NCBI RefSeq assembly: GCF_015354405.1
Contig: NZ_JADKYP010000012.1
Location: 82,597-146,596 of the forward strand
Origin: Nocardia sp. BSTN01
Lineage (GTDB): Bacteria > Actinomycetota > Actinomycetes > Mycobacteriales > Mycobacteriaceae
DNA length: 64,000 nucleotides
Direction of reading: 5' to 3'
Positions 1 through 64,000 of the stretch are shown here, one piece after another. The number at the start of each line of letters is the position of its first letter. Within the stretch, counting starts at the first letter, position 1. Both the position numbers and the translations under genes were made by a program. A model generated the notes under the pieces. That model ran no database searches, was not told the DNA's origin, and saw only the letters and a program-made list of their open reading frames with translations.

Positions 1-601
1 CCTGCTGGACGCCGACGCCCGTGCTGCGCTGCCCGGCCGCGTGGAAGAGCGTGGCCTGAGAGTGAATGTGCTGGTCAACAACGCCGGTATCGCCAGCTCA
101 GGTGAGTTCGCCGCCCAGGATGTCGACCACGAGATCACTATGGTTCGGCTCAACTGCGAAGCGGTGCTGGCCCTGACGGCCTCGTTCACACCGGCCTTCA
201 CTCGACGGCCCGGAGCCATCCTCTTCGTCGCCTCGGCCGCGGGTTTTCACCCCGTTCCTCGCCAAGCCACCTACGCCGCCACGAAGGCATTCGTGCTCTC
301 GCTGGCCGAGGCTTTGCACAGGGAATTGCGCCCGGCCGGAACCAGTGTCACCGCTCTGTGCCCCGGCCCCGTCGACACGGAGATCGCCGCGAGGTCCGCG
401 AGCCTTCAACACCTGATGGCCGAAATCCCGCGGTTCAGTCGTATCTCGGCCGATCGGTGTGCGGCACAGGCCATCCGCGCGCTGGACAGGAACAAACGCA
501 TCGTGGTGCCTGATACGGCAATCCGCGCGGCCACGCTCCTCAGTCGAAACACCCCCCACCGGCTACTGTTTCCCATCCTCGAACGGGTCTACCCGCCGTG
601 A
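1..601 (+). CDS. SDR family oxidoreductase, 5'-truncated by window edge
   Basis: The reading frame is open from base 2, so the gene begins upstream of the window and only about its last 199 residues are visible. The NNAG motif of short-chain dehydrogenases is seen (VLVNNAGIASSGEF), followed by the catalytic YxxxK (YAATKAF) and the PGPVDT stretch after it. The Rossmann glycine-rich N-terminus is missing. The family carries out NAD(P)(H)-dependent oxidation or reduction of alcohols and ketones; the substrate cannot be told. The GTG at 41 is internal, not the start. It converges on the broken lipase gene to its right. Confidence 0.85.
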   Translation, partial: LLDADARAALPGRVEERGLRVNVLVNNAGIASSGEFAAQDVDHEITMVRLNCEAVLALTASFTPAFTRRPGAILFVASAAGFHPVPRQATYAATKAFVLSLAEALHRELRPAGTSVTALCPGPVDTEIAARSASLQHLMAEIPRFSRISADRCAAQAIRALDRNKRIVVPDTAIRAATLLSRNTPHRLLFPILERVYPP

Positions 602-644
602 CACCACCACCTACGAAAGCATCGTGTGGCATCCGTTCGAGGAC

Positions 645-1861
645 CTACGGCACCGGGACCATCTCCGGGTGCAGCAACGCGGCCGGAGCGCGAACGAGAT
701 CGTCGTATCGACCGAATGCTGTGTCGAAGAAGGCGCGCAGGTAGCCGCGCTGCAGATCGAGTGAGTCGCGGGGACCGATGGTGCCGACAAGCCGGGTGGT
801 AATCGTGGGCGGCGTGTCGGCCGCGGCGGCGAGCGCGGGCACGATCAGTTGGTTGTCACAAACGACAGGTGCTGCGAACCGTTCATCCGGAAACGAGGTT
901 GTGGCCCGTGCCCGTCGGCCCGGAACTGCCGCCAGCCCGGGTCCGCGTCACGGGCGTCGTCACCGGCGCCCACGAGCAGGAATGGGCGGTCCAGCCCGTC
1001 GGTGACCGCCGAACCCGACAGGGTGCCATCGAGATTCGCTCCCGCCGCGATCCGCCGATCGTCGTGCATCGCCTGGGCCGTGGTGGCGCCACCCAGAGAA
1101 TGCCCGAACATCCCGACCTTCGACACGTCGAGTATCCGGGCCAGGCCCTGCGGTAGCGGATGACGGTCGGCATCCGGATCCGAGCCCGCGGCCATGTCGG
1201 CCAGGCGGTCGAGCACAAACCGCGTGTCGGCCAGTCGGATCGGTACTGCGGCAGCGGCCTGAACCGCAGACTTGTCACGGTCGGGGGCCGGCGGCAGAAC
1301 ACTCTTCTCGACCCGCCCATCCGGGAATCGGGTCGCGAACGTCTCGTAGGTATGTCCGAGAGTGACCACGACGAAACCGTGGCTGGCGAGGTCTTCGACC
1401 TGGGCGCTGCTCAGCTCGCCCGGCATGCCCATACCGGGCGAGAACAGCAGCATCGGGCGACCTCCCCCGGACACGTCGGCGGGCGCATCGACATGGCCGT
1501 GACCGGGTGCCAGCGTCGAGGACGCCGCCGAAGGAATACCGTAGTAGGCGAGGCTCTGGATATACATTCGGGCAAGATCAGGAGCGAGCCACGGCCGCAC
1601 CGGCACCCCTGCGACATCGGTTGCGGGATACCAGATACTGATCATCAATTCGCGCGCACGACCCGGGATATACGGATCCTCGCGGGACGCATCGACCAGA
1701 TGCAGGTCGGTCACACCGATCGCATCGGGACCGGTCGGTTCCGGCAGAGTCACGACCACCGGCACCGGTTGAGGCGGTACCGGCTCGGCCCGGCCGACGG
1801 CATCGACCACCGCCGAGGCCAGCAGCAGAACCACCAGGCACCGCAATACCTTGCCGAACAA
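645..1861 (-). pseudogene. Secreted alpha/beta-hydrolase (lipase/PAF-acetylhydrolase-like), frameshifted near the C-terminus
   Basis: The main frame (1861 to 845, 338 codons) starts at TTG 1861 behind a good GGAGGG ribosome site. It begins with a signal peptide (KVLRCLVVLLLASAVVDAVG) and carries the nucleophile elbow GHSLGG and a late His (QHLSF). It stops right after that His. The expected C-terminal helices of this family (GTIGPRDSLDLQRGYLRAFFD) continue in another frame to the stop at 645, with no gap between. A one-base loss around 848-862 explains the break. It could be a true pseudogene, a sequencing error, or a functional shorter enzyme, since the Ser and His lie before the shift. Confidence 0.8.
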
Positions 1862-2226
1862 GATATTCCCTCCCCGAGTATCGACGATGCTCGCCGCGCT
1901 CGGCTCAGCCTATCCTGGGATCGATCGATCGTCGGTGTGTATCGGCGGCACGGCGCAGATGCGTAGGCATGTGAACCTAGAGCCAGTGCGCAATTGGGCT
2001 ACTCGGAAGGTTCGTCGATGGCCACGCGCCACTATATCGACAAGCGTGGGTTCAAGCACAAGGCTGTCGACAACTCCCAATGGCTGGAGTACCTAAATCC
2101 CCAAAGTGGCACTAAAGTTACACTTCTGACCCGATTCCCACAGGCGGCAACCGGCTGACCTGCGGAAATGTTTCGGGTCAGCGTAATCCGATCGTTATGT
2201 CGGGTGATCGATCCGATGGGAAATAG
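1862..2226. other. Intergenic region, mostly non-coding
   Basis: This 365-base stretch between the divergent lipase and secreted-protein genes is less GC-rich than its surroundings. It must hold both promoters, but I cannot assign -35/-10 boxes with confidence. Apart from one possible 46-codon reading frame (2018-2158), I see nothing in it. Confidence 0.5.
2018..2158 (+). CDS. Possible 46-aa basic peptide
   Basis: An ATG at 2018 is preceded by GGAAGG at a normal distance of 7 bases and is followed by 46 sense codons ending in TGA. The predicted peptide is basic and polar, begins MATRHYIDKRGFKHK and has no signal sequence. Codon third positions are much less GC-rich than in the neighbours, so it may be a remnant, foreign DNA or chance. 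I do not recognise it. Confidence 0.25.
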   Translation: MATRHYIDKRGFKHKAVDNSQWLEYLNPQSGTKVTLLTRFPQAATG

Positions 2227-2835
2227 ATGAGATTCACCAACTTTGTCGGCACCTCGCTGATCGCTATCGCGGCGACGAGTATCGCCTACGGTACCGCTTA
2301 TGCCGAGCCTGCCGCGCCCGCGCCGGCGCCGGGCCAGGTGCAGACCCAGCAGAGCCCGGCCGTGCACGGCACGGACCAGGGTGTCGGCTACACCACCGAA
2401 CTCGCCGATATGGGCAACAAGATCGTCACCACGGTGACGGGCGGCAAATTCGCCCTCACCTCGGACAAGTCGGCGGTCACCCTGACCAACGACAAGGGCG
2501 CCGTGGTGATGAGCTACCCGCTCTCGGCCAAGGGACCCAACGGCACCACCGTCGCCGCCGCGGTGAACGAGGACGGCACCAGCCTGACGCTGACCCCGCA
2601 GGGGCAGCCGATCTCGTCGGTGAAGAACATCTCCGGTCAGGACTGGTTCTTCTCCGAGCTGCAGCACGCCTCGCTGGGCGCTGCGGTCGGCGCGGTGATC
2701 GGCTTCCTGGTCGGCCTGATCTTCATCGGCGTCGGCTCGATCCCGGGTGCGGTCCTGGGTGGCGTGATCGGCCTGCTGGTCGCGGGCGGGCAGCCGCTGA
2801 TCGACTCCGCCTTCGCCTACTTCAGCGGTAACTGA
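2227..2835 (+). CDS. Secreted/membrane protein with C-terminal glycine-rich helices
   Basis: The protein has 202 residues. Residues 1-26 form a signal peptide ending in AYA. An Ala/Pro-rich linker follows, then a beta-type extracellular domain of about 90 residues, and two hydrophobic Gly/Ala-rich segments at about residues 150-190 (AAVGAVIGFLVGLIFIGVG and IPGAVLGGVIGLLVAGG) of glycine-zipper type. This layout is common among uncharacterised Nocardia cell-envelope proteins; a similar C-terminus is seen in the partial gene at the right edge of the window. The function is unknown. cobK follows after only 19 bases and may be cotranscribed. Confidence 0.85.
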   Translation: MRFTNFVGTSLIAIAATSIAYGTAYAEPAAPAPAPGQVQTQQSPAVHGTDQGVGYTTELADMGNKIVTTVTGGKFALTSDKSAVTLTNDKGAVVMSYPLSAKGPNGTTVAAAVNEDGTSLTLTPQGQPISSVKNISGQDWFFSELQHASLGAAVGAVIGFLVGLIFIGVGSIPGAVLGGVIGLLVAGGQPLIDSAFAYFSGN

Positions 2836-2854
2836 CACCGAAAGTGTTGCGACA

Positions 2855-3586
2855 CTGAAGGTTCTGATTCTCGGCGGCACCAGGGAAGCTCGGCAGCTCG
2901 CCGATATCGCCTCCGGCGAGCGAGGATTCGACATCGTCTCCTCGCTCGCCGGCCGCGTGCGCGAACCCGTCCTGCCCGCCGGAGCGGTGCGCATCGGCGG
3001 GTTCGGCGGCACCGCTGGCTTGCGGAAATGGCTGGCGGACAATGTGATCGACGCGGTCGTCGACGCCACCCATCCCTTCGCGGGCACCATCTCCTCGCAT
3101 GCGGCCGCCGCGGCACGAGCGAACGGGGTGCCGATCGTGCACGTGCGCCGGCCGGGTTGGTCCGAACAGCCCGGTGACCGGTGGTCACGGGTACCGGATC
3201 TGGCCGCCGCCGCCCGCGCCGTGGCCGAAATCGACCGCGTCTTCCTCACCATCGGCCGCCAGGGCGTGGCGGCCTTCGCCGAACTCGGTGAGCCGTGGTT
3301 TCTCATCCGCGCCATCGACCCGCCGACCGGACCCGTTCCGCCGCAGCATCTTCTGCTTCTCGCCCGTGGGCCGTTCACCGTGGCGCAGGAGGTCGATCTG
3401 CTGCGCGAGCACCGCATCTCGGCGATGGTGACCAAGGACAGCGGTGGCGACCTCACCGCGGCCAAGCTGACCGCTGCCCGTACGTGCGGCATTCCGGTCG
3501 TGGTCGTCGACCGGCCACCGGTGCCCGAGGGTGTCGAGTGTGCGGAATCCGTTGCGGCGGCGTGGGAGTGGTTGAACGCGCGCTGA
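2855..3586 (+). CDS. cobK: Precorrin-6A reductase CobK, probable CTG start
   Basis: CobK reduces precorrin-6A to dihydroprecorrin-6 with NADPH in aerobic cobalamin synthesis. The nucleotide-binding N-terminus KVLILGGTREARQLA and the family motifs DATHPFA and TKDSGG are all present in one frame. The oddity is the start. Between the in-frame TGA at 2798 and the GTG at 2957, which would delete the GGTREA motif, there is no ATG, GTG or TTG. CTG at 2855 fits exactly and gives 243 residues, the normal family length. Coupling to the gene 19 bases upstream may help initiation. It converges on cobIJ (27-base gap). Confidence 0.88.
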   Translation: MKVLILGGTREARQLADIASGERGFDIVSSLAGRVREPVLPAGAVRIGGFGGTAGLRKWLADNVIDAVVDATHPFAGTISSHAAAAARANGVPIVHVRRPGWSEQPGDRWSRVPDLAAAARAVAEIDRVFLTIGRQGVAAFAELGEPWFLIRAIDPPTGPVPPQHLLLLARGPFTVAQEVDLLREHRISAMVTKDSGGDLTAAKLTAARTCGIPVVVVDRPPVPEGVECAESVAAAWEWLNAR

Positions 3587-3613
3587 CGCCGGTCGGTGCG
3601 GTGTCCGAGCGGC

Positions 3614-5194
3614 TTACCGGTCGGCCGCGACCGTCGCTGTGTTGTCCTTCGCTGCCTGCCCGTACCGCCGCGAGGTGAAAACCCGTGTCCCGTGCGGGGT
3701 CTCCACGGTGGCGGTGGTGGACGCGCCGATGATGAGCAGCGTGCGCATGTCGACCTCGTCCGGGTTCAGCTCGGCCAAGGTCGTCACGCGCACCGATTCG
3801 CTCGGCCCGCCGACGTCGCGGCCGAGGACCACCGGTGTGTCCGGGCCGCGATGCTCGAGGACGAGCTCGCGCAGGGCGCTCACCTGCCACCGCCGCTGGG
3901 TGGAGGCCGGATTGTAGATCGCGATCGCCATATCGGCGGCGGCGACCGCCGAAATGCGTTGTGCCACGGTCTCCCACGGTTTGAGGCGATCCGAGAGCGA
4001 GATCATCGCGAAATCATGGCCGAGGGGGGCGCCGATGCGCGCGGCGACGGCACTGGCCGCGGTGACGCCGGGCAGCACCCGCACGGGTACGTCACGCCAT
4101 TGCGGATCAGCGGATTCCTCGACGACCGCGGCGGCCATCGCGAACACCCCTGGATCGCCGGAGGACACGACGACCACGCGGGCTCCGGATTTCGCCAGAT
4201 CCAAGGCCATGGCGGCGCGTTCGGATTCGACCCGGTTGTCGCTGAGATGGCGGCGCTGCCCGGGGCGGATCGGCACCCGGTTCACGTAGGTGGTGTAGCC
4301 GACGATATCGGTCGCCGCCGCGAGGGCGCGGGTGACCTCGGGCGTGGTCCACTGCGCGGAGCCGGGGCCCAGTCCCACGACCACGACCTCACCGACCTCC
4401 GGACCGGGGGAGGCGGGCGAATCGTCCTGCGCCGCGGCGGGTTCGGCGGTGGTGAACGGTATCTGGGTGGTCGGCGTGGGGCCGGGCACCACGGTGATGG
4501 CGAAATACGGCACGTCGGCGTCGGAGACATCCGCAGCGCGCAGGACCCGCTGCCGCCCGGTGCTGGCACGTTCCACGTAGTAGGCGTCGTCGAGCCGCCC
4601 GGCCTTCGAAAGCGCTTGCCGCACACCGGGATAGGTGCGGCCGAGTTTCATGATGGCCGCGGCGTCGGCATCGGCGAGGCGTTCGGCGAGCTGATCCGGC
4701 GGCATGGTGCCGGGCAGCACCGTCAGCACCTGCTCGCCCTCCACCAATGGCGTGCCGAGCGCGGCGGAGGCGGCACTGACCGAGGTGATGCCGGGGATGA
4801 TCTCCGCGGGGAACCGGTCGGCCAGGCGCCGGTGCATATGCATGTACGAGCTGTAGAACAGCGGATCACCGGCCGCCAGCAGCGCGACGGTGCGGCCCGC
4901 GGCCAGATGGCCGGCCAGCAGTTCGGCGGCGCGTTCGTAGAATTCGTCGATCGCGCCCTGATAGCCGCCCGGATGGTCGGTGGTCTCGGTGGTCACCGGA
5001 TAGACGAGATGTTCCTCCAGCTGACCGGGCCGCATATACGGCGCCGCGATCGAGCGGGAGATACTGCGGCCGTGGCGGGCGCTGTGGAAGGCGATGACAT
5101 CGGCCGATTCGATGATGCGGGCCGCCTTCACCGTCACCAGCTCCGGGTCGCCGGGCCCGAGCCCCACACCCCACAGTTTTCCGGGCGCGCTCAT
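3614..5194 (-). CDS. cobIJ: Bifunctional precorrin-2 C20 / precorrin-3B C17 methyltransferase CobIJ
   Basis: This is a fusion of two SAM-dependent tetrapyrrole methylases, 526 residues. The CobI half (about 1-240) begins [20 protein letters not shown] and makes precorrin-3A from precorrin-2. The CobJ half (about 265-510) restarts with [17 protein letters not shown] and carries [12 protein letters not shown]; it performs the C17 methylation with ring contraction. The same fusion occurs in M. tuberculosis (Rv2066). Its ATG overlaps the cobH stop by 4 bases, indicating translational coupling. The linker near residues 240-265 is Pro/Ala-rich. Confidence 0.95.
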
Positions 5195-5826
5195 TCCTGC
5201 TCACTCGCGATCGCATTGAGGGCGGCGGCGGTGATGGCGCTGCCGCCGCGCCGGCCGTGCACGGTGAGGTATTCGACGCCGCCGTATTCGGCCAGGGCCT
5301 GCTTGGATTCGGCGGCGCCGACGAAGCCCACCGGAATTCCCAGCACCGCGGCGGGGCGGGGCGCGCCCGCGTCGAGCATGTCCAGCAGATGGAACAGTGC
5401 GGTCGGGGCGTTGCCGATCGCGACCACGGCGCCGTCGAGCCGATCTCGCCACAGTTCCAGTGCCGCAGCCGATCTCGTATTGCCCATTTTCTGTGCGAGC
5501 TGCGGTACGCGCGGATCGGCGAGCAGGCACAGTACGTCGTTGTCGGCGGGCAGCCGTTTGCGGGTGACGCCGGAGGCGACCATGGTGGCGTCGCACAGGA
5601 TCGGCGCGCCGGCGCGCAGTGCGGTGCGGGCCGCCGCCACGACCTGCGGGGTGTGGGAGATATCGGTGGTCAGATCGACCTGTCCGCACGCATGGATCAT
5701 GCGCACCACCACCTGCGCGACATCGGCCGGGAACCGCGCCAGATCGGCTTCGGCCCGGATCGTCGCGAACGAGCGCCGATAGATCTCGGCCCCGTCGGTG
5801 AGGTAGCTGGTACGCACATCGGACAT
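5191..5826 (-). CDS. cobH: Precorrin-8X methylmutase CobH
   Basis: CobH moves the C11 methyl group to C12, turning precorrin-8X into hydrogenobyrinate. The protein (211 aa from ATG 5826) carries the catalytic-His segment [10 protein letters not shown] and family stretches [21 protein letters not shown] and [14 protein letters not shown] chose ATG 5826 because AGGGTG lies 6 bases upstream; ATG 5832 is too close to it, and the longer frame to 5877 lacks support. It is followed by cobIJ with a 4-base overlap. The preceding gene in the transcript encodes a membrane protein. Confidence 0.95.
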
Positions 5827-5899
5827 GGGCATCACCCTAGCGGTGAGAATCCGGGCCCCGAGCGGCAGCGTGGGCAAGGCGCCGGCCCGGCCTGCGACA

Positions 5900-6472
5900 T
5901 CAGAACGGGACCCTGGCCCGCCAGGGCGATCCGGCCGGATCGTGCAGAGGATTGGCCAAGACGAGATAGCGGAACAGGGCCAGCGCCCCGGTCAGCAGCA
6001 CCACCGCGAGCGGGACTTCGGCGAGCGCCGCCGTCGCGATCGAGACCCGTATCTCGTCGGGACCGGCGGTCGTCGTATCGAACCACGCGTCTACGAGCAG
6101 CAGCACCCCCGTGCCGAACGCCGGCAGGATCACCAGCACCCGCCGTCGCCAGCCGAGATAGGCGGTGGCGGCCATCATCGCCACCAGGAAGATATCGAAG
6201 CCGATCCATACCAGCGCCCAGTGGTTCGCGTTGTAGTCCTGCGGCAGCGTGAAGCCGAGGTAGACCAGCCACGGAATCATCGCGATCGAGCCGCCGACCA
6301 TCAGCCACAGGCGTAGTCCGCGGGCCACGCGCACCTTGTGCGGACGCGGCCGCACCCGGTCGGGCCGCAGTCGCGCGACCAATTCGAGCCGCTGGGCGAG
6401 CGAGAGCCGCGCGATCTGCGCATCGGTGAGCAGGTCGGCGGTAGACGGCGAGGGATCCGCGGACGAGTCCAT
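5900..6472 (-). CDS. Four-helix integral membrane protein, unknown function
   Basis: The protein has 190 residues. The N-terminal ~50 residues are cytosolic and charged ([27 protein letters not shown]). Four hydrophobic segments follow at about 55-75, 87-105, 110-128 and 145-168. I do not recognise the family. It sits between cobG and cobH on the same strand (157 bases after cobG, 73 before cobH), so it is probably in the cob transcript, but nothing in the sequence links it to cobalt or tetrapyrroles. Confidence 0.75.
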
Positions 6473-6629
6473 CGATCCAGTGTGCGCGAACCGCGGGATT
6501 GTTGGGGCGTGCCGCGAGCAGTTCGACCAGGCGCGGCCGACAGTACGACCATCCGAGCGGCGGTGATGCCGAATAGGACAGCGTCACGGCGAGGTGCTGC
6601 CTCAGCGAGCCGCGCCGGGCGGTGAGGTG

Positions 6630-7832
6630 CTAGTGCGGTCGGTCGTCTGCGCGGGGCCCGGTGATGCGATAACCGCCGGATTCGGCGACCACCTCGGTGA
6701 CCGGCCCGGCCGGACGCCCGCATTGCCGATCGCAACCGGACCAGTGCTGTCGCCCGGCGACGACCACCTGATCGGCCCCGACGCCGGACAGGTCCGGTGC
6801 CGGGGCGCCGACCGGCAGCACCCGCCCGGAGGCGACGGCGTCGGCCGCGTCCGCTCGCACGTCGGTGAGTGATTTCGCGCAGCCCGGCCGCCCGGCGCAC
6901 GCGGTCACCGCCAGCCACGGCGAGTTCGCGTCGAAGATCAGGCCCATCGGCGCCAGCACCCGCACCACCTGCTCGGCGGTCCACTCGTCCATATCGGCCA
7001 CGACCAGACTGCGCCAGGGGGTGATCAGAATCGGATGTTCCACCGCCGCGACGAATTCCGCGGTCCGGGCCGGCAGGGCGCCGAGGGGCACCGCCGCCCC
7101 GAGCGCGACCCGGTCGTCGGCCTGGGTGAGCCAGCCGATCGGAATATCGTGGCGGGCAACGAAATCCATCGGCTCGGCGGTCGGTTCCAGAGCCAGTTCG
7201 GTCAGGATCCGAGCCGGGCCGTCGGCGACCTCGCGCAGCCGCCACTGTTCGCCGCGCAGCCGCTGGAAGCTGTGTGCCGCCGCCAGCATCGTGTCCACCG
7301 CCCGGTCCGCGCCGATGCGCGCGCCCGAATCGCGTCCGGCCAGAACCAGCGCGAACTCGGCCTCATCGGTGGCGTGGACGCCGATATCGCCGGCGAGACC
7401 ACTGATGTCGCCGCGGCCGTCGTCGAGGGTGAACAGCACGCGCCCGGGTAGCGCGGCCAGTTCCGGGGCCGCCCGCAGCCCCGCGTCGAGTTGCGCGACC
7501 AGCGGATGCACATCGCTCCAGCCGCCCGACCGGCCCGACAGCGGCGAGGCCACGATATTGCGCACTCGTTCGTGGGTGGGTGCCGGCAGCAGATCGGCGC
7601 GCTCGAGCCGCTCGGCCAGTGCCGCGGCATCGTGCATCTGCCGCAACTGCACATTGCCGCGGGAGGTCAGTTCGATACTGCCGTTACCGAGCTCGTCGGC
7701 CGCCGCGGCCAGCGCACGCAGTTGATCGGGGGTGATCGCGCCGCCGGGCAGCCGGATCCGGGCCAGCGGACCGTCGGCGGCCTGATGCAGGCGCAGAACA
7801 CCGGGGCAGGAGTCGGGAGCGGAGCGCGTCAT
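6630..7832 (-). CDS. cobG: Precorrin-3B synthase CobG
   Basis: CobG is the oxygen-dependent monooxygenase that hydroxylates precorrin-3A to precorrin-3B; its presence marks the aerobic cobalamin pathway. The 400-residue protein has the nitrite/sulfite-reductase half-repeat start (ADGPLARIRLPGGAI, ELTSRGNVQLRQ) and a C-terminal [4Fe-4S]/sirohaem-type cysteine set (CAGRPGCAKS and CDRQCGRP). The ATG at 7832 begins MTRSAPDSCPG, as in other CobG proteins. It is the first gene of the minus-strand cob run. Confidence 0.93.
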   Translation of the reverse strand: MTRSAPDSCPGVLRLHQAADGPLARIRLPGGAITPDQLRALAAAADELGNGSIELTSRGNVQLRQMHDAAALAERLERADLLPAPTHERVRNIVASPLSGRSGGWSDVHPLVAQLDAGLRAAPELAALPGRVLFTLDDGRGDISGLAGDIGVHATDEAEFALVLAGRDSGARIGADRAVDTMLAAAHSFQRLRGEQWRLREVADGPARILTELALEPTAEPMDFVARHDIPIGWLTQADDRVALGAAVPLGALPARTAEFVAAVEHPILITPWRSLVVADMDEWTAEQVVRVLAPMGLIFDANSPWLAVTACAGRPGCAKSLTDVRADAADAVASGRVLPVGAPAPDLSGVGADQVVVAGRQHWSGCDRQCGRPAGPVTEVVAESGGYRITGPRADDRPH

Positions 7833-8034
7833 GATGTCCCCAGCCTACGAGCCGGGCGTGCCCGGAATGCGGCCGGTGCGTCCGAGGCACGGGCTGGTCA
7901 GTGACCGCGGCGCAGGTACAGGCGATGGCGCGAGACGCGGGACGGTTCGTGTGCGGCGCCCGGCCAGGAGGAATCCGGCAGCAGGCTCGGACCGGTGTGG
8001 TGGGTCGTCCGGTCGTGACAGGCGGTCGCGCTGC

Positions 8035-8352
8035 TCACCGGTCCTTCGAGCTGTTCTCGTCCCGGGCGTGGACTACGGCCTGCCACAGCTGGTCGTCGAC
8101 GTAACTGTCCGACAACAGGTGTGGTGTGTCGTGCCGATCGGAATGGTCGCGGCGGACCGTGGACTCGAAGACCAGCAGCCCGAAGATCGCGACCGCCGCA
8201 CAGGCGCCGGCGGCGACGAGCAACAGCCCGCCGTGGCCACCCGCCGCAGCGGCCAAAGCCATCGCTAGCAACGCGACGGCAATCATCATGCAAGTTATTC
8301 CTGACCAGGCGGCAAAGCGGTTCCGCCTGCTCCATCCCGGTGAGTTCGGCAT
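8035..8352 (-). CDS. Small membrane protein, unknown
   Basis: An ATG at 8352 gives 105 residues: a short basic N-terminus (MPNSPGWSRRNRFAAW), two hydrophobic segments at about 17-35 and 40-60 rich in Ala/Leu/Val, and a charged C-terminal tail (about 45 residues). The frame is open further upstream, but that would run into the cobalamin riboswitch. No clear ribosome site is seen at 8352. Codon use is ordinary for this DNA. It lies between cobG and the divergent cobN; no function can be given. Confidence 0.5.
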   Translation of the reverse strand: MPNSPGWSRRNRFAAWSGITCMMIAVALLAMALAAAAGGHGGLLLVAAGACAAVAIFGLLVFESTVRRDHSDRHDTPHLLSDSYVDDQLWQAVVHARDENSSKDR

Positions 8353-8399
8353 ATTCACAGCGTACGCCGAGGAGTCGGATCGGGAAATACCGGTCACAG

Positions 8400-8525
8400 C
8401 AGTGCGATAGCATCCGGGGGCTCGCCGATACGAGGAAAGCCGGTGCAATTCCGGTGCGGTCGCGCCACTGTGACAGTCAGACCCTCCGGGCGGGCGGCCG
8501 TATCCGCTATGGGCGCGTCACCCGA
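8400..8525 (+). promoter_or_regulatory. Cobalamin riboswitch upstream of cobN
   Basis: The conserved core is directly readable: GGAAAGCCGGTGCAATTCCGG (about 8436-8456), then GCGCCACTGTGAC (about 8463-8475) and a B12-box-like segment around GTCAGACC (about 8477). This matches the AdoCbl riboswitch pattern (CCGGTGCAA..TCCGG.....GCCACTGT). The ribosome site GAGGAG of cobN (8524-8529) follows directly and there is no U-tract hairpin, so control of translation rather than termination is inferred. The outer limits are approximate. Confidence 0.93.
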
Positions 8526-8533
8526 GGAGAACC

Positions 8534-11500
8534 GTGATCCTGCTGCTGTCCACGTCCGACACCGATCTGCTGTCCGCGCGCGCGAGCGGCGCCGAGTACC
8601 GGCTCGCCAATCCGGCCCGGCTGCTGGTGGAGGATCTGCCCGGACTGCTCGACGGCATCGATCTGATCGTGGTCCGCATCCTGGGCGGCCGCCGCGCCTG
8701 GGAGGACGGCCTGGACGCGCTGCGCGCGAGCGGGATTCCGCTGGTCGCCCTGGGTGGCGAGATGGCGCCCGATGCCGAGCTGATGGAGTGCTCGACGGTC
8801 CCGGGCGGGGTCGCCGCGGACGCGCACAACTATCTGGCCGCGGGTGGGCCCGGCAATGTGCGGCAGCTGCACAACTTCCTGTCCGACACGGTGCTGCTGA
8901 CCGGTCACGGCTTCGAGCCGCCGGTCCACCTGCCCTCCTGGGGTGAACTCGACCGGACCCCGGAGGACTTGTCCGGCAACGATTCCCGCCTCGCCGCCTC
9001 GCCGACGGTGGCCGTTTTGTACTACCGCGCCCAGCACCTGGCCGGGAATACGGCCTACGTCGAGGCGCTGTGCCGCGCGCTGGAACAGGCCGGCGCCCGT
9101 CCGCTGCCGCTGTTCTGCGCGTCGCTGCGCAATGCCGAGCCGGATCTGCTCGACACGCTGCGCCGCGCCGACGCGCTGGTGGTGACCGTGCTGGCCGCGG
9201 GCGGCACCAAACCCGCGACCGCCGCCGCCGGTGGTGACGACGAGGCCTGGGATATCGGCGCGCTCGCCGACCTGGATGTGCCGATCCTGCAGGGCCTGTG
9301 CCTGACCAGCGGCCGGGACCAGTGGGCGGACAACGACGACGGGCTCTCGCCGCTGGACGTCGCCACCCAGGTCGCGGTGCCGGAATTCGACGGGCGGATC
9401 ATCACGGTGCCGTTCTCGTTCAAGGAGTTCGACGCCGATGGCCTGTCCACCTATGTGCCCGACCCGGAGCGGGCGGCGCGGGTCGCGGGCATCGCGGTGC
9501 GCCACGCGCGGCTGCGGCATCTGCCCGTGGCGCAGCGGCGGATCGCGCTGATGCTGTCGGCGTATCCCACCAAACATGCGCGCATCGGCAATGCCGTGGG
9601 GCTGGACACCCCCGCGAGTGCGATTCGGCTGCTGACCGAGATGCGGACGGCTGGTTACGATCTCGGCGCGACAGGTGAGGTGCCGGGACTCGAGGAGCGC
9701 GACGGTGATGCGCTCATCCACGCGTTGATCGCCGCCGGTGGCCAGGATCAGGACTGGCTCAGCGCGGAACAGTTGGAGGGCAACCCGATTCGCATCGGCG
9801 CCCGGCAGTACGCGGCCTGGTTCGCCACCCTTCCCGAGGAACTGCGCACCGCCGTCGTGGAGGCGTGGGGGCCGCCGCCGGGCGAATTGTTCGTCGACCG
9901 CTCCGCCGATCCGGACGGCGAAATCGTCATCGCCGCACTGCGTTTCGGCAATATCGTGCTGCTGGTGCAGCCGCCGCGCGGCTTCGGCGAGAATCCGGTC
10001 GCGATCTACCACGATCCGGATCTGCCGCCCAGCCACCACTATCTGGCGGTGTATCGGTGGTTGTCCGCGCCGACCGGCGAGGGCGGGTTCGGCGCCGACG
10101 CGATGGTGCACCTGGGCAAACACGGCAATCTGGAATGGCTGCCGGGCAAGACGCTGGGCATGTCGGCGGCCTGCGGCACCGATGCCGCCCTCGGCGATCT
10201 GCCGCTGATCTATCCGTTCCTGGTCAACGATCCCGGCGAGGGCACCCAGGCCAAACGCCGCGCCCACGCCACACTGGTCGACCACCTCATTCCGCCGATG
10301 GCGCGCGCCGAGACCTACGGCGATATCGCGCGTCTGGAACAACTGCTCGACGAGCACGCCAATATCTCGGCGCTGGATCCGGCCAAACTGCCCGCGATCC
10401 GGCAGCAGATCTGGACCCTGATGCGGGCCGCGAAGATGGACCACGACCTGGGGCTGGACGAGCGGCCGGACGAGGACACCTTCGACGACATGCTGCTGCA
10501 CGTCGACGGCTGGTTGTGCGAGATCAAGGATGTGCAGATCCGCGACGGTCTGCACATCCTGGGCCAGGCGCCCGCCGGGGAGGGCGAACTGGATCTGGTG
10601 CTGGCGATGTTGCGCGCCCGCCAGCTGTGGGGCGGCGAGGTCGCGGTGCCGGGGCTGCGCGAGGCGCTGGGGCTCGACGAATCAGGGGAGGAATCGCGTG
10701 AGCGCGTCGATGTCGTCGAGCAGCGCGCCCGGCAGTTGCTGGCCGCACTGCAGGCGGCGGAGTGGTCGCCGGACGCGGTCGGGGAGCTGGTGGCCCGCTA
10801 CGAACCCGACGCTCCGGATACTCTCGCCGCCGTCTTGCGGTTCGCCGCAACCGAAGTCGTGCCCCGGCTGCGGCAGACCGGAGTCGAGATCGAGCGGATT
10901 CTGCACGCCCTGAACGGCGGTTTCATCCCGGCCGGGCCGAGCGGTTCACCGCTGCGCGGTCTGATCAACGTGCTGCCGACCGGGCGGAACTTCTATTCCG
11001 TGGATCCGAAGGCGGTGCCCTCGCGGCTGGCGTGGGAGACCGGGCAGGCGATGGCGGACTCGCTGCTGGAGCGCTACCGCGCCGATCACGGCGACTACCC
11101 GCGCTCGGTCGGGCTCTCGGTGTGGGGCACCTCGGCCATGCGCACCGCCGGTGACGATATCGCCGAAGTGTTCGCGCTGCTGGGTGTGCGGCCGGTGTGG
11201 GACGAGGCGAGCCGCCGCGTCACCAGCCTGGAGGTGATCGACCTGGCCGAGCTCGGCCGCCCGCGCATCGACGTCACCGTCCGGATCTCCGGCTTCTTCC
11301 GCGACGCGTTCCCGCACGTGCTGGCGCTGCTCGACGACGCGGTCCGGCTGGTCGCCGATCTGGACGAACCGGCGGAATCGAATTATGTTCGCGCGCATAC
11401 CGATTCGGACCTGGCCGAGCACGGTGACCGGCGCCGTGCGACCACCCGGATCTTCGGCTCCAAACCCGGCACCTACGGCGCCGGCCTGCTGCAGCTGATC

Positions 11501-12157
11501 GACTCCAAGAGCTGGCGCACCGACGACGACCTGGCCCAGGTGTACACCACCTGGGGCGGCTACGCCTACGGCCGTGGTCTGGACGGCGCGCCGGCCGCCG
11601 ACGATATGCGCGCCGCCTACCGGCGCATCGCGGTCGCGGCCAAGAACACCGACACTCGCGAGCACGACATCGCCGATTCCGACGACTACTTCCAGTACCA
11701 CGGGGGTATGGTCGCCGCAGTCCGGGCGCTGACCGGTAAGAACCCCGAGGCCTACATCGGCGACTCGACGCGTCCCGACGCGGTGCGCACCCGCACCCTC
11801 TCCGAGGAGACCACCCGGGTGTTCCGCTCCCGCGTGGTCAATCCGCGCTGGCTCGAGGCGATGCGCCGCCACGGCTACAAGGGCGCGTTCGAGATGGCCG
11901 CGACGGTCGACTACCTGTTCGGCTACGACGCCACCACCAACGTCGTCGCCGACTGGATGTACGAAAAGCTTTCGGAGAGCTACGTTTTCGACGATGTGAA
12001 CCGCAAGTTCATGACCGAGTCGAATCCGTGGGCACTGCACGGCATCGCCGAACGACTGCTCGAGGCGGCCGAACGCAAACTGTGGGAGGCCCCGCAGCCG
12101 GAGACGCTGGACCGGTTGCGGCAGATCTACCTCGAAACCGAGGGCGAACTGGAGTAG
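8534..12157 (+). CDS. cobN: Cobaltochelatase subunit CobN
   Basis: CobN is the large subunit of the ATP-dependent cobaltochelatase that puts Co into hydrogenobyrinic acid a,c-diamide, working with CobS and CobT or ChlI/ChlD-type AAA proteins not present here. The 1207 residues match the family's usual length. Typical CobN/Mg-chelatase H-subunit stretches include VLYYRAQHLAGN, HLGKHGNLEWLPGK, SVWGTSAMRTAGDD and FEMAATVDYLFGYDA. GTG 8534 has GAGGAG 4 bases upstream. It is the only cob gene here with a visible cobalamin riboswitch. Confidence 0.96.
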   Translation: MILLLSTSDTDLLSARASGAEYRLANPARLLVEDLPGLLDGIDLIVVRILGGRRAWEDGLDALRASGIPLVALGGEMAPDAELMECSTVPGGVAADAHNYLAAGGPGNVRQLHNFLSDTVLLTGHGFEPPVHLPSWGELDRTPEDLSGNDSRLAASPTVAVLYYRAQHLAGNTAYVEALCRALEQAGARPLPLFCASLRNAEPDLLDTLRRADALVVTVLAAGGTKPATAAAGGDDEAWDIGALADLDVPILQGLCLTSGRDQWADNDDGLSPLDVATQVAVPEFDGRIITVPFSFKEFDADGLSTYVPDPERAARVAGIAVRHARLRHLPVAQRRIALMLSAYPTKHARIGNAVGLDTPASAIRLLTEMRTAGYDLGATGEVPGLEERDGDALIHALIAAGGQDQDWLSAEQLEGNPIRIGARQYAAWFATLPEELRTAVVEAWGPPPGELFVDRSADPDGEIVIAALRFGNIVLLVQPPRGFGENPVAIYHDPDLPPSHHYLAVYRWLSAPTGEGGFGADAMVHLGKHGNLEWLPGKTLGMSAACGTDAALGDLPLIYPFLVNDPGEGTQAKRRAHATLVDHLIPPMARAETYGDIARLEQLLDEHANISALDPAKLPAIRQQIWTLMRAAKMDHDLGLDERPDEDTFDDMLLHVDGWLCEIKDVQIRDGLHILGQAPAGEGELDLVLAMLRARQLWGGEVAVPGLREALGLDESGEESRERVDVVEQRARQLLAALQAAEWSPDAVGELVARYEPDAPDTLAAVLRFAATEVVPRLRQTGVEIERILHALNGGFIPAGPSGSPLRGLINVLPTGRNFYSVDPKAVPSRLAWETGQAMADSLLERYRADHGDYPRSVGLSVWGTSAMRTAGDDIAEVFALLGVRPVWDEASRRVTSLEVIDLAELGRPRIDVTVRISGFFRDAFPHVLALLDDAVRLVADLDEPAESNYVRAHTDSDLAEHGDRRRATTRIFGSKPGTYGAGLLQLIDSKSWRTDDDLAQVYTTWGGYAYGRGLDGAPAADDMRAAYRRIAVAAKNTDTREHDIADSDDYFQYHGGMVAAVRALTGKNPEAYIGDSTRPDAVRTRTLSEETTRVFRSRVVNPRWLEAMRRHGYKGAFEMAATVDYLFGYDATTNVVADWMYEKLSESYVFDDVNRKFMTESNPWALHGIAERLLEAAERKLWEAPQPETLDRLRQIYLETEGELE

Positions 12158-12243
12158 CGCGTGGCCGCTACGTCGTCGAGCGCACCGGCTGCTGCGCCGC
12201 GCGGCGGATGTGCGGGCGCGCGTTCCGCCCTTACCGTGGGTAT

Positions 12244-12633
12244 ATGACCTGGAACGAACTCGCACAGGAGAAGTACGTCCTGCTCACCACTTACAAGAAG
12301 GACGGCACGCCGGTCGGGGCCCCGGTCTGGGTGGCTCCCGACGGCGACCGGCTGGTGGTCTGGACCAATCCGAAGACCTGGAAGGTGAAAAGGCTGCGCC
12401 GCAATGCCGCGGTGACGGTTCAGGCCTGCGACGCCCGCGGCCGCACCTCCGGATCGCCGGTGAGCGCCGGCACCGCGCGCATCCTCGACGCGGACGGAAC
12501 CGAACGGGTGCGCGATCTCGTCGCCCGCAAATACGGCGTGATCGGCACGGTGCTGATCCGCGGGCACAAGTTGATCTTCGGTAAGGATCGCTCGGTCGGG
12601 CTGGCGATCACCGCTGAACCGGCGGGGGAGTAG
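12244..12633 (+). CDS. PPOX-class F420/FMN-dependent oxidoreductase
   Basis: The 129-residue split-barrel protein of the PNPOx-like class reads KYVLLTTYKKDGTPVGAPVW at the start, with NPKTWKVKRLRRNAAVTVQ, the strand-helix pattern that binds FMN or F420 phosphate. The actinobacterial family includes F420-dependent reductases. ATG 12244 was chosen over the longer frame because the domain begins there. It lies 86 bases after cobN, as in the mycobacterial order (from memory Rv2061c beside cobN), and converges on a paralogue. The substrate is unknown. Confidence 0.9.
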   Translation: MTWNELAQEKYVLLTTYKKDGTPVGAPVWVAPDGDRLVVWTNPKTWKVKRLRRNAAVTVQACDARGRTSGSPVSAGTARILDADGTERVRDLVARKYGVIGTVLIRGHKLIFGKDRSVGLAITAEPAGE

Positions 12634-12666
12634 CCGCCGCCGGATCAGGCCGGGTGCCCTGCCGAA

Positions 12667-13053
12667 TCACGCCGGGACAGCGGTGATTTCGATGCCGATC
12701 GTGCCCTTGCGTCCGCGTCGCAGCAGGCTGCCGGTGACGATCAGCCAGCCCATGATCGAGTACTTGCGCTTGATCAGCTGCCGGGTCCGGTCGCTGTCCT
12801 GCTCGTCGAGCACGCGGGCGGTGCCACGCACGATCTCCCCGTGCGGCTTGCCGGAGACGTTGCACGGCTGCAGGGTGACGTCCGGATTGCGCCGCACCCG
12901 CTTGACCTTCCACGCGGCGGTCTCGCTCCAGACGTACAACTTGGCATCGTCGAGCGCCGCCCACACCGGGGTCGCGACCGGTGTGCCGTCCTTCTTGTAG
13001 GTGGTGAGCAGAACGTAGTTCGCGGTACCCGCGGGCCCGAAAGGATTGTCCAC
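12667..13053 (-). CDS. PPOX-class F420/FMN-dependent oxidoreductase (paralogue)
   Basis: The 128-residue protein is clearly homologous to its convergent neighbour. Both have NYVLLTTYKKDGTPV or KYVLLTTYKKDGTPV, then WKVKRVRRNPDV and a C-terminal GWLIVTGSLLRRGRKGTIGIEI. The ATG at 13053 begins MDNPFGPAGTANY. The two genes are tail-to-tail with 33 bases between stops, so they arose by inverted duplication or were brought together. The cofactor (F420 or FMN) cannot be decided from sequence alone. Confidence 0.9.
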   Translation of the reverse strand: MDNPFGPAGTANYVLLTTYKKDGTPVATPVWAALDDAKLYVWSETAAWKVKRVRRNPDVTLQPCNVSGKPHGEIVRGTARVLDEQDSDRTRQLIKRKYSIMGWLIVTGSLLRRGRKGTIGIEITAVPA

Positions 13054-13090
13054 GACTGCCTAGCCTAATCGGTCGGAAGACCGGCGTGAA

Positions 13091-13858
13091 TCATGCCGTA
13101 TGCGTGAGGATTCGAGGGCCCTCGTCGGTGATGGCGACCGTATGTTCGGAATGTGCGGTGCGCGAGCCGTCGGCGGAGCGGATCGTCCACCCGTCCGGAT
13201 CGGTGATGATGCGGTCGGTGGTACGCGCGAACCAGGGCTCGATCGCGATGGTCAGGCCGGGGACGAGGCGCATGCCGCGCCCGGCGCGCCCGGCGTTGGG
13301 GACGTGCGGATCCTCGTGCATCGTGCGACCGAGCCCGTGGCCGCCGAATTCGGTGTTGACGGGGTAGCCGTGCCGCCGCGCGACCGCCGCGATGGCCGCG
13401 GAGATGTCGCCGAGCCGCCCATCCGGCCGGGCGACCTCGACGGCGGCGGCCAAGGCCTCCTCGGTGGCGGCGACCAGCCGGGCATCCTCGGGATCGGCGG
13501 TGCCGACGATGGTGCTGACCGCGGCGTCGGCGACCCAGCCGTCGACCGAGACCGCCAGGTCCATGGTCAGCACATCACCGTCGCGCAATCGGTAGTCGTA
13601 GGGCAGGCCGTGCAGGACCGCGTCGTTGACCGACAGGCACACGGTGTTGCGGAACGGCCCGCGCCCGAACGAGGGCGCGTAGTCCCAATAGCACGACACC
13701 GCTCCTCGTTCCCGGATGCGCCGGCGCACATGCTTTTCCAGATCGAGCAGATTCACCCCGACCTCGGCCTTCTCCCGCAGTTCGGCGAGCACCTGCGCGA
13801 CGAAGCGTCCGGCCACGCCCATTCGCTCGATCTCGGCAGCTGTCTTCAGTTCGACCAC
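13091..13858 (-). CDS. map: Type I methionine aminopeptidase
   Basis: The 255-residue metallopeptidase removes N-terminal Met. The five metal ligands sit in expected contexts: MDLAVSVDGW and VADAAVS (two Asp), FGGHGLGRTMHED (His), AIEPWF (Glu) and HSEHTV (Glu). GTG 13858 follows a strong AGGGAGG at 8-9 bases; the longer frame to 14179 is an artefact lying over the regulator gene. It is transcribed away from a small XRE regulator, with two palindromic operator-like sites in the shared 77-base promoter region, so this copy is probably regulated rather than the housekeeping one. Confidence 0.95.
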   Translation of the reverse strand: MVELKTAAEIERMGVAGRFVAQVLAELREKAEVGVNLLDLEKHVRRRIRERGAVSCYWDYAPSFGRGPFRNTVCLSVNDAVLHGLPYDYRLRDGDVLTMDLAVSVDGWVADAAVSTIVGTADPEDARLVAATEEALAAAVEVARPDGRLGDISAAIAAVARRHGYPVNTEFGGHGLGRTMHEDPHVPNAGRAGRGMRLVPGLTIAIEPWFARTTDRIITDPDGWTIRSADGSRTAHSEHTVAITDEGPRILTHTA

Positions 13859-13873
13859 GAAACCTCCCTGGAA

Positions 13874-13891
13874 TCGGTATTTATATACCGA
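13874..13891. promoter_or_regulatory. Operator-like palindrome 1 (map/xre divergent promoter)
   Basis: This is a perfect inverted repeat, TCGGTAT-TTAT-ATACCGA (7-bp arms, 4-bp centre). A second copy of the inner GGTAT-N4-ATACC core lies 29 bp away centre to centre, close to three helical turns. The placement between the divergent map and XRE genes suggests binding by the XRE regulator. Confidence 0.7.
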
Positions 13892-13904
13892 CTCTAACCG
13901 TAGC

Positions 13905-13918
13905 GGTATTTGAATACC
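13905..13918. promoter_or_regulatory. Operator-like palindrome 2 (map/xre divergent promoter)
   Basis: GGTAT-TTGA-ATACC is a perfect 5-bp-arm inverted repeat with the same core as the site at 13874-13891. It ends 17 bases before the XRE start codon, where a bound repressor would block that gene's own transcription. Confidence 0.7.
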
Positions 13919-13935
13919 AGCTCTATGCTGAGGGC

Positions 13936-14199
13936 ATGGTTCGACTTCCGCTGACCCCGGCCCAGGTGGAGGCCGGTCGCCGCTTGGGCGCGCATGTGCG
14001 TGCGGTCCGGGGCGACCGAGATCCCGCGGAGATCGCCCGGGCGGCCGGCATCTCACCGGAGACGCTGCGCAAGATCGAATCCGGTCGGCTGCCCAGCCCG
14101 GCGTTCGGCACCGTCGTCGGACTCTCCGGGGCGCTGGGAATCCCGTTGCAGGAGTTGGCCGAGGTCTGGCAGTCCGCACGCCTCAGCGCCTCGGCCTGA
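13936..14199 (+). CDS. XRE-family helix-turn-helix regulator (87 aa)
   Basis: This is a single HTH_XRE domain filling almost the whole protein. Helix 1 is GRRLGAHVRAVRG, the HTH pair runs AEIARAAGISPETLRKIESGRLPSP, and helices 4-5 run FGTVVGLSGALGIPLQELAEVW. No effector or oligomerisation domain is present beyond this. ATG 13936. It is divergent from map with two matched palindromes in between; I infer that it represses itself and map. What inducer it senses cannot be told. Confidence 0.9.
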   Translation: MVRLPLTPAQVEAGRRLGAHVRAVRGDRDPAEIARAAGISPETLRKIESGRLPSPAFGTVVGLSGALGIPLQELAEVWQSARLSASA

Positions 14200-14207
14200 C
14201 GGTCCGG

Positions 14208-14855
14208 CTAGTTCTTCTCGGCCCGGAACAGGGGATATGCCGCGTCGGCGATCGCTTCCGGCGACGGGAGTGCGGCGCGCGCCTCCGGCGGGCTCATTCG
14301 CGATTGCAGTGCCCGCTGATGCGCCGCGCCCACCACCAGCAGGGCCGCGGTGCGCGGTTCGGCGACGATGCGGTGGCGGGCCGACAGGTGTCCGATCACC
14401 ACATCCAGGGCGCGATGTGGGCCCAGATCGAAGTCGCGGCTGCGTTCGGCGTAGACCGCGCGCAATTCGGCATCGGATTCGATTGCCGCGATGACGGGTA
14501 GCGCTGCGCGGAAGAAGTCCTCCAGCACGATCACCAGGTGCGCGAGATCGCTTCGCAGATCGGCGGATTCGGCCTCGTCGGGGGAATGGGACGGATCGGC
14601 GAGCATATCCTTCAACGGCCGCAGGTGATGCTGGATCACCGCTTGGAGCAGGCCGGTGCGATCGCCGAAGTGGTAGAAGATGCTCGATTCGGCGACCCCG
14701 GCGCGCGTGGCGATCTCCTTGGTGGTGAGCCGCGCGACCCCCGAACTCGTGAGGACCTCCTGTGCGGCCGCGATCACGGCCTCCCGCACTCCGCTGCGCG
14801 GTCGCCCACGCGTCCGTGCGGGCGGTTCGGTGTTCTGGGCGTGCTGGCGGGGCAC
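14208..14855 (-). CDS. TetR-family regulator
   Basis: The protein has 215 residues from GTG 14855, which has GGAAGGA a few bases upstream; a longer frame to 14924 would cover the operator. The N-terminal HTH reads VREAVIAAAQEVLTSSGVARLTTKEIATRAGVAESSIFYHFGDRTGLLQAVI. The C-terminal ligand domain is not recognisable to a subfamily. It is divergent from a reductase gene with a palindromic site between them, the usual arrangement for local repression. Confidence 0.9.
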   Translation of the reverse strand: MPRQHAQNTEPPARTRGRPRSGVREAVIAAAQEVLTSSGVARLTTKEIATRAGVAESSIFYHFGDRTGLLQAVIQHHLRPLKDMLADPSHSPDEAESADLRSDLAHLVIVLEDFFRAALPVIAAIESDAELRAVYAERSRDFDLGPHRALDVVIGHLSARHRIVAEPRTAALLVVGAAHQRALQSRMSPPEARAALPSPEAIADAAYPLFRAEKN

Positions 14856-14905
14856 CGAGTCTTCCTTCCGATCGGTCGTGCCCTTGCAGTATGCCGCATC
14901 CCGTC

Positions 14906-14934
14906 GTATTTTCTGAGTAGGCACTCGAAAATAC
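14906..14934. promoter_or_regulatory. TetR operator-like palindrome
   Basis: This is an inverted repeat with arms GTATTTTC(T)GAGT and ACTCGAAAATAC around a 4-base AGGC centre. The 12-bp arms are perfect apart from one bulged T. It lies in the 96-base divergent promoter between the TetR gene and the reductase at 14952, ending 17 bases before the reductase start codon. Confidence 0.7.
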
Positions 14935-14951
14935 AGATCGGAGCTGTCGAC

Positions 14952-15458
14952 ATGTCCACTCCCAGCACACCCACGTCAGCCGGCACCGCGGCTGCCGAAT
15001 CGGCGGGACGCGGCCGGTTGCGCATGCAGACGGCGGTCGACGCCGCCATGCGCGCACTGTTGCGGTCGCCGCTGCATCGCCTGCTCAGCGCGAAATTGAT
15101 GATCGTCACCGTGGTCGGGCGTAAAACCGGCCGCGTCTACGCGAATCCGGTCGGCTACGCCGAATCCGACGGCGCGCTTCTCGTCGGCACCGCGGCGGGC
15201 TGGCGGCGCAATCTGCGGCCGGGTGAACCAGTTCGGATCACCTGGCGCGGCCGGGAGCGGCTCGCCGACTGGGAGGTGATCTCCGGCGAAGACGAGATCA
15301 CCGAGCCCTACCGCATCATCCTCACCCAGAACCCCACGCACGGTCGCTTCGCCGGCATCAGCCTCGATGCGGACGGCAATGTGGACCGGGAACAGCTGCG
15401 CGCCGCCCTCGGTCGCGGCACGGTGGTCGTGCGGCTGCGGCCGCGCTCGATGCGCTGA
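14952..15458 (+). CDS. Nitroreductase/deazaflavin-dependent-type reductase family protein
   Basis: The 168-residue protein has the actinobacterial split-barrel pattern of the DUF385/Ddn-like group: a basic N-terminal helix (MQTAVDAAMRALLRSPLHRLLS), then LMIVTVVGRKTGRVYANPVGYAESDGALLVGTAAGWRRNL. The TGRK..R and GTA..WRRNL segments usually line the F420 or flavin pocket. The substrate is unknown. ATG 14952 is the first Met after the operator. The divergent TetR gene is its likely regulator. Confidence 0.75.
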   Translation: MSTPSTPTSAGTAAAESAGRGRLRMQTAVDAAMRALLRSPLHRLLSAKLMIVTVVGRKTGRVYANPVGYAESDGALLVGTAAGWRRNLRPGEPVRITWRGRERLADWEVISGEDEITEPYRIILTQNPTHGRFAGISLDADGNVDREQLRAALGRGTVVVRLRPRSMR

Positions 15459-15474
15459 ATGCGGGTAACGGTGC

Positions 15475-16914
15475 TCAGGTCGCCTGGCTGACCGAGGACA
15501 TGTGAAAGTCGGGGATCCGCATCGGTGGCATGGCCGTACGGGTGAACCAGTCCTTCCATTCGCGAGGCAGCGTGATCTCGGTGGCACCGACCTCGGTGGC
15601 GCGGCGCAGCAGATCCAGCGGGCTCTCGTTGAAGCGGAAGTTGTTGACCGCGGCGGTGACCGCGCCGTCCTCCACCAGATACACACCGTCGCGGGTCAGG
15701 CCCGTCTGCAACAGCGTGGCCGGATCGACCTCGCGGATGTACCACAGGCAGGTCAGCAGCAGACCCCGCTCGGTGGTGGCGATCATCTGCTCGAGCGTGC
15801 GATCCGTCCCGCCGCTCAGCAGCAAATTCTCACCGGCCACCGTGACCGGAGCGTCGTACTGCGCGGCCACGGCGCGCGGATAGATCAGCGACTCGATCAC
15901 GCCCTCGCGCAGCCAGTCGACGCGACCGGCCGACAGGCCGTTGTCGAAGATCGAGGACGTTTCCGACGAGGCCGCGGTCGCGACGAACGGCCGATACTCC
16001 AATCCGGCAGCAGCCGGGTCCGAGTACAACGTCAGCGGCAGGTCGGTGAGTCGCTCCCCGATACGGGTGCCGCCGGCCCGGGCGAATGCGGTGTGCCCCT
16101 CGTGAGCCCCGCGTCCGTCCATCGACCACAGCATCGGAATGAGCAGATCCGCGACCGCCGAGGGCGGCAGCAGGGTGGGGTAGCGGCCGGCCGGCAGCTC
16201 GACCCGGCGGGCGCACCAGTCCAGGCGCCGGCTCAGCTCGGCCAGCAGTGCGGTGACGCCGATATCGGTGAAATCGGCGGTCGGCGCGCCCACCCAGGCG
16301 CTGGCCGGATCGTTGTCGCCGCGTTTGCCGTTGATCTCGATGGATCCGGTGGGCTCGGTCCACCGTCGGCGGATGCCGGTCGACGTGCCCAGCCAGGTGG
16401 TGTGCAGCTGATGGTGGGCGAAACCGTAGAGCCGGTCGGCGCCGGCGAACCCGACCGCGAGCTCACCGGCGAGTCCGGTGAACACCTCGATACCGGTTTC
16501 GCGCACCGGGCCCGACCACTCCGGATCCGATTGCGCGCCCGCGTTTTCCGGGTCCAGCAGTGGCATCGCGTCGGCGGCGGGCTCGGCGGTGCGAGCCGCC
16601 TCTTCGGCACTGCGCACCACGGCCTCGATCTCGGCGGGGTCCACGCTGGTGGAACCGACGCTGCCCACTCGCGCCGAGCGTGGGCCCTCGCGCAGGATCG
16701 ACACCACCGCCCAGGACCGTGACACCGACGACCCGTTGGTGGTCATGGAATTGCCGGCCCAGCGCAGCGAGGCCTCCGACGCGTCGGTGACGATGACGAT
16801 CGTCTCGTCCGCGCGTGCGACGGCCAGCGCCCGCTCCACGACCTCCGCGCCGTGCATCATCGTCACCGACCGGCCTCCCGTGTTGTCTGCGAAATCCGAA
16901 CCGTCGCCGTTCAC
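15475..16914 (-). CDS. tldE: TldE/PmbA-type metalloprotease subunit
   Basis: The protein is 479 residues from GTG 16914, whose GTGA overlaps the tldD stop. It is the partner that typically lacks the metal motif of TldD; the heterodimer cuts unfolded peptides (in E. coli, microcin B17 leader and CcdA). Characteristic stretches include VTDASEASLRWAGNSMTTNGS, a central WVGAPTADF, and a C-terminal LLLSGGTDRTLEQMI and GVYLVEDGAVTAAVNNFRFNESPLDLL. It is transcribed directly after tldD. Confidence 0.92.
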   Translation of the reverse strand: MNGDGSDFADNTGGRSVTMMHGAEVVERALAVARADETIVIVTDASEASLRWAGNSMTTNGSSVSRSWAVVSILREGPRSARVGSVGSTSVDPAEIEAVVRSAEEAARTAEPAADAMPLLDPENAGAQSDPEWSGPVRETGIEVFTGLAGELAVGFAGADRLYGFAHHQLHTTWLGTSTGIRRRWTEPTGSIEINGKRGDNDPASAWVGAPTADFTDIGVTALLAELSRRLDWCARRVELPAGRYPTLLPPSAVADLLIPMLWSMDGRGAHEGHTAFARAGGTRIGERLTDLPLTLYSDPAAAGLEYRPFVATAASSETSSIFDNGLSAGRVDWLREGVIESLIYPRAVAAQYDAPVTVAGENLLLSGGTDRTLEQMIATTERGLLLTCLWYIREVDPATLLQTGLTRDGVYLVEDGAVTAAVNNFRFNESPLDLLRRATEVGATEITLPREWKDWFTRTAMPPMRIPDFHMSSVSQAT

Positions 16915-18434
16915 CCCGCCTCCTGGCGGGTGTTGAGGATGTTCACCCCGCGCACCAGCACCGACGGGCACCCGTGCGACACCGCCGCGACCTGGCCGGG
17001 CTGGGCCTTACCGCAGTTGAACGCCCCACCCAGGACCCAGGTCGAGGGGCCGCCGACGGCTTCCATCGCGCCCCAGAAGTCGGTGGTGGTGGCCTGGTAG
17101 GCGACATCGCGCACCTGTCCGGCCAGCTCCCCGTTGCGGATTCGGAAGAAGCGCTGCCCGGTGAACTGGAAGTTGTAGCGCTGCATGTCGATCGACCAGG
17201 ACCGGTCGCCCACGATGTAGATGCCGTCCTCGACGCGCGAGATCAGCTCGGCGGTGCTGGTGTCGGTCTGCGGATCGGGCTGCAACGACACGTTGGCCAT
17301 GCGCTGAATGGGCACGTGGTGGGCCGAATCGGCGTAGGAGCAGCCGTTGGACCGGGGCACCCCGAGACGAGGCGCGAAGACCCGGTCGAGCTGATAACCG
17401 ACCAGGGTGCCCTCGCGCACCAGATCCCAGCGCTGCCCGGCGACCCCCTCGTCGTCGTAGCCGACCGTCGCCAAGCCGTACTCCTGGGTCCGGTCGCCGG
17501 TGACGTGCATGATCGGGGTGCCGTAGCGCAGCGTCCCGAGCTTGTCCGGGGTGGCGAAGGAGGTTCCGGCGTAGGCCGACTCGTAGCCGATCGCGCGATC
17601 GTATTCGGTGGCGTGACCGATGGATTCGTGAATCGTCAGCCACAGATTCGTCGGGTCGATCACCAGGTCGGTGGGACCGGGCGTCACCGAGGGCGCGGCG
17701 ACCTTCTCGGCCAGCCACTGCGGCATCCGGGCCAATTCGTCGTGCCAGTCCCAGACTCCGTCGGCGCCGGTGACGTACTCCCAGCCGCGCCCGGCCGGGG
17801 CGGCGAGAGTGCGCATGGTCTCGAAACCACCCGTCGTCGCGTCGACGGTGATCGCCTCGAGTTGCGGGTGCAGCCGCACCCGCTGCTGGGTGATGGTGGA
17901 GCCCGCGGTGTCGGCGTAGTAGGTCTGCTCCTTGACCTGCAGCACCGAGGCCGTCACGTGATCGATGCCCGCGGCCGACGACAGTTGCTGCGAATAGTCC
18001 TGCAGCAGTGCGACTTTCTCCGGGGTCGGCACGGTGAACGGGTCCACGTCGTAGGGCGAGACCCAGGTGGCGTCGCGGTAGACCGGTTCGTCGGCGAGTT
18101 CGACCCGCTCCCGGTTGAGTGCCCGCACGGTGGCCGCGACCGTGACCGCGCGCTGGGCCACCACCACGGCCGTCGCGGATGTCAGCTCGCAGTGCGAGGC
18201 GAAACCCCAGGTGCCGTCGACGACCACCCGGACCGCGAAGCCCAGGTCGACGGCGTTGTCGACGGACTCCACCCGGCCGTCGCGCAACCGGATCGATTGG
18301 GTCACCAGCCGGTGCACCCGCAGGTCGGCGTGTTCGGCGCCGGCCGCGCGTGCCGCCGTCAGCGCCGCGTCGGTCAGGGCGGCCAGCGGTAGCGCGCGGA
18401 ACTGTTCGTCCACGGTCGCGGATGCGATGCTCAC
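16911..18434 (-). CDS. tldD: TldD-type metalloprotease subunit
   Basis: The protein is 507 residues from GTG 18434. It carries the zinc-site HExxxH-type motif in the form TIHESIGHATEYDRAIGYE and the downstream GYDDEGVAGQRWDLVREGTLVGYQ, both diagnostic of TldD. The C-terminal FNCGKAQPGQVAAVSHGCPSVLVRGVNILNT is also family-typical. It forms an operon with tldE (4-base overlap). The longer upstream frame crosses the palindromic operator and is not believed. No peptide substrate is apparent nearby. Confidence 0.94.
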   Translation of the reverse strand: MSIASATVDEQFRALPLAALTDAALTAARAAGAEHADLRVHRLVTQSIRLRDGRVESVDNAVDLGFAVRVVVDGTWGFASHCELTSATAVVVAQRAVTVAATVRALNRERVELADEPVYRDATWVSPYDVDPFTVPTPEKVALLQDYSQQLSSAAGIDHVTASVLQVKEQTYYADTAGSTITQQRVRLHPQLEAITVDATTGGFETMRTLAAPAGRGWEYVTGADGVWDWHDELARMPQWLAEKVAAPSVTPGPTDLVIDPTNLWLTIHESIGHATEYDRAIGYESAYAGTSFATPDKLGTLRYGTPIMHVTGDRTQEYGLATVGYDDEGVAGQRWDLVREGTLVGYQLDRVFAPRLGVPRSNGCSYADSAHHVPIQRMANVSLQPDPQTDTSTAELISRVEDGIYIVGDRSWSIDMQRYNFQFTGQRFFRIRNGELAGQVRDVAYQATTTDFWGAMEAVGGPSTWVLGGAFNCGKAQPGQVAAVSHGCPSVLVRGVNILNTRQEAG

Positions 18435-18524
18435 CCGGCCTACGCTAATTGCTGACCGCCGACCGGGCCAACGGATTCGCCGGCGGGTGCGGCGAAACAC
18501 TCCGGGACCCAACGCGACACGCCG

Positions 18525-18553
18525 TGCAAGTTTGCAGACGATGCAAACATGCA
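18525..18553. promoter_or_regulatory. Long palindrome between tldD and a TetR gene
   Basis: The arms are TGCAAGTTTGCA and TGCAAACATGCA around a 5-base centre (GACGA). They are 12-bp arms with one mismatch, and the inner 7-bp arms (GTTTGCA/TGCAAAC) are perfect. It lies 91 bases upstream of tldD and 87 bases upstream of the TetR gene, in their shared divergent region, so it is a strong candidate for the TetR binding site. Confidence 0.75.
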
Positions 18554-18640
18554 CGAAATGCGGTGTGGCACCGACTGAAACGCGCGCGAAACGCCCAGCC
18601 TGCCGCAGGTTGCGGCACCGATGGCGTACTGTCTGCCCGC

Positions 18641-19294
18641 GTGCCGCCATCCGCACTCCGTGACCGCAAGCGGGAACGCACCCGCCGCTCCCTCCTCGAG
18701 GCTGCCGCCGACCTGTTCGAATCCCGCGGCTACGAGGCGACCACCGTCGCCGATATCGCCGCGACCGCCGAGGTGGGGACCAGGACATTCTTCAACTACT
18801 TCGAGAGCAAAGAGGAACTGCTCTTCCCCGAACCCGACGAACGCGTGACCGCGGCGGTGGCCGCGATCGCGAGCCGCCGCAGTGACGAACGCCCCGTCGA
18901 GGTGCTGCTGCGCGCGCTGCGGGCCGCCGGCGACAATCCCGGAGACCATCTCGGCGACGATCTCGCGGCCCGGATCGCGGTGTTGCGCGCCCAGGTCTCG
19001 CGCACCGTTCCCGCCGTCAGCGGCCGGGCCGCACACGCCCAGCTGGCCGCGCAGCAGGAGATCGCGCGTCGGCTGCGCGACGCGTTCCCCGACGAATTGG
19101 ACGAGGTCGGCGCGGCCGCGCTGGTCGGCGCTGTCGTCGGAGCGGTGTCGGGCGCGCTGACCGTGCTGTTCTCCGGCCGGCACGCGATCGAGGACGGGGA
19201 GCGACTGCATCGCACCATTCGCGAGACCACATCGCGGGTGCTGGCGCCCTGGCTCTCGGCCGGGCGGCATCTGACCGCGGAGGCCCGCTGCTGA
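18641..19294 (+). CDS. TetR-family regulator
   Basis: The protein has 217 residues from GTG 18641. The HTH is typical: RTRRSLLEAAADLFESRGYEATTVADIAATAEVGTRTFFNYFESKEELLF. The C-terminal domain (about 80-215) is Ala-rich helical and resembles actinobacterial regulators with acyl-CoA or drug ligands, but no subgroup can be assigned. The divergent neighbour is the tldDE operon; the gene behind it is a convergent transporter. The palindrome at 18525-18553 is its likely operator. Confidence 0.9.
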   Translation: MPPSALRDRKRERTRRSLLEAAADLFESRGYEATTVADIAATAEVGTRTFFNYFESKEELLFPEPDERVTAAVAAIASRRSDERPVEVLLRALRAAGDNPGDHLGDDLAARIAVLRAQVSRTVPAVSGRAAHAQLAAQQEIARRLRDAFPDELDEVGAAALVGAVVGAVSGALTVLFSGRHAIEDGERLHRTIRETTSRVLAPWLSAGRHLTAEARC

Positions 19295-19301
19295 GCGCCG
19301 C

Positions 19302-20069
19302 TCAGCCGAACTGCTGCCAGCCCAGGCGGATGACCATCGCGGTCACCACGATCAGCAGCACCGCGCGCACGAACCCGGCGCCGCGGGCGAGCGCCATCCG
19401 CGAACCCACCACGGACCCCGCGATATTCGCCACCGCCATGCCGAGGCCCACCGACCAGATGATGTGCCCGGTGGCGGCGAGCAGAATCAGCGCTCCGAGA
19501 TTGGACCCGCAGTTGATCACCTTCGCCATGGCCGCGGCGCGCACGAACTCGGTGCCCAGCAGGGTGGCGAAGGAGATGATCAGGAAGGTGCCGGTACCGG
19601 GACCGACCAGCCCGTCGTAACCGCCGATCAGTCCCGCCGACAGGCCCACCACCAGAATCGTGCGGCGCCGGGTCGGCGGGTCGGTGGCCATCGTCACCCC
19701 GATCGAAGGCCGCGTCGCCACCACGATCGCGACACCGATCAGCACCGCCATGACGATCGGGATGAAATAGCGCCGGTCGATCAGCGCCACCGCGGCCGAA
19801 CCTGCGGCCGCCGCGCCCGCCGCGATCACCGCACTCGACACCATCAGCGGCCGGTTCATCGGGACCCGGCGCGCGAAAGTCAGTGCGGCGGCGCTGGTTC
19901 CGGCGAAGGCGGCGATCTTGTTCGTACCCAGGGCGGTCTGCGGCGCCAGCGTCGGCGCCACCAGCAGCAGGGTCGGCAGAATGATCAGTCCGCCGCCGCC
20001 CACAACGGCATCCACCCAGCCCGCGACCGTGGCCGCGGGCAGCAGCACCGCCCAATCAGCCACATCCAC
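19302..20069 (-). CDS. TauE/SafE-family membrane transporter
   Basis: The protein has 255 residues with about eight hydrophobic segments and the family's paired motifs: AGWVDAVVGGGGLIILPTLL near the N-terminus and GLIGGYDGLVGPGTGTFLIISF in the second half, with GTNKIAAFAGTSAA. Members are proposed exporters of sulfite, sulfoacetate or other small anions; the substrate here is unknown. Start GTG 20069 (the first in frame at the domain edge). It converges with the TetR gene (7-base gap) and is divergent from the sensor kinase. Confidence 0.9.
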   Translation of the reverse strand: MDVADWAVLLPAATVAGWVDAVVGGGGLIILPTLLLVAPTLAPQTALGTNKIAAFAGTSAAALTFARRVPMNRPLMVSSAVIAAGAAAAGSAAVALIDRRYFIPIVMAVLIGVAIVVATRPSIGVTMATDPPTRRRTILVVGLSAGLIGGYDGLVGPGTGTFLIISFATLLGTEFVRAAAMAKVINCGSNLGALILLAATGHIIWSVGLGMAVANIAGSVVGSRMALARGAGFVRAVLLIVVTAMVIRLGWQQFG

Positions 20070-20150
20070 GTCGGCGACACAATCAGAGTTCGCGACGTGC
20101 GGCAAATCGTGGCGCCCGATGCCGCGATGGCGGCCACCTAGGCTGAGCGG

Positions 20151-21371
20151 GTGCGCCGATTCAGTCTGTGGCTCCGTGGCAAACCCATGGTCGCCGATTC
20201 CATCCTCGCGGCCGCACTGGTGCTGTTCGATCTGCTCACGCTCGGCGGCAAGGATCACACGATCGTCTACCTGATCCTCGGGCTGCTCGTTCCGGTGCCG
20301 GTGATCTGGCGGCGCAGCTATCCGCGGGCCAGTGCGGTCGCCCTGCTGGTGTTGTCGATCACGACCAGCGCGGTGAGCGTGGTCCTGCACGAGGATCTGC
20401 AGCCGCCGGCACTGCTGGCGGTCGGCGTCGCGCTCTACACCCTCGTCGCGTACGTGGGCCGGCGCGAAGGTCTGCTGTATCTGGTCGGCCTCGCCGTGGA
20501 CGGGGCGTTCTCGCTGGCCGTGGTCGACCAGTCGGTGCCGATCGTCATCGGCTTCCTGATCATGTTCTACGCGCTGTGCTGGACGCTCGCGGAATTCCTC
20601 GGCGCCCGCCACGCCTACGACGCCGAGGTCGCGGCCCGGCTCGCCGTCGCCGACTACGACCGCGAACGCAGCGCCCACGACGCGGTCTCGACCGAACGCA
20701 CCCGCATCGCCCGCGAACTCCACGACGTGGTCGCCCATGCGGTCAGCGTCATCATCGTGCAGGCCGACGGGGCGAAATACGCCTTGCGCCGCGATCCGGA
20801 GATCGCCGAACAGGCATTGGGCACCATCGCCGCCACCGGCCGCGAGGCGCTGCGCGAACTGCGTCGCACCGTGGAACTGCTGCGCACCGAACACGCCCCG
20901 GAACAGCTGCCGCAGCACGGCACCGCGGGACTGGCGAAGGTAGTGGAGATGATGCGCAGCGCCGGGCTGGCCGTGGAACTGGAACTCACCGGAGAACTCG
21001 ACGACGTCGCTCCCGAGGTGAGCCTGGGCATGCACCGCATCGTGCAGGAATCGCTGACCAACACCTTCCGCCATGCCGGCCCCGATCCGCAGGCCTGGGT
21101 GCGGGTGCGCCGGCGCGACGCGGACGTGCTGGTCGAAGTCCTCGATCGCGGTGATGCCGGACCGTCCGCGACCGGCTCCACCGTGGCGGCGAAGGCGCCC
21201 GCCGTGGACGACACCGCATTACGCAACGGCATCGCCGGCAGCGGTCTCGGGCTGGTCGGGATGCGGGAGCGGATCGCGGTCCTCGGCGGCACCCTCGAGG
21301 TGGGACGACGCCCCGAGGGCGGCTGGCGCGTCTGCGCCACCATTCCCCTGCAGCGCGAACTACCCGACTGA
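20151..21371 (+). CDS. NarL/DesK-type sensor histidine kinase
   Basis: The protein has 406 residues. The N-terminal ~160 residues hold five or six membrane helices. The HisKA_3 dimerisation box ERTRIARELHDVVAHAVSVI has the phospho-accepting His at about residue 191, and the HATPase part ends with SGLGLVGMRERIAVLGG. There is no separate sensor domain, so the signal is likely sensed in the membrane. It is followed after 30 bases by its response regulator. GTG 20151 fits the start of the first basic stretch (MRRFSLWLRGK). Confidence 0.93.
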   Translation: MRRFSLWLRGKPMVADSILAAALVLFDLLTLGGKDHTIVYLILGLLVPVPVIWRRSYPRASAVALLVLSITTSAVSVVLHEDLQPPALLAVGVALYTLVAYVGRREGLLYLVGLAVDGAFSLAVVDQSVPIVIGFLIMFYALCWTLAEFLGARHAYDAEVAARLAVADYDRERSAHDAVSTERTRIARELHDVVAHAVSVIIVQADGAKYALRRDPEIAEQALGTIAATGREALRELRRTVELLRTEHAPEQLPQHGTAGLAKVVEMMRSAGLAVELELTGELDDVAPEVSLGMHRIVQESLTNTFRHAGPDPQAWVRVRRRDADVLVEVLDRGDAGPSATGSTVAAKAPAVDDTALRNGIAGSGLGLVGMRERIAVLGGTLEVGRRPEGGWRVCATIPLQRELPD

Positions 21372-21401
21372 CCGGGGGAGAAGCCCGGTTAGATTGGTGC
21401 G

Positions 21402-22061
21402 GTGCCGATCACCGTACTCGTCGTCGACGACCAGGAACTCATGCGTGCCGGACTCAAGATGGTGCTGGGCGCGCACCCGGATGTCGACGTCGTCGCCGAG
21501 GCCGACAACGGCGCGACCGCCGTGCGCCTGGCCGGTGAGCTGGCCCCGGACGTGGTCCTGATGGATGTGCGGATGCCCGTGGTCGACGGCGTCGCCGCGA
21601 CCGCCCAGATCCTCGAATCCGGATGCGGCAGCAGGGTTCTGGTGATGACCACCTTCGACCTCGACGAACACGCGCTCGGCGCATTGCGTGCCGGAGCCAG
21701 CGGCTTCCTGCTCAAGGACACTCCGCCCGAGGATCTGATCTCCGCCATTCGCAGTGTCGCGGCCGGCGACGCCGTGGTCTCGCCGAAGGTGACCAAGCGG
21801 CTGTTGAACCGGTTGATCGCCGCGGACCCCGCCCGCGTGCGCGACCCGTCGGTGCTCGACGTGCTGACCGCGCGCGAACGTGAGGTGCTCGAACAGATCG
21901 CCGCCGGGCGCTCCAACGCCGAGATCGCTGCCGAGCTGTACCTGTCGGAGGCCACGGTGAAGACGCACGTCGGCCGGGTGCTGACCAAATTGGGACTGCG
22001 CGACCGGGTGCAGGCGGTCGTGCTGGCCTATGAGACCGGGCTGGTCACACCGGGTACCTGA
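21402..22061 (+). CDS. NarL/FixJ-type response regulator
   Basis: The protein has 219 residues. The receiver domain has acidic residues VVDDQE, the phosphorylated Asp at about residue 55 (VVLMDVRMPVVDG), T (MTTFD) and K (LLKDTPPEDL). The C-terminal LuxR-type HTH reads LTAREREVLEQIAAGRSNAEIAAELYLSEATVKTHVGRVLTKLG. It is the partner of the kinase just upstream. The targets are unknown; many such pairs in actinobacteria control adjacent membrane or drug-export genes, but none is evident here. Confidence 0.95.
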   Translation: MPITVLVVDDQELMRAGLKMVLGAHPDVDVVAEADNGATAVRLAGELAPDVVLMDVRMPVVDGVAATAQILESGCGSRVLVMTTFDLDEHALGALRAGASGFLLKDTPPEDLISAIRSVAAGDAVVSPKVTKRLLNRLIAADPARVRDPSVLDVLTAREREVLEQIAAGRSNAEIAAELYLSEATVKTHVGRVLTKLGLRDRVQAVVLAYETGLVTPGT

Positions 22062-22146
22062 CCCGAGCGTGCGGCGATATGCCCGGATCGGGAGAAAATC
22101 GGGGCCCTCGCGCGTTGGGCAGGGTAGATCGTGGAAAGGATCGCCG

Positions 22147-22629
22147 ATGCCCGCCCTGTTGTTCGCCGTCTATCTCGTCGTCGAGATCGCGGCGCTGGTC
22201 GTGGTCGGCCACCTCATCGGTGCCGTGCCGACCATTCTGCTGCTCATCGCCGGATCCGCGCTCGGGCTGATCCTGGTGCGTTCCCAGGGCCGCCGGGTCT
22301 TCGAGCAGTTCCGCCGCGCCCGGCGCGGTGAGATCGCCCCGGGTACCGCCGTCGCCGACGGCGCGCTGGTCGGGGTGGGCGCGCTGCTGATGTTCGTTCC
22401 CGGTCTGGTCACCTCGGTGTTCGGACTGCTGCTGCTCCTGCCCACCCGCGCACTGTTGCGACCGCTGGTCTCGGCCGCGGCGCTGCGCCGCATCGACCGG
22501 CTGACCATGGCCGGCGGATATCGCGGCGTGGTGGTGGAACCCTCCGGTGAGGTGGTCGACGGCGTGGTCGTCGAGCAGTACTACGACGACGGTCAGGGCC
22601 CCGCGCGGCGCATGATCGATCCCCGCTGA
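22147..22629 (+). CDS. fxsA: FxsA-family membrane protein
   Basis: The protein has 160 residues with FxsA cytoplasmic-membrane features: helices at about 3-22, 27-46 and 78-100, with VVGHLIGAVPTILLLIAGSALGLILVRSQGRRVFEQFRRA and ALLMFVPGLVTSVFGLLLLLP. E. coli FxsA relieves phage T7 exclusion by F; its role in actinobacteria is unknown. ATG 22147 has GGAAAGGA close upstream. M. tuberculosis keeps fxsA near lnt/ppm1, as here. Confidence 0.92.
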   Translation: MPALLFAVYLVVEIAALVVVGHLIGAVPTILLLIAGSALGLILVRSQGRRVFEQFRRARRGEIAPGTAVADGALVGVGALLMFVPGLVTSVFGLLLLLPTRALLRPLVSAAALRRIDRLTMAGGYRGVVVEPSGEVVDGVVVEQYYDDGQGPARRMIDPR

Positions 22630-22679
22630 CCGACCCGCACTGATCGCATGCAGCCGGCCGTGCGGCACACTGGTCACCC

Positions 22680-24275
22680 GTGAGTACCCAGTTGCTGGTC
22701 GGCGTCCGAATCTACAGTTCCAGTTCCCCCGATGCGACCACGATGGCGGTCACCGACGGCACCGTGGTCTGGCTGGGCGCCGAACGTCCCGGCCGCGCGC
22801 TGCATCCCGACGCCGAAATCATCGATCTGGACGGCGCTTTCGTCGCCCCGGCCTTCGTCGATCCGCACGTACACGTCACCGCGCTGGGCCTGCAACTGAC
22901 GGGTCTGGATCTGTCCCAGGCGAATTCGCTGGCGCAGTGCCTGGATCTGGTGCGCGCGTACGCCGCCACGCATGCCGGAACGATCATCGGCGACGGCTGG
23001 GACGAGACCCGCTGGCCCGAGGGGCGCCCGCCCACGGTCGAGGAGATCGACGCCGCGGCCGGGCCGGGCCGCGCGGTCTATCTGTCCCGCGTGGACGCCC
23101 ATTCCGCCATCGCCTCGACCGCACTGCTCGACGCGGTGGCCGCCGTCCGCGCCGCCGCGGGATATACCACCGGCGCACCGCTTCGCGCCGACGCCCATCA
23201 CCTCGTCCGCGAGGCCGCACTCGACGGTCTCGACCGCGCCCAGCGCGACCGGGCCCGGGCCACCGCACTCGATTACGCGGCCGCCCGTGGCGTGGTCGCC
23301 GTCCACGAATGCGCGGGCCCGCAGATCTCCGGCCGCACCGATGTGCGCGAATTGCTGGAATTCGAGCACGGTGTCCAGGTGCGGGCGTATTGGGGTGAGG
23401 CCGTCACCTCCGCCGACGAGGCGCGGGCGCTGGTCGGCGAACTCGGCGTGCACGGGCTGGCCGGGGATCTGTTCGTCGACGGGTCCTTCGGCTCCCACAC
23501 CGCGTGGCTGCGCGAGCCGTATGCCGACCGCGACACCACCGGCGTCTCCTATCTCGACGCCACGGCGATCGCCGCCCACGTCCGGGCCTGCACCGAGGCC
23601 GGGATCCAGGCCGGATTCCACGCGATCGGCGACGCCGCCGTCGACGCGGTGGTCGAGGGCTTCGCCCGCGTCGCCGGCGAGCTCGGCGCACCGGCGGTGG
23701 CCACCCGCGGCCACCGCCTCGAACACGCCGAACTGCTCGATGCCGCCCAGATCGCGAAACTGGCCGAATTCGGCGTGATCGCCAGTGTGCAACCGGGATT
23801 CGACGCCGCCTGGGGTGGCGCCGAGGGAATGTACGCCACCCGGCTGGGCGCCGAACGCGCCGTGGCCACCAACCCGTTCGCGGCGATGGCCGCCGCCGGG
23901 ATCTCCCTGGCCATCGGCTCCGACGCTCCGGTGACGGCGCTGAACCCGTGGGAGGCCGTCCGCGCGGCCGCGAACCACCGCACTCAGGGACACCACATCT
24001 CCCCGCGCGCGGCCTTCGCCGCCGCCACCCGCGGCGCGTGGCGAGCCGGCGGCGTGCGCGACGGCATCGCCGGCACGCTGGTGCCCGGCGCTCCCGCGAA
24101 CTACGCGATCTGGGACACAACGGAATTGGTGGTCGCCGCCGCCTCGGACACGGTGCAACGCTGGTCCACCGATCCGCGCTCCCGCGTGCCCGGCCTGCCG
24201 TCGCTGGACGAGGGCGCCGAACTCCCGCGTTGCCTGCGTACGGTCCGTGAGGGAGTCACCATCTACGCGGCCTGA
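22680..24275 (+). CDS. YtcJ-type amidohydrolase
   Basis: The protein has 531 residues of the Amidohydro_3 type. The metal-binding HxH is in FVDPHVHVTALG, later His residues are in GFHAIGDAAVDAV and GHRLEHAEL, and the catalytic Asp is in AIGSDAPVTALNPW. The family hydrolyses C-N bonds such as N-substituted formamides; the substrate here is unknown. Start GTG 22680. Homologues commonly sit between fxsA and lnt in mycolic-acid actinomycetes, so it is probably backbone. Confidence 0.9.
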   Translation: MSTQLLVGVRIYSSSSPDATTMAVTDGTVVWLGAERPGRALHPDAEIIDLDGAFVAPAFVDPHVHVTALGLQLTGLDLSQANSLAQCLDLVRAYAATHAGTIIGDGWDETRWPEGRPPTVEEIDAAAGPGRAVYLSRVDAHSAIASTALLDAVAAVRAAAGYTTGAPLRADAHHLVREAALDGLDRAQRDRARATALDYAAARGVVAVHECAGPQISGRTDVRELLEFEHGVQVRAYWGEAVTSADEARALVGELGVHGLAGDLFVDGSFGSHTAWLREPYADRDTTGVSYLDATAIAAHVRACTEAGIQAGFHAIGDAAVDAVVEGFARVAGELGAPAVATRGHRLEHAELLDAAQIAKLAEFGVIASVQPGFDAAWGGAEGMYATRLGAERAVATNPFAAMAAAGISLAIGSDAPVTALNPWEAVRAAANHRTQGHHISPRAAFAAATRGAWRAGGVRDGIAGTLVPGAPANYAIWDTTELVVAAASDTVQRWSTDPRSRVPGLPSLDEGAELPRCLRTVREGVTIYAA

Positions 24276-24483
24276 GGAAGGTGCGCGACCGACATCGGCC
24301 GCGCTTCGTCCCTGTGGGCGCGTGGCGGACGCCCGGCATGACCCGTTCGTCCACCGCCACTGCACGGACCGGGGTAACCGACGAGCGCCGTGGTTGGACA
24401 TCGACGACGCGCCCCGGCCCGGCATGCGTGCGCCCCCGGAGCCCGGCACGGGCCGGTGCACGGTATCCCAGTAGGCTGGCGCG

Positions 24484-26076
24484 GTGCTGGGCGTGACGTG
24501 GCGGGTGTGGGGGAGGATCGGGGCCGCTGTCGTCGCCGGGCTGCTGGTGTTCGCGAGTTTTCCGCCCCGTACCTGCTGGTATCTCGCGCCGATCGGCATC
24601 GCGATCCTGATCCTGGTCGTGCGCGACGCGCCGAGGTTGCGCGGCGGATTCGGTTACGGGCTGCTGGCGGGGCTCGCGTTCTTCCTGCCGCTACTGCCGT
24701 GGACCGGCATCTACGTCGGGCCGGGGCCGTGGCTGGCGCTCTCGGCCGCGTGCGCGGTGTATGTCGGCCTGTTCGGGCTGCTGTCGCGGCTGGTGTGCGA
24801 CCTGCCGGGCTGGCCGGTGTGGGTGGCGCTGATGTGGACGCTCACCGAATGGGGACGCTCCAGTTTTCCGTTCGGCGGATTCCCGTGGGGCCGGCTCGCT
24901 TTCGGGCAGGCCGACGGCTGGTATCTGCCGCTGGCCTGGCTCGGCGGCGCGCCGGTGGTGAGCTTCGCGGTCGCCCTGACCGGAACGGTTCTGGCCGCGC
25001 TACTGCTTCGGTTGCGTCCCCGGGCAAACGCACGGCGTGCGGTCGTAATTATCACTCTCGCAACGGTTGTGGCTATTATCCCGATTACCGGAGTGATCCT
25101 CCGGACCGCGCTGCCCGCCCCGGACGACGGAGACCGGTCGATCACGGTCGCCGCTATCCAGGGCAGCGTGCCGCGGCTGGGCCTGGACTTCAACGCCCAG
25201 CGCCGCGCCGTGCTGGACAATCACATTCGCCGTACCGAGGAACTGGCCCGCGCGGTCGCCGCGGGCACCGCGGCACAGCCGGATGTGGTGATCTGGCCGG
25301 AGAATTCCTCCGATATCGACCCGCTGCGCAATTCCGACGCCTACGACGAGATCACCGCCGCCTCCCGCGACATCCACGCCCCGATCCTGGTGGGCGCCGT
25401 CCTCGTCAACGACGACCGCACCACCACCAATTCGGTGATCGTGTGGGACGCCGACGGGCCGGGGGAGCGCCACGACAAGAAAATCATCCAGCCGTTCGGC
25501 GAATATCTGCCCTATCGCGGCTTCTTCCGCCACTTCTCCAGCTACGCCGACCGCGCCGGCTACTTCGTGCCCGGTCACGGCGACGGTGTCGTGCACGCCC
25601 GGTCGGCCGGCGGAGGCCCGATGGTCGCGATCGGCGTGGCAACCTGCTACGAGGTCGCCTTCGACCGGGCCTTCGAGGATTCGCTGCGCGCCGGTGCGCA
25701 ACTGCTGACCGTCCCTACCAACAACGCCACCTTCGGCGACAGCGATATGACCTATCAGCAGCTGGCCATGTCGCGAGTGCGAGCCGTCGAACACGGCCGG
25801 GCGCTGGTGGTCGCCGCGACGACCGGCGTCAGTGCCGTTGTCACCGCCGACGGTGCGGTGCGACAGCAGACCGCCAAATTCGTGCCCGATGCACTCGAGG
25901 CGACACTGCCGTTGCGCAGCGAAACGACACCCGCGACGGCGATGGGTCCCCTCCCGGAACGCATGTTGTGTATTCTTGCTGCGGCCGTTGTCCTGGTTGC
26001 GGCTATCCGGCGGCGAACGATGCGCTCGGCGCATCGGACCGATGAGGACGTCACCGGCGACCGGGCATTCGACTGA
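24484..26076 (+). CDS. lnt: Apolipoprotein N-acyltransferase Lnt
   Basis: The protein has 530 residues. Six or seven N-terminal membrane helices (to about 195) are followed by a nitrilase-type periplasmic domain with the catalytic triad Glu (VVIWPENSSDID), Lys (DKKIIQPFGEYLPY) and Cys (IGVATCYEVAFD), and a C-terminal membrane helix. It N-acylates the Cys of mature lipoproteins. In M. tuberculosis the protein is fused to the polyprenol-phosphate mannosyltransferase Ppm1; here no Ppm1 domain or gene follows. The next gene is the NRPS. GTG 24484. Confidence 0.95.
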   Translation: MLGVTWRVWGRIGAAVVAGLLVFASFPPRTCWYLAPIGIAILILVVRDAPRLRGGFGYGLLAGLAFFLPLLPWTGIYVGPGPWLALSAACAVYVGLFGLLSRLVCDLPGWPVWVALMWTLTEWGRSSFPFGGFPWGRLAFGQADGWYLPLAWLGGAPVVSFAVALTGTVLAALLLRLRPRANARRAVVIITLATVVAIIPITGVILRTALPAPDDGDRSITVAAIQGSVPRLGLDFNAQRRAVLDNHIRRTEELARAVAAGTAAQPDVVIWPENSSDIDPLRNSDAYDEITAASRDIHAPILVGAVLVNDDRTTTNSVIVWDADGPGERHDKKIIQPFGEYLPYRGFFRHFSSYADRAGYFVPGHGDGVVHARSAGGGPMVAIGVATCYEVAFDRAFEDSLRAGAQLLTVPTNNATFGDSDMTYQQLAMSRVRAVEHGRALVVAATTGVSAVVTADGAVRQQTAKFVPDALEATLPLRSETTPATAMGPLPERMLCILAAAVVLVAAIRRRTMRSAHRTDEDVTGDRAFD

Positions 26077-26446
26077 CGGCCACCGCAACTCTCCCGGACA
26101 ATCACACATCGCGGGTACCCACGAATCGATCTTTCTCACACTCCGTCGATTCCGGGCCGCCCATCCGCATTCGCCGACCGGTTGCACATCCGGATGCCGC
26201 GTGCTGTCGATCTCGTCCTTGACGGGCTATCAGAGCGGAACGGCTGCGATTTGCGGTGAAATAGCTATCTAATTGCTCCATCCGCCTGTGGCGTTCGCGG
26301 CCGAAGATCACGACATCGTTACCAGTCCGGCCGCAACGGGGCTCCGAATCATAGGGCGTGGATCACGTCCTCCCGTTGGCGCGCGCTTTTCCGCCCGCGG
26401 ATGGGGACCGGGGAGTTGCGTATACAGCGGCAGAACGGAGTGATTG
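26077..26446. other. Intergenic region upstream of the NRPS gene
   Basis: This 370-base stretch is less GC-rich than the flanking genes. It holds a weak inverted repeat (GAATCGA at 26123, TCGATTC at 26146) that may help end lnt transcription. I looked for the 19-bp IdeR/DtxR iron box with TTAGG..CCTAA halves and did not find one. The NRPS promoter must be here, but I cannot place its boxes. Confidence 0.5.
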
Positions 26447-29400
26447 ATGAGTTCATTGGCCACCGATCGTGTCGACCAATGTGCTTCCGGCGAATTCTCA
26501 GCACAACCCTTCGCTCTGTCACCGGCGCAAACCGCCCTGTGGTACGCGCAGCGGATTCGACCCGATGTGCCACTGACCATCGCACAGTACGTGGAAATTC
26601 ACGGTGATCTCGACGTGGGCCGGCTGCTCTACTCGATCGAGCGGTTCGGCACGGAATCCCAGGTGGGCCAGTTGCGCGTCGTGGAGATCGACGGCGTGCC
26701 GCAGCAGGTGGTGGATTCGGCGCATCGGCCCGGCTGGGCTCGGATAGATCTGCGCCAGGAACCCGATCCGCGCGCGGCGGCGCTGCGATGGATGAACGAG
26801 CACGCCAGCAGCCCGATCGAGATCGAACACGAGCCGCTGACCATCAACGTCGTCCTGCGCCTCGGCGACCAGGACTACATCTGGTACTGCCGTGCTCACC
26901 ACATCGTCATCGACGGCTACGGCGCCATGAACGCGCTGACCCGCACCGCCGAGATCTACACCGCGCTGGAGAATCACACCGAGCCCTCGGTCTCGCGGGC
27001 CACCCCGCTGGCGGAGATCTATGCGGGGGAGTCGCAGTACCGGGAGTCGAGCCGCTATCGGGCCGATCAGGAGTACTGGCGTGAGCAGCTGGTGGGGGTG
27101 GGCGCGCCGCTGACACTGTCGTCGTCGGGGATCGCCTCGTCCACCCCGGATCCCGGCCGGCGCATCGCGGCGGCCGTGCTCGACGCCGATACCGAGGCCG
27201 AACTCGCCACTGCCGCTGCCACATTCGACTCGCAGAACTCGGCACTGGTGGTCGCGGCGCTGGCGGGGTACGTGCGCGCGGCGACCGGCACCTCCGATGT
27301 GGTGCTGAGCCTGCCGATGTCCGCGCGGACCACGGTCGCGCTGCGCCGCTCGGCCGGCGTGGTGTCGAACGTGGTGCCGATCCGGGTGCGCTTCGACGCC
27401 GGCACCACGGTCGCCGACGTCGTCAAGGCGACCGAACTGCAGATCACCGGCGCCCTACGGCACCAGCGTTACCGCCACGACGACATCAGACGCGACTGCG
27501 GTTATTCGCGCGATGCCCGCGGCTTCTTCGGCCCGATGGTCAACATCATGCTCTTCCACAGCGAGCTGAACTTCGGCAGCTTCGTCGGCTCGCTGAACGT
27601 GCTGTCCACCGGCCCGGTCGAGGATCTGTCGATCAACCTCTACAACGGCGAGGGCGGGCGCATCCACGTCGATTTCGAGGCCAATCCTCAGCTCTACGGC
27701 GCGGCCGAGCTGACACGTCACCATGAGCGGTTCCTCGACTATCTGAACCGCTTCCTCACCGCCGATCCGGCCGAGCCGATCGCGGCGGTGCCGGTGATCA
27801 CCGACGCCGAACGCGACGAGGTGCTGCGGCAGTGGAACGCGACCGCCGTGCCGGAGCAGCCAGGGACCCTCGCCGATCGGTTCGGGGCGCAGGCACGGGC
27901 CACGCCGAATGCGATCGCGCTCGAATTCGACGGCGACACACTGACTTACGAACAGCTACGACAGCGCGCGGATCGGCTGGCGCGCATGCTGATCGCCCGC
28001 GGCGCCGGACCCGACACGGTCGTGGGCCTGGCCATGCGGCGCAGTCTCGACCTGGTGGTCGGGATGTACGCCATCGTGCGCGCGGGGGCGGCCTATCTGC
28101 CGATCGATCCCGATCATCCGGCCGAGCGCACCGCGCACATCCTCGACCAGGCCGCCCCGCTGTGCGTACTGACCGCGGCCCGGGACGAGGCCGACCTGCC
28201 CGGCGACGTCGCGGTGATCGATGTGCAGCAGCTCGGCACGGCCGATTCCGGCGCCGAACCGCCGATCACCGACGCCGACCGGCGCGCACCGCTGCGCCGC
28301 GACCACCTGGCGTACGTGATCTTCACCTCCGGCTCGACCGGTAAACCCAAGGGCGTCGGCATCACCCACGCCGCCATCGTGAACCGCCTGGCGTGGATGC
28401 AGCACCGCTATCCGCTCGACGACAGCGACACCGTCCTGCAGAAGACTCCCGCGACCTTCGACGTGTCGGTATGGGAGTTCTTCTGGCCGTTGCAGATCGG
28501 CGCGCGGCTGGTGATCGCGGCACCGGACGGCCACCGCGATCCGGCTTATCTCGCGCGGATCATCGCCGAAAAGGGCGTGACCACCGCCCATTTCGTGCCC
28601 TCGATGCTGTCGGTGTTCGTCACCGACACCGATGTGCGCGGCTGCGACGGACTGCGCCGGGTGTTCTGCAGCGGTGAGGCGCTGCCCGCGGCGACCGTGC
28701 GTGATTTCCACGCCGTCGTTCCCGGCGCGCGGCGGGCCGGATCCCCGGCATCGGCCGACGGCGCGCAGTTGCACAATCTGTACGGGCCCACCGAGGCGGC
28801 CGTCGACGTCACCTATTGGGCGTGCGCGCCGGAGAACGACGTCGTCCCGATCGGCGCGCCGGTCTGGAACACCCAGGTCTACGTCCTCGACGAGACGTTG
28901 CGACCGGTCGCGCCCGGTGTGATCGGCGAACTGTATCTGGCCGGCGTGCAGCTGGCCCGCGGTTACCTGGGCCGCCCCGCCCTGACCGCCGACCGCTTCG
29001 TCGCCAATCCGTTCACACCCGGCGAGCGCATGTATCGCACCGGCGACCTGGTGCGCTGGCGGATGGATCCGATCCCCCCGGCGACCGGCGCGGACCGGCT
29101 GCCCGCGGTCCTGGAATACCTGGGGCGCAGTGACTTCCAGGTCAAGATCCGCGGCCAGCGAATCGAACTCGGCGAGGTCGAGGCGGCACTGCTGGCCGAC
29201 GAGCGGATCGCCCGCGCGGTCTGCGTCGCCCACACCACGCCGGGCGGAGACGAGCTGGTCGGCTATGTGGTGGCCGCGCCGGGGCACACCGTCGACAGCG
29301 TCGCCATGATCGCCGACCTCCGTGGCGTACTGCCCGGGTACATGGTGCCCACCGTGATCGTCGTACTCGGCGAAATGCCGTTGAGCGCCAACGGAAAGAT

Positions 29401-32400
29401 CGACCGCAAGGCGCTGCCCGCACCGGAGGCGCCCGCGCGCCGCGGCGGCGACAGCATCGTCGAGCCGCGCACGGCCACCGAACGGCAGATCGCCGCCCTG
29501 TTCACCGAGGTCCTCGGCTGCGAGAGCCTGGGCGTCGAGGACAGCTTCTTCGACCTCGGTGGCAATTCGCTGTCCGCCGCACGGGCCGTGGCGCGGATCA
29601 ACGCCGCCTTCGGCTCCGGGCTGACCATCCGGGATCTGTTCGAATCGCCGACGGTCGCCCAGCTCGCCGAGCGGATCGGTGAGCACGGCGTCGACCGGTC
29701 CTCCCCGAAACTGGTGGCCGGCCCACGGCCGCAACGCATTCCGCTCTCGCTCGCGCAGCAGCGGCTGTGGATCCTCAATCGTTTCGCCGAACACGCCGGC
29801 GCCTACAACATGCCGCTGGCCGTCGAGCTGACCGGACCGCTCGAGGTCGAGGTGCTGCGCGCCGCACTGCTCGACGTGCTCGAACGGCACGAGAGCCTGC
29901 GCACCACCTTCCCCGATTCGCCGACCGGCCCGACCCAGGTGATCCACGAGCCCGCCGAGATCCCGCTGAACCTCGAGCCGATCGACGTCACCGGTGCCGA
30001 CGCGCTCGCGCTGGCCACCGAATACGCCGGATACGGCTTCGATCTGCGCAGTCAGGCGCCGATCCGGGTGGCGCTGTACGCCACCGGACCCGACGTACAC
30101 GTCTTCCTCATCGTCCTGCACCACATCTGCGGCGACGGCTGGTCGGTGGCGCCGCTGGCTCGCGATCTGATGGGTGCGGTCGCCGCGCGCACCACCGGAC
30201 AGGCCCCGCACTGGGCGCCGCTGCCGGTGCAGTACGCCGACTTCGCGCTGTGGCAGCGCGAACTGCTGGGCGACGAGACCGATCCCACCAGTGCGCTGGC
30301 GCGGCAGCTGGCCTACTGGCGCACCGCCCTGGCCGAACTGCCCGATCAGCTGGACCTTCCGCTGGATCGCCCGCGCCCGCGGCAGCGCGATACCGCCGGT
30401 GGCCGAGTCGAATTCACGATTCCGGCCGAAACCCGCCGCGCGGTCGCCGACGTGGCCGCCGAGCGCGGCGTCAGCACGTTCATGATCATGCACGCGGCGT
30501 TGGCGAGCCTGCTCTCGCGTCTGTGCAACACCACCGATATCGCCATCGGCACCCCGATCGCCGGGCGCTCCGATCCGGCGCTCGACGATCTGGTCGGCAT
30601 GTTCGTCAACACTCTGGTGCTGCGCACCGAGGTCGACCCGGCCACCGGATTCGACCGCATGCTCGATCGCGTCCGCGAAACCGACCTCGATGCCTTCGCC
30701 AATGCCGATGTGCCGTTCGAGCGGCTGGTCGAGGTCGTCAACCCGTCCCGCGACGCCGGCCGCCACCCGCTGTTCCAGGTGATGCTGTCCTACGAGAACT
30801 CGCCCGAACTGCGGGTCGACCTGCCCGGTCTCAGTGCCCGGGTGCTGCCGATGGACGTCGGTGTCGCGAAATTCGATCTCCAACTGATCGTCCACGACAG
30901 CGATGCCGCCGATGCCGAGGACGGCCCGCTGAGCGCCGAATTCGGTTACGCCGCCGACGTTTTCGACCATGCCACCGTGCAGGCCGTGGCCCGGCGTTTC
31001 GTCCGGCTGCTCGACGCCGCGGTCGTCGCGCCGGAGACCGCGGTCGGTGATCTGCCGATCCTCGACGCCCGCGAGATCGGCAATCTGGTGCCGATCGCCG
31101 GTGCGCCGGGCGTGCCGCCGCTGAGCCTGGCGCGGCTGCTGCACGAAACCGCGGAGCGGGTCCCGGATCTGGTCGCGGTCCGATACCGGGGCCGCGACAC
31201 CACCTACCGGGAGATCGACGAGGCCTCCAACCGGCTGGCCCGGGTGCTGATCGAACACGGCGCCGGACCCGAGGTGGTGGTCGCTATCGCCTTGCCGCGC
31301 AGCCTGGCCTCGATCACCGCGATCTGGGCGGTCGCCAAGACCGGCGCGGCCTATGTGCCGGTCGACCCCGGCTATCCCGCAGAACGCATCGAGCACATGC
31401 TCAGCGATTCCGGTGCGATGCTCGGCCTGACCGACGCCCCCAGCCACGCCGCCATGCCGGAACGGCCGATGCACCGTGGCCGGCACCGCAAACAGGGCGC
31501 CGACTGGCTGCTGCTGGATTCTCCCGTCCTCACCCATGCCCTGGCGCGGGTCTCGTCGGCGCCGGTCACCGATCGGGATCGGCTACTGCCGCTGCGCATT
31601 TCGCATCCGGCATATCTGATCTACACCTCCGGTTCGACCGGCAAACCCAAGGCTGTCGTGGTCACCCACGGCGGTATCGCCTCGCTGGCGCACGAGCAGA
31701 TGCATCTGTTCAAAGTCAACGATATGGCGCGCACGCTGCACTTCTCCTCGCCCTCCTTCGACGCCTCGGTACTCGAACTGCTACTGGGTTTCGCCGCGGG
31801 CGCAACGATCGTGGTCGCCCCGGCCGGACTCTACGGCGGCGCCGAACTCGCGCGGCTGCTGCGCGACGAGCGGATCACCCACGCGTTCATCACCCCGGCC
31901 GCGTTGGCGACCGTATCGCCGGACGGCCTCGATGATCTCGAGGCCGTGATCGTCGGCGGTGATGCGTGCCCGGAGGATCTGGTCCGCACCTGGACCGCCG
32001 GACATCGCATGCACAACATGTACGGGCCGTCCGAGGCGACCGTCGCCGCCACCGCCAGCGACCCGATGGTCGCGGGCCGCCCCGTCCCGATCGGCAAACC
32101 GGTGCGCGGGATGCGGCTGTTCATCCTGGACCACCGGCTGCATCCGGTGCCGCCCGGCGTCGCGGGGGAGTTGTACATCTCCGGCCCCGGCCTGGCCCGC
32201 GGCTACCTCGGCCGCCACGGGCTGACCTCGACCCGGTTCCCGGCGAATCCGCACGGGCGCCGCGGCGAACGCATGTATCGCACCGGTGATCTCGTGATGA
32301 CCGACGGGAACGGTGTGCTGCGCTTCTTGGGTCGCGCGGACGATCAGGTGAAGATTCGCGGTTTCCGCATCGAGCTGCGCGAAATCGACCATGTGCTGCG

Positions 32401-35400
32401 CGCGCACCCGGGTGTGCGATTCGCGATGACCGTCGTGCACACCGGTGAGCACGGGGCCGCCCGGCTGGCCGCGTACCTGGCCGCCGACGCCGGCGCCGAC
32501 GTCGACCCGGCCGAGGTGCGCGAGACCGCGCGCCGCCATCTGCCCGCCTATATGGTGCCCGCCGCGATCACGGTGCTGGACCGGGTACCGGTGACTCCGG
32601 CCGGCAAGGTCGACCGCAAGGCGCTGCCCGCGCCCGTCTTCACCTCCGCCGGGCCGACGCGGGCGCCGGAATCGGAGCTCGAGAAGCGGGTCGCGCAGGT
32701 CTTCGCGACGGTGCTCGGCCATGCCGTACCCGGCGCCGAGGACAGCTTCTTCGACGCCGGCGGCAACTCGCTGCTGGCGACGCGGCTCACCGCCGCGCTG
32801 CACGCCGAATTCGGTGTCGAACTGCCGGTCCGGGCCGTCTTCGAAACGCCCACCGTGGCCGGGGTCGCGGCCCACCTGGAAGACGCGCCGCGCACGAACC
32901 GGGTGGCGCTGACACAGTACGACCCGCGCCCCGCCCGGATTCCGCTGTCGTTGCCGCAGCAGCGCATGTGGTTCCTGAACCGCTACGCACCCGAATCCAG
33001 CGCCTACAACATCGCTTTCGCGTTGCGCATCGACGGCGACCCGGATCTGCCCGCACTGCGCGCCGCCTTGGCCGATCTGGTCGACCGGCACGAGGTGCTG
33101 CGCACGATCTTCCCCGAGGATCAGGCCGGCCCGTATCAGCTGGTTCTCGGCTCCGACCGCTGCCTGCCGGTGCTGGAACCCGTGGTGACCGACGAACGCG
33201 GCTCTCAGCTGGCGCTGCGCGGCCTGGCCCAGCGCGGATTCGACCTCACCCGCGAGATCCCGTTGCGAATGACGGTGCTGCGCACCGGAATCCGCACCTA
33301 CCAGCTGGGCATCGTGGTTCACCACATCGCCGCGGACGGCTGGTCGCTGGGACCGCTCACCACCGATCTGATGGTCGCCTACACCGCGCGCCGCGACGGC
33401 GCGGCCCCGGCGTGGGCGCCGCTGCCGGTGCAGTACGCCGATTTCAGCCTGTGGCAACGCGAATGCCTCGGTGACGTTTCCGATCCGGCCAGCGCCGCGG
33501 CCGTGCAGCTGGGGTTCTGGCGCGACACCCTCGCCGGCCTGCCGGAGGAACTGCCGCTGCCCTACGACCGGCCGCGTCCGGCCGAGCCGACCAACCGTGC
33601 GGGCACCGTCCGGATCCGGATGCCGGAAGAACTGCGCGAGCGGCTCGACGACCTGGCCCGCGCACAGGGTGTGAGCATGTTCATGGTGCTGCGCTCAGCG
33701 CTGGCGGTGGTGCTGCGCATCGTCACCGGCGGCCGCGACATCGTCATCGGCACGCCGGTGGCCGGGCGTGCCGACACCCGCCTCGACGACCTGGTCGGCA
33801 TGTTCGTCAACACCCTGATGCTGCGCTCGGACGTCGATCCCGACCAGACCTTCGCCGATCAGCTGCGCGCCGACCGCGACGGTGAACTCGCCGCCATGTC
33901 GCATGCGGAACTGCCGTTCGAGCGCATCGTCGAGGAACTCGGCCGCGACAACGGCGGAGTGCGGCCGCTGCTGCAGGTCGCGCTCATCGTGCAGGACACC
34001 ACACCACCGGCCCTCGAACTGCCCGGGCTGCGGTTGCGGGCCCAGGAACTCGACATCGCGGTGGCCAAGTTCGATCTGGAACTGCGGGTGCCCGCCGATG
34101 CCGGTGACCTCGAAATGGTCTATGCCGCAGAGCTTTTCGACGAGGACACGGTCTGCACGCTGGCCGAGCGGCTGCTGCTGGTGCTGGATTCGGTCAGCGC
34201 CGACGCCCACGTCCGGGTGCGCGACATCGATGCGCGTACCGACATCGAACGCACGCACTTCACCCCGCGCCGTGGCCCGGCCGCCACCCCGCAGTGCAGC
34301 CTGGCGAACTACTTCACCGCCACCGCGCACCTGCATCCGCACCGCACCGCGATCCGCAGCGGCGACCACGAGCTCAGCTACGCCGAGCTGGAGCGCTGCT
34401 CGAATCGGATCGCCCGCGCCCTGATCGCGCGCGGCGTCGGCAGCGGCGACCGGGTGGCCGTCGGGCTGACCCGGTCGATCGAATCGGTGGCCGCCGCCCT
34501 GGCCGTCACCAAAGCCGGTGCGGCGTTCGTCCCCGTCGATCCGAACTATCCGGCCGACCGCGTGCGGCACATGCTCACCGACTCCGGATGTGCGCTCGGC
34601 ATTTCCGTGACCGCCCACCAGGAGCGGCTGCGCCGCGCCATCGAGGGCAACGGCTCGGCGCCGGGCACCGAGTGGCTGCTGCTCGACGACGCGACGCTGC
34701 GCGCCGAGCTGGACGCGCACGACGAGCGCACGATCACCGACGCCGAACGGCGGCGCACGGTGTGGACGACCGACCTGGCCTACCTGATCTACACCTCCGG
34801 TTCGACCGGAAAGCCGAAGGGCGTGGCCGTCACGCATGCCGGGCTGTCCAATTTCGCCGACGAGATCCGTGAGCGGATGCGCATCGACCGCGACGCCCGC
34901 ACCCTGCATTTCGCGAGCCCGAGTTTCGATGCGGCCGTGCTGGATCTGCTGCTGGCGATCGGCGCCGGCGCCATCATGGTGATCTGCCCGCCCGACATCT
35001 ACGGCGGCGACGAGCTGGCCGCCCTGATGGATCGCGAATGCATCAGCCACACCTTCATGACCCCGGCCGCGCTGGCCACCATCGACCATCGGCGCTGGCC
35101 GCTGCCGCACCTGCGCGCGATCATGGTCGGCGGCGAGGCGGTCGGCACCGATCTGATCGCGCGCTGGGCGCCGGGCCGGATGCTGTTCAACGGATACGGC
35201 CCGACCGAGACGACCATCGTGGTCACGATTTCCGACCCGATCGCGGTCGGTGACCAGGTGACCATCGGCTCGCTGGTGCGCGGGGTGCACGCGGTGGTAC
35301 TCGACGAGCGGCTGCGGCCCGTCCCGATCGGCGTACCGGGCGAGTTGTATCTCGGCGGCCAGTCCGTCGCGCGCGGCTACTTCGACCGTCCCGATCTCAG

Positions 35401-38400
35401 CGCGGCGCGGTTCGTCGCCGACCCGTACGGGCCCGACGGCGCGCGCATGTACCGCACCGGCGATGTGGTGCGCTGGCGCGCCGACGGCGCGATCGTCTAC
35501 CTCGGCCGCAGCGACCACCAGGTGAAGCTGCGCGGTTTCCGCATCGAACTCGGTGAGATCACCGAGGTGCTGGCCGCGCACCCGGCGCTGCGGTTCGCCC
35601 ACACCGAGGTGCGCGAGATCGCCGGCACACCGCGGATCGTGTCCTACGTCCAGCCCGCCGAACCCGGCGCCGACATCGACGTCGAGGCGCTGCGGACCCA
35701 TGTGGCCGCGCACCTGCCGGCGCATATGGTGCCCGGCAGCGTCACCGTGCTGGACCGGATTCCGCTGACCCCGGTCGGCAAACTCGACCGCGACGCGCTG
35801 CCGGAACCGCAGCAGATCACCACCGCGGCGCGGGAACCGGGCACCGACACCGAACGCCTGGTCGCGCAGGTGATGGCCGAGTTGATCGGCGCAGAATCCG
35901 TCGGCGCGGACGACAATTTCTTCGAGATCGGCGGAAACTCGCTGCTGGCAACGCAATTGGTGGCCCGGCTGAGCGACGCGACCGGGGTGCGGGTGCAGGT
36001 GCGGTCGGTCTTCGGCGCCCCGACCGTGGCCGAACTCGCCGCCCTGCTCGACGGCGGCACGGGCGAGGGCGACCACGGCCCCGCCCTGACCCGGCGTGAG
36101 CGCCCGGCCCGGGTGCCGCTCTCGGCGGCGCAGCGGCGGCTGTGGTTCCTCAACCGGTTCAACGCCTCCTCGGCCGAGGATCTGTCCGGTGTCTACAACG
36201 TGCCGGTCGCCCTGCGGATGCGTGGTGCGCTGGACGTGGCGGCGTTGCGCGCGGCGCTGCACGCGGTGCAGCGGCGGCACGAAACGTTGCGCACGGTCTT
36301 CCCGGAAGTCGAGGGCGAGCCGTACCAGCGGGTGCTCGCACCCGGCGAGGCCGCGGTGGCACTGCCGGTCGTCGACGTCGACGAGGGCGAAATCGCCGGC
36401 ACCGTAAGGACTTTCGCGGCTGCCGGATTCGACCTCGCGTCGACCGCACCGCTGCGGGCGCAGCTGCTGCGCATCGCCGCCGACGATCACGTCCTGGTCC
36501 TTGTCGTCCACCACATCGCCATGGACGGCTGGTCGCTGGAACCGCTGGCCGCCGATATCGCGGGTGCGTACCGGTCGTATGCGGCCGGCTCGGCGCCGGA
36601 ATGGGACGAGCTGCCCGTCCAGTACGCCGATTACACGCTGTGGCTGCAGGACACGCTGGGCGCGGAGGACGATCCGGAATCGCCGATCAGCCGCCAGCTC
36701 GACTACTGGCACGAGGCGCTGGACGGTCTTCCCGAACTGTTGCCGCTGCCCACCGACCGGCGCCGCCCGGCGACGCCGAGCTACCGCGGCGGCACGGTGG
36801 ATTGCGTCCTCGACGCCGTCACCCACCGCGAACTGCAGGTCGTCGCCGCCCGCCACGGTGTCACGATGTTCATGGTCCTGCACGCCGCGCTGGCCTCGCT
36901 GCTGCACCGGATCAGCACCGAACACGACATCACCGTCGGCACGCCGATCGCCGGACGCGGACAGCAGGCCCTCGATCCGATGGTCGGCATGTTCGTCGGC
37001 ACCCTGGTGCTGCGCACGCCGGTGAGCGGCGCGCAGACCTTCGCCGATCTGCTCCGCGCCGTGCGCGACACCGACCTCGAGGCCTTCGCGCATGCGGACG
37101 TGCCGTTCGAGCGGCTGGTCGAGGTGCTCAATCCGGCGCGCTCGCAGGCGCATCACCCGATGTTCCAGGTGATGCTCTCGGTGCGGAATCAGCCGGTACG
37201 CAGCCTGGAACTGCCGGAGCTGACGATCGAGGCGTGCGACGCCGATCCGGGGATCGCGAAATTCGATCTGCAGTTCACCCTCACCGAATCGTGGACCGAA
37301 CAGCGGGAACCGGCCGGGATCACGGTCTCGGTGAATTTCGCCCGCGACCTGTTCGACGACACGACCGCCGCCCGCCTCGGCGCGCGTTTCGCCCGGTTGC
37401 TGCGGGCCGCGGCCACGAATCCCGAACTGCCGGTGGGTGATCTGGAACTGCTCGACCCCACCGAATGGACGACGCTGGCGCCGGTGCGGGGTGCGCTCGC
37501 CGGGCGGCCGGGAACGCTGCCCGAGGTCTTCGCCGCCGCGGTGGCCGTCGATCCGCGGGCGATCGCCCTGCGCACCGAAGACGCCGAGATCAGCTACGGT
37601 GCGCTCGACCGGTGGACCAACCGGCTGGCCCGGGTGCTGATCTCGCTCGGTGCCGGACCGGAAACGCTGGTGGCCCTGGGTATTCCGCGGTCGATGGAAT
37701 CGGTGGCGGTGACCCTGGCGGTGGCCAAGGCGGGTGCGGCGTTCGTGCCGGTCGACCCGAACTACCCCGAACACCGCATCGCCCACATGCTCACCGATTC
37801 CGGTGCCAGCCTGGGCATTACGCTCGCCGCCCACCGCGATCGGATGCCCGCGGGCGCCGAATGGGCGGTCCTGGACGCGCCGGCTCTGCAGGAGCGTGTG
37901 CTGCGCGCCTCCGATGCGCCGATCGCGCCACACGAGCGGCGGGGCCGGTTGCGCATCGAGAACCCGGCCTACGTCATCTACACCTCCGGCTCGACCGGCA
38001 CCCCGAAGGGTGTGGTGGTCACCCACGGCGGTCTGTCGAATTTCGCCGCCGAAACCGCCGAACGGTTCGACGTGCGACCCGACAGCCGGGTGCTGCACTT
38101 CGCCACCCCGAGCTTCGACGCCGCCATGCTGGATCTGCTGTTCGCGCTGGGCGGGGCGGCGACGCTGGTCATCGCGCCCACCGGGGTGTACGGCGGTCCG
38201 GATCTGGCGCGGTTGCTGGCCGAGGAGGACATCACCCACGCGTTCATCACCACCGCCGCGCTCGGCACGGTGGATCCGACCGGCCTCGACTCGTTCCGGC
38301 ACGTGCTCGTCGGCGGCGAGGCGCTGCCGCCGGAGCTGGTGGCGCGCTGGGCGCCCGGCCGGAACCTGCACAACGTGTACGGACCGACCGAGACGACCAT

Positions 38401-40096
38401 CGTCACCCTGATGGCCCCGCCGATCGCACCGGGTGCGCCGATCACCATCGGCGAACCGATCCGCGGCGTGCACGCGGTGGTGCTGGATTCGCGGCTGCAT
38501 CCGACCCCGGCCGGCGTGGTCGGCGAACTGTACCTGTCGGGTCCGGCGCTGGCGCGTGGGTACCACCACCGCACCGGGCTCAGCGCCCAGCGGTTCGTGG
38601 CCAACCCGTTCGGCAAACCGGGCGAACGCATGTACCGCACAGGCGACCTGGTGCGCTGGGTGCAGCGCGGCGGCCGCGCCGAGGTCGAATACGTGGGCCG
38701 CACCGACCACCAGGTCAAGATTCGCGGTTTCCGGATCGAACTCGGCGAGATCGACGCCGCGCTGCACCGCCACGACCAGGTCGAATGGGCCACCACGATC
38801 GGTCACCGCACCGCCGCGGGCGCCACCGCGCTGGTCTCGTATGTGAAAGCGCGCGCCGGCACGAATCCGACGGCGGCGCAGCTGCGCACCCATGTGGCCG
38901 GTCTGGTGCCGAGTTATATGGTGCCGCAATCGATCATGCTGCTGGAGTCGGTGCCGTTGAGCCCGGTCGGCAAGCTGGATCGCAAAGCGCTTCCCGAACC
39001 GGTCTTCGCCGCCGAACACGGCTACCGCGCGCCGTCGGGCCCGCTGGAGACGGCCGTCTGCGCCGCCTTCGCCGAGGTGCTGGGGGTCGAGAAGGTCGGC
39101 GCCGACGACGGGTTCTTCGATCTGGGCGGCAACTCGCTGCTCGCGACGAAGGTGGTGGCCCAGTTGCGTTCGGCCGGAATCGAGATGCCGGTGCAGCTGA
39201 TGTTCGCCGAGTCCACCCCGGCCGGTATCGCCCGGCAGCTGGCGGCCTCCGGTGAGGATGTGCTGGCGGTCGCGATGCAGCCGCTGTTGCCGATCCGGCC
39301 CGTGAGCGAGTCGATGGTGGAGCCGCTGTTCTGCGTGCATCCGGCGATCGGGCTGTCGTGGTGCTACGCGGGCCTGCTGGCGCATCTGCCCGGCGACCGC
39401 CCGGTCTACGGGCTGCAGGCCCCGCACATCACCGGTGCGCAGGAGCACGACTCCATCCGGGCGGCCGCGAAAGATTATGTCGCGCATATGCGTTCGGTGC
39501 AGCCGGAGGGGCCGTACCATCTGCTCGGCTGGTCGCTGGGTGGTCTGATCGCGCACGAGATCGCGGTCCAGCTGCAGGACGCGGGCCAGCAGGTGGCGCT
39601 GCTGGCGATGATGGACAGCTACCAGCTCGGCGATCGCTGGCTCGACCAGGCGATGCCGGGCGTGGCCGACATCATCGGCGAATTCGGCAGCGATCTGCTC
39701 GGTGGCGACCACGGCGTGGATCCGGGTCTGACCCTGGACGAGGCGGCCGAGCTGCTGCGCAACCGGCCCGGCCCGTTCGCGGCGCTGACGATGGACCATC
39801 TGCAGCGGCTCTACACCGGATACGCCAACGGCACGGTGCAGGCGAACGGATTCCGGCCGCGGGTCTTCGACGGTGATCTGCTGTTCTTCACCGCCGCCGA
39901 CGACGAGATCAACCTCGCCGACCCGCAACGCTGCGCCGCGGCGTGGGAGCCGTTCGTGACGGGTGTGATCTCCGACCGCAAACTGCGCTGCCGGCATTCC
40001 GGCATGACGACGCCGGAAGCGCTGGCCGTCATCGGCCCGGTGCTGCGGCAACAACTCGAGGCCGCCGCCGGCGGCGACACGGAGGAGACGCTGTGA
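26447..40096 (+). CDS. Four-module non-ribosomal peptide synthetase with EntF-like first module and terminal thioesterase
   Basis: The 4549-residue single-chain assembly line has domains (approximate residues) C1 22-463, A1 470-990, T1 1005-1078, C2 1098-1545, A2 1557-2065, T2 2075-2145, C3 2164-2597, A3 2619-3125, T3 3130-3200, C4 3221-3675, A4 3685-4190, T4 4195-4270 and TE 4285-4549. All four C domains keep HHxxxDG, all carriers keep GGNS, and TE has GWSLGG (Ser about 4363). There is no epimerisation, methylation or reductase domain. A starter acyl group must come in trans because the protein opens with a C domain. ATG 26447 has CGGAG 6 bases upstream; TTG 26444 is the alternative. It is coupled to the exporter genes by a 4-base overlap. 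Confidence 0.96.
26510..29680 (+). other. NRPS module 1: C(EntF-like)-A(Ser)-T
   Basis: C1 has [10 protein letters not shown] (about residue 150) and a layout like the EntF condensation domain, with [14 protein letters not shown] and [10 protein letters not shown] matching EntF's HQRYDAEQIVRDSG and FGPVLNIKVF. Manual pocket reading of A1 gives D-V-W-H-F-S-L-V-D-K from [22 protein letters not shown] and [11 protein letters not shown], the serine signature of EntF. The carrier has LGGNSL. Inference: an acyl or aryl group is joined to serine first. Confidence 0.85.
29735..32880 (+). other. NRPS module 2: C-A-T
   Basis: C2 has HHICGDGWS, of LCL type. A2 has the full core motifs ([25 protein letters not shown]). 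The pocket as read by eye is D-A-L-F-I-G-M-V-A-K (from [25 protein letters not shown] and [12 protein letters not shown]). A hydrophobic residue is likely, but I do not match it to a named amino acid. There is an unusual basic insert (HRGRHRKQG) before the A3 core. The carrier is AGGNSL. Confidence 0.8.
32935..36055 (+). other. NRPS module 3: C-A-T
   Basis: C3 has HHIAADGWS. The A3 pocket reads D-A-L-F-M-G-G-I-V-K ([37 protein letters not shown]). The carrier is IGGNSL. The A10 motif reads [11 protein letters not shown]; the catalytic Lys of GK is kept although the usual second Lys is Asp. Confidence 0.8.
36105..40093 (+). other. NRPS module 4 and thioesterase: C-A-T-TE
   Basis: C4 has HHIAMDGWS. 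The A4 pocket reads D-A-L-F-L-G-V-I-V-K ([36 protein letters not shown]), close to modules 2 and 3. The carrier is LGGNSL. TE (from about 39290) opens [20 protein letters not shown] like EntF, with Ser in GWSLGG, Asp in MMDSYQ and His in CRHSGMT. It either hydrolyses or cyclises the product; which one cannot be told. Confidence 0.8.
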
Positions 40097-41082
40097 GTTT
40101 GGCAGTGGAAGTCACCGATCTGGTCAAGACCTACGGTAAGGCCCGGGTGCTCGACGGCATCGATCTGGAGATCCCCTCGGGGACCGTGATGGGTCTGCTG
40201 GGTCCCAACGGCGCCGGGAAGACGACGACGGTCCGGATCGTCACCACCCTGTTGAAACCGACCTCCGGCAACGTCCGGGTCGCCGGGGTCGACGTGGTGC
40301 ATCATCCGGCGCAGGTGCGCACCCGGATCGGGCTGTCGGGGCAGTACGCCGCGGTCGACGAGAACCTGTCCGGATTCGAGAACCTGCGGATGGTGGCCCG
40401 GCTGTACGGCATGGACCACAAGAAGTCCGCCGAGCGCGCGACCGAACTGCTCTCGGCGCTGGGACTGGAACACGCGGCCGGCCGGCGTGCGGGCACCTAC
40501 TCCGGCGGTATGGCCCGCCGCCTGGACCTCGCCGGTGCGCTGGTGGCGCGGCCCACGGTGGTGGTACTCGACGAGCCGACCACCGGTCTGGACCCGCGCG
40601 GGCGACTCGATATGTGGAAGGTCATCGGCGATCTGGTCGACGACGGCACCACCGTGCTGCTGACCACCCAGTATCTGGAGGAGGCCGATCAGCTGGCCGA
40701 CCGGATCACCGTGATCGACAAGGGCAAGGTGATCGCCCGCGGCTCCGCCGACGAATTGAAGACTTCGATCGGCGGCGACCGGCTCACCGTCACCCTCGCC
40801 GAGGGACAGGACCCCGGCCCGGCGAAGTCCGTGCTGAGCGAGGTCGGGCTCGGGGAGCCGATCCACGAACCGGGCGCCGATCACGTCTCGATCGTGGTCG
40901 GCGACGGCACCCGCACCATGGTCGAGGCACTGCGCCGGCTCGACGACGCGGGGGTGTGCGTCGTGGACGCGGAGGTGACCCGGCCGAGTCTCGACGATGT
41001 GTTCCTGTCGCTGACCGGTACGCCCGCCGAGCCGATCGAAGAATCCGAAACCGAAGACGTAGCAGAGGAGATCATGTCGTGA
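40093..41082 (+). CDS. DrrA-like ABC transporter ATP-binding protein
   Basis: The protein has 329 residues from GTG 40093, which overlaps the NRPS stop as GTGA, with GGAGGAG just upstream. Walker A is [10 protein letters not shown], the signature is YSGGMARR (a G-for-Q variant of LSGGQ), and Walker B is [16 protein letters not shown]. The C-terminal extension of about 80 residues (DEVFLSLTG-type) is that of the daunorubicin-resistance DrrA group. With the next gene it probably exports the NRPS product or its precursor. Tight coupling makes joint function very likely. Confidence 0.95.
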
Positions 41083-41984
41083 GTACCGTCGAAGCGGCGG
41101 TCGCCGAATCGGAGACGGCGGCAGAGCCCACGCAGACAGACGCGGCGGTGACGCGGCCCGACATCGACAGTGACGTCCATACGATCGCGGCGCCGGTCCG
41201 GGTCTTCCGCGACAGCGCGATCATCGCCTACCGCAATCTGCTCACCATCCTGCGGGTGCCGACGCTGCTGGTGACCGCGACGGTCCAGCCGTTGATGTTC
41301 GTGTTCCTGTTCGCCTACATCTTCGGGGCGTCGCTGGGCGGCGGCCAGTACCGCGAATTCCTGCTGGCCGGCATCTTCACCCAGACGGTCGCCTTCAACG
41401 CCGCGTTCACCACCGTGGGCCTGGCCAACGACCTGCAGAAGGGCATCATCGACCGGATGCGCACGCTCCCGATGTCGCGGATGGCGGTGCTGATGGGGCG
41501 CACCCTGTCCGACACGGTGGTCAACGTGGTGGCGCTGGCCGTCATGGTGGCCTGCGGTTATCTGGTCGGATGGCGGATCAACGGCTCGGTGGCCGATGCG
41601 GCGCTGGGGTTCGCGATCATCCTGCTGTTCGCGTTCGCGATGTCGTGGGTGGGCGCGCTGACCGGGCTGATCGCGCCGAATGTCGAGGTCGCCCAGAGCG
41701 CCGGGCTGATCTGGCTGTTCCCGGTCACGTTCATCTCCTCGGCCTTCATCTCCGCCGAGACGCTGCCGGGCCCGCTGCGTTCGATCGCGGAATGGAATCC
41801 GATCACCGCGGTGTCGGCATCCGGCCGGAAACTGTTCGCCAACAGCTCACCGCCGACCTTCGCCGCCCCGCACGGCTGGCCGGTCGACCACTGCGTGGAG
41901 TACGCGGTGGCGTGTTCGGTGGCGATTCTGGCCGTGGCGGTGCCGCTGGCGTTGCTGCAGTACCGCAAGGTGGCCAGCCACTAG
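41079..41984 (+). CDS. DrrB-like ABC-2 type permease
   Basis: The protein has 301 residues from GTG 41079, overlapping the ATPase stop by 4 bases. A charged N-terminal tail of about 50 residues is followed by six membrane helices (LLVTATVQPLMFVFLFAYIFG, VVNVVALAVMVACGYLVG, FAIILLFAFAMSWVGALTGL, AGLIWLFPVTFISSAFI and others). The ABC-2 motif regions RMRTLPMSRMAVLMGRTLSD and a late WNPITAV are present. It forms the channel for the DrrA-like ATPase and is the last gene before a strong terminator. Confidence 0.95.
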   Translation: MSTVEAAVAESETAAEPTQTDAAVTRPDIDSDVHTIAAPVRVFRDSAIIAYRNLLTILRVPTLLVTATVQPLMFVFLFAYIFGASLGGGQYREFLLAGIFTQTVAFNAAFTTVGLANDLQKGIIDRMRTLPMSRMAVLMGRTLSDTVVNVVALAVMVACGYLVGWRINGSVADAALGFAIILLFAFAMSWVGALTGLIAPNVEVAQSAGLIWLFPVTFISSAFISAETLPGPLRSIAEWNPITAVSASGRKLFANSSPPTFAAPHGWPVDHCVEYAVACSVAILAVAVPLALLQYRKVASH

Positions 41985-41999
41985 ACAGTCCCGACAGCA

Positions 42000-42036
42000 G
42001 AAAGTCCCCCCGCACCTCGAGTGCGGGGGGACTTTC
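42000..42036. terminator. Strong bidirectional terminator after the NRPS operon
   Basis: This is a perfect 16-bp stem: GAAAGTCCCCCCGCAC, loop CTCGA, then the exact complement. AAA and TTT at the ends give a U-rich tail on both strands. It lies 15 bases after the permease stop and 13 bases after the convergent rbpA stop, so it serves both. Confidence 0.92.
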
Positions 42037-42049
42037 GCTGTTTCTCGAT

Positions 42050-42385
42050 CTACCGGCCGCGCCGGGTCTTGAGCAGGTCGAGGCGCTCCTGCAGCAGCTC
42101 CTCGAGCTCCTCCTTGGAGCGGCGTTCCAGCAGCATGTCCCAGTGGGTGCGCGGGGGCTTGACCTTCTTGGGTTCCTGGGTGGTGCCTTCGATCAGGATG
42201 CCCTCCTGACCGTTACGGCACAGCCAGGTCGGCGGGATTTCGGCGTCGTCGGCGAACGGGACGTCGAATTCCTCACCGTTGTCGGTCCGGTACCGCGCCA
42301 CTCGACGTGGTGCCAGGTCGTGGTCGCGGTCCGTCTCGTAGCTCACCGCTCCGAGCCGGCTACCTCGGAGTACGCGATCTGCCAT
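42050..42385 (-). CDS. rbpA: RNA polymerase-binding protein RbpA
   Basis: The 111-residue protein begins MADRVLRGSRLGAVSYETDRDHDLAPR, carries the core RTDNGEEFDVPFADDAEIPPTWLCRNGQEG and ends with the sigma-interaction helix HWDMLLERRSKEELEELLQERL. RbpA is an essential actinobacterial activator that stabilises open complexes with group 1/2 sigma factors. ATG 42385 matches the family start. A GGAAC-N18-GTT promoter lies upstream. In this copy only the first Cys of the zinc-type region (WLC) is seen. Confidence 0.97.
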   Translation of the reverse strand: MADRVLRGSRLGAVSYETDRDHDLAPRRVARYRTDNGEEFDVPFADDAEIPPTWLCRNGQEGILIEGTTQEPKKVKPPRTHWDMLLERRSKEELEELLQERLDLLKTRRGR

Positions 42386-42432
42386 GGTGTGCGGTCCTCT
42401 CTGGCCTGTCGGCAACGTTCTACTGGACTATC

Positions 42433-42458
42433 AACGCGCCGGCGGCCCGATCGGTTCC
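42433..42458 (-). promoter_or_regulatory. Sigma-R/SigH-type promoter of rbpA
   Basis: On the minus strand, GGAAC (42458-42454) is followed after exactly 18 bases by GTT (42435-42433). This is the stress-sigma pattern GGAAT/C-N18-GTT. The spacing puts the transcription start about 35-45 bases before the rbpA ATG. In Streptomyces rbpA is known to be controlled by sigma-R. Confidence 0.6.
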
Positions 42459-42590
42459 CGCGACGGTCAACCGGTGCATTTTACGGTCTCGGCCGAGCCT
42501 GGCCGCTGTCGGCCCGGCCGGTAGCGGTGATTCGCCGGTTCCGGCGAGGCCCCGGCGCGGGTGGCGGGCGGGCGGCTAAGGTGTCGGGTC

Positions 42591-42917
42591 ATGTCGCGCC
42601 GTGTGCTGTCGTCGTGCCTGTGGTGCGGCCGGGAAATCGCCGATACCGAGATCGGCCGCCGCCGCCGGTATTGCCGGCAATCCTGCCGCCAGCGCGCCTA
42701 CGAACATCGCAAGGGTCTGGAGGGGACCGGCATACCGGAGGATTCGGTGGTGCTGAGCGCTCAGGAGGCCGCCGATCTCGCCGACCGCTGGTTCGCCGCC
42801 CGGTGCGCGGCCGAGGATGTCGCCACCGCCGTCGCCGAGGGCGCCGATTCCTCGGAGCTGGCCGAATTGACCGCCAACCTGGTCGCCCTCGCCAAGGACG
42901 CCGAACGGCTGCGCTGA
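42591..42917 (+). CDS. Small zinc-ribbon-like protein
   Basis: The protein has 108 residues from ATG 42591. Its N-terminus holds four cysteines in two pairs, CLWCGREI and RRRRYCRQSCRQRAYEHR, like a treble-clef or zinc-ribbon finger followed by a basic patch. The rest (about 45-108) is an acidic Ala-rich helical region. A DNA- or RNA-binding role is possible but not proven. Its last 157 bases are overlapped by the C-terminal end of the convergent membrane-protein gene. Confidence 0.75.
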   Translation: MSRRVLSSCLWCGREIADTEIGRRRRYCRQSCRQRAYEHRKGLEGTGIPEDSVVLSAQEAADLADRWFAARCAAEDVATAVAEGADSSELAELTANLVALAKDAERLR

Positions 42918-43882
42918 TCGTGCCGCACGCGGCTGTGCCGACCGTGCCGTAATACGGCCGCGGCCGCGCCCAGTGTCACCATGCCGAGCGCGAAAAATGC
43001 GAGCACGGTGGGGCGATCGGGATGGATCAACGGCACCGCCCGCAGCGCCTGCCACAACAGCAGCGCCACCAGCCCGCCGTAACCCAGGCCCAGCACGCCG
43101 ATCAAACGGGCGCGCACCCGATCGTCGAGCCAGGGCCGCCGGCGCGCGAGCCACGCCGTGATCGCGACCGCCGCGAGCAGGAACTGGATGCCGTGCAGTC
43201 CCGCGAAATGCGGAATCCGCAGATCGCCGCCGATCGTGCTCCAATGCGTGATCGGCATATCGCCGACGCCGTCGCGTACCGGCAGGGCGGTATCGGTCAC
43301 CGTATGTCCGGCCGCCAGCCGCACCGGACGGCCCTGCGCGTCACGCACGGTCTGCTCACCGGTGAAGCCCATCAGATATCCGAGCGCCATCCCGGCGACC
43401 GCGATGGCGAGCCCGGAGTGCACGGCCCGGGTGGTGGGGCGGTCGAGGACGCGCTGCCGGCACAGGATCACCGCGACGACGAGATTCGCCAGGAACAGGC
43501 CCGGGACGCCGGAGGCGAACACCATCTGGCCGATCGAATTGACCGCATCGGTTTCGGTGTCGAAGTGGCTGAAGGTGCCGCGAGCCGCCTGCACCACGAT
43601 GAAACCCACATCCACGACGCCGGTGACGGCGAAAACGGTTCCCGCCCACCAGGTCACGCGCGCACCGCGATGCGGCACCGACAGCAGCCACGCCAAGGTC
43701 AGCGTGTACAGGCAGAACGCGATCCCGAACTTGCCGGGTTTGAGCCACACCGACTCACCGAGGATGCGGCGATCGTCGAACGGCATGGCGCACAGGCAGC
43801 ACAGTGCGAGTGCCGCCATCGCCGCAGAGGTGCACAACAGCGGCCGGTGCCATCGGCGGACGGGGGAGGTGATCGTGGTCAT
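42761..43882 (-). CDS. Multi-spanning membrane protein, unknown
   Basis: The protein has 373 residues from ATG 43882. About nine hydrophobic segments are seen (PLLCTSAAMAALALCCLCAM, FGIAFCLYTLTLAWLLSVP, TWWAGTVFAVTGVVDVGFIVV, GVPGLFLANLVVAVILC, AGMALGYLMGFTG, GIQFLLAAVAITAWL, LIGVLGLGYGGLVALLLWQ, VLAFFALGMVTLGAAAAVL). A loop with HWSTIGGDLRIPHFAGLHG may face outside. I do not recognise the family. The final ~52 residues are a polar Ser/Ala/Arg tail antisense to the zinc-ribbon-like gene, so the natural stop may have been lost. Confidence 0.75.
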   Translation of the reverse strand: MTTITSPVRRWHRPLLCTSAAMAALALCCLCAMPFDDRRILGESVWLKPGKFGIAFCLYTLTLAWLLSVPHRGARVTWWAGTVFAVTGVVDVGFIVVQAARGTFSHFDTETDAVNSIGQMVFASGVPGLFLANLVVAVILCRQRVLDRPTTRAVHSGLAIAVAGMALGYLMGFTGEQTVRDAQGRPVRLAAGHTVTDTALPVRDGVGDMPITHWSTIGGDLRIPHFAGLHGIQFLLAAVAITAWLARRRPWLDDRVRARLIGVLGLGYGGLVALLLWQALRAVPLIHPDRPTVLAFFALGMVTLGAAAAVLRHGRHSRVRHDQRSRSASLARATRLAVNSASSEESAPSATAVATSSAAHRAANQRSARSAAS

Positions 43883-44341
43883 GACGCGAAGGTAGGAGCG
43901 GCGATGCCCGTCGGGCGTCCCCCGAGCGTACTGTTCGGCTCTCATACTCCGGTACGGGTCGGCCGGGGGTGGAAGGCGAGCTCTGTCACGGGATTGTGTG
44001 CCGACGGTGTGTCGCCTACGGTACCGGCGCGTCGTGGATTGCAATTCCGAGTCGGGGTGGCCGCGTTCCGGCCACGGGATGGCCGCCAGGAGATAACAGG
44101 CGTATCCGCGGCTTCCGAAACCCGTGCCCGGCCGTCGTGAATCATATTCGCGGCCAGGGAATTTCGTGGCCCCGGCTGCAGCGCCAGCGGTATCACGCCT
44201 CGATATTCAACCGAAATATGCCCGCTACCAGGCAATTCGGGCGTTGTCCGGCGCCGCTGCTTGTCGGACCATCCGAGTAACTTGGCGGTTATCAGCCCCA
44301 TCGAAAAATTCCGGGGCTTCGTATCAAGGGGGCGGAGGGCC
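43883..44341. other. Intergenic region, no gene seen
   Basis: This 459-base region lies between divergent membrane-protein and barrel-protein genes. It is less GC-rich from about 44140 on. I see no convincing reading frame, RNA gene or perfect palindrome. The promoters of both flanking genes must lie here. Confidence 0.5.
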
Positions 44342-45655
44342 GTGTCGAACATCGACGAGCGTATCCGGATGGCAGTGGAATGGCTGCGCGGCAGCCAGTT
44401 ACCGCATCTCGACGGGGGTGCGGGGTGGGGGTGGATCCCCGATGTCCCGCCCAATCCGCAGAACACCGCCGAGGTGGTCTGCATCCTGCATCGCGCGGGG
44501 TGCGAAATCCCGCGTGCCGCAAAAGTTGCCATGCTGGTGCGGGCAACGGTCGTGCAACGGCCGATCGGCGACGAATGGTACTTCCGCACCCCGATCGACG
44601 TCGCGTGGCGGATCCGCGCCCTGCGTTGTCTCGGAATCGCGGAGACCGACCCCGATCTGGCCGGGGCCGTGCGAAATCTGCTGGACCAGCAGGATTCCGA
44701 AACCGGCGGCTGGCGCATGTCGGGTTTCCTCGGTCCGGTGTCGATCACCGCGACGACTGCCGCGGTCGAGGCGCTGATCGGCGGCGGGGCCTTCGACGGC
44801 GAACGCCACCAAGCCATCTCGCGGGGCATCGCCTATCTGGTGTCGTCGACGTATCAGGAGCCGCGGACGTTGCCGATGTACGCGGCGGCCCACATAGCCG
44901 CCGTGCTCGCCCGGCCGGAGATCGTCCGTATCGGTGACAAACGCGCGGAACGCGCATGCGAGCTGGCGGTCAAGCGACTGCTGACCGGACTGCGCCGGGG
45001 CGAGTGGGATATCGAGACCGAGATCTTCCGCCGTGACGATCTCGTCGACACCTGGCGCCACCTCACCCTGCACCTGGCGGTCGGGGCGGTGATCGCGGCC
45101 GACAGCCGCACCATCTTCGACCCGGCCGTGCGCGCGGCGATCGTCGCGCTGCTGGATATGCAGGAGATGGACGCCCTGGCCATCTACCGGGGCGGTTTCC
45201 GCATCTCGGACGAGGGACCGGTCACCTCCTATGCCACCACGCAGGCGCTGGAGGCACTGCTGCAGGTGCGGCCGGCGATCAACGAGCGGGTGAATCCGGC
45301 GAAGGTGTACGACGAGATCTGCCGGGTCGACGGTGCCCATCGCACCGATCCGCAGGCGATCGCCACCCTGGGCGGCCATCGCCTGCTGATGAATTCGACT
45401 GCCGGACAAGCGTTGCTGGTACTCGCGGCGTCCGCCGGGGCGACGGTGTTCGCGTTGGCGGTGAGTTTCGACACCGTATTCGGCACGGTCGGCAGCCGCG
45501 CGCTGGTGGTGTGGGGGACGGTACTCGTCGCGGTGGGCACGTATTGCGGTCTGGCGACGCGCTTTCCGCGACTACCCAAGCGGCGGGTGGCGAGCGCGGT
45601 ATTCGCCGCGTTCACCGCGCTGGTCATGCCGGTGGTCACTTATCTGCTCGCCTGA
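44342..45655 (+). CDS. Alpha/alpha-barrel (terpene cyclase/prenyltransferase-like) protein with C-terminal membrane helices
   Basis: The protein has 437 residues from GTG 44342, behind GGCGGAGGG; a TTG frame to 44261 is less likely. Residues 1-340 are repeats of helices with QW-like pieces (RMAVEWLRGSQLPHLDGGAGWGW, LLDQQDSETGGWRMSGFLG, LLDMQEMDALAIYRGGFRISDEG), the pattern of squalene-cyclase/prenyltransferase folds. No DxDD motif of class II cyclases is seen, so catalysis is doubtful. Residues about 365-437 form two or three membrane helices. I know no characterised protein of this layout. A DMT transporter gene follows after 4 bases. Confidence 0.8.
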   Translation: MSNIDERIRMAVEWLRGSQLPHLDGGAGWGWIPDVPPNPQNTAEVVCILHRAGCEIPRAAKVAMLVRATVVQRPIGDEWYFRTPIDVAWRIRALRCLGIAETDPDLAGAVRNLLDQQDSETGGWRMSGFLGPVSITATTAAVEALIGGGAFDGERHQAISRGIAYLVSSTYQEPRTLPMYAAAHIAAVLARPEIVRIGDKRAERACELAVKRLLTGLRRGEWDIETEIFRRDDLVDTWRHLTLHLAVGAVIAADSRTIFDPAVRAAIVALLDMQEMDALAIYRGGFRISDEGPVTSYATTQALEALLQVRPAINERVNPAKVYDEICRVDGAHRTDPQAIATLGGHRLLMNSTAGQALLVLAASAGATVFALAVSFDTVFGTVGSRALVVWGTVLVAVGTYCGLATRFPRLPKRRVASAVFAAFTALVMPVVTYLLA

Positions 45656-45659
45656 GCCG

Positions 45660-46517
45660 ATGAGCGGCCCGCTCCTGCGCATGGTCGCGGTGACCTGCCT
45701 GTGGGGTACCTCCAGCGCCCTGCTGGCGACGCTGGCCGCGCCCACCACCGCAGGCCTGGTGGCGCTCGGCGGCGCGGTGCCGCTGCTGGTGTCGGCGCGG
45801 CTGCGCGGTCAGCACCCGTGGACGACGCTGACCGCCCGTCCGGCGTTGTACTTCCGGCTGGGCGGGCTGGAGGCCACGAATCTGGCCCTGTACGTGGCGG
45901 CGCTGCGGATCGGCCCACTGCCGGTGGTGGTCGCCCTGCACCTCACCGCGCCGATGCTGATCATCGCCGCCGCACTGGTCCGTGGCCGGCGCGCGCCGAC
46001 GCCGCCGGTACTGCTCGAACTGCTCCTGGTCGCGGCGGCGATCGGGCTGGTCGCCTGGCCGCACCCGGGCGGCGACCCGCAGATCGCCGCGGTGACCGGA
46101 TGCGTTCTGGCGCTGGGCAGTGCGGCCTGTGTCGCAATGCTGGTCAGTGTGATCGCCCGGCACTCGGGTCCGGACCACACGATCACCTCGGCGGCGTTGC
46201 AGCTGCTGTTCGGCGGTATCGCGAGCAGTCCGCTGCTGCTGCTGGATCCCCCGTCGGGGCGGGTGGCGGTCGAGCTGGCCGCGGTGGGCGCCACCCTCCT
46301 CGGCCCCGGATTCGCGCTCTACTGGCAGGCCCTGCGGCAACTGAGCGCGGCCACGGCCAGCGTCATAGGGCTGAACGAGGCCGTGGTGGCCACCCTGGTG
46401 GGAGCGGTGGCCACCCACAGTCTGCCCACGGCGGCGACCGCCGCCGCGGGACTGCTCATTCTGATCGCGGCCGGGCTAGAGCAGCGATCGGCGCCGCGAC
46501 ATCGCGTGCCGCCCTGA
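45660..46517 (+). CDS. DMT/EamA-family transporter
   Basis: The protein has 285 residues and about ten membrane helices in two EamA repeats; it begins MSGPLLRMVAVTCLWGTSSALLATLAAPT, and the repeat ends are at LYVAALRIGPLPVVVALHLTAPM and ALRQLSAATASVIGLNEAVVATLVGA. It starts 4 bases after the barrel-protein stop, so the two genes are coupled. The cargo is unknown (family: amino acids, nucleosides, drugs, metabolites). Its 3' end overlaps the convergent trpF gene by 62 bases. Confidence 0.9.
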   Translation: MSGPLLRMVAVTCLWGTSSALLATLAAPTTAGLVALGGAVPLLVSARLRGQHPWTTLTARPALYFRLGGLEATNLALYVAALRIGPLPVVVALHLTAPMLIIAAALVRGRRAPTPPVLLELLLVAAAIGLVAWPHPGGDPQIAAVTGCVLALGSAACVAMLVSVIARHSGPDHTITSAALQLLFGGIASSPLLLLDPPSGRVAVELAAVGATLLGPGFALYWQALRQLSAATASVIGLNEAVVATLVGAVATHSLPTAATAAAGLLILIAAGLEQRSAPRHRVPP

Positions 46518-47160
46518 CGAATTCGGTGCAGTTCGCGGGGTCCTTGTCACCCCGGCCGTCGTCGACGCCGGAATTGACATCGACCCAGGACGGCCGGACC
46601 GCGTCGATGGCCGCGGGGACGTTGTGCGGGTTGAGTCCGCCGGCGAGCATGACCGGAAAGGCCGGGTCGTCGAACAGTTCGACGATGCGTGCGCTGATCG
46701 ACCAGTCGTGGGTGCGTCCGGTGCCGCCCAGCCGGTCGGTGGATCGCGAATCCAGCACGAGCCCATCGCAATCCGGCGCCGCTCGCTCGGCGGCGCCGAT
46801 CGCCTCCGGCCCGGTGACGTGGACCGCGCGGATCACCCGCCGACCGCCCGCGCCGCGCCGGACCGCGCGCGCGGTGTCGTGTGAGATCAGGCCGTGCAAC
46901 TGGATGCAGTCGACGCCGATCCGATCGGCGAGGCGCAGGACCTCGCTCGCGTCGGTGAGGTGGGTGACCAGTACGCGTTCCATCGAGGAGGGCACCAGCC
47001 GGGACAATCGGTGGGCAGATTCCGGGTCGAGTTCGTCTTCGCTGAAATGCGTCGTGCCTGAAATGAATCCGGCCGCGTCCGCATCGGCTGCGACGACGGC
47101 CCGGAGATCGGACTCGCTACGGATACCGCAGATTTTCGTTCGGACGGTGATCATCGGCAC
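46456..47160 (-). CDS. trpF: Phosphoribosylanthranilate isomerase TrpF
   Basis: The protein has 234 residues. All TrpF landmarks are present: TKICGIRSESDL with the catalytic Cys, DCIQLHG, GLVLDSRSTDRLGGTGRTHDW with the catalytic Asp, MLAGGLNPHNV and VDVNSGVDDGRGDKD. It isomerises phosphoribosylanthranilate in tryptophan synthesis. In many actinobacteria this step is done by the dual HisA/TrpF enzyme PriA, so a separate trpF away from other trp genes is unusual. Start GTG 47160 or ATG 47154. Confidence 0.92.
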   Translation of the reverse strand: MPMITVRTKICGIRSESDLRAVVAADADAAGFISGTTHFSEDELDPESAHRLSRLVPSSMERVLVTHLTDASEVLRLADRIGVDCIQLHGLISHDTARAVRRGAGGRRVIRAVHVTGPEAIGAAERAAPDCDGLVLDSRSTDRLGGTGRTHDWSISARIVELFDDPAFPVMLAGGLNPHNVPAAIDAVRPSWVDVNSGVDDGRGDKDPANCTEFVRAARDVAAPIAALARPRSE

Positions 47161-47234
47161 ACGATACTGCCCGAAGGTGTCCAGTCCGGTGGTTCGTGGC
47201 GATTACCACGCTGACCGCGCCCGCGGCGCGGAAG

Positions 47235-48215
47235 TCAGCCGACGCGGCGATACGCGGTGCCGCGCCGGTCGGCCTCGGCCCACCGGCGCCGGTCCAGCTG
47301 GGTGTCGACGGCCTCCACCACGTCCGGAACGGTGATCTGCAACAGGCCCGGATCGGGGGTGTCGCCGTCGCGGTCACCGGTGCGGCCCGCCCACAGCGCG
47401 ATGTGGCGGCCGGACAGATGCGGCGGCGGTCCGCTGCGGCCCGGCGCGGTGGGACCGAACAGTGCCACGGTGCGGGTGCCGAATGCCGTCGCCAGATGCG
47501 CGACACCGGTATCGCCGCACACCACCAGCGCGGCCTCGGCGACGGTGGCCGACAGTTCGATGAGATTCTGCTGTCCGGCCAGCACCTGGTCGTGCGACAG
47601 GCCGGCGCGTGCGGCGATGCCGAGGGCGAGATCGCGTTCGAATTCGTCGCCGGTCACCACGACCTCTCGCCCCTGCACCAGCAGATGCCGGATCACCGCG
47701 GCGAATCGTTCACCGGGCCAGCGGCGGGCGGGTGCCCCGGCGCCCACGTGCACGACCACGCAGTCGCGGTGGCTGGTGGTGGCCACGGGCGGCACCAGGC
47801 CGAGATTGCGGCGGTCGGCGCTGATTCCGGCCGATTCCAGCAGATGGCACCAGCGGTCGATGTCGTGCATATCCGCTTGCCATTCGGGGCCGTCGAGATC
47901 GGGGAAGGCGGCATTGCGGTAACTGAGCAGCCGGGCGGGTTCGGTGCGGGCCAATTCGACGATGCCCTCGGCGCCGGAGCCTTGCAGGTTCACCGCCAGC
48001 GCGGGGGGCGCGCCGTCCCAGCGCATGGTGTGCGGGTCGGCGGCCGCGACCATTTCGTCCACCGACGTGATGAGGTCGACGATGGGTTTGAGCCGGTGCG
48101 GTGCGGCCAGCACGATGTGATCGCGCGGCCTCGCCCGGCGCAGCGCACGAAGAGCCGGGACCGCGGTGAGGAGATCACCCAGTCCACGTGCGCGCAGCAC
48201 GAGTACAACCGCCAC
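47235..48215 (-). CDS. Glycosyltransferase family 9 (heptosyltransferase-like)
   Basis: The protein has 326 residues. GT9 features: start VVLVLRARGLGDLLTAVPALRALRRARP, a second-domain phosphate site VVHVGAGAPARRWPGERFAAVI, and the C-terminal donor-binding run VVCGDTGVAHLATAFGTRTVALFGPT. The family moves heptose or other sugars from nucleotide donors. Actinomycetes lack LPS, so the acceptor is some other glycan. GTG 48215 follows GGAGAAGAGG. It is probably cytosolic. Confidence 0.92.
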   Translation of the reverse strand: MAVVLVLRARGLGDLLTAVPALRALRRARPRDHIVLAAPHRLKPIVDLITSVDEMVAAADPHTMRWDGAPPALAVNLQGSGAEGIVELARTEPARLLSYRNAAFPDLDGPEWQADMHDIDRWCHLLESAGISADRRNLGLVPPVATTSHRDCVVVHVGAGAPARRWPGERFAAVIRHLLVQGREVVVTGDEFERDLALGIAARAGLSHDQVLAGQQNLIELSATVAEAALVVCGDTGVAHLATAFGTRTVALFGPTAPGRSGPPPHLSGRHIALWAGRTGDRDGDTPDPGLLQITVPDVVEAVDTQLDRRRWAEADRRGTAYRRVG

Positions 48216-48436
48216 CCTCTTCTCCTAGCCATCACCAAGCGACCCAGCAGTCCCGACCCACTCGATTTCGCACCGTTGCCGCGGCACGACCGAAGAGAGC
48301 CACCTGAGGATGACTACCCGAGGCGATCCGGCGTGAAACGCGCGTATTTCCGCCGGGTCCGCGCCGGTGCTGTCGACGGCGGCGGGGGAACCGGTAACCT
48401 GAGCGGCGGTCGGGCCGAAACAAACTGGAGGATTTC

Positions 48437-48727
48437 ATGATTCGCACCGCTGGACTCATCACCGCCGCTGTGGCGGCGGGCGCGTTCGCAGTGCTCGGCG
48501 CCGGTGCCGCGCAGGCCGCGCAGGGCACCGTCACCGTCAACGGGCAGATCTACAACAACCCGACCGGTTGCATCGAACCGCACGCCTACCAGCTCACCGT
48601 CGGCAACAGCACCGACAAGGTGATCGAGGTGCACGCCGGGCGGGGATGCACCGGACCGGTGATCGGCAAGGTCGACCCGGCCGGCATCACCATGGTGCCG
48701 CGCGGCAGCCTGCTGATCGTCGAATGA
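48437..48727 (+). CDS. Small secreted protein
   Basis: The protein has 96 residues. The signal peptide AGLITAAVAAGAFAVLGAGAAQA ends with an AxA site, leaving a mature part of about 66 residues with two cysteines (GCIEPH and GRGCTGP) that could form a disulfide. ATG 48437 has GGAGG 6 bases upstream. It is similar in style to other small secreted Nocardia proteins; the function is unknown. A hairpin terminator follows 10 bases after the stop. Confidence 0.85.
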   Translation: MIRTAGLITAAVAAGAFAVLGAGAAQAAQGTVTVNGQIYNNPTGCIEPHAYQLTVGNSTDKVIEVHAGRGCTGPVIGKVDPAGITMVPRGSLLIVE

Positions 48728-48736
48728 TTCTCCCGT

Positions 48737-48770
48737 TCCGCCCCGCGTCCGAGATCGGCCGCGGGGCGGA
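48737..48770 (+). terminator. Hairpin terminator after the small secreted protein
   Basis: An 11-bp perfect stem (TCCGCCCCGCG / CGCGGGGCGGA) around a 12-base loop starts 10 bases after the stop. There is no long U-tract, as is usual in actinomycetes. Confidence 0.7.
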
Positions 48771-48917
48771 GCCGTGTCTGCGCATGGTAAGTACGGCACC
48801 GTGCACGGCGGTCCCGTGAGAACGCCTGCGGCGGTGCGATATCCCGGGCGCTACCGGCGGGAGCATTCCTACTACGCCGTGTCGTTGAATCGGCGCCGAT
48901 GATCTACGCTGTGAGCC

Positions 48918-49268
48918 ATGACAGTGGTCTACAACCTGGTGGTCATCGCCCACCTGCTCGGTCTCGCCGCGGTGATCGGCGGATACGCCGCCGGCCGGCC
49001 GGCGGTGTCGCAGGTGATGCTCTGGGGTGCGCGAGCGCAGATCGTCACCGGTCTGATCCTGGTCGGAATGGCCGACAGCATCGATTCGCTCGACAAGAAT
49101 CTCGACATGGCCAAGATCGTGGTGAAACTGGTCATCGCGGTCGCCGTGGCCGGCCTGGCCGAGATCGCGCACGCCGATGCCAAGCGCGGCAAGACCATTG
49201 CCTGGATGGCCGACGCCGCCGGACTGCTGGCCATCGCCAACGTGTTCGTCGCCGTGCTATGGCACTGA
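48918..49268 (+). CDS. Four-helix membrane protein, unknown
   Basis: The protein has 116 residues and four membrane helices (NLVVIAHLLGLAAVIGGYAA, VMLWGARAQIVTGLILVGM, IVVKLVIAVAVAGLAEIA, MADAAGLLAIANVFVAVLW). His residues within helices (AHLLG, AHADAK) are noted. The family is common in mycolic-acid actinomycetes but uncharacterised as far as I know. ATG 48918. A hairpin follows the stop. Confidence 0.85.
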   Translation: MTVVYNLVVIAHLLGLAAVIGGYAAGRPAVSQVMLWGARAQIVTGLILVGMADSIDSLDKNLDMAKIVVKLVIAVAVAGLAEIAHADAKRGKTIAWMADAAGLLAIANVFVAVLWH

Positions 49269-49310
49269 GCCGCGCGGCTCGACGGTTGCACTGAACCGCG
49301 CGGCATCCGG

Positions 49311-49339
49311 TGCGGTTCGGCATCGACTGCCGAACCGCA
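49311..49339. terminator. Hairpin terminator between convergent genes
   Basis: A 12-bp perfect stem, TGCGGTTCGGCA and its complement, around the 5-base loop TCGAC. It sits between the stops at 49268 (+) and 49364 (-) and could serve both strands. Confidence 0.75.
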
Positions 49340-49363
49340 TCGACTGCTCGCGCGGTTGCCCGT

Positions 49364-50557
49364 TCAGCCCTCCAGCAGGGTCTGGCCGAGATAGCCCTGC
49401 GCGTCGGTGATTCCCGGCGGAATCACGAACACCGCGGACCCGACGGGCGTGGTCCAGGTGTTCAGGGCGTCGAATTCGGCCAGGCGGCGCTGTACCGGCA
49501 GATACTGCGCCGCGATATCGCGCTGGTAGGCGGCGAACAACAACCCCGAATTCGAGGTGGTCCCCGGCGGCGGGGCATCGTCGTAGTTGTAGCCCCGCCG
49601 CAGGAAACGCTCGCCGTCGCTGGTGTGATGGGCCCGGGCGATATGCGCCGAGGGCGGAATGACCGGGATGCCGTGGGCGTCCACGGCCGCGAAATCCGGA
49701 TCGTCGGATTCGCGGGTGCCGGTCAGTGGCGCCCCGGTCGCGATGCGCCGGCCCACGGTCAGTTCCCGTCCCTCGGGGTCGAGTTCGTCCCAGGTGTCCA
49801 GATTCATCGCGATCCGGCGCAACACCATCGAGGTGCCGCCGCGCAGCCACGGCACGGTCGCGCCGTCGTCCCACACCAGCCGATCGAGATCGGCTCCGGG
49901 AGCGATGTTGACCGTGCCGTCGACCTGGCCCATCAGATTGCGCATCGTCTGCCCGGCAGCAGCGTTGCGAAATCCGCGCTGGGTCCACCGCACCGTCACC
50001 AGGGAGGTGACGCTGCGCGACAGTGCCCGCACCGCGTGCGCCACCGTCGTCGCCTCGTCCGCGCAGACCTGCAGCAGCAGATCCCCCTCACAGAATGCGG
50101 AGTCGAGCCGGTCGATGGTGAAGCCGGGCAGTTGCGCGAGCCACTGCGGCCGGGCGGATTCCAGCCCTGCCACCGTGAACAGCCGCGGGCCGAATCCGAC
50201 GGTCACGGTCAACCGGGCGGGCCGGCGAGCCAGCTCCGGTTCGGTATCGGCCAGCGTCGGTTCACCGGTCGCGAGCCGCGCCGCGTCCCCGGACCAGATG
50301 CGCAGCAACCCCACGAGGTCGGCCCGGCCGGTGCCGGGCCGCAGATCGAAGGCCACGAACGCCGCGTGCTGCTGCGGCGCGGTCGCGACCCCGCCCTGAT
50401 GCGGTCCGTAGAACGGTTCGCGCGCGGTGCCCGGGTCGGCGGTCTCGGTATGGCGCGTCCAGCGTTCGGCGCCGAGGGTGAGCCCCGCGACGCCCGCCGC
50501 ACCGGCCGCGGCCGCACTGCCGCCGAGTAGCCGCCGCCGTGAGAGCCGCTCAGCCAC
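49364..50557 (-). CDS. Tat-exported DyP-type haem peroxidase
   Basis: The protein has 397 residues from GTG 50557, which overlaps the copper-chaperone stop by 8 bases. A twin-arginine signal (LSRRRLLGGSAAAAGAAGVAGL) is followed by the DyP/EfeB fold. The GxxDG motif is in LMGQVDGTVN with the catalytic Asp, the probable proximal haem His is in ARAHHTSDGERFLRRGYNYD, and SGLLFAAYQRDI is family-typical. It oxidises dyes or organics with peroxide; EfeB relatives also act in haem-iron uptake. It forms an operon with PCu(A)C. Confidence 0.93.
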   Translation of the reverse strand: MAERLSRRRLLGGSAAAAGAAGVAGLTLGAERWTRHTETADPGTAREPFYGPHQGGVATAPQQHAAFVAFDLRPGTGRADLVGLLRIWSGDAARLATGEPTLADTEPELARRPARLTVTVGFGPRLFTVAGLESARPQWLAQLPGFTIDRLDSAFCEGDLLLQVCADEATTVAHAVRALSRSVTSLVTVRWTQRGFRNAAAGQTMRNLMGQVDGTVNIAPGADLDRLVWDDGATVPWLRGGTSMVLRRIAMNLDTWDELDPEGRELTVGRRIATGAPLTGTRESDDPDFAAVDAHGIPVIPPSAHIARAHHTSDGERFLRRGYNYDDAPPPGTTSNSGLLFAAYQRDIAAQYLPVQRRLAEFDALNTWTTPVGSAVFVIPPGITDAQGYLGQTLLEG

Positions 50558-51080
50558 CGTGGGCGGCCGGGGCAGGTGAGTAGTTCTCCTGATTGCCCGC
50601 GAAGTCACGCACCTGCGCGGTGAAGGTGGTGCTGGTGCCGTCGGCGAACTTCACCGTGACCGGTGTCTGCGCTCCCGTGCGCAGCGGCGCCTTCAGATCG
50701 ATGAACATCAGATGGTCGCCACCCGGCGTCAGTTTCGCGCTGCCGTGTGCGGGGATCGCCAGACCGCCGGCCTTGGGCCGCATCATGGAGGTGCCGTTGG
50801 ACTCGACCACCTCGTGGATCTCCATCCGGGCCGACGCCGGGCTGGTCGCGTCGACGACGCGGATCTCGTGGTCGCTGTTGTTGGTGAAATTCGCGAACGC
50901 CGCCGACATCCCCGCATCGGCGGCCTTGATCCATTGATCGCTCACGCCGACCGAATTGGCGTCCGCGGCAGTGGACGTGCCGCCGGACGAACATCCGGCC
51001 AGCAGCAGCGGGATCGAGGCCGTGGCGGTGATCAGCAGGGCCGCCGACCGGTGCCGGCGCACGTGGGGGAGAGAGAACAT
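50550..51080 (-). CDS. Periplasmic copper chaperone PCu(A)C-family lipoprotein
   Basis: The protein has 176 residues from ATG 51080. A lipoprotein signal (ALLITATASIPLLLAGC) has the lipobox LLAGC. The DUF461 domain has the copper ligands: His in MEIHEVV, Met in TSMMRPKAGGLAIPA, then His and Met in GGDHLMFIDL. PCu(A)C proteins carry Cu(I) outside the cell membrane to oxidase or other copper sites. It is cotranscribed with the DyP peroxidase. A C-terminal His (PAAHGG) is extra. Confidence 0.92.
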   Translation of the reverse strand: MFSLPHVRRHRSAALLITATASIPLLLAGCSSGGTSTAADANSVGVSDQWIKAADAGMSAAFANFTNNSDHEIRVVDATSPASARMEIHEVVESNGTSMMRPKAGGLAIPAHGSAKLTPGGDHLMFIDLKAPLRTGAQTPVTVKFADGTSTTFTAQVRDFAGNQENYSPAPAAHGG

Positions 51081-51467
51081 AGGTGAACTCCGTTGCATGA
51101 GAAAAGGTTTCATCGGTAGAGAGCAGGTGGGTAGCGGACACACGCACCGCGACCGGGTGACCGCCCGCATCCGGACGCGTGCAGTTCTTCCGGCATCCGA
51201 TCGACCCAGCCCGTGAACCCGCGGGCGGATGAGGGGATATGACCGGAACAGCACGGCGCGCGATCAGCGACCGGCGGCCACGCAGTACCCGTCAGTGGAC
51301 AATGCGGGCGTGCCGACGACGACCCGACGGGCGCACCGAGGAATCGAGCAACCGCTTCCACATCGCGTGGGCGGCCGTCTGCGTGCCACACAACTCAGCT
51401 GTTGCCCGTCATCCGTGGCACAGGCCGAACCGGCGAGGCCGTGGACGGGTTCACCGATATGCCGGTA
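51081..51467. other. Intergenic region, no gene seen
   Basis: These 387 bases lie between two minus-strand genes. Frames here are antisense or out-of-frame noise of the next gene. They should contain the PCu(A)C promoter. I see no clear metal-regulator box or hairpin. Confidence 0.45.
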
Positions 51468-52025
51468 TCAGGCCCACCCGGCGACGCGGTGCGAGGCAGC
51501 GAACGAACCGGTGAGGTGGGGCGGTCCGCGCCGCCCGGTGCCCGACGCCAGCACGAGTCGCCGCGGCGCGGTCACCGTATCCGGCACCGAGACGACGACC
51601 GGAGCGCCCGGGATGCCGAGGATGTGCGTGACGACGCCGACCGCGCGGCGAATCAGTGAAACAGCGCGTCGCAGCGTGGTTTCCGCACCGCGGACCAGGA
51701 TCGCCCCACCCATCGTCGCCGCGAGGTGCGCGAGCAGCATGGGCGCGGTGATCAGCACGTCGTGGCAGTGGGGGGACAGCGTCAGCGCCAGATGGCCGAG
51801 CAGCTGCCCGATCGCGAGCAGGCCCATCAGCCGGAACAGTCCGGTGCGGGTGTGCGCGGCGAGGCAGCCGATCGCGGTACTCGCGGCGATGAGCATCATG
51901 ATCGCCGCGGAGCCGGGGGACACCGTGCCGCCACCGAGGGCGTGGGCGGCGATACTCACCGTGCCCGCGGCGGCGCCGACACATCCACCACGCAGTCGCG
52001 TGGAAGGGTCGGCCGTTGCTCGCAC
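51468..52025 (-). CDS. Membrane protein, His-containing, unknown
   Basis: The protein has 185 residues from GTG 52025. Hydrophobic segments lie at about 12-32, 37-55, 65-85 and 88-108, with several His in or near them (AAHALGGG, GHLALTLSPHCHDV, LLAHLAA). A polar tail follows. It lies upstream of the copper-chaperone/DyP pair on the same strand, and the SPHCHD cluster could bind metal, but a copper role is only suggested by position. Confidence 0.75.
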   Translation of the reverse strand: MRATADPSTRLRGGCVGAAAGTVSIAAHALGGGTVSPGSAAIMMLIAASTAIGCLAAHTRTGLFRLMGLLAIGQLLGHLALTLSPHCHDVLITAPMLLAHLAATMGGAILVRGAETTLRRAVSLIRRAVGVVTHILGIPGAPVVVSVPDTVTAPRRLVLASGTGRRGPPHLTGSFAASHRVAGWA

Positions 52026-52128
52026 CCGATCATGGTATCGGTGCCGGCCGGTGCGCTCGGCCGCCAGGTCCAGCGGTACACGCCCAGCGTGATGCCCGTC
52101 ACCACTCGCGCTTTCGGCCCGTCCGGGG

Positions 52129-52638
52129 TCAGAGGATCTCCAGCTCGGCCTCGCGCAGATCCTGGGGAAAGACGAATCGCCGCAACGCCCAGAACCGGAA
52201 CGCCATCGCCAGCAGCACGCCCAGGATCTGCCCGGTGATGAAGTTGGACACCGCCTGGGCGAACGGGCTGACGTGCGGTACCCGGATGTCGAAGACGTAC
52301 AGCGAGATCGCCTGCGGAATCACCGTCACGCCCACCGCCAGCGCGCTGACGGCGAAGAACAGCGCCGCCTCGTGGCTGCGCTGGCGGCCGCCGCGGGTGT
52401 TGAACGACCATTCCCGGTTGAGGATGTAGGAGACGATCGTCGCGATGAGCACGCCGAATACGCGGGCGGTCAGCGGCTTGTCCGGCAGCACGGTCAGCTT
52501 GAGCGCGTACACCACTCCGGTGTCCACGAACCAGGTGATCGCGCCGACGACGGCGAATTTCATCAGCTCCCGATGGGCGAGCAACAGTGCCCGCCAGCGT
52601 TCGGGCAGCCGGTCCAGTCCAGCCTGCACCAACGACAC
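52129..52638 (-). CDS. GtrA-family membrane protein
   Basis: The protein has 169 residues if GTG 52638 is the start (the frame is open to 52710). Four membrane helices of the GtrA type are seen: MKFAVVGAITWFVDTGVVYAL, ARVFGVLIATIVSYILNREWSF, AALFFAVSALAVGVTVIPQAI and FITGQILGVLLAMAFRFWALRRFVF. GtrA proteins are thought to flip polyprenyl-phosphate sugars in cell-wall glycan decoration. No glycosyltransferase partner is next to it. Confidence 0.9.
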   Translation of the reverse strand: MSLVQAGLDRLPERWRALLLAHRELMKFAVVGAITWFVDTGVVYALKLTVLPDKPLTARVFGVLIATIVSYILNREWSFNTRGGRQRSHEAALFFAVSALAVGVTVIPQAISLYVFDIRVPHVSPFAQAVSNFITGQILGVLLAMAFRFWALRRFVFPQDLREAELEIL

Positions 52639-52739
52639 GCAATCCACCCTAACCGCGAGCCGCGCGCCGGGCATCCGGACAGCGATCATGACTCGCGAGG
52701 TAATCGTCACGCCGACCGCACCCGCATACGATCGGGCAG

Positions 52740-53540
52740 GTGCCGACCCATACCGCCGGAGATCTGCTGCGCCACTGGCGTCGCACCCGCCGCCTCAGTC
52801 AGCTGGAGCTGGCGGGGCGTGCCGAAACCTCGACCCGTCACCTCAGCTTCGTCGAAACCGGACGCTCCACGCCGAGCCGCCAGCTGATCCTGCACCTCAG
52901 CGAGGAGCTCGATATCCCGCTGCGCGAACGCAATCGGATGTTGCTGGCCGCCGGCTACGCCCCGGTCTATGCCGAACCCGGATTGGATACCCCCACCATG
53001 GCCCCCGTCCGCACCGCGATGCGCCAGATCCTCAGCGGCTACGAGCCGTATCCGGCCCTGGCCGTGGACGCGCAGTGGAATATGGTCGACGCCAATTCCG
53101 GTGTCGCCCTGTTCCTCGACGGTATTCCCGCCGAGCTGCTGGCTCCGCCGGTCAACGCGCTGCGGCTGAGCCTGCACCCGCAGGGGCTGGCCCCGCGCAT
53201 CCTGAATCTGGCGCAGTGGCGCGGACATCTGTTCGAACGCGTCGATCGCCAGATCGAGGCCACCGGCTCGGCCGATCTGGCCGCGTTGCGCACCGAACTG
53301 CTCGGATATCCCGGGGGCCGTGACGATCCCGGCCTGCCCGAACCGGATCAGGCCGTCGTCCCGCTGCGGCTGCGCCACCACGACGGCGAACGCGGTGACA
53401 TCGACTTGGATTTCATCAGCACGATGACCATTTTCGGCAGCCCGATGAATGTCACCGTCGCCGAACTCGCGATCGAGTCGTTCCTGCCCGCAAGCCCGGA
53501 GACCGCCGAATTCCTGCGTCGCCGTTCACAGATCGAGTAG
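52740..53540 (+). CDS. XRE regulator with MmyB-like ligand domain
   Basis: The protein has 266 residues. The HTH_XRE (about 5-62) reads LLRHWRRTRRLSQLELAGRAETSTRHLSFVETGRSTPSRQLILHL. The C-terminal MmyB-like domain (about 100-260) has the typical YPALAVDAQWNMVDANSG and fatty-acid-pocket pattern. Relatives in Streptomyces and Mycobacterium often repress the flavin oxidoreductase genes beside them. Here the convergent neighbour is an FAD oxidoreductase whose 3' end overlaps by 15 bases. GTG 52740. Confidence 0.92.
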   Translation: MPTHTAGDLLRHWRRTRRLSQLELAGRAETSTRHLSFVETGRSTPSRQLILHLSEELDIPLRERNRMLLAAGYAPVYAEPGLDTPTMAPVRTAMRQILSGYEPYPALAVDAQWNMVDANSGVALFLDGIPAELLAPPVNALRLSLHPQGLAPRILNLAQWRGHLFERVDRQIEATGSADLAALRTELLGYPGGRDDPGLPEPDQAVVPLRLRHHDGERGDIDLDFISTMTIFGSPMNVTVAELAIESFLPASPETAEFLRRRSQIE

Positions 53541-55295
53541 ATGTGGCAGTCCGGCCCGATAGCGGTCGGCGTCGAGGCGTTTGAACGGCTCGAGTTCGGG
53601 CGGTGCGTACAAGGGGAACACCGCCGCCCGCGGCGACAAGTCACCGGCCGCGTCCAGCACCGCGTTGGCCGCCTTGCGTCCCGCCTCGCAGGCGCCCTCC
53701 ATGGTCGCCAGATCGATGCCGGTGCGCACGTGATCGCCGCAGAAGAACACGTTGCCGATCGCCGAATGCGCCTCCGGCCGGTGGTCCCAGGAGCCGACGG
53801 TGTTCACCAGCAGCGGAGTGTCGTTGCGGTTGCCGCCCTCGTCGAAATGCACACCCGGATCGACGAACCACGAGTGCAGGTCGTCGTCGCGCAACCAGCC
53901 GGTGCCGGTATTGAGCCAGCGTTTGAGCTGCGCCCACACCTCTTGCACCACTTCGTCTTTCGAGCACTGCTTGGCCGGTTTGCCGTACAGGATGCCGGGG
54001 GTGTCCCAGTCCGACACGTCCGCGGACAGGCATTCCACCACCGTGCCGTCGCCGTAGCGGGCCGCGAAATCGCCGCGCCACATCGGCGCCTGGCGCAGTG
54101 CGGTGATCGCCCACGGCGAGCCGAGTGCCGCGATATGGCCTTCCGGCACGCCGGTGGGCTGCCGCAGGTAGAACTGCACGCCGACCATCCAGTCCAGTAC
54201 CAGTTCCCGCAGTCCGGCCAGCGCCGGGTCCGCGGCGAGGATGTCGTCGTCGAGGATGGTGGCCGCGCGGTCGGCCGGCATCGCGCACACGTACCAATCC
54301 GCCTGTACCGCATGCCCGCTCACGTTCGCGCCGCTGATCCGGTCGCCCGACAGGCGCAGGCTCGTCAGGCCCGCGCCGGTGACGAACCGGACGCCCTGTC
54401 CGGACAGATGTGCTACCCACGGATCGATCCACGCCTCGTTGGTGGGGCCGTTCAGGATTCGATCCACCCCGCCGCGATATTGCGGCGCGATGCCGGCGCC
54501 CGCGAAAACCAATGCCTCCCCGATGGTTCCGATGGTGCGCGCGGAGCTGGTCTCCGATTTCGCGGCCACCGTGATCCGGGTCAGCGCCCGCGCGAGGTAA
54601 TCCCGGTAGGCCTGCGACTTCCCGGCGGCTCCGACGGCGTCCATCCACGATCGGTACTCCCATTCGCCGAAGCGGCGTTCGGGGGAGCTGGTGAACCACA
54701 TCATCATCCGGTCGCCGAAGAACGCCAGTTCCTGCGGCGGCAGTTGCGGGATGAAGCCGAATCCGGCGACGAGTGAATTGCGGATCCGATCGGGATTCAG
54801 TTCGCGCAGTCCGGCGATCTCGGTCGGCACCGTCACCGGCGGCAGATCCGGGAATCCGGCGACGGTGGACTCCACCCGGATCAGATTCCCCGCCACGCCG
54901 TTCGTGTTGCCGGGGAACGGGATTCGCGCCATCGTGTCCGGGACGTGCTGGTAGCAGCCCGGGAAGAACCGGAAGCCGTGTTCGCCCGGCAGGTCCGCGC
55001 GCCCGCCCGCGCCGGTGCCGGGCACGCTCATACTGCGTGCCTTGCCGCCGAGGGCGGTCGGCTCGTACACCGTGACCGCATAGCCGCGTTCGGCCAGTTC
55101 GTGCGCCGCGGTCAAACCGGATACGCCGCCCCCGAACACCGCCACCGTGCGTCCCGGGGCTGCCTGGCGGCGTATCGGATTCGCGCGCGCGGCCGTGGCC
55201 CACGCGCCGCTCGTCGCGAGGGCCGCGCCCGCTACCGCCGCCCCGCGCAGCAACTGCCGCCTGCCGAATCCACCCGCATCGTCGCGACCGGTCAT
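53526..55295 (-). CDS. Tat-exported FAD-dependent amine-oxidase/phytoene-dehydrogenase-type oxidoreductase
   Basis: The protein has 589 residues from ATG 55295 with GAGGAG 5 bases upstream. The twin-arginine signal GRRQLLRGAAVAGAALATSG is followed by the FAD-binding GGGVSGLTAAHELAERGYAVTVYE and a C-terminal FAD motif (GNVFFCGDHVRTGIDLATMEGACEAGRKAA). The middle part holds GEHGFRFFPGCYQHVPDTM, as in the hydroxysqualene-dehydroxylase/phytoene-desaturase group. It is exported in folded form, so it acts on an extracytoplasmic lipid or terpenoid; the substrate is unknown. Confidence 0.9.
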   Translation of the reverse strand: MTGRDDAGGFGRRQLLRGAAVAGAALATSGAWATAARANPIRRQAAPGRTVAVFGGGVSGLTAAHELAERGYAVTVYEPTALGGKARSMSVPGTGAGGRADLPGEHGFRFFPGCYQHVPDTMARIPFPGNTNGVAGNLIRVESTVAGFPDLPPVTVPTEIAGLRELNPDRIRNSLVAGFGFIPQLPPQELAFFGDRMMMWFTSSPERRFGEWEYRSWMDAVGAAGKSQAYRDYLARALTRITVAAKSETSSARTIGTIGEALVFAGAGIAPQYRGGVDRILNGPTNEAWIDPWVAHLSGQGVRFVTGAGLTSLRLSGDRISGANVSGHAVQADWYVCAMPADRAATILDDDILAADPALAGLRELVLDWMVGVQFYLRQPTGVPEGHIAALGSPWAITALRQAPMWRGDFAARYGDGTVVECLSADVSDWDTPGILYGKPAKQCSKDEVVQEVWAQLKRWLNTGTGWLRDDDLHSWFVDPGVHFDEGGNRNDTPLLVNTVGSWDHRPEAHSAIGNVFFCGDHVRTGIDLATMEGACEAGRKAANAVLDAAGDLSPRAAVFPLYAPPELEPFKRLDADRYRAGLPHLLDL

Positions 55296-55419
55296 GTCCA
55301 CTCCTCGAATCAGCGAGCGGGACCGGCCCTGCGTCGATCCCGAAGCCCGAATTGCTGTGCCTACGAAGTCGTTTCACCGAAGCTCGGCAGTATCGAGGGC
55401 CCGCAGGCCGGCCCGCCCC

Positions 55420-56877
55420 TCATTTCGGCGCTGCCGCCGGCCACCGCGGCCACGCCGAACTCCACCGCGCCGCCTGCCGTTCCCGCCAGTCCTGCGCGCT
55501 GTCGCACACCTCGCGAATCACGGTGTCCACCACCGCGGTCGCCGGCGCGTGCGCCAGTGCCTGCAGCGCGAATTTCGCCGCCCGTGCCGGGGTGAGCAGT
55601 TCGTCAGGGGTCCGTGCCCGGGTCATCACATCCAGCGCGAGGCCCGCCAGGTTCGGGTCGGCCGCACCGGCGCGGTACAGCTGCACCTCGAGCGGTGACA
55701 TCTCGGTGCCGCGAGCGAGCCGGTTGGTCCACTGGTAGATGGGCAGGCAGTCCTGTTCGCGCCGGTGTTCCCATCGGGTCAGTGCCCGGTCCAGCGCGGC
55801 CGCGTCGTCGAGTACCGGGGCGGCGTATTCGCCGAGCAACCGTCCGTAGCGCATCGCATCGCGCATGCCCTGTGCGGTGACCGGATCCTTGAAATGGCCG
55901 GCGTCGCCGGGCAGTGCCCAGCCCGGGCCGCTGGAGCGGCGGAAGTAGGAGACGATGCCGGTGGCCGAGCGCACCCGGCCGATCGGTTCGCAATCGGCCA
56001 GTCGCGCGGCGAGTTCCGGGATCGCGGCCACCATGTCGCGGTAGCGCTGCTCGGTCTGCCCGGCGGTGCGCGGACCGTGGGCGACCGGCGGCTGGATCAG
56101 CGACAGCACCGCACCGTCCTCGCACGGGAAGGCGGTTCCCAGAAGTTCCCCGGCCCGCCACTGTGCCGCCGTCGACCGCCATTCCGGGCGGCCGTCGCGC
56201 CAGTACGCGAAGTAGCACGCCCGCCCGCTGGGCTTGCTGCGGTACGGGTCCAGGGCACCGGTCAGCCGCGCCACGGTGGAGCGGCGCCCGTCCGCGCCGA
56301 CCACCAGCCGGGCCCGGATCTCGTGGGTGGTGCCCGCGCGATCGACCGCGCGTACCCCGGCGACCCGGCCACCGTCGCGGAGGAGTTCGGTGACGCGCAT
56401 CGATTCGTGGACGGTCGCCCCGGCCGCGCGTGCCGTGGAGACCAGGGCCGCGTCGAATCCGGTGCGCCGCACGCACATCGCGTAGTCGATGCCGTCCACG
56501 GCGGTGAACGGCGCCCGCACCACCTGGCCCGCGCCCGCGGCGAACGCGATTCGCAACCGGGGCGCACCGAGCGCCAGCACCCGCTCCAATCCGCCCAGTG
56601 CCGCCACCTCGGCGAGGCCGGCCGGCCACAGCAGGTGTGTCGAGAGGGTGTCGGAGGGGAATCGGGCCGAGTCCACGACGACGACGCGTCGCCCCGCACG
56701 GGTGAAGGCGATGGCCGCGGCCGAACCCGCGCAGCGCGCTCCGACGATCACGACATCTGCGAATTCGTCTGGTGAACAAGACAGTTCGATGGTGGCGTCC
56801 TGCGACGGAACTTCGCGAACGGTCGCGCGAGGGCTCGATTCGGTCGGCGAGCTGTCGGCAGGATCGTCGGTAGGCAT
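55420..56877 (-). CDS. FAD-dependent monooxygenase/geranylgeranyl-reductase-like protein
   Basis: The protein has 485 residues from ATG 56877, with GGCGGAG at the right distance; ATG 56898 would fall inside the operator-like repeats. After an N-terminal tail of about 38 residues comes ADVVIVGARCAGSAAAIAFTRAGRRVVVVD (FAD GxGxxG-type). The second FAD motif is VVGADGRRSTVARLTGA, and GDAGHFKDPVTAQGM contacts the FAD ribose. The substrate is not evident. It lies 124 bases upstream of the other FAD gene on the same strand. Confidence 0.9.
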   Translation of the reverse strand: MPTDDPADSSPTESSPRATVREVPSQDATIELSCSPDEFADVVIVGARCAGSAAAIAFTRAGRRVVVVDSARFPSDTLSTHLLWPAGLAEVAALGGLERVLALGAPRLRIAFAAGAGQVVRAPFTAVDGIDYAMCVRRTGFDAALVSTARAAGATVHESMRVTELLRDGGRVAGVRAVDRAGTTHEIRARLVVGADGRRSTVARLTGALDPYRSKPSGRACYFAYWRDGRPEWRSTAAQWRAGELLGTAFPCEDGAVLSLIQPPVAHGPRTAGQTEQRYRDMVAAIPELAARLADCEPIGRVRSATGIVSYFRRSSGPGWALPGDAGHFKDPVTAQGMRDAMRYGRLLGEYAAPVLDDAAALDRALTRWEHRREQDCLPIYQWTNRLARGTEMSPLEVQLYRAGAADPNLAGLALDVMTRARTPDELLTPARAAKFALQALAHAPATAVVDTVIREVCDSAQDWRERQAARWSSAWPRWPAAAPK

Positions 56878-56895
56878 CGGCTCCGCCTTCCGGGT

Positions 56896-56918
56896 CACTA
56901 TGTTCGGACACTATGTCC
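56896..56918. promoter_or_regulatory. Operator-like repeats upstream of the FAD monooxygenase
   Basis: CACTATGT occurs twice (56896-56903 and 56909-56916), 13 bases apart, and the second copy is part of a perfect palindrome GGACA-CTA-TGTCC (56906-56918). It lies 19-41 bases before the start codon, a normal repressor position. No dedicated regulator is adjacent. Confidence 0.55.
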
Positions 56919-56949
56919 TAATGAGAGAATGAAGTGACTCCTGTCACAT

Positions 56950-56955
56950 TGTCAA
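56950..56955 (-). promoter_or_regulatory. Possible -35 box (TTGACA) for the FAD monooxygenase gene
   Basis: A consensus TTGACA on the minus strand lies upstream of the repeats at 56896-56918. A -10 box at 17-18 bases is weak (TCATTC or CATTCT), so this is a tentative call. Confidence 0.35.
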
Positions 56956-57112
56956 TATGTTTGGCGCGATTCTTCGCGGCAATTACCGACGCCTGAGCCG
57001 CCCGGGCCCGCTGAGACGCCGGATCACGCACCTGATCCGATCGCATCCGCGATGATCACCGGAAGGCGTGGCCACCCGGCCCGATCGGAAACGACCGTGA
57101 TGAGGTACCGCG

Positions 57113-58465
57113 ATGGTGTTGATGTCACCCCTGGACTCGGCATTCCTGCTGCTGGAATCGCGCGAACATCCCATGCATGTCGGCGGGCTCTCACTGTTCC
57201 GTCCCCCGGGGACTCGGCCGCGGTCGGCGCGGCAGTTGTACGAGGAATTGGTCGCGGGCAGCGGTCAACTCACCTCGGTGTTCCGGCGTCGGCCCGCGCG
57301 GTCGCTGGCGAGTTTCTCCGCGCTGCAGTGGGATCTCGACGACGAGGTCGATATCGACTACCACGTCCGGCTGCTCTCGCTGCCCACGCCCGGGCGGGTG
57401 CGTGAACTGCTGGAACTGGTGTCGATGCTGCACGGATCGCTGCTGGACCGCCATCGCCCGCTGTGGGAGGTCTACATCATCGACGGTCTCGCCGACGGCC
57501 GGATCGCGTTGTACACCAAGACACATCACGCGCTGATGGACGGTGTGTCCGCGGTCCGCACCTGGCAGCGGGTCCTCTCGGCCGACCCCGCCGCCCGCGA
57601 CTGTGTGCCGCCGTGGCGCGCTCCCGGCCGCCGCGCGAAGGCCGCCCCACACACGTTGTTGCGCCGTTCGGCCGATGTGGTGCGCGCGGTCGGCCGCATC
57701 GGCACCGCCGTACCCGAATTGCTCTCGGGCGCTTACGAAATCGCGCGTGACTATCCCGAGCCGCACCCGTTCCGGGCACCGCACACGATGTTCAATGTCG
57801 CCATCACCGGTGCCCGGCGATTCGCGGCGCAGTCGTGGCCGCTGCCGCGGTTGCGCGCGGTCGGGGCGCGCACGGGGACGACCGTGAACGACGTGGTGCT
57901 GGCGATGTGCGCGGGCGCGTTGCGGCGGTATCTGCTCGCCGAACAGGCGCTGCCGGCCGAGCCGTTGATCGCGATGGTGCCGGTCTCGCTGCGCGGGACG
58001 GCCGAAACCACTGCGGGAGAGGGGAACTCGGTGGGTGCGGCATTGTGCGACCTGGCCACCGACGAATCCGACCCGGCCGAGCGACTCGCCCGCATCCACT
58101 CCTCGATGGCGCGGACCAAGAACACCATGTCGCGGCTGACACCGCTGCAGATCCTGGGGTTGTCGGCGGTCAATGTGGCGGGGCTGGCAACCGCGGCGCT
58201 ACCGGTCCGCTTGCCGGCCGCCGCGCCGCCGTTCAACATCGTCATCTCCAACGTCCCCGGCGCCACCGAACCCCGGTACTGGAACGGCCTGCGTCTGGAA
58301 GCCGTCTATCCGGCGTCGATTCCCCTCGACGGGCAAGCGGTCAACATCACGACGATCAGTTCCGGCGGTGCCATGCATTTCGGCATCGTCGGGTGCCGCC
58401 GCAGTGTGCCGCACCTGCAACGGCTGCTGACCGGACTCGACGAATCCCTCACCGAACTGGAGTAG
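57113..58465 (+). CDS. Wax ester synthase/diacylglycerol acyltransferase (WS/DGAT)
   Basis: The protein has 450 residues of the actinobacterial WS/DGAT family. It begins SPLDSAFLLLESREHPMHVGGL, has the catalytic HHxxxDG (KTHHALMDGVSAV), then VNDVVLAMCAGALRRYL and the C-terminal NIVISNVPG motif. It esterifies acyl-CoA with diacylglycerol or fatty alcohol, building the triacylglycerol stores typical of Nocardia, Rhodococcus and Mycobacterium; the exact acceptor is unknown. ATG 57113. It is divergent from the FAD monooxygenase gene. Confidence 0.96.
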   Translation: MVLMSPLDSAFLLLESREHPMHVGGLSLFRPPGTRPRSARQLYEELVAGSGQLTSVFRRRPARSLASFSALQWDLDDEVDIDYHVRLLSLPTPGRVRELLELVSMLHGSLLDRHRPLWEVYIIDGLADGRIALYTKTHHALMDGVSAVRTWQRVLSADPAARDCVPPWRAPGRRAKAAPHTLLRRSADVVRAVGRIGTAVPELLSGAYEIARDYPEPHPFRAPHTMFNVAITGARRFAAQSWPLPRLRAVGARTGTTVNDVVLAMCAGALRRYLLAEQALPAEPLIAMVPVSLRGTAETTAGEGNSVGAALCDLATDESDPAERLARIHSSMARTKNTMSRLTPLQILGLSAVNVAGLATAALPVRLPAAAPPFNIVISNVPGATEPRYWNGLRLEAVYPASIPLDGQAVNITTISSGGAMHFGIVGCRRSVPHLQRLLTGLDESLTELE

Positions 58466-58756
58466 CTCGGCTGTGCGCGGCAACCTGACGCGACTCGATG
58501 GTCGGTCGCTCGATGATCGGGCGATGCGGGCGGTTTCGATGAGGGCGTCGGTGGCGGCGGCGAGAATCCGTCGCGCCCGCGGAAAGTCCTGCAACTGCCC
58601 GCCGAGCAGATCGATGACGGGAAACAGCGATGCCGCGGGCACGCACGCGCGCTCAGCACGCCCGCGGCCCAGGTGACGAAGGCGGTGACGGCAGGCGGGT
58701 TGGCAGCGACGACGACAGCAACACGGCACCGGGGCCAGTGTTGTGCAGATGCGCGA

Positions 58757-59236
58757 TCAGGTGGCGCGTGGGCACCTGGGCATCCCGGAAATCGGGGATT
58801 CGGCGGTGAGCGAGACCACGAATTCGACTGTCGTGCCGTCGGTGCCCGAGATGACCCGGGTGCCGGGCATGAGGGCGTTCATCATCGGCAGACCGCGCCC
58901 GCGATCGACCGCCTCGTCCGCTCGCGGCGCGCGCCACGTCCCGCCGTCGGAGACGGTGATACGGATCGAATGCGCGACCGCGGCGTGCAGCACGACGGTC
59001 CGGCCGTCACCGCGATGCCCGCGCTCGACCGAATTCGAACAGGCCTCGTTGACGGCCAGCAGGAGATCGTACGCGCGATCCGGTCCGAGGCTCGTACCCG
59101 CCAGCCAGGCCCGCAGCAGAGCCCGCACCCCGAGCAGTTCCTCGGACCGGGCCCGGAATTCGATGCGCAGGTCCTCGAGTGACCGCTGTCCGCTGTTCGT
59201 CGCGGCCTTGTGATCTCCGCTTTCGGGGTGACGCAT
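58757..59236 (-). CDS. RsbW-like anti-sigma factor (HATPase domain)
   Basis: The protein has 159 residues. The GHKL ATPase fold reads VNEACSNSVERGHRG (N box), ITVSDGGTW (G1) and DRGRGLPMMNALMPG (G2). RsbW/SpoIIAB-like proteins hold sigma-B/F-type factors and phosphorylate their STAS partner. ATG 59236 follows the STAS gene stop by only 6 bases, so they are an operon. No sigma factor gene lies in the window. Confidence 0.9.
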   Translation of the reverse strand: MRHPESGDHKAATNSGQRSLEDLRIEFRARSEELLGVRALLRAWLAGTSLGPDRAYDLLLAVNEACSNSVERGHRGDGRTVVLHAAVAHSIRITVSDGGTWRAPRADEAVDRGRGLPMMNALMPGTRVISGTDGTTVEFVVSLTAESPISGMPRCPRAT

Positions 59237-59242
59237 CCGATA

Positions 59243-59602
59243 TCAGCCGTTCGTGTGGGTGACAGCGCTCGCGACGGCGGCATCGACGTCGTCGAAGAGT
59301 GCGAATACCGTCGACAAGCCGGTGACCTCCACCACGCGCCGCACCGGTCGCGGCGCCACCACCAGCACCCGGCCTGCCTGTCGCAGGGCGCGTACCAGCA
59401 CATTCATTCCCGAGGAGTCGAAGAACTCCACACCGGACAGATCCACGATCAGCTGATCCGGTTGACGAGTCACAGCCTGCTGGACAGCCGTATCCAGCCG
59501 CGGCGCGGTATGCGAATCGACCTCACCGGTCGCGACCACCACCACGAAACCACCGACCGAGATCACCTCGGCGGTGCAGCCGCTGTGGCCTTCGTATCCC
59601 AC
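59243..59602 (-). CDS. STAS-domain anti-anti-sigma factor
   Basis: The protein has 119 residues from GTG 59602 with AAGGGTG upstream. A single STAS domain has the phosphorylatable Ser in VEFFDSSGMNVLVRAL, preceded by VVVVATGEVDSHTAPRLDTAV. It would free a sigma factor by binding the anti-sigma kinase encoded directly downstream. The upstream inputs (PP2C phosphatases or sensors) are not in view. Confidence 0.92.
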   Translation of the reverse strand: MGYEGHSGCTAEVISVGGFVVVVATGEVDSHTAPRLDTAVQQAVTRQPDQLIVDLSGVEFFDSSGMNVLVRALRQAGRVLVVAPRPVRRVVEVTGLSTVFALFDDVDAAVASAVTHTNG

Positions 59603-59896
59603 GTGTTCACCCTTCCCTACACTCCCGGCACCCACATCCAGCCCTCACGAGTATGAATCGCGACGGCGGTACGGATGTGTGCAGGCACATCTGCGCAGGA
59701 CGAACACCGCGATACTCGGCATAGTTCGCGGTGCCACGCGCGGCTGTGGTCTCAACCTCGCAAGATCACCGAGTGTAACGGCCGCTGCGCCTCACCGGGA
59801 CACGCGTCGGGCGGTGCACGCCGAATCCGACGTGTCGCCGACATGTCCCGGCCGCCGCGTGGTTATATCGCGCGACGACGTTCACGGAGGTGTTCG

Positions 59897-60283
59897 GTGA
59901 CGACAGCAGGTCTCATCCTCGCGTGCCTCGCGGCCGCGATCCACATCTACATCTTCTATCTCGAATCGGTGGCGTGGACGAAGCCGAAGACGCGGGCCAT
60001 CTTCGGGCTGTCGTCAGCCGCCGAGGCGGAAACGACCAGACCGCTGGCCTTCAACCAGGGTTTCTACAATCTGTTCCTGGCCGTCTGCGTGATCGCCGGC
60101 ACCGTCTTCTTCGCGGTGGGAGAGAAGACGATCGGCGCCACCCTGGTGTTCACCGGCGCCGGCTCGATGATCGCCGCGGGCCTGGTCCTGCTTCTGTCCA
60201 GCCCAGACAAGGCGAGCGCGGCCCTCAAACAACTGGTGCCGCCGCTCCTCGGCGTAATCGTTCTCGCGATCGGCCTGGCCTGA
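59897..60283 (+). CDS. DUF1304-family membrane protein
   Basis: The protein has 128 residues from GTG 59897 with ACGGAGG 6 bases upstream. Four membrane helices are seen; the family stretch IHIYIFYLESVAWTKPKTRAIFGLS and RPLAFNQGFYNLFLAVC is diagnostic. The function is unknown. It is monocistronic as far as can be seen. Confidence 0.92.
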   Translation: MTTAGLILACLAAAIHIYIFYLESVAWTKPKTRAIFGLSSAAEAETTRPLAFNQGFYNLFLAVCVIAGTVFFAVGEKTIGATLVFTGAGSMIAAGLVLLLSSPDKASAALKQLVPPLLGVIVLAIGLA

Positions 60284-60526
60284 CGCGTCCCGCCCCGGAT
60301 CAGTCGGTGGCGCCTGTGGCGGAGATGCGCTCAGCGCCTGCCCGAACTATCCGCCACTTGCCCGCCGACCCCGGCCCGCCGCGGCAGCAGTCGTCGGCCG
60401 ACGTCCGATACATGGGCGAAGTTTCCGTTGACCCTGTTTTTCGTTAGCGACGGCCGAGTCTGGGTAGGCCGAGGTGGACGTTCCCGGCTACCGCCGCCGC
60501 TTGCGACGGCCGGATCGGTAGCGACC

Positions 60527-60925
60527 ATGACCGGCTCGCAGTGGTACCAGCGGCTGGACAAGCCACCTTCCAGCCACCGCCTGCGATCTTCCCGGTCGTG
60601 TGGACAGCCCTCTACGTCGATATCGCCGCGACGACCGCCCGGGCGCTCACCCACGCCGAGCCGAGCCGGAACCGGGCACTCCGCAACGCGCTGCTGCTCA
60701 ACCTGACCCTCAACGCGAGTTGGAGCGGGGTCTTCTTCCGCGCACACCGCCTCGGCGCCTGCCACCGCCGTGGCGGCCGCCCTGACGGCGAGCAGCGCCG
60801 ATCTCACCCGCCGCACGGTCGGGGTAGACCACGGCGGCTACCTGCTCGTCGCCTATCCGGTGTGGTGCGGCTTCGCTACCGTACTGAGCGGTGCACTCTG
60901 GCACCGAAACGCAGTGCGGTCGTGA
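60527..60925 (+). pseudogene. tspO: tspO/MBR-family pseudogene with two frameshifts
   Basis: The pieces of a TspO (tryptophan-rich sensory protein) lie in order but in three stretches of frame. SVATMTGSQWYQRLDKP ends near 60568. FQPPPAIFPVVWTALYVDIA..NLTLNASWSGVFFRAHRL then runs to about 60750. PATAVAAALTASSADLTRRT..GGYLLVAYPVWCGFATVLSGALWHRN ends at the stop 60923-60925. The first break fits loss of one base, the second a +1 or -2 change. The first membrane helix upstream of 60527 is also not recoverable. The gene is broken unless both breaks are sequencing errors. Confidence 0.88.
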
Positions 60926-61012
60926 ATAATCGGCCCGCCGACGTTCCCGCCGTCACAGTCCGGAGAACTTCCGCGCGCGTCCCGAGTATCGAACTTTCGG
61001 GGGATCCGGGCG

Positions 61013-63670
61013 TCATCGCAGAGCTGCGGCGAGATAAGGGGCGGTGGCGCTGTACGGATCGGCGGCCGCCTCGGCCGGGGTGCCGGTGACGACGACACGG
61101 CCGCCCTCGTTGCCGGCACCGGGCCCGAGGTCGATGACATGGTCGGCCTGGATCACCACGCGCATATCCAGTTCGGCGACCACGACGGTATTGCCCGCGT
61201 CCACCAGTTTCTGCAGGTGCAGCATCAGCCGGTCGGTATCGGCCGGATGCAGTCCCGAAGTCGGCTCGTCGAGGAGATACAGTGCGTCGCCGCGATGGGC
61301 GCGCTGCAGTTCGGTGGCGAGCTTGACCCGTTGGGCCTCACCGCCGGACAGTTCGGTCGCCGGCTGTCCCAACCGGAGGTAGCCGAGCCCGACGTCGCAC
61401 AGAACTGTCAGCGAGCGCAGGATGTCGGTGTCGCCGTCGAAGAACGCGCGTGCCTCGTCGACGCTCATCTCCAGAACCTCGGCGATATCGCGGCCGTGCC
61501 ATGTGATTTCGAGTGTGCTCGCCTGGTAGCGGGTGCCGTGGCAGTCCGGGCACGGCGTATAGACGCTGGGCAGGAACAGTAATTCGACCATCACCCAGCC
61601 TTCACCTTCACATGTCGGGCATCGCCCGGACGCGACGTTGAACGAGAACCGGCCCGCGTTGTAGTGCCTGCGCCGCGCCTTGGGTGTACTGGCGAAACGG
61701 CGGCGGATGTAATCGAACATTCCGGTGTAGGTGGCGACATTCGAACGGGGAGTGCGGCCGATCGGTTTCTGGTCGATGCACACCACCCGGCGAAGATCGC
61801 CGACTCCACCGACGATCGCGCCGTCGACGGCCTGCGACTCCTCCGAGAGCAGCAGGTCGTCTCCGTCGTCGTCGGCAGTGACCACCGGATGGCCCAGACG
61901 CTCACCGACCAACGCGGGGAGCGCCTGACTGACCAGGCTCGACTTCCCGGAACCCGAGACACCGGTGACAGCGGTCAGGCATTTCAGCGGAAACGACACC
62001 GACACGTCACGTAAATTGTTGCGGCGCACCTTCTTCAGGCGCAACCATTCATCCGCCTGCCGCGGCGGCCGGGGTGCGGGCTTCTCGTGGCCGAACAGAT
62101 AGCGACGTGTCGCCGACTCACCGACGTCGCTCAAACCTTCAGGCGGTCCGCTGTGCAGAACTCGGCCGCCGTCCTCGCCCGCGCCGGGACCGAGATCGAC
62201 CAGCCAGTCGGCGGCGCCGATGATGTCGAGCGAGTGCTCGACGACGAACACGCTGTTACCGCGGCGCTTCAGACCCTCCAGGATCCCCAGCAGGGCGCCG
62301 CGGTCGCGCGGGTGCAGCCCCGCCGACGGCTCGTCCAGGACGTACACCACTCCGAAGAGCTGCGAAGAGAGTTGCGTCGCCAGCCGCACGCGCTGCAACT
62401 CGCCCGACGACAGGGTCGGTGTGCTGCGGTCCAGCGACAGATAACCCAGGCCCAGGTCGGTGACCGGCCGCAGCCGCTCGAGCAGCTCGGCGACCAAACG
62501 CTGTGCGGCAGCGCGTTTTTCGACCGACATATTCGGCGTGTTACGAACATCCGGCGCCGCATCGTGTGCAGAGCCGCCGGCCGCGACCCGTTTCTCGACC
62601 GCCGTTCGCCGGGCCGACTCGTCGAGGACAGCGTCGGAGCCGATATCGGTCGGGCGCCAGTTTTCGGCGAGTACCGACGACAACAGTTCGGCGAGGCGGG
62701 CCAGGGGAAGTGCGGAGAATTCGGCGATGTCGAGCCCTTCGAACGTCACCGACAGGGCTTGCGGTTTGAGTAGTTTGCCGTCGCAGGCCGAGCACACCGC
62801 ACTGCGGATGAATCGGGATACCCGCTTCTTCACCGAGGCGCTCTTGGTATTCGCGAACGTGTCGAGGACGTACCGGCGCGCCCCGGTGAACGTGCCCTGG
62901 TAGCTGGGTTCCATCTTCTGCTTCAGCGCGCGGCGTGTCTGCGCCGGGGTGAATCCCGCGTACACCGGCACCGTCGGATGCTCGTCGGTGTAGAGGATCC
63001 AGTCGCGGTCCTTCTTCGGCAGGTCTCGCCAGGGCCGGTCGACGTCGTATCCGAGCGACACCAGGATGTCGCGGAGGTTCTGACCGTGCCAGGCCGGTGG
63101 CCAGGAGGCGATCGCCCGGTCCCGGATCGTCAGCGACGGGTCGGGCACCATCAGTGTCTCGGGTACCTCGTACACCCGGCCGATGCCGTGACAGGTGGGG
63201 CAGGCGCCCTGCACGGTGTTCGGTGAGAAGTCCTCGGCATAGAGCATCGGCTGCTTCGCCGGGTAGTTACCGGCTCGTGAATACAGCATGCGGACCAGGC
63301 TCGACAACGTCGTCACACTGCCGACCGAGGATCGGGCACTACCGCCGCCGCGGTGTTGCTGCAGGGCGACCGCCGGCGGCAGGCCCTCGATCGAATCGAC
63401 ATCGGGAACGCCGACCTGGTCGATGAGGCGGCGCGCGTACGGCGCCACCGACTCCAGATACCGGCGCTGGGATTCCGCGAACAACGTGCCGAAGGCCAGC
63501 GACGATTTCCCCGAACCCGAAACTCCGGTGAATACCACCAGCGCATCGCGCGGGATATCGACATCGACATCGGCGAGATTGTGCTCCCGCGCGCCGCGCA
63601 CCTGTACGCAGGCGGCGACGTCGATCGGAGGGTCGCCTGGCGCCCGCTTTCGCGCGGAAGTACCTGTCAT
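61013..63670 (-). CDS. UvrA2-like ABC ATPase
   Basis: The protein has 885 residues from ATG 63670. It has two ABC halves: Walker [16 protein letters not shown] and [15 protein letters not shown]; signatures [15 protein letters not shown] and [15 protein letters not shown]; zinc-finger cysteines [26 protein letters not shown] and CPDCHGTRY. It is shorter than housekeeping UvrA (about 950-970 aa), fitting the UvrA2 class that lacks the UvrB-binding insert. Members are linked to DNA-damage tolerance and to resistance against DNA-binding antibiotics. The gene stands alone. Confidence 0.93.
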
Positions 63671-63796
63671 CACCTGGCCTCGTGTGGTCGAACCGGTGCC
63701 GAAGGGTGCTCTGATCTCATCGGTTACCCGGGACCGGTCGCTTCTATCGTCGGCACGATGCCCGCACGAGGCTCAGTCGTGAATGTCCGGCACCTA

Positions 63797-63837
63797 CGAC
63801 GATGCCCTCACAGCAAACTGCCGTGAGGGCATCGTCG
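63797..63837 (-). terminator. Hairpin terminator of the right-edge gene
   Basis: A perfect 15-bp stem (CGACGATGCCCTCAC and its complement) around an 11-base loop starts 25 bases past the minus-strand stop at 63862. Confidence 0.85.
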
Positions 63838-63861
63838 CGAAACCTGGCGGCGATAAGCGTG

Positions 63862-64000
63862 TTATTTGCTGGGTGCCGGCTTGAAGGGGGCGTTGATGGT
63901 CGCGAAGTACTGGATCGCGGCGCCGATCGCGACCGGAGCGGTCACGAGGAGCTGGCCGGCGAGCACACCCAGGAAGCCGACGGCGGCGGCACCGGCGATG
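63862..64000 (-). CDS. Small Gly/Ala-rich membrane protein, truncated by window edge
   Basis: Only the last 45 codons are visible: a hydrophobic stretch GAAAVGFLGVLAGQLLVTAPVAIGAAIQYF, then a polar end NAPFKPAPSK. The start lies beyond the window. It resembles the C-terminal part of the secreted protein gene at 2227 in style. The function is unknown. A strong terminator follows. Confidence 0.65.
   Translation of the reverse strand, partial: IAGAAAVGFLGVLAGQLLVTAPVAIGAAIQYFATINAPFKPAPSK

Follow-up and report, generated by a model that had tools for sequence, protein, structure and literature searches.

A genus-wide four-module peptide synthetase of Nocardia as a candidate lipotetrapeptide assembly line

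We found that one gene of Nocardia sp. BSTN01 encodes a four-module nonribosomal peptide synthetase (NRPS), which opens with a starter-type condensation domain and a serine module, ends with a thioesterase (TE), and has an orthologue in nearly all sampled genomes of the genus. Our preferred reading, to which we give a probability of about 0.6, is that this NRPS is a genus-core lipotetrapeptide synthetase, whose product would consist of an acyl-Ser start and three aliphatic residues and would be exported via DrrAB. The gene family is common to Nocardia, and the assembly line is already in print and is not new. The window analyzed was the whole stretch of 64,000 nucleotides around this gene.

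Domain organization of the NRPS

The gene runs from an ATG to a TGA and is translated into a single chain (Table 1); the ORF list starts it one codon upstream, at TTG 26444. In the Pfam search, this chain contained four Condensation, four AMP-binding, four AMP-binding_C, and four PP-binding domains and one Thioesterase domain, with E = 0 for the C and A domains, so that chance is no issue. No E or MT domain and no other family beyond C, A, T, and TE was found by Pfam in the 4,549 aa, and a search for the dual C/E motif gave 0 matches in the NRPS. The HHxxxDG motifs of C1-C4 lie at residues 151, 1225, 2292, and 3355, the TSGSTG.PK motifs of the A domains at residues 627, 1727, 2783, and 3846, the GGNSL serines of the T domains at residues 1041, 2108, 3165, and 4230, and the GWSLG motif of the TE at residue 4361. 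Thus, translation, Pfam, and motif order bear out the layout given in the initial annotation, C-A-T four times and TE in one 4549-aa chain.

Table 1. Positions of the NRPS gene, its domains, and its neighbors in the window
Feature	Position	Strand	Evidence
Four-module NRPS gene, C-A-T x4-TE, 4,549 aa	26447..40096	+	translation, Pfam
C1, starter-type condensation domain	26498..27853	+	Pfam, phmmer, tree
Ala160 codon, aligned with RzmA-Cs R148 (acyl-length site)	26924..26926	+	alignment
A1, serine pocket DVWHFSLVD(K), bounds approximate	27881..29422	+	profile match, pocket
T1 carrier domain, FFDLGGNSL	29486..29677	+	profile match, C24:112082-112273
C2	29735..31075	+	C24:112331-113671; tree
A2, pocket DALFIGMVA(K), likely aliphatic, bounds approximate	31118..32632	+	pocket
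T2 carrier domain	32687..32878	+	C24:115283-115474
C3	32939..34252	+	C24:115535-116848; tree
A3, pocket DALFMGGIV(K), genus-variable, bounds approximate	34277..35806	+	pocket
T3 carrier domain	35858..36049	+	C24:118454-118645
C4	36113..37468	+	C24:118709-120064; tree
A4, pocket DALFLGVIV(K), likely aliphatic, bounds approximate	37484..39001	+	pocket
T4 carrier domain	39053..39238	+	C24:121649-121834
Type I thioesterase, GWSLG	39323..40009	+	Pfam; closest solved chains 7crn/7dxo, then EntF
DrrA-type ABC ATPase	40093..41082	+	Pfam ABC_tran, DrrA1-3_C; start overlaps NRPS stop (GTGA)
ABC-2 type permease (drrB)	41079..41984	+	Pfam ABC2_membrane; start overlaps drrA stop (GTGA)
lnt, apolipoprotein N-acyltransferase, flanking	24484..26076	+	Pfam LNT_N, CN_hydrolase
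rbpA, RNA polymerase-binding protein, other flank	42050..42415	-	Pfam RbpA

Starter domain and thioesterase

Among solved chains, C1 scored best with RzmA-Cs (209 bits in phmmer), followed by CDA C1 (183), ObiF1 (171), and EntF (153). ObiF1 presumably takes 2,3-DHB, an aryl donor, and the homology of C1 does not discriminate between acyl and aryl donors. The C tree included rows from 6 of the four-module proteins and from 3 of 8 giant NRPSs. In this tree, C1 belonged to a superclade of 17 starter rows (SH-aLRT 100), which was separated from the 41 other C-type rows, and C2-C4 lay outside it; C1 joined N-terminal starter C domains and did not cluster with elongation C domains. The branching of EntF, RzmA, and CDA at the base of the starter clade is not settled, EntF is on a long branch, and the C1 grouping of g6 is weaker.

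C1 is therefore a starter-type C domain and can be called "EntF-type", as first annotated, only in a broad sense, because its scores are better with RzmA-Cs, CDA C1, and ObiF1 than with EntF. The RzmA-Cs and CDA PS1 C1 domains are likewise N-terminal, carry HHxxxDG, give the top scores among solved chains, and share the superclade, but they are distant relatives and the Nocardia C1 has Ala rather than Arg or Met at the acyl-length site. This Ala was found in 67/68 named Nocardia loci, and EntF has Phe at the aligned position. At this site of RzmA, Arg goes with C2, Met with C6, and Ala with C8 chains, according to the passages on acyl length in PMC7804268. The chains 7c1k, 7c1h, and 7c1p were taken as RzmA-Cs because their R148A and H140V differences match the mutants described there. 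In addition, most Rhodococcus NRPSs are reported in PMC5550956 to open with a starter C domain.

EntF shares the C-A-T order and a serine A domain with the first module, and the identity to E. coli EntF is 48% over A1. However, it is only 28% over C1 and 28% over the TE, EntF has one module instead of four, and no aryl carrier was found in the Nocardia window. The first module scored 1988.4 bits with the NCBIfam EntF model and 1888.5 bits with the MxcG model, below the equivalog cut-offs of 2400 and 2300, respectively. The TE had also been annotated as EntF-like, which does not hold: its best solved chain is 7crn (170 bits, with 7dxo also among the closest) and EntF reaches 78 bits. We take 7crn to be the macrolactonising Skyxy-TE. 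The TE sequence does not decide between release as a lactone and release as an acid.

Adenylation pockets

The serine pocket of A1 named in the initial annotation was recovered unchanged. For A1-A4, we relied on pocket positions and on serine and leucine pocket codes. Pockets were counted in 68 named Nocardia loci, which remained from 80 loci after removal of 4 non-Nocardia loci and of 8 Rhodococcus-named loci, which have no lnt and, at about 44% identity, were treated as non-orthologous; incomplete pockets were left out. A separate 89-row Nocardia count contains several genomes twice, so the 68-locus count was used; the 12 non-Nocardia rows listed with the 89 represent 9 genomes. Among the loci with a complete pocket, the serine pocket of A1 was present in 66/66, the A2 pocket DALFIGMVA in 56/62, and the A4 pocket DALFLGVIV in 18/21, and the A3 pocket varied across the genus. 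Pockets 2-4 are all hydrophobic. Thus, the substrates of A2 and A4 are likely aliphatic, and residues 2 and 4 are likely Leu-like by these codes.

Neighboring genes and distribution in the genus

The genes drrA and drrB followed the NRPS in 20/20 fetched Nocardia loci. They were not found beside the NRPS in 5/5 fetched g6 loci (L069-L073), and therefore export by DrrAB is not universal. The window contained no MbtH gene, no second NRPS, and no free carrier protein, and the only carrier domains in the profile search were the four of the NRPS. A search with an iron-box consensus gave 0 matches in the window, and none of the scanned ORFs was recognized as an acyl ligase. The whole genome gave 93 C-domain matches.

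The C1 orthologue was the top match in 147/149 sampled genomes of the genus, with at least 59% identity. The two genomes without a C1 match are fragmented drafts of 910 and 1,340 contigs, one of them 78% complete. The NRPS occupies a single chromosomal position in the loci examined, and the lnt-NRPS-rbpA arrangement was also found in Skermania, Antrihabitans, and some Rhodococcus-type genomes.

We also considered Lnt as a peptide-tailoring enzyme and rejected this idea on circumstantial grounds. In 66/109 genomes measured, among the matches listed, lnt lies within 7 kb of rbpA, without room for the NRPS; the sample comprised genomes that had entries for both genes, and secondary paralogues of lnt were excluded. 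Furthermore, G037 and G133 have an intact lnt that lies about 12 kb away from the NRPS, and the intact lnt of G103 is on another contig than the NRPS. Probably, lnt is a housekeeping gene outside the pathway. A gap of 5.5 kb was present in g27.

Proposed pathway and alternative readings

In the lipotetrapeptide reading, module 1 would load L-Ser, and C1 would acylate it with a chain of medium or long length. The donor is perhaps an acyl-CoA, because the window has no free carrier and the scanned ORFs no acyl ligase. Modules 2-4 would then each add an aliphatic L-residue; positions 2 and 4 would be Leu-like, and position 3 would differ between lineages. The TE would free acyl-Ser-X-X-X either as a free acid or as a lactone formed with the Ser hydroxyl, which would be a 13-membered ring if monomeric. 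The DrrA-DrrB ABC-2 transporter would export the peptide, probably to the envelope. The earlier proposal of an acyl- or aryl-Ser start followed by three residues thus survives in its outline (a starter C domain on a serine module, then three modules and a TE), but the "EntF-like initiation" attached to it does not.

An alternative is that the TE joins two or three acyl-Ser-X-X-X units via the Ser hydroxyls, as a quinomycin-type dimer or an enterobactin-type trimer. The serine in first position, the presumably macrolactonising closest solved relative of the TE, and the acyl-Ser-X-X-X logic shared with bisintercalator NRPSs, whose TE is described as dimerising tetrapeptides, all point this way. 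However, the lack of an E domain implies L-Ser, and the thiocoraline TE is described as needing a D residue there to dimerise; with a TE only 28% identical to that of EntF and silent on its release mode, we regard cyclo-oligomers as unlikely. Slightly less probable still is an aryl-capped, siderophore-like product, for which, as in EntF, a carrier acting in trans would hand 2,3-DHB or salicylate to C1 to give an iron-binding aryl-Ser-X-X-X. The EntF and MxcG models do match the serine-loading first module strongly and C1 shares a superclade with EntF, but both scores are under the equivalog cut-offs, C1 matches acyl starters better, and pockets 2-4 are hydrophobic. Moreover, the window has no aryl carrier or iron box, and no aryl ligase or siderophore importer was among the ORFs scanned. 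An aryl-AMP-ligase-like gene elsewhere in the genome (C181) favors an aryl cap; its 647.1 bits were the best TIGR02275 score in the genome, where only the AMP ligase was sought, and no match exceeded the 2,3-DHB-AMP ligase cut-off of 723.55 bits. This gene may be that of nocobactin.

We give the lowest probability to the idea that C1 accepts an aminoacyl or peptidyl chain in trans from another NRPS or a free-standing carrier instead of a lipid starter. The many C-domain matches mean that partners exist in the genome, and the missing acyl ligase and free carrier would fit, but C1 sits with N-terminal starter C domains, away from C2-C4, and the window lacks a second NRPS.

Relation to described systems

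The initial annotation knew of no published actinomycete assembly line with such a layout, which is contradicted by published systems. Nocardia GCF 4 of Männle et al. 2020 (PMC7413640), in the passages that describe it, is one four-module NRPS gene with an N-terminal serine, present in all Nocardia species of that set. Residues 2-4 are left unpredicted there, as aliphatic or aromatic ones, and the pockets found here agree with this. The same passages place an N-acyltransferase gene and two transporters around GCF 4, and beside the NRPS the window carries lnt and the genes of a DrrA-type ATPase and of an ABC-2 permease. Since the lnt-rbpA position is the same beyond Nocardia, this N-acyltransferase is probably the housekeeping lnt. 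No difference from GCF 4 was seen, the match resting on the description rather than on locus tags. Line #25 of Komaki et al. 2014 (PMC4035055), described as a four-module NRPS that all seven strains share, is probably the GCF 4 synthetase. To the GCF 4 passages, the present study adds the starter-C, TE, synteny, and non-Nocardia analyses.

The quinomycin/echinomycin and thiocoraline systems of actinomycetes, as described in part of PMC4052310, also follow an acyl-Ser (or Cys)-X-X-X plan with four modules and a terminal TE. However, they are divided over two proteins, contain methylation domains as well as an E domain in their first module, and use aromatic chromophore starters, whereas Pfam found neither E nor methylation domains in the Nocardia NRPS. 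Our database and literature searches found no homologue with a known product and no product of this NRPS. Plasmid searches returned 355 and 440 records, all below 60% identity, and no product name occurred among the best 20 of either set.

The NRPS is unlikely to make a dispensable antibiotic, because this enzyme of 4,549 residues is present in 147/149 sampled genomes, lies at one position in the loci examined, and has a pocket for residue 1 that does not vary and pockets 2 and 4 that hardly do. A wider idea, which we regard as doubtful, is that the product could be an old, mainly vertically inherited core envelope lipopeptide, an acyl-Ser-aliphatic3 lactone with its own ABC-2 export, and that the lnt-rbpA gap could be a site conserved for envelope lipopeptides of equivalent function, which would replace one another in the course of evolution.

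In other genera of the family, the lnt-rbpA gap can hold NRPSs of about 8,900-9,900 aa, which are not close kin. We rejected the idea that these giants are module-expanded orthologues: the C1 domains of three giants did not group specifically with the four-module C1s, nor the TEs of eight giants with the four-module TEs. The best TE match of the genome was the TE at this site in 7/7 g6 and 6/6 g10 giant-bearing genomes searched, which favors expansion, and in 0/3 g23 genomes, which counts against it. The site TEs of the giants matched with 171-217 bits, little or no better than the next TE of the window genome itself (206 bits).

Domain organization and earlier reports

The four-module NRPS encoded in the window is a real enzyme and is conserved. 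As the initial annotation had described, its four C-A-T modules and TE domain lie in a single chain, a frame of 4,549 codons in which the Pfam scan found four Condensation, four AMP-binding, four AMP-binding_C and four PP-binding domains, one Thioesterase and no further family. In addition, all of the NRPS motifs sought are intact and in the expected order, while Pfam gave no epimerisation or methylation domain and the motif search no dual C/E motif. The A1 pocket reads DVWHFSLVD, the serine code, in agreement with the initial annotation. The pockets of A2 (DALFIGMVA), A3 (DALFMGGIV), and A4 (DALFLGVIV) are hydrophobic, and leucine codes are presumably the nearest to them. Furthermore, the A1 serine pocket occurs in all non-Nocardia four-module loci compared, and the A2 pockets vary outside Nocardia (DALFIGAVA, DALFGGLVV, DVMVAGVVV, and DAFFAGAVA).

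The proposal that this is a new assembly line was not borne out. Männle et al. 2020 (PMC7413640) describe the family GCF 4, one NRPS of four modules with serine as the N-terminal residue, in every Nocardia species of their set. Komaki et al. 2014 (PMC4035055) list, in the part available, four-module NRPS #25 as common to all seven strains with its product not predicted. The available sections of a survey that appeared in 2025 and covered 263 Nocardia genomes (PMC12153302) make no mention of the four-module family, and searches of a limited open-access literature, some of them on Nocardia NRPSs, gave no paper naming the product. The "N-acyltransferase" in the GCF 4 description is likely a housekeeping gene. 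The contributions made here are the range outside Nocardia, the shared site, this probable housekeeping role of the "N-acyltransferase", the starter-C assignment, and the conservation of the pockets.

Coordinates of the features (window positions unless a genome is named)
Feature	Location	Strand	Remark
Four-module NRPS gene	26447-40096	+	one open frame
lnt	24484-26076		upstream of NRPS
lnt-rbpA gap	26077-42049		also loci L180-L187, L194-L203
Cobalamin genes	2957-12157		upstream; CbiJ/CobK, CbiC, tetrapyrrole methylase, CobN-type chelatase
Downstream genes	49364-63673		Dyp peroxidase beside PCu(A)C copper chaperone; WS/DGAT; UvrA-like protein
Short NRPS frame	G072:C1:5482747-5484117		single-contig genome; frame only 3,861 aa
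lnt-NRPS separated locus L081	G037:C9:117447-131172		
lnt-NRPS separated locus L084	G133:C1:3747964-3762217		
lnt-NRPS separated locus L082	G103		

Initiation and release

Against solved sequences, C1 scored highest with RzmA-Cs (209 bits), CDA C1 (183), and ObiF1 (171, which we take to be an aryl enzyme), and EntF stood below these at 153 bits. Next came Txo1 (85), 1l5a (84.5), and Txo2 (82), and the remaining 16 of the 26 listed distinct sequences gave at most 61.1 bits. In RzmA and HolA, a single residue is described as setting the acyl length, Arg going with C2, Met (CDA) with C6, and Ala with C8 (PMC7804268, in part). The alignment places Ala at this site in the window C1, in 67 of the 68 named Nocardia loci (L134 has Ser), and in all 12 non-Nocardia rows, which represent nine genomes, whereas EntF has Phe. 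By extrapolation from distant relatives, among which ObiF1, presumably an aryl enzyme, outscores EntF, this Ala points to an acyl chain of medium or long length. The starter C type is common in these genera, because most Rhodococcus NRPSs are reported to start with such a domain in the available part of PMC5550956.

The TE domain matched 7crn, which we take to be Skyxy-TE, at 170 bits and EntF at 78 bits. According to the accessible part of PMC11735501, Skyxy-TE epimerises and macrolactonises; this closest match thus suggests lactonisation, though it falls short of proof. Dimerisation through the serine, in the manner of quinomycin, is possible. However, quinomycin-type lines carry an E domain that supplies their D-Ser or D-Cys, and the thiocoraline TE requires the D form (PMC4052310, in part), whereas the present NRPS has no E domain and its serine should, judged from the domain content, stay L.

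Gene neighbourhood and distribution within Nocardia

The NRPS stop codon shares a GTGA with the start codon of a DrrA-type ATPase gene, and a second GTGA overlap of this kind joins the ATPase gene to the ABC-2 permease gene after it; rbpA lies downstream on the opposite strand, and an amidohydrolase, FxsA, and a response regulator precede lnt. The window ORFs scanned (at least 87 aa) included neither an acyl ligase nor a siderophore importer nor a second NRPS. In the genome-wide searches, the window had no carrier domains beyond the four of the NRPS, and its contig had no MbtH gene; the MbtH genes lie on contigs C155, C140, C139, and C125. This genome is very NRPS-rich (93 Condensation-domain matches), and its other contigs carry NRPS frames including 10,741, 8,230, and 6,605 aa.

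With C1 as query, 147 of the 149 sampled genomes of the genus gave a match, at 59-97% identity (100% in the window genome itself); the two without one are G015 (78% complete, 910 contigs) and G055 (1,340 contigs). In 132 of the 147, the open frame is longer than 4,400 aa (4,452-4,735), and in the other 15 it is shorter; in G072 this may reflect module loss or a broken frame. All 20 Nocardia loci fetched have drrA and drrB after the NRPS; rbpA follows in 19 (no match within the part of L091 that was fetched), and a full-length lnt lies upstream of the NRPS in 17. In the other three (L081, L082, and L084), just a fragment of the lnt 3′ end, 55-81 aa, adjoins the NRPS; in G037 and G133 the intact lnt is separated from the NRPS by about 12 kb, farther upstream, and in G103 it is on another contig. 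This arrangement resembles that of an element duplicating the end of its target.

A contig scan of named genomes gave 477 relatives, of which the best 80 were kept. These included 72 loci taken as orthologues (68 Nocardia loci, Antrihabitans cavernicola, Rhodococcoides trifolii, a Skermania, and Rhodococcus sp. Leaf247), with lnt upstream in 69 and within 1.2 kb in 68 of these. Eight Rhodococcus-named loci among the 80 were rejected as orthologues (about 44% identity, no lnt).

Orthologues in other genera and the lnt-rbpA site

The order lnt, NRPS, drrA, drrB, and rbpA recurs in Antrihabitans (L067) and Skermania (L068). Five loci of another genus, g6 (L069-L073), have lnt, NRPS, and rbpA, with a drrAB match in none of the five; drrAB is present in locus L078. 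In a C-domain tree with six four-module proteins, their C2 domains formed one group (support 87) and their C4 domains a separate one (98, starred), and among the C3 domains the g6 pair separated from the remaining four. The C1 domains of Nocardia, Antrihabitans, and Skermania grouped together (96, starred), and the g6 C1 pair fell outside the fork (88) at which they meet the C1 domains from other NRPSs. This tree mostly fits one old gene with a fixed module order, and the g6 C1 may have a separate history.

Among the matches listed, 118 family genomes have both lnt and rbpA, 109 of them on one contig and always on opposite strands (109/109). The gap is below 7 kb in 66 of the 109 and above 13 kb in 43. 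Within these matches, long gaps were found in the window's genus (13/13; 15.8-16.4 kb) and in the genera g6 (12/12; 13.8-14.0 or 30.9-31.9 kb), g10 (13/13; 33-49 kb), g23 (3/11), g16 (1/4), and g26 (1/1). Of the gaps measuring about 31 kb or more, eight were inspected: seven contain a single long NRPS frame of 8,905-9,887 aa, and in the eighth (genome G183) the NRPS frames are in several pieces. The gap is thus an NRPS insertion hot spot, with an NRPS of about 4,500 or 8,900-9,900 aa in several genera and short elsewhere. The C- and TE-domain trees do not join these giant NRPSs to the four-module enzyme as its closest kin, so the site rather than the gene seems to be shared.

The one short-gap genome inspected (G167) has a GT2 gene, presumably ppm1-like, between lnt and rbpA. 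A close relative (78-81%) adjoins lnt in genomes G223, G170, and G301; none was found in the window genome (G000), G115, G089, G173, G246, G153, or G290, where only a 48-52% relative lies elsewhere.
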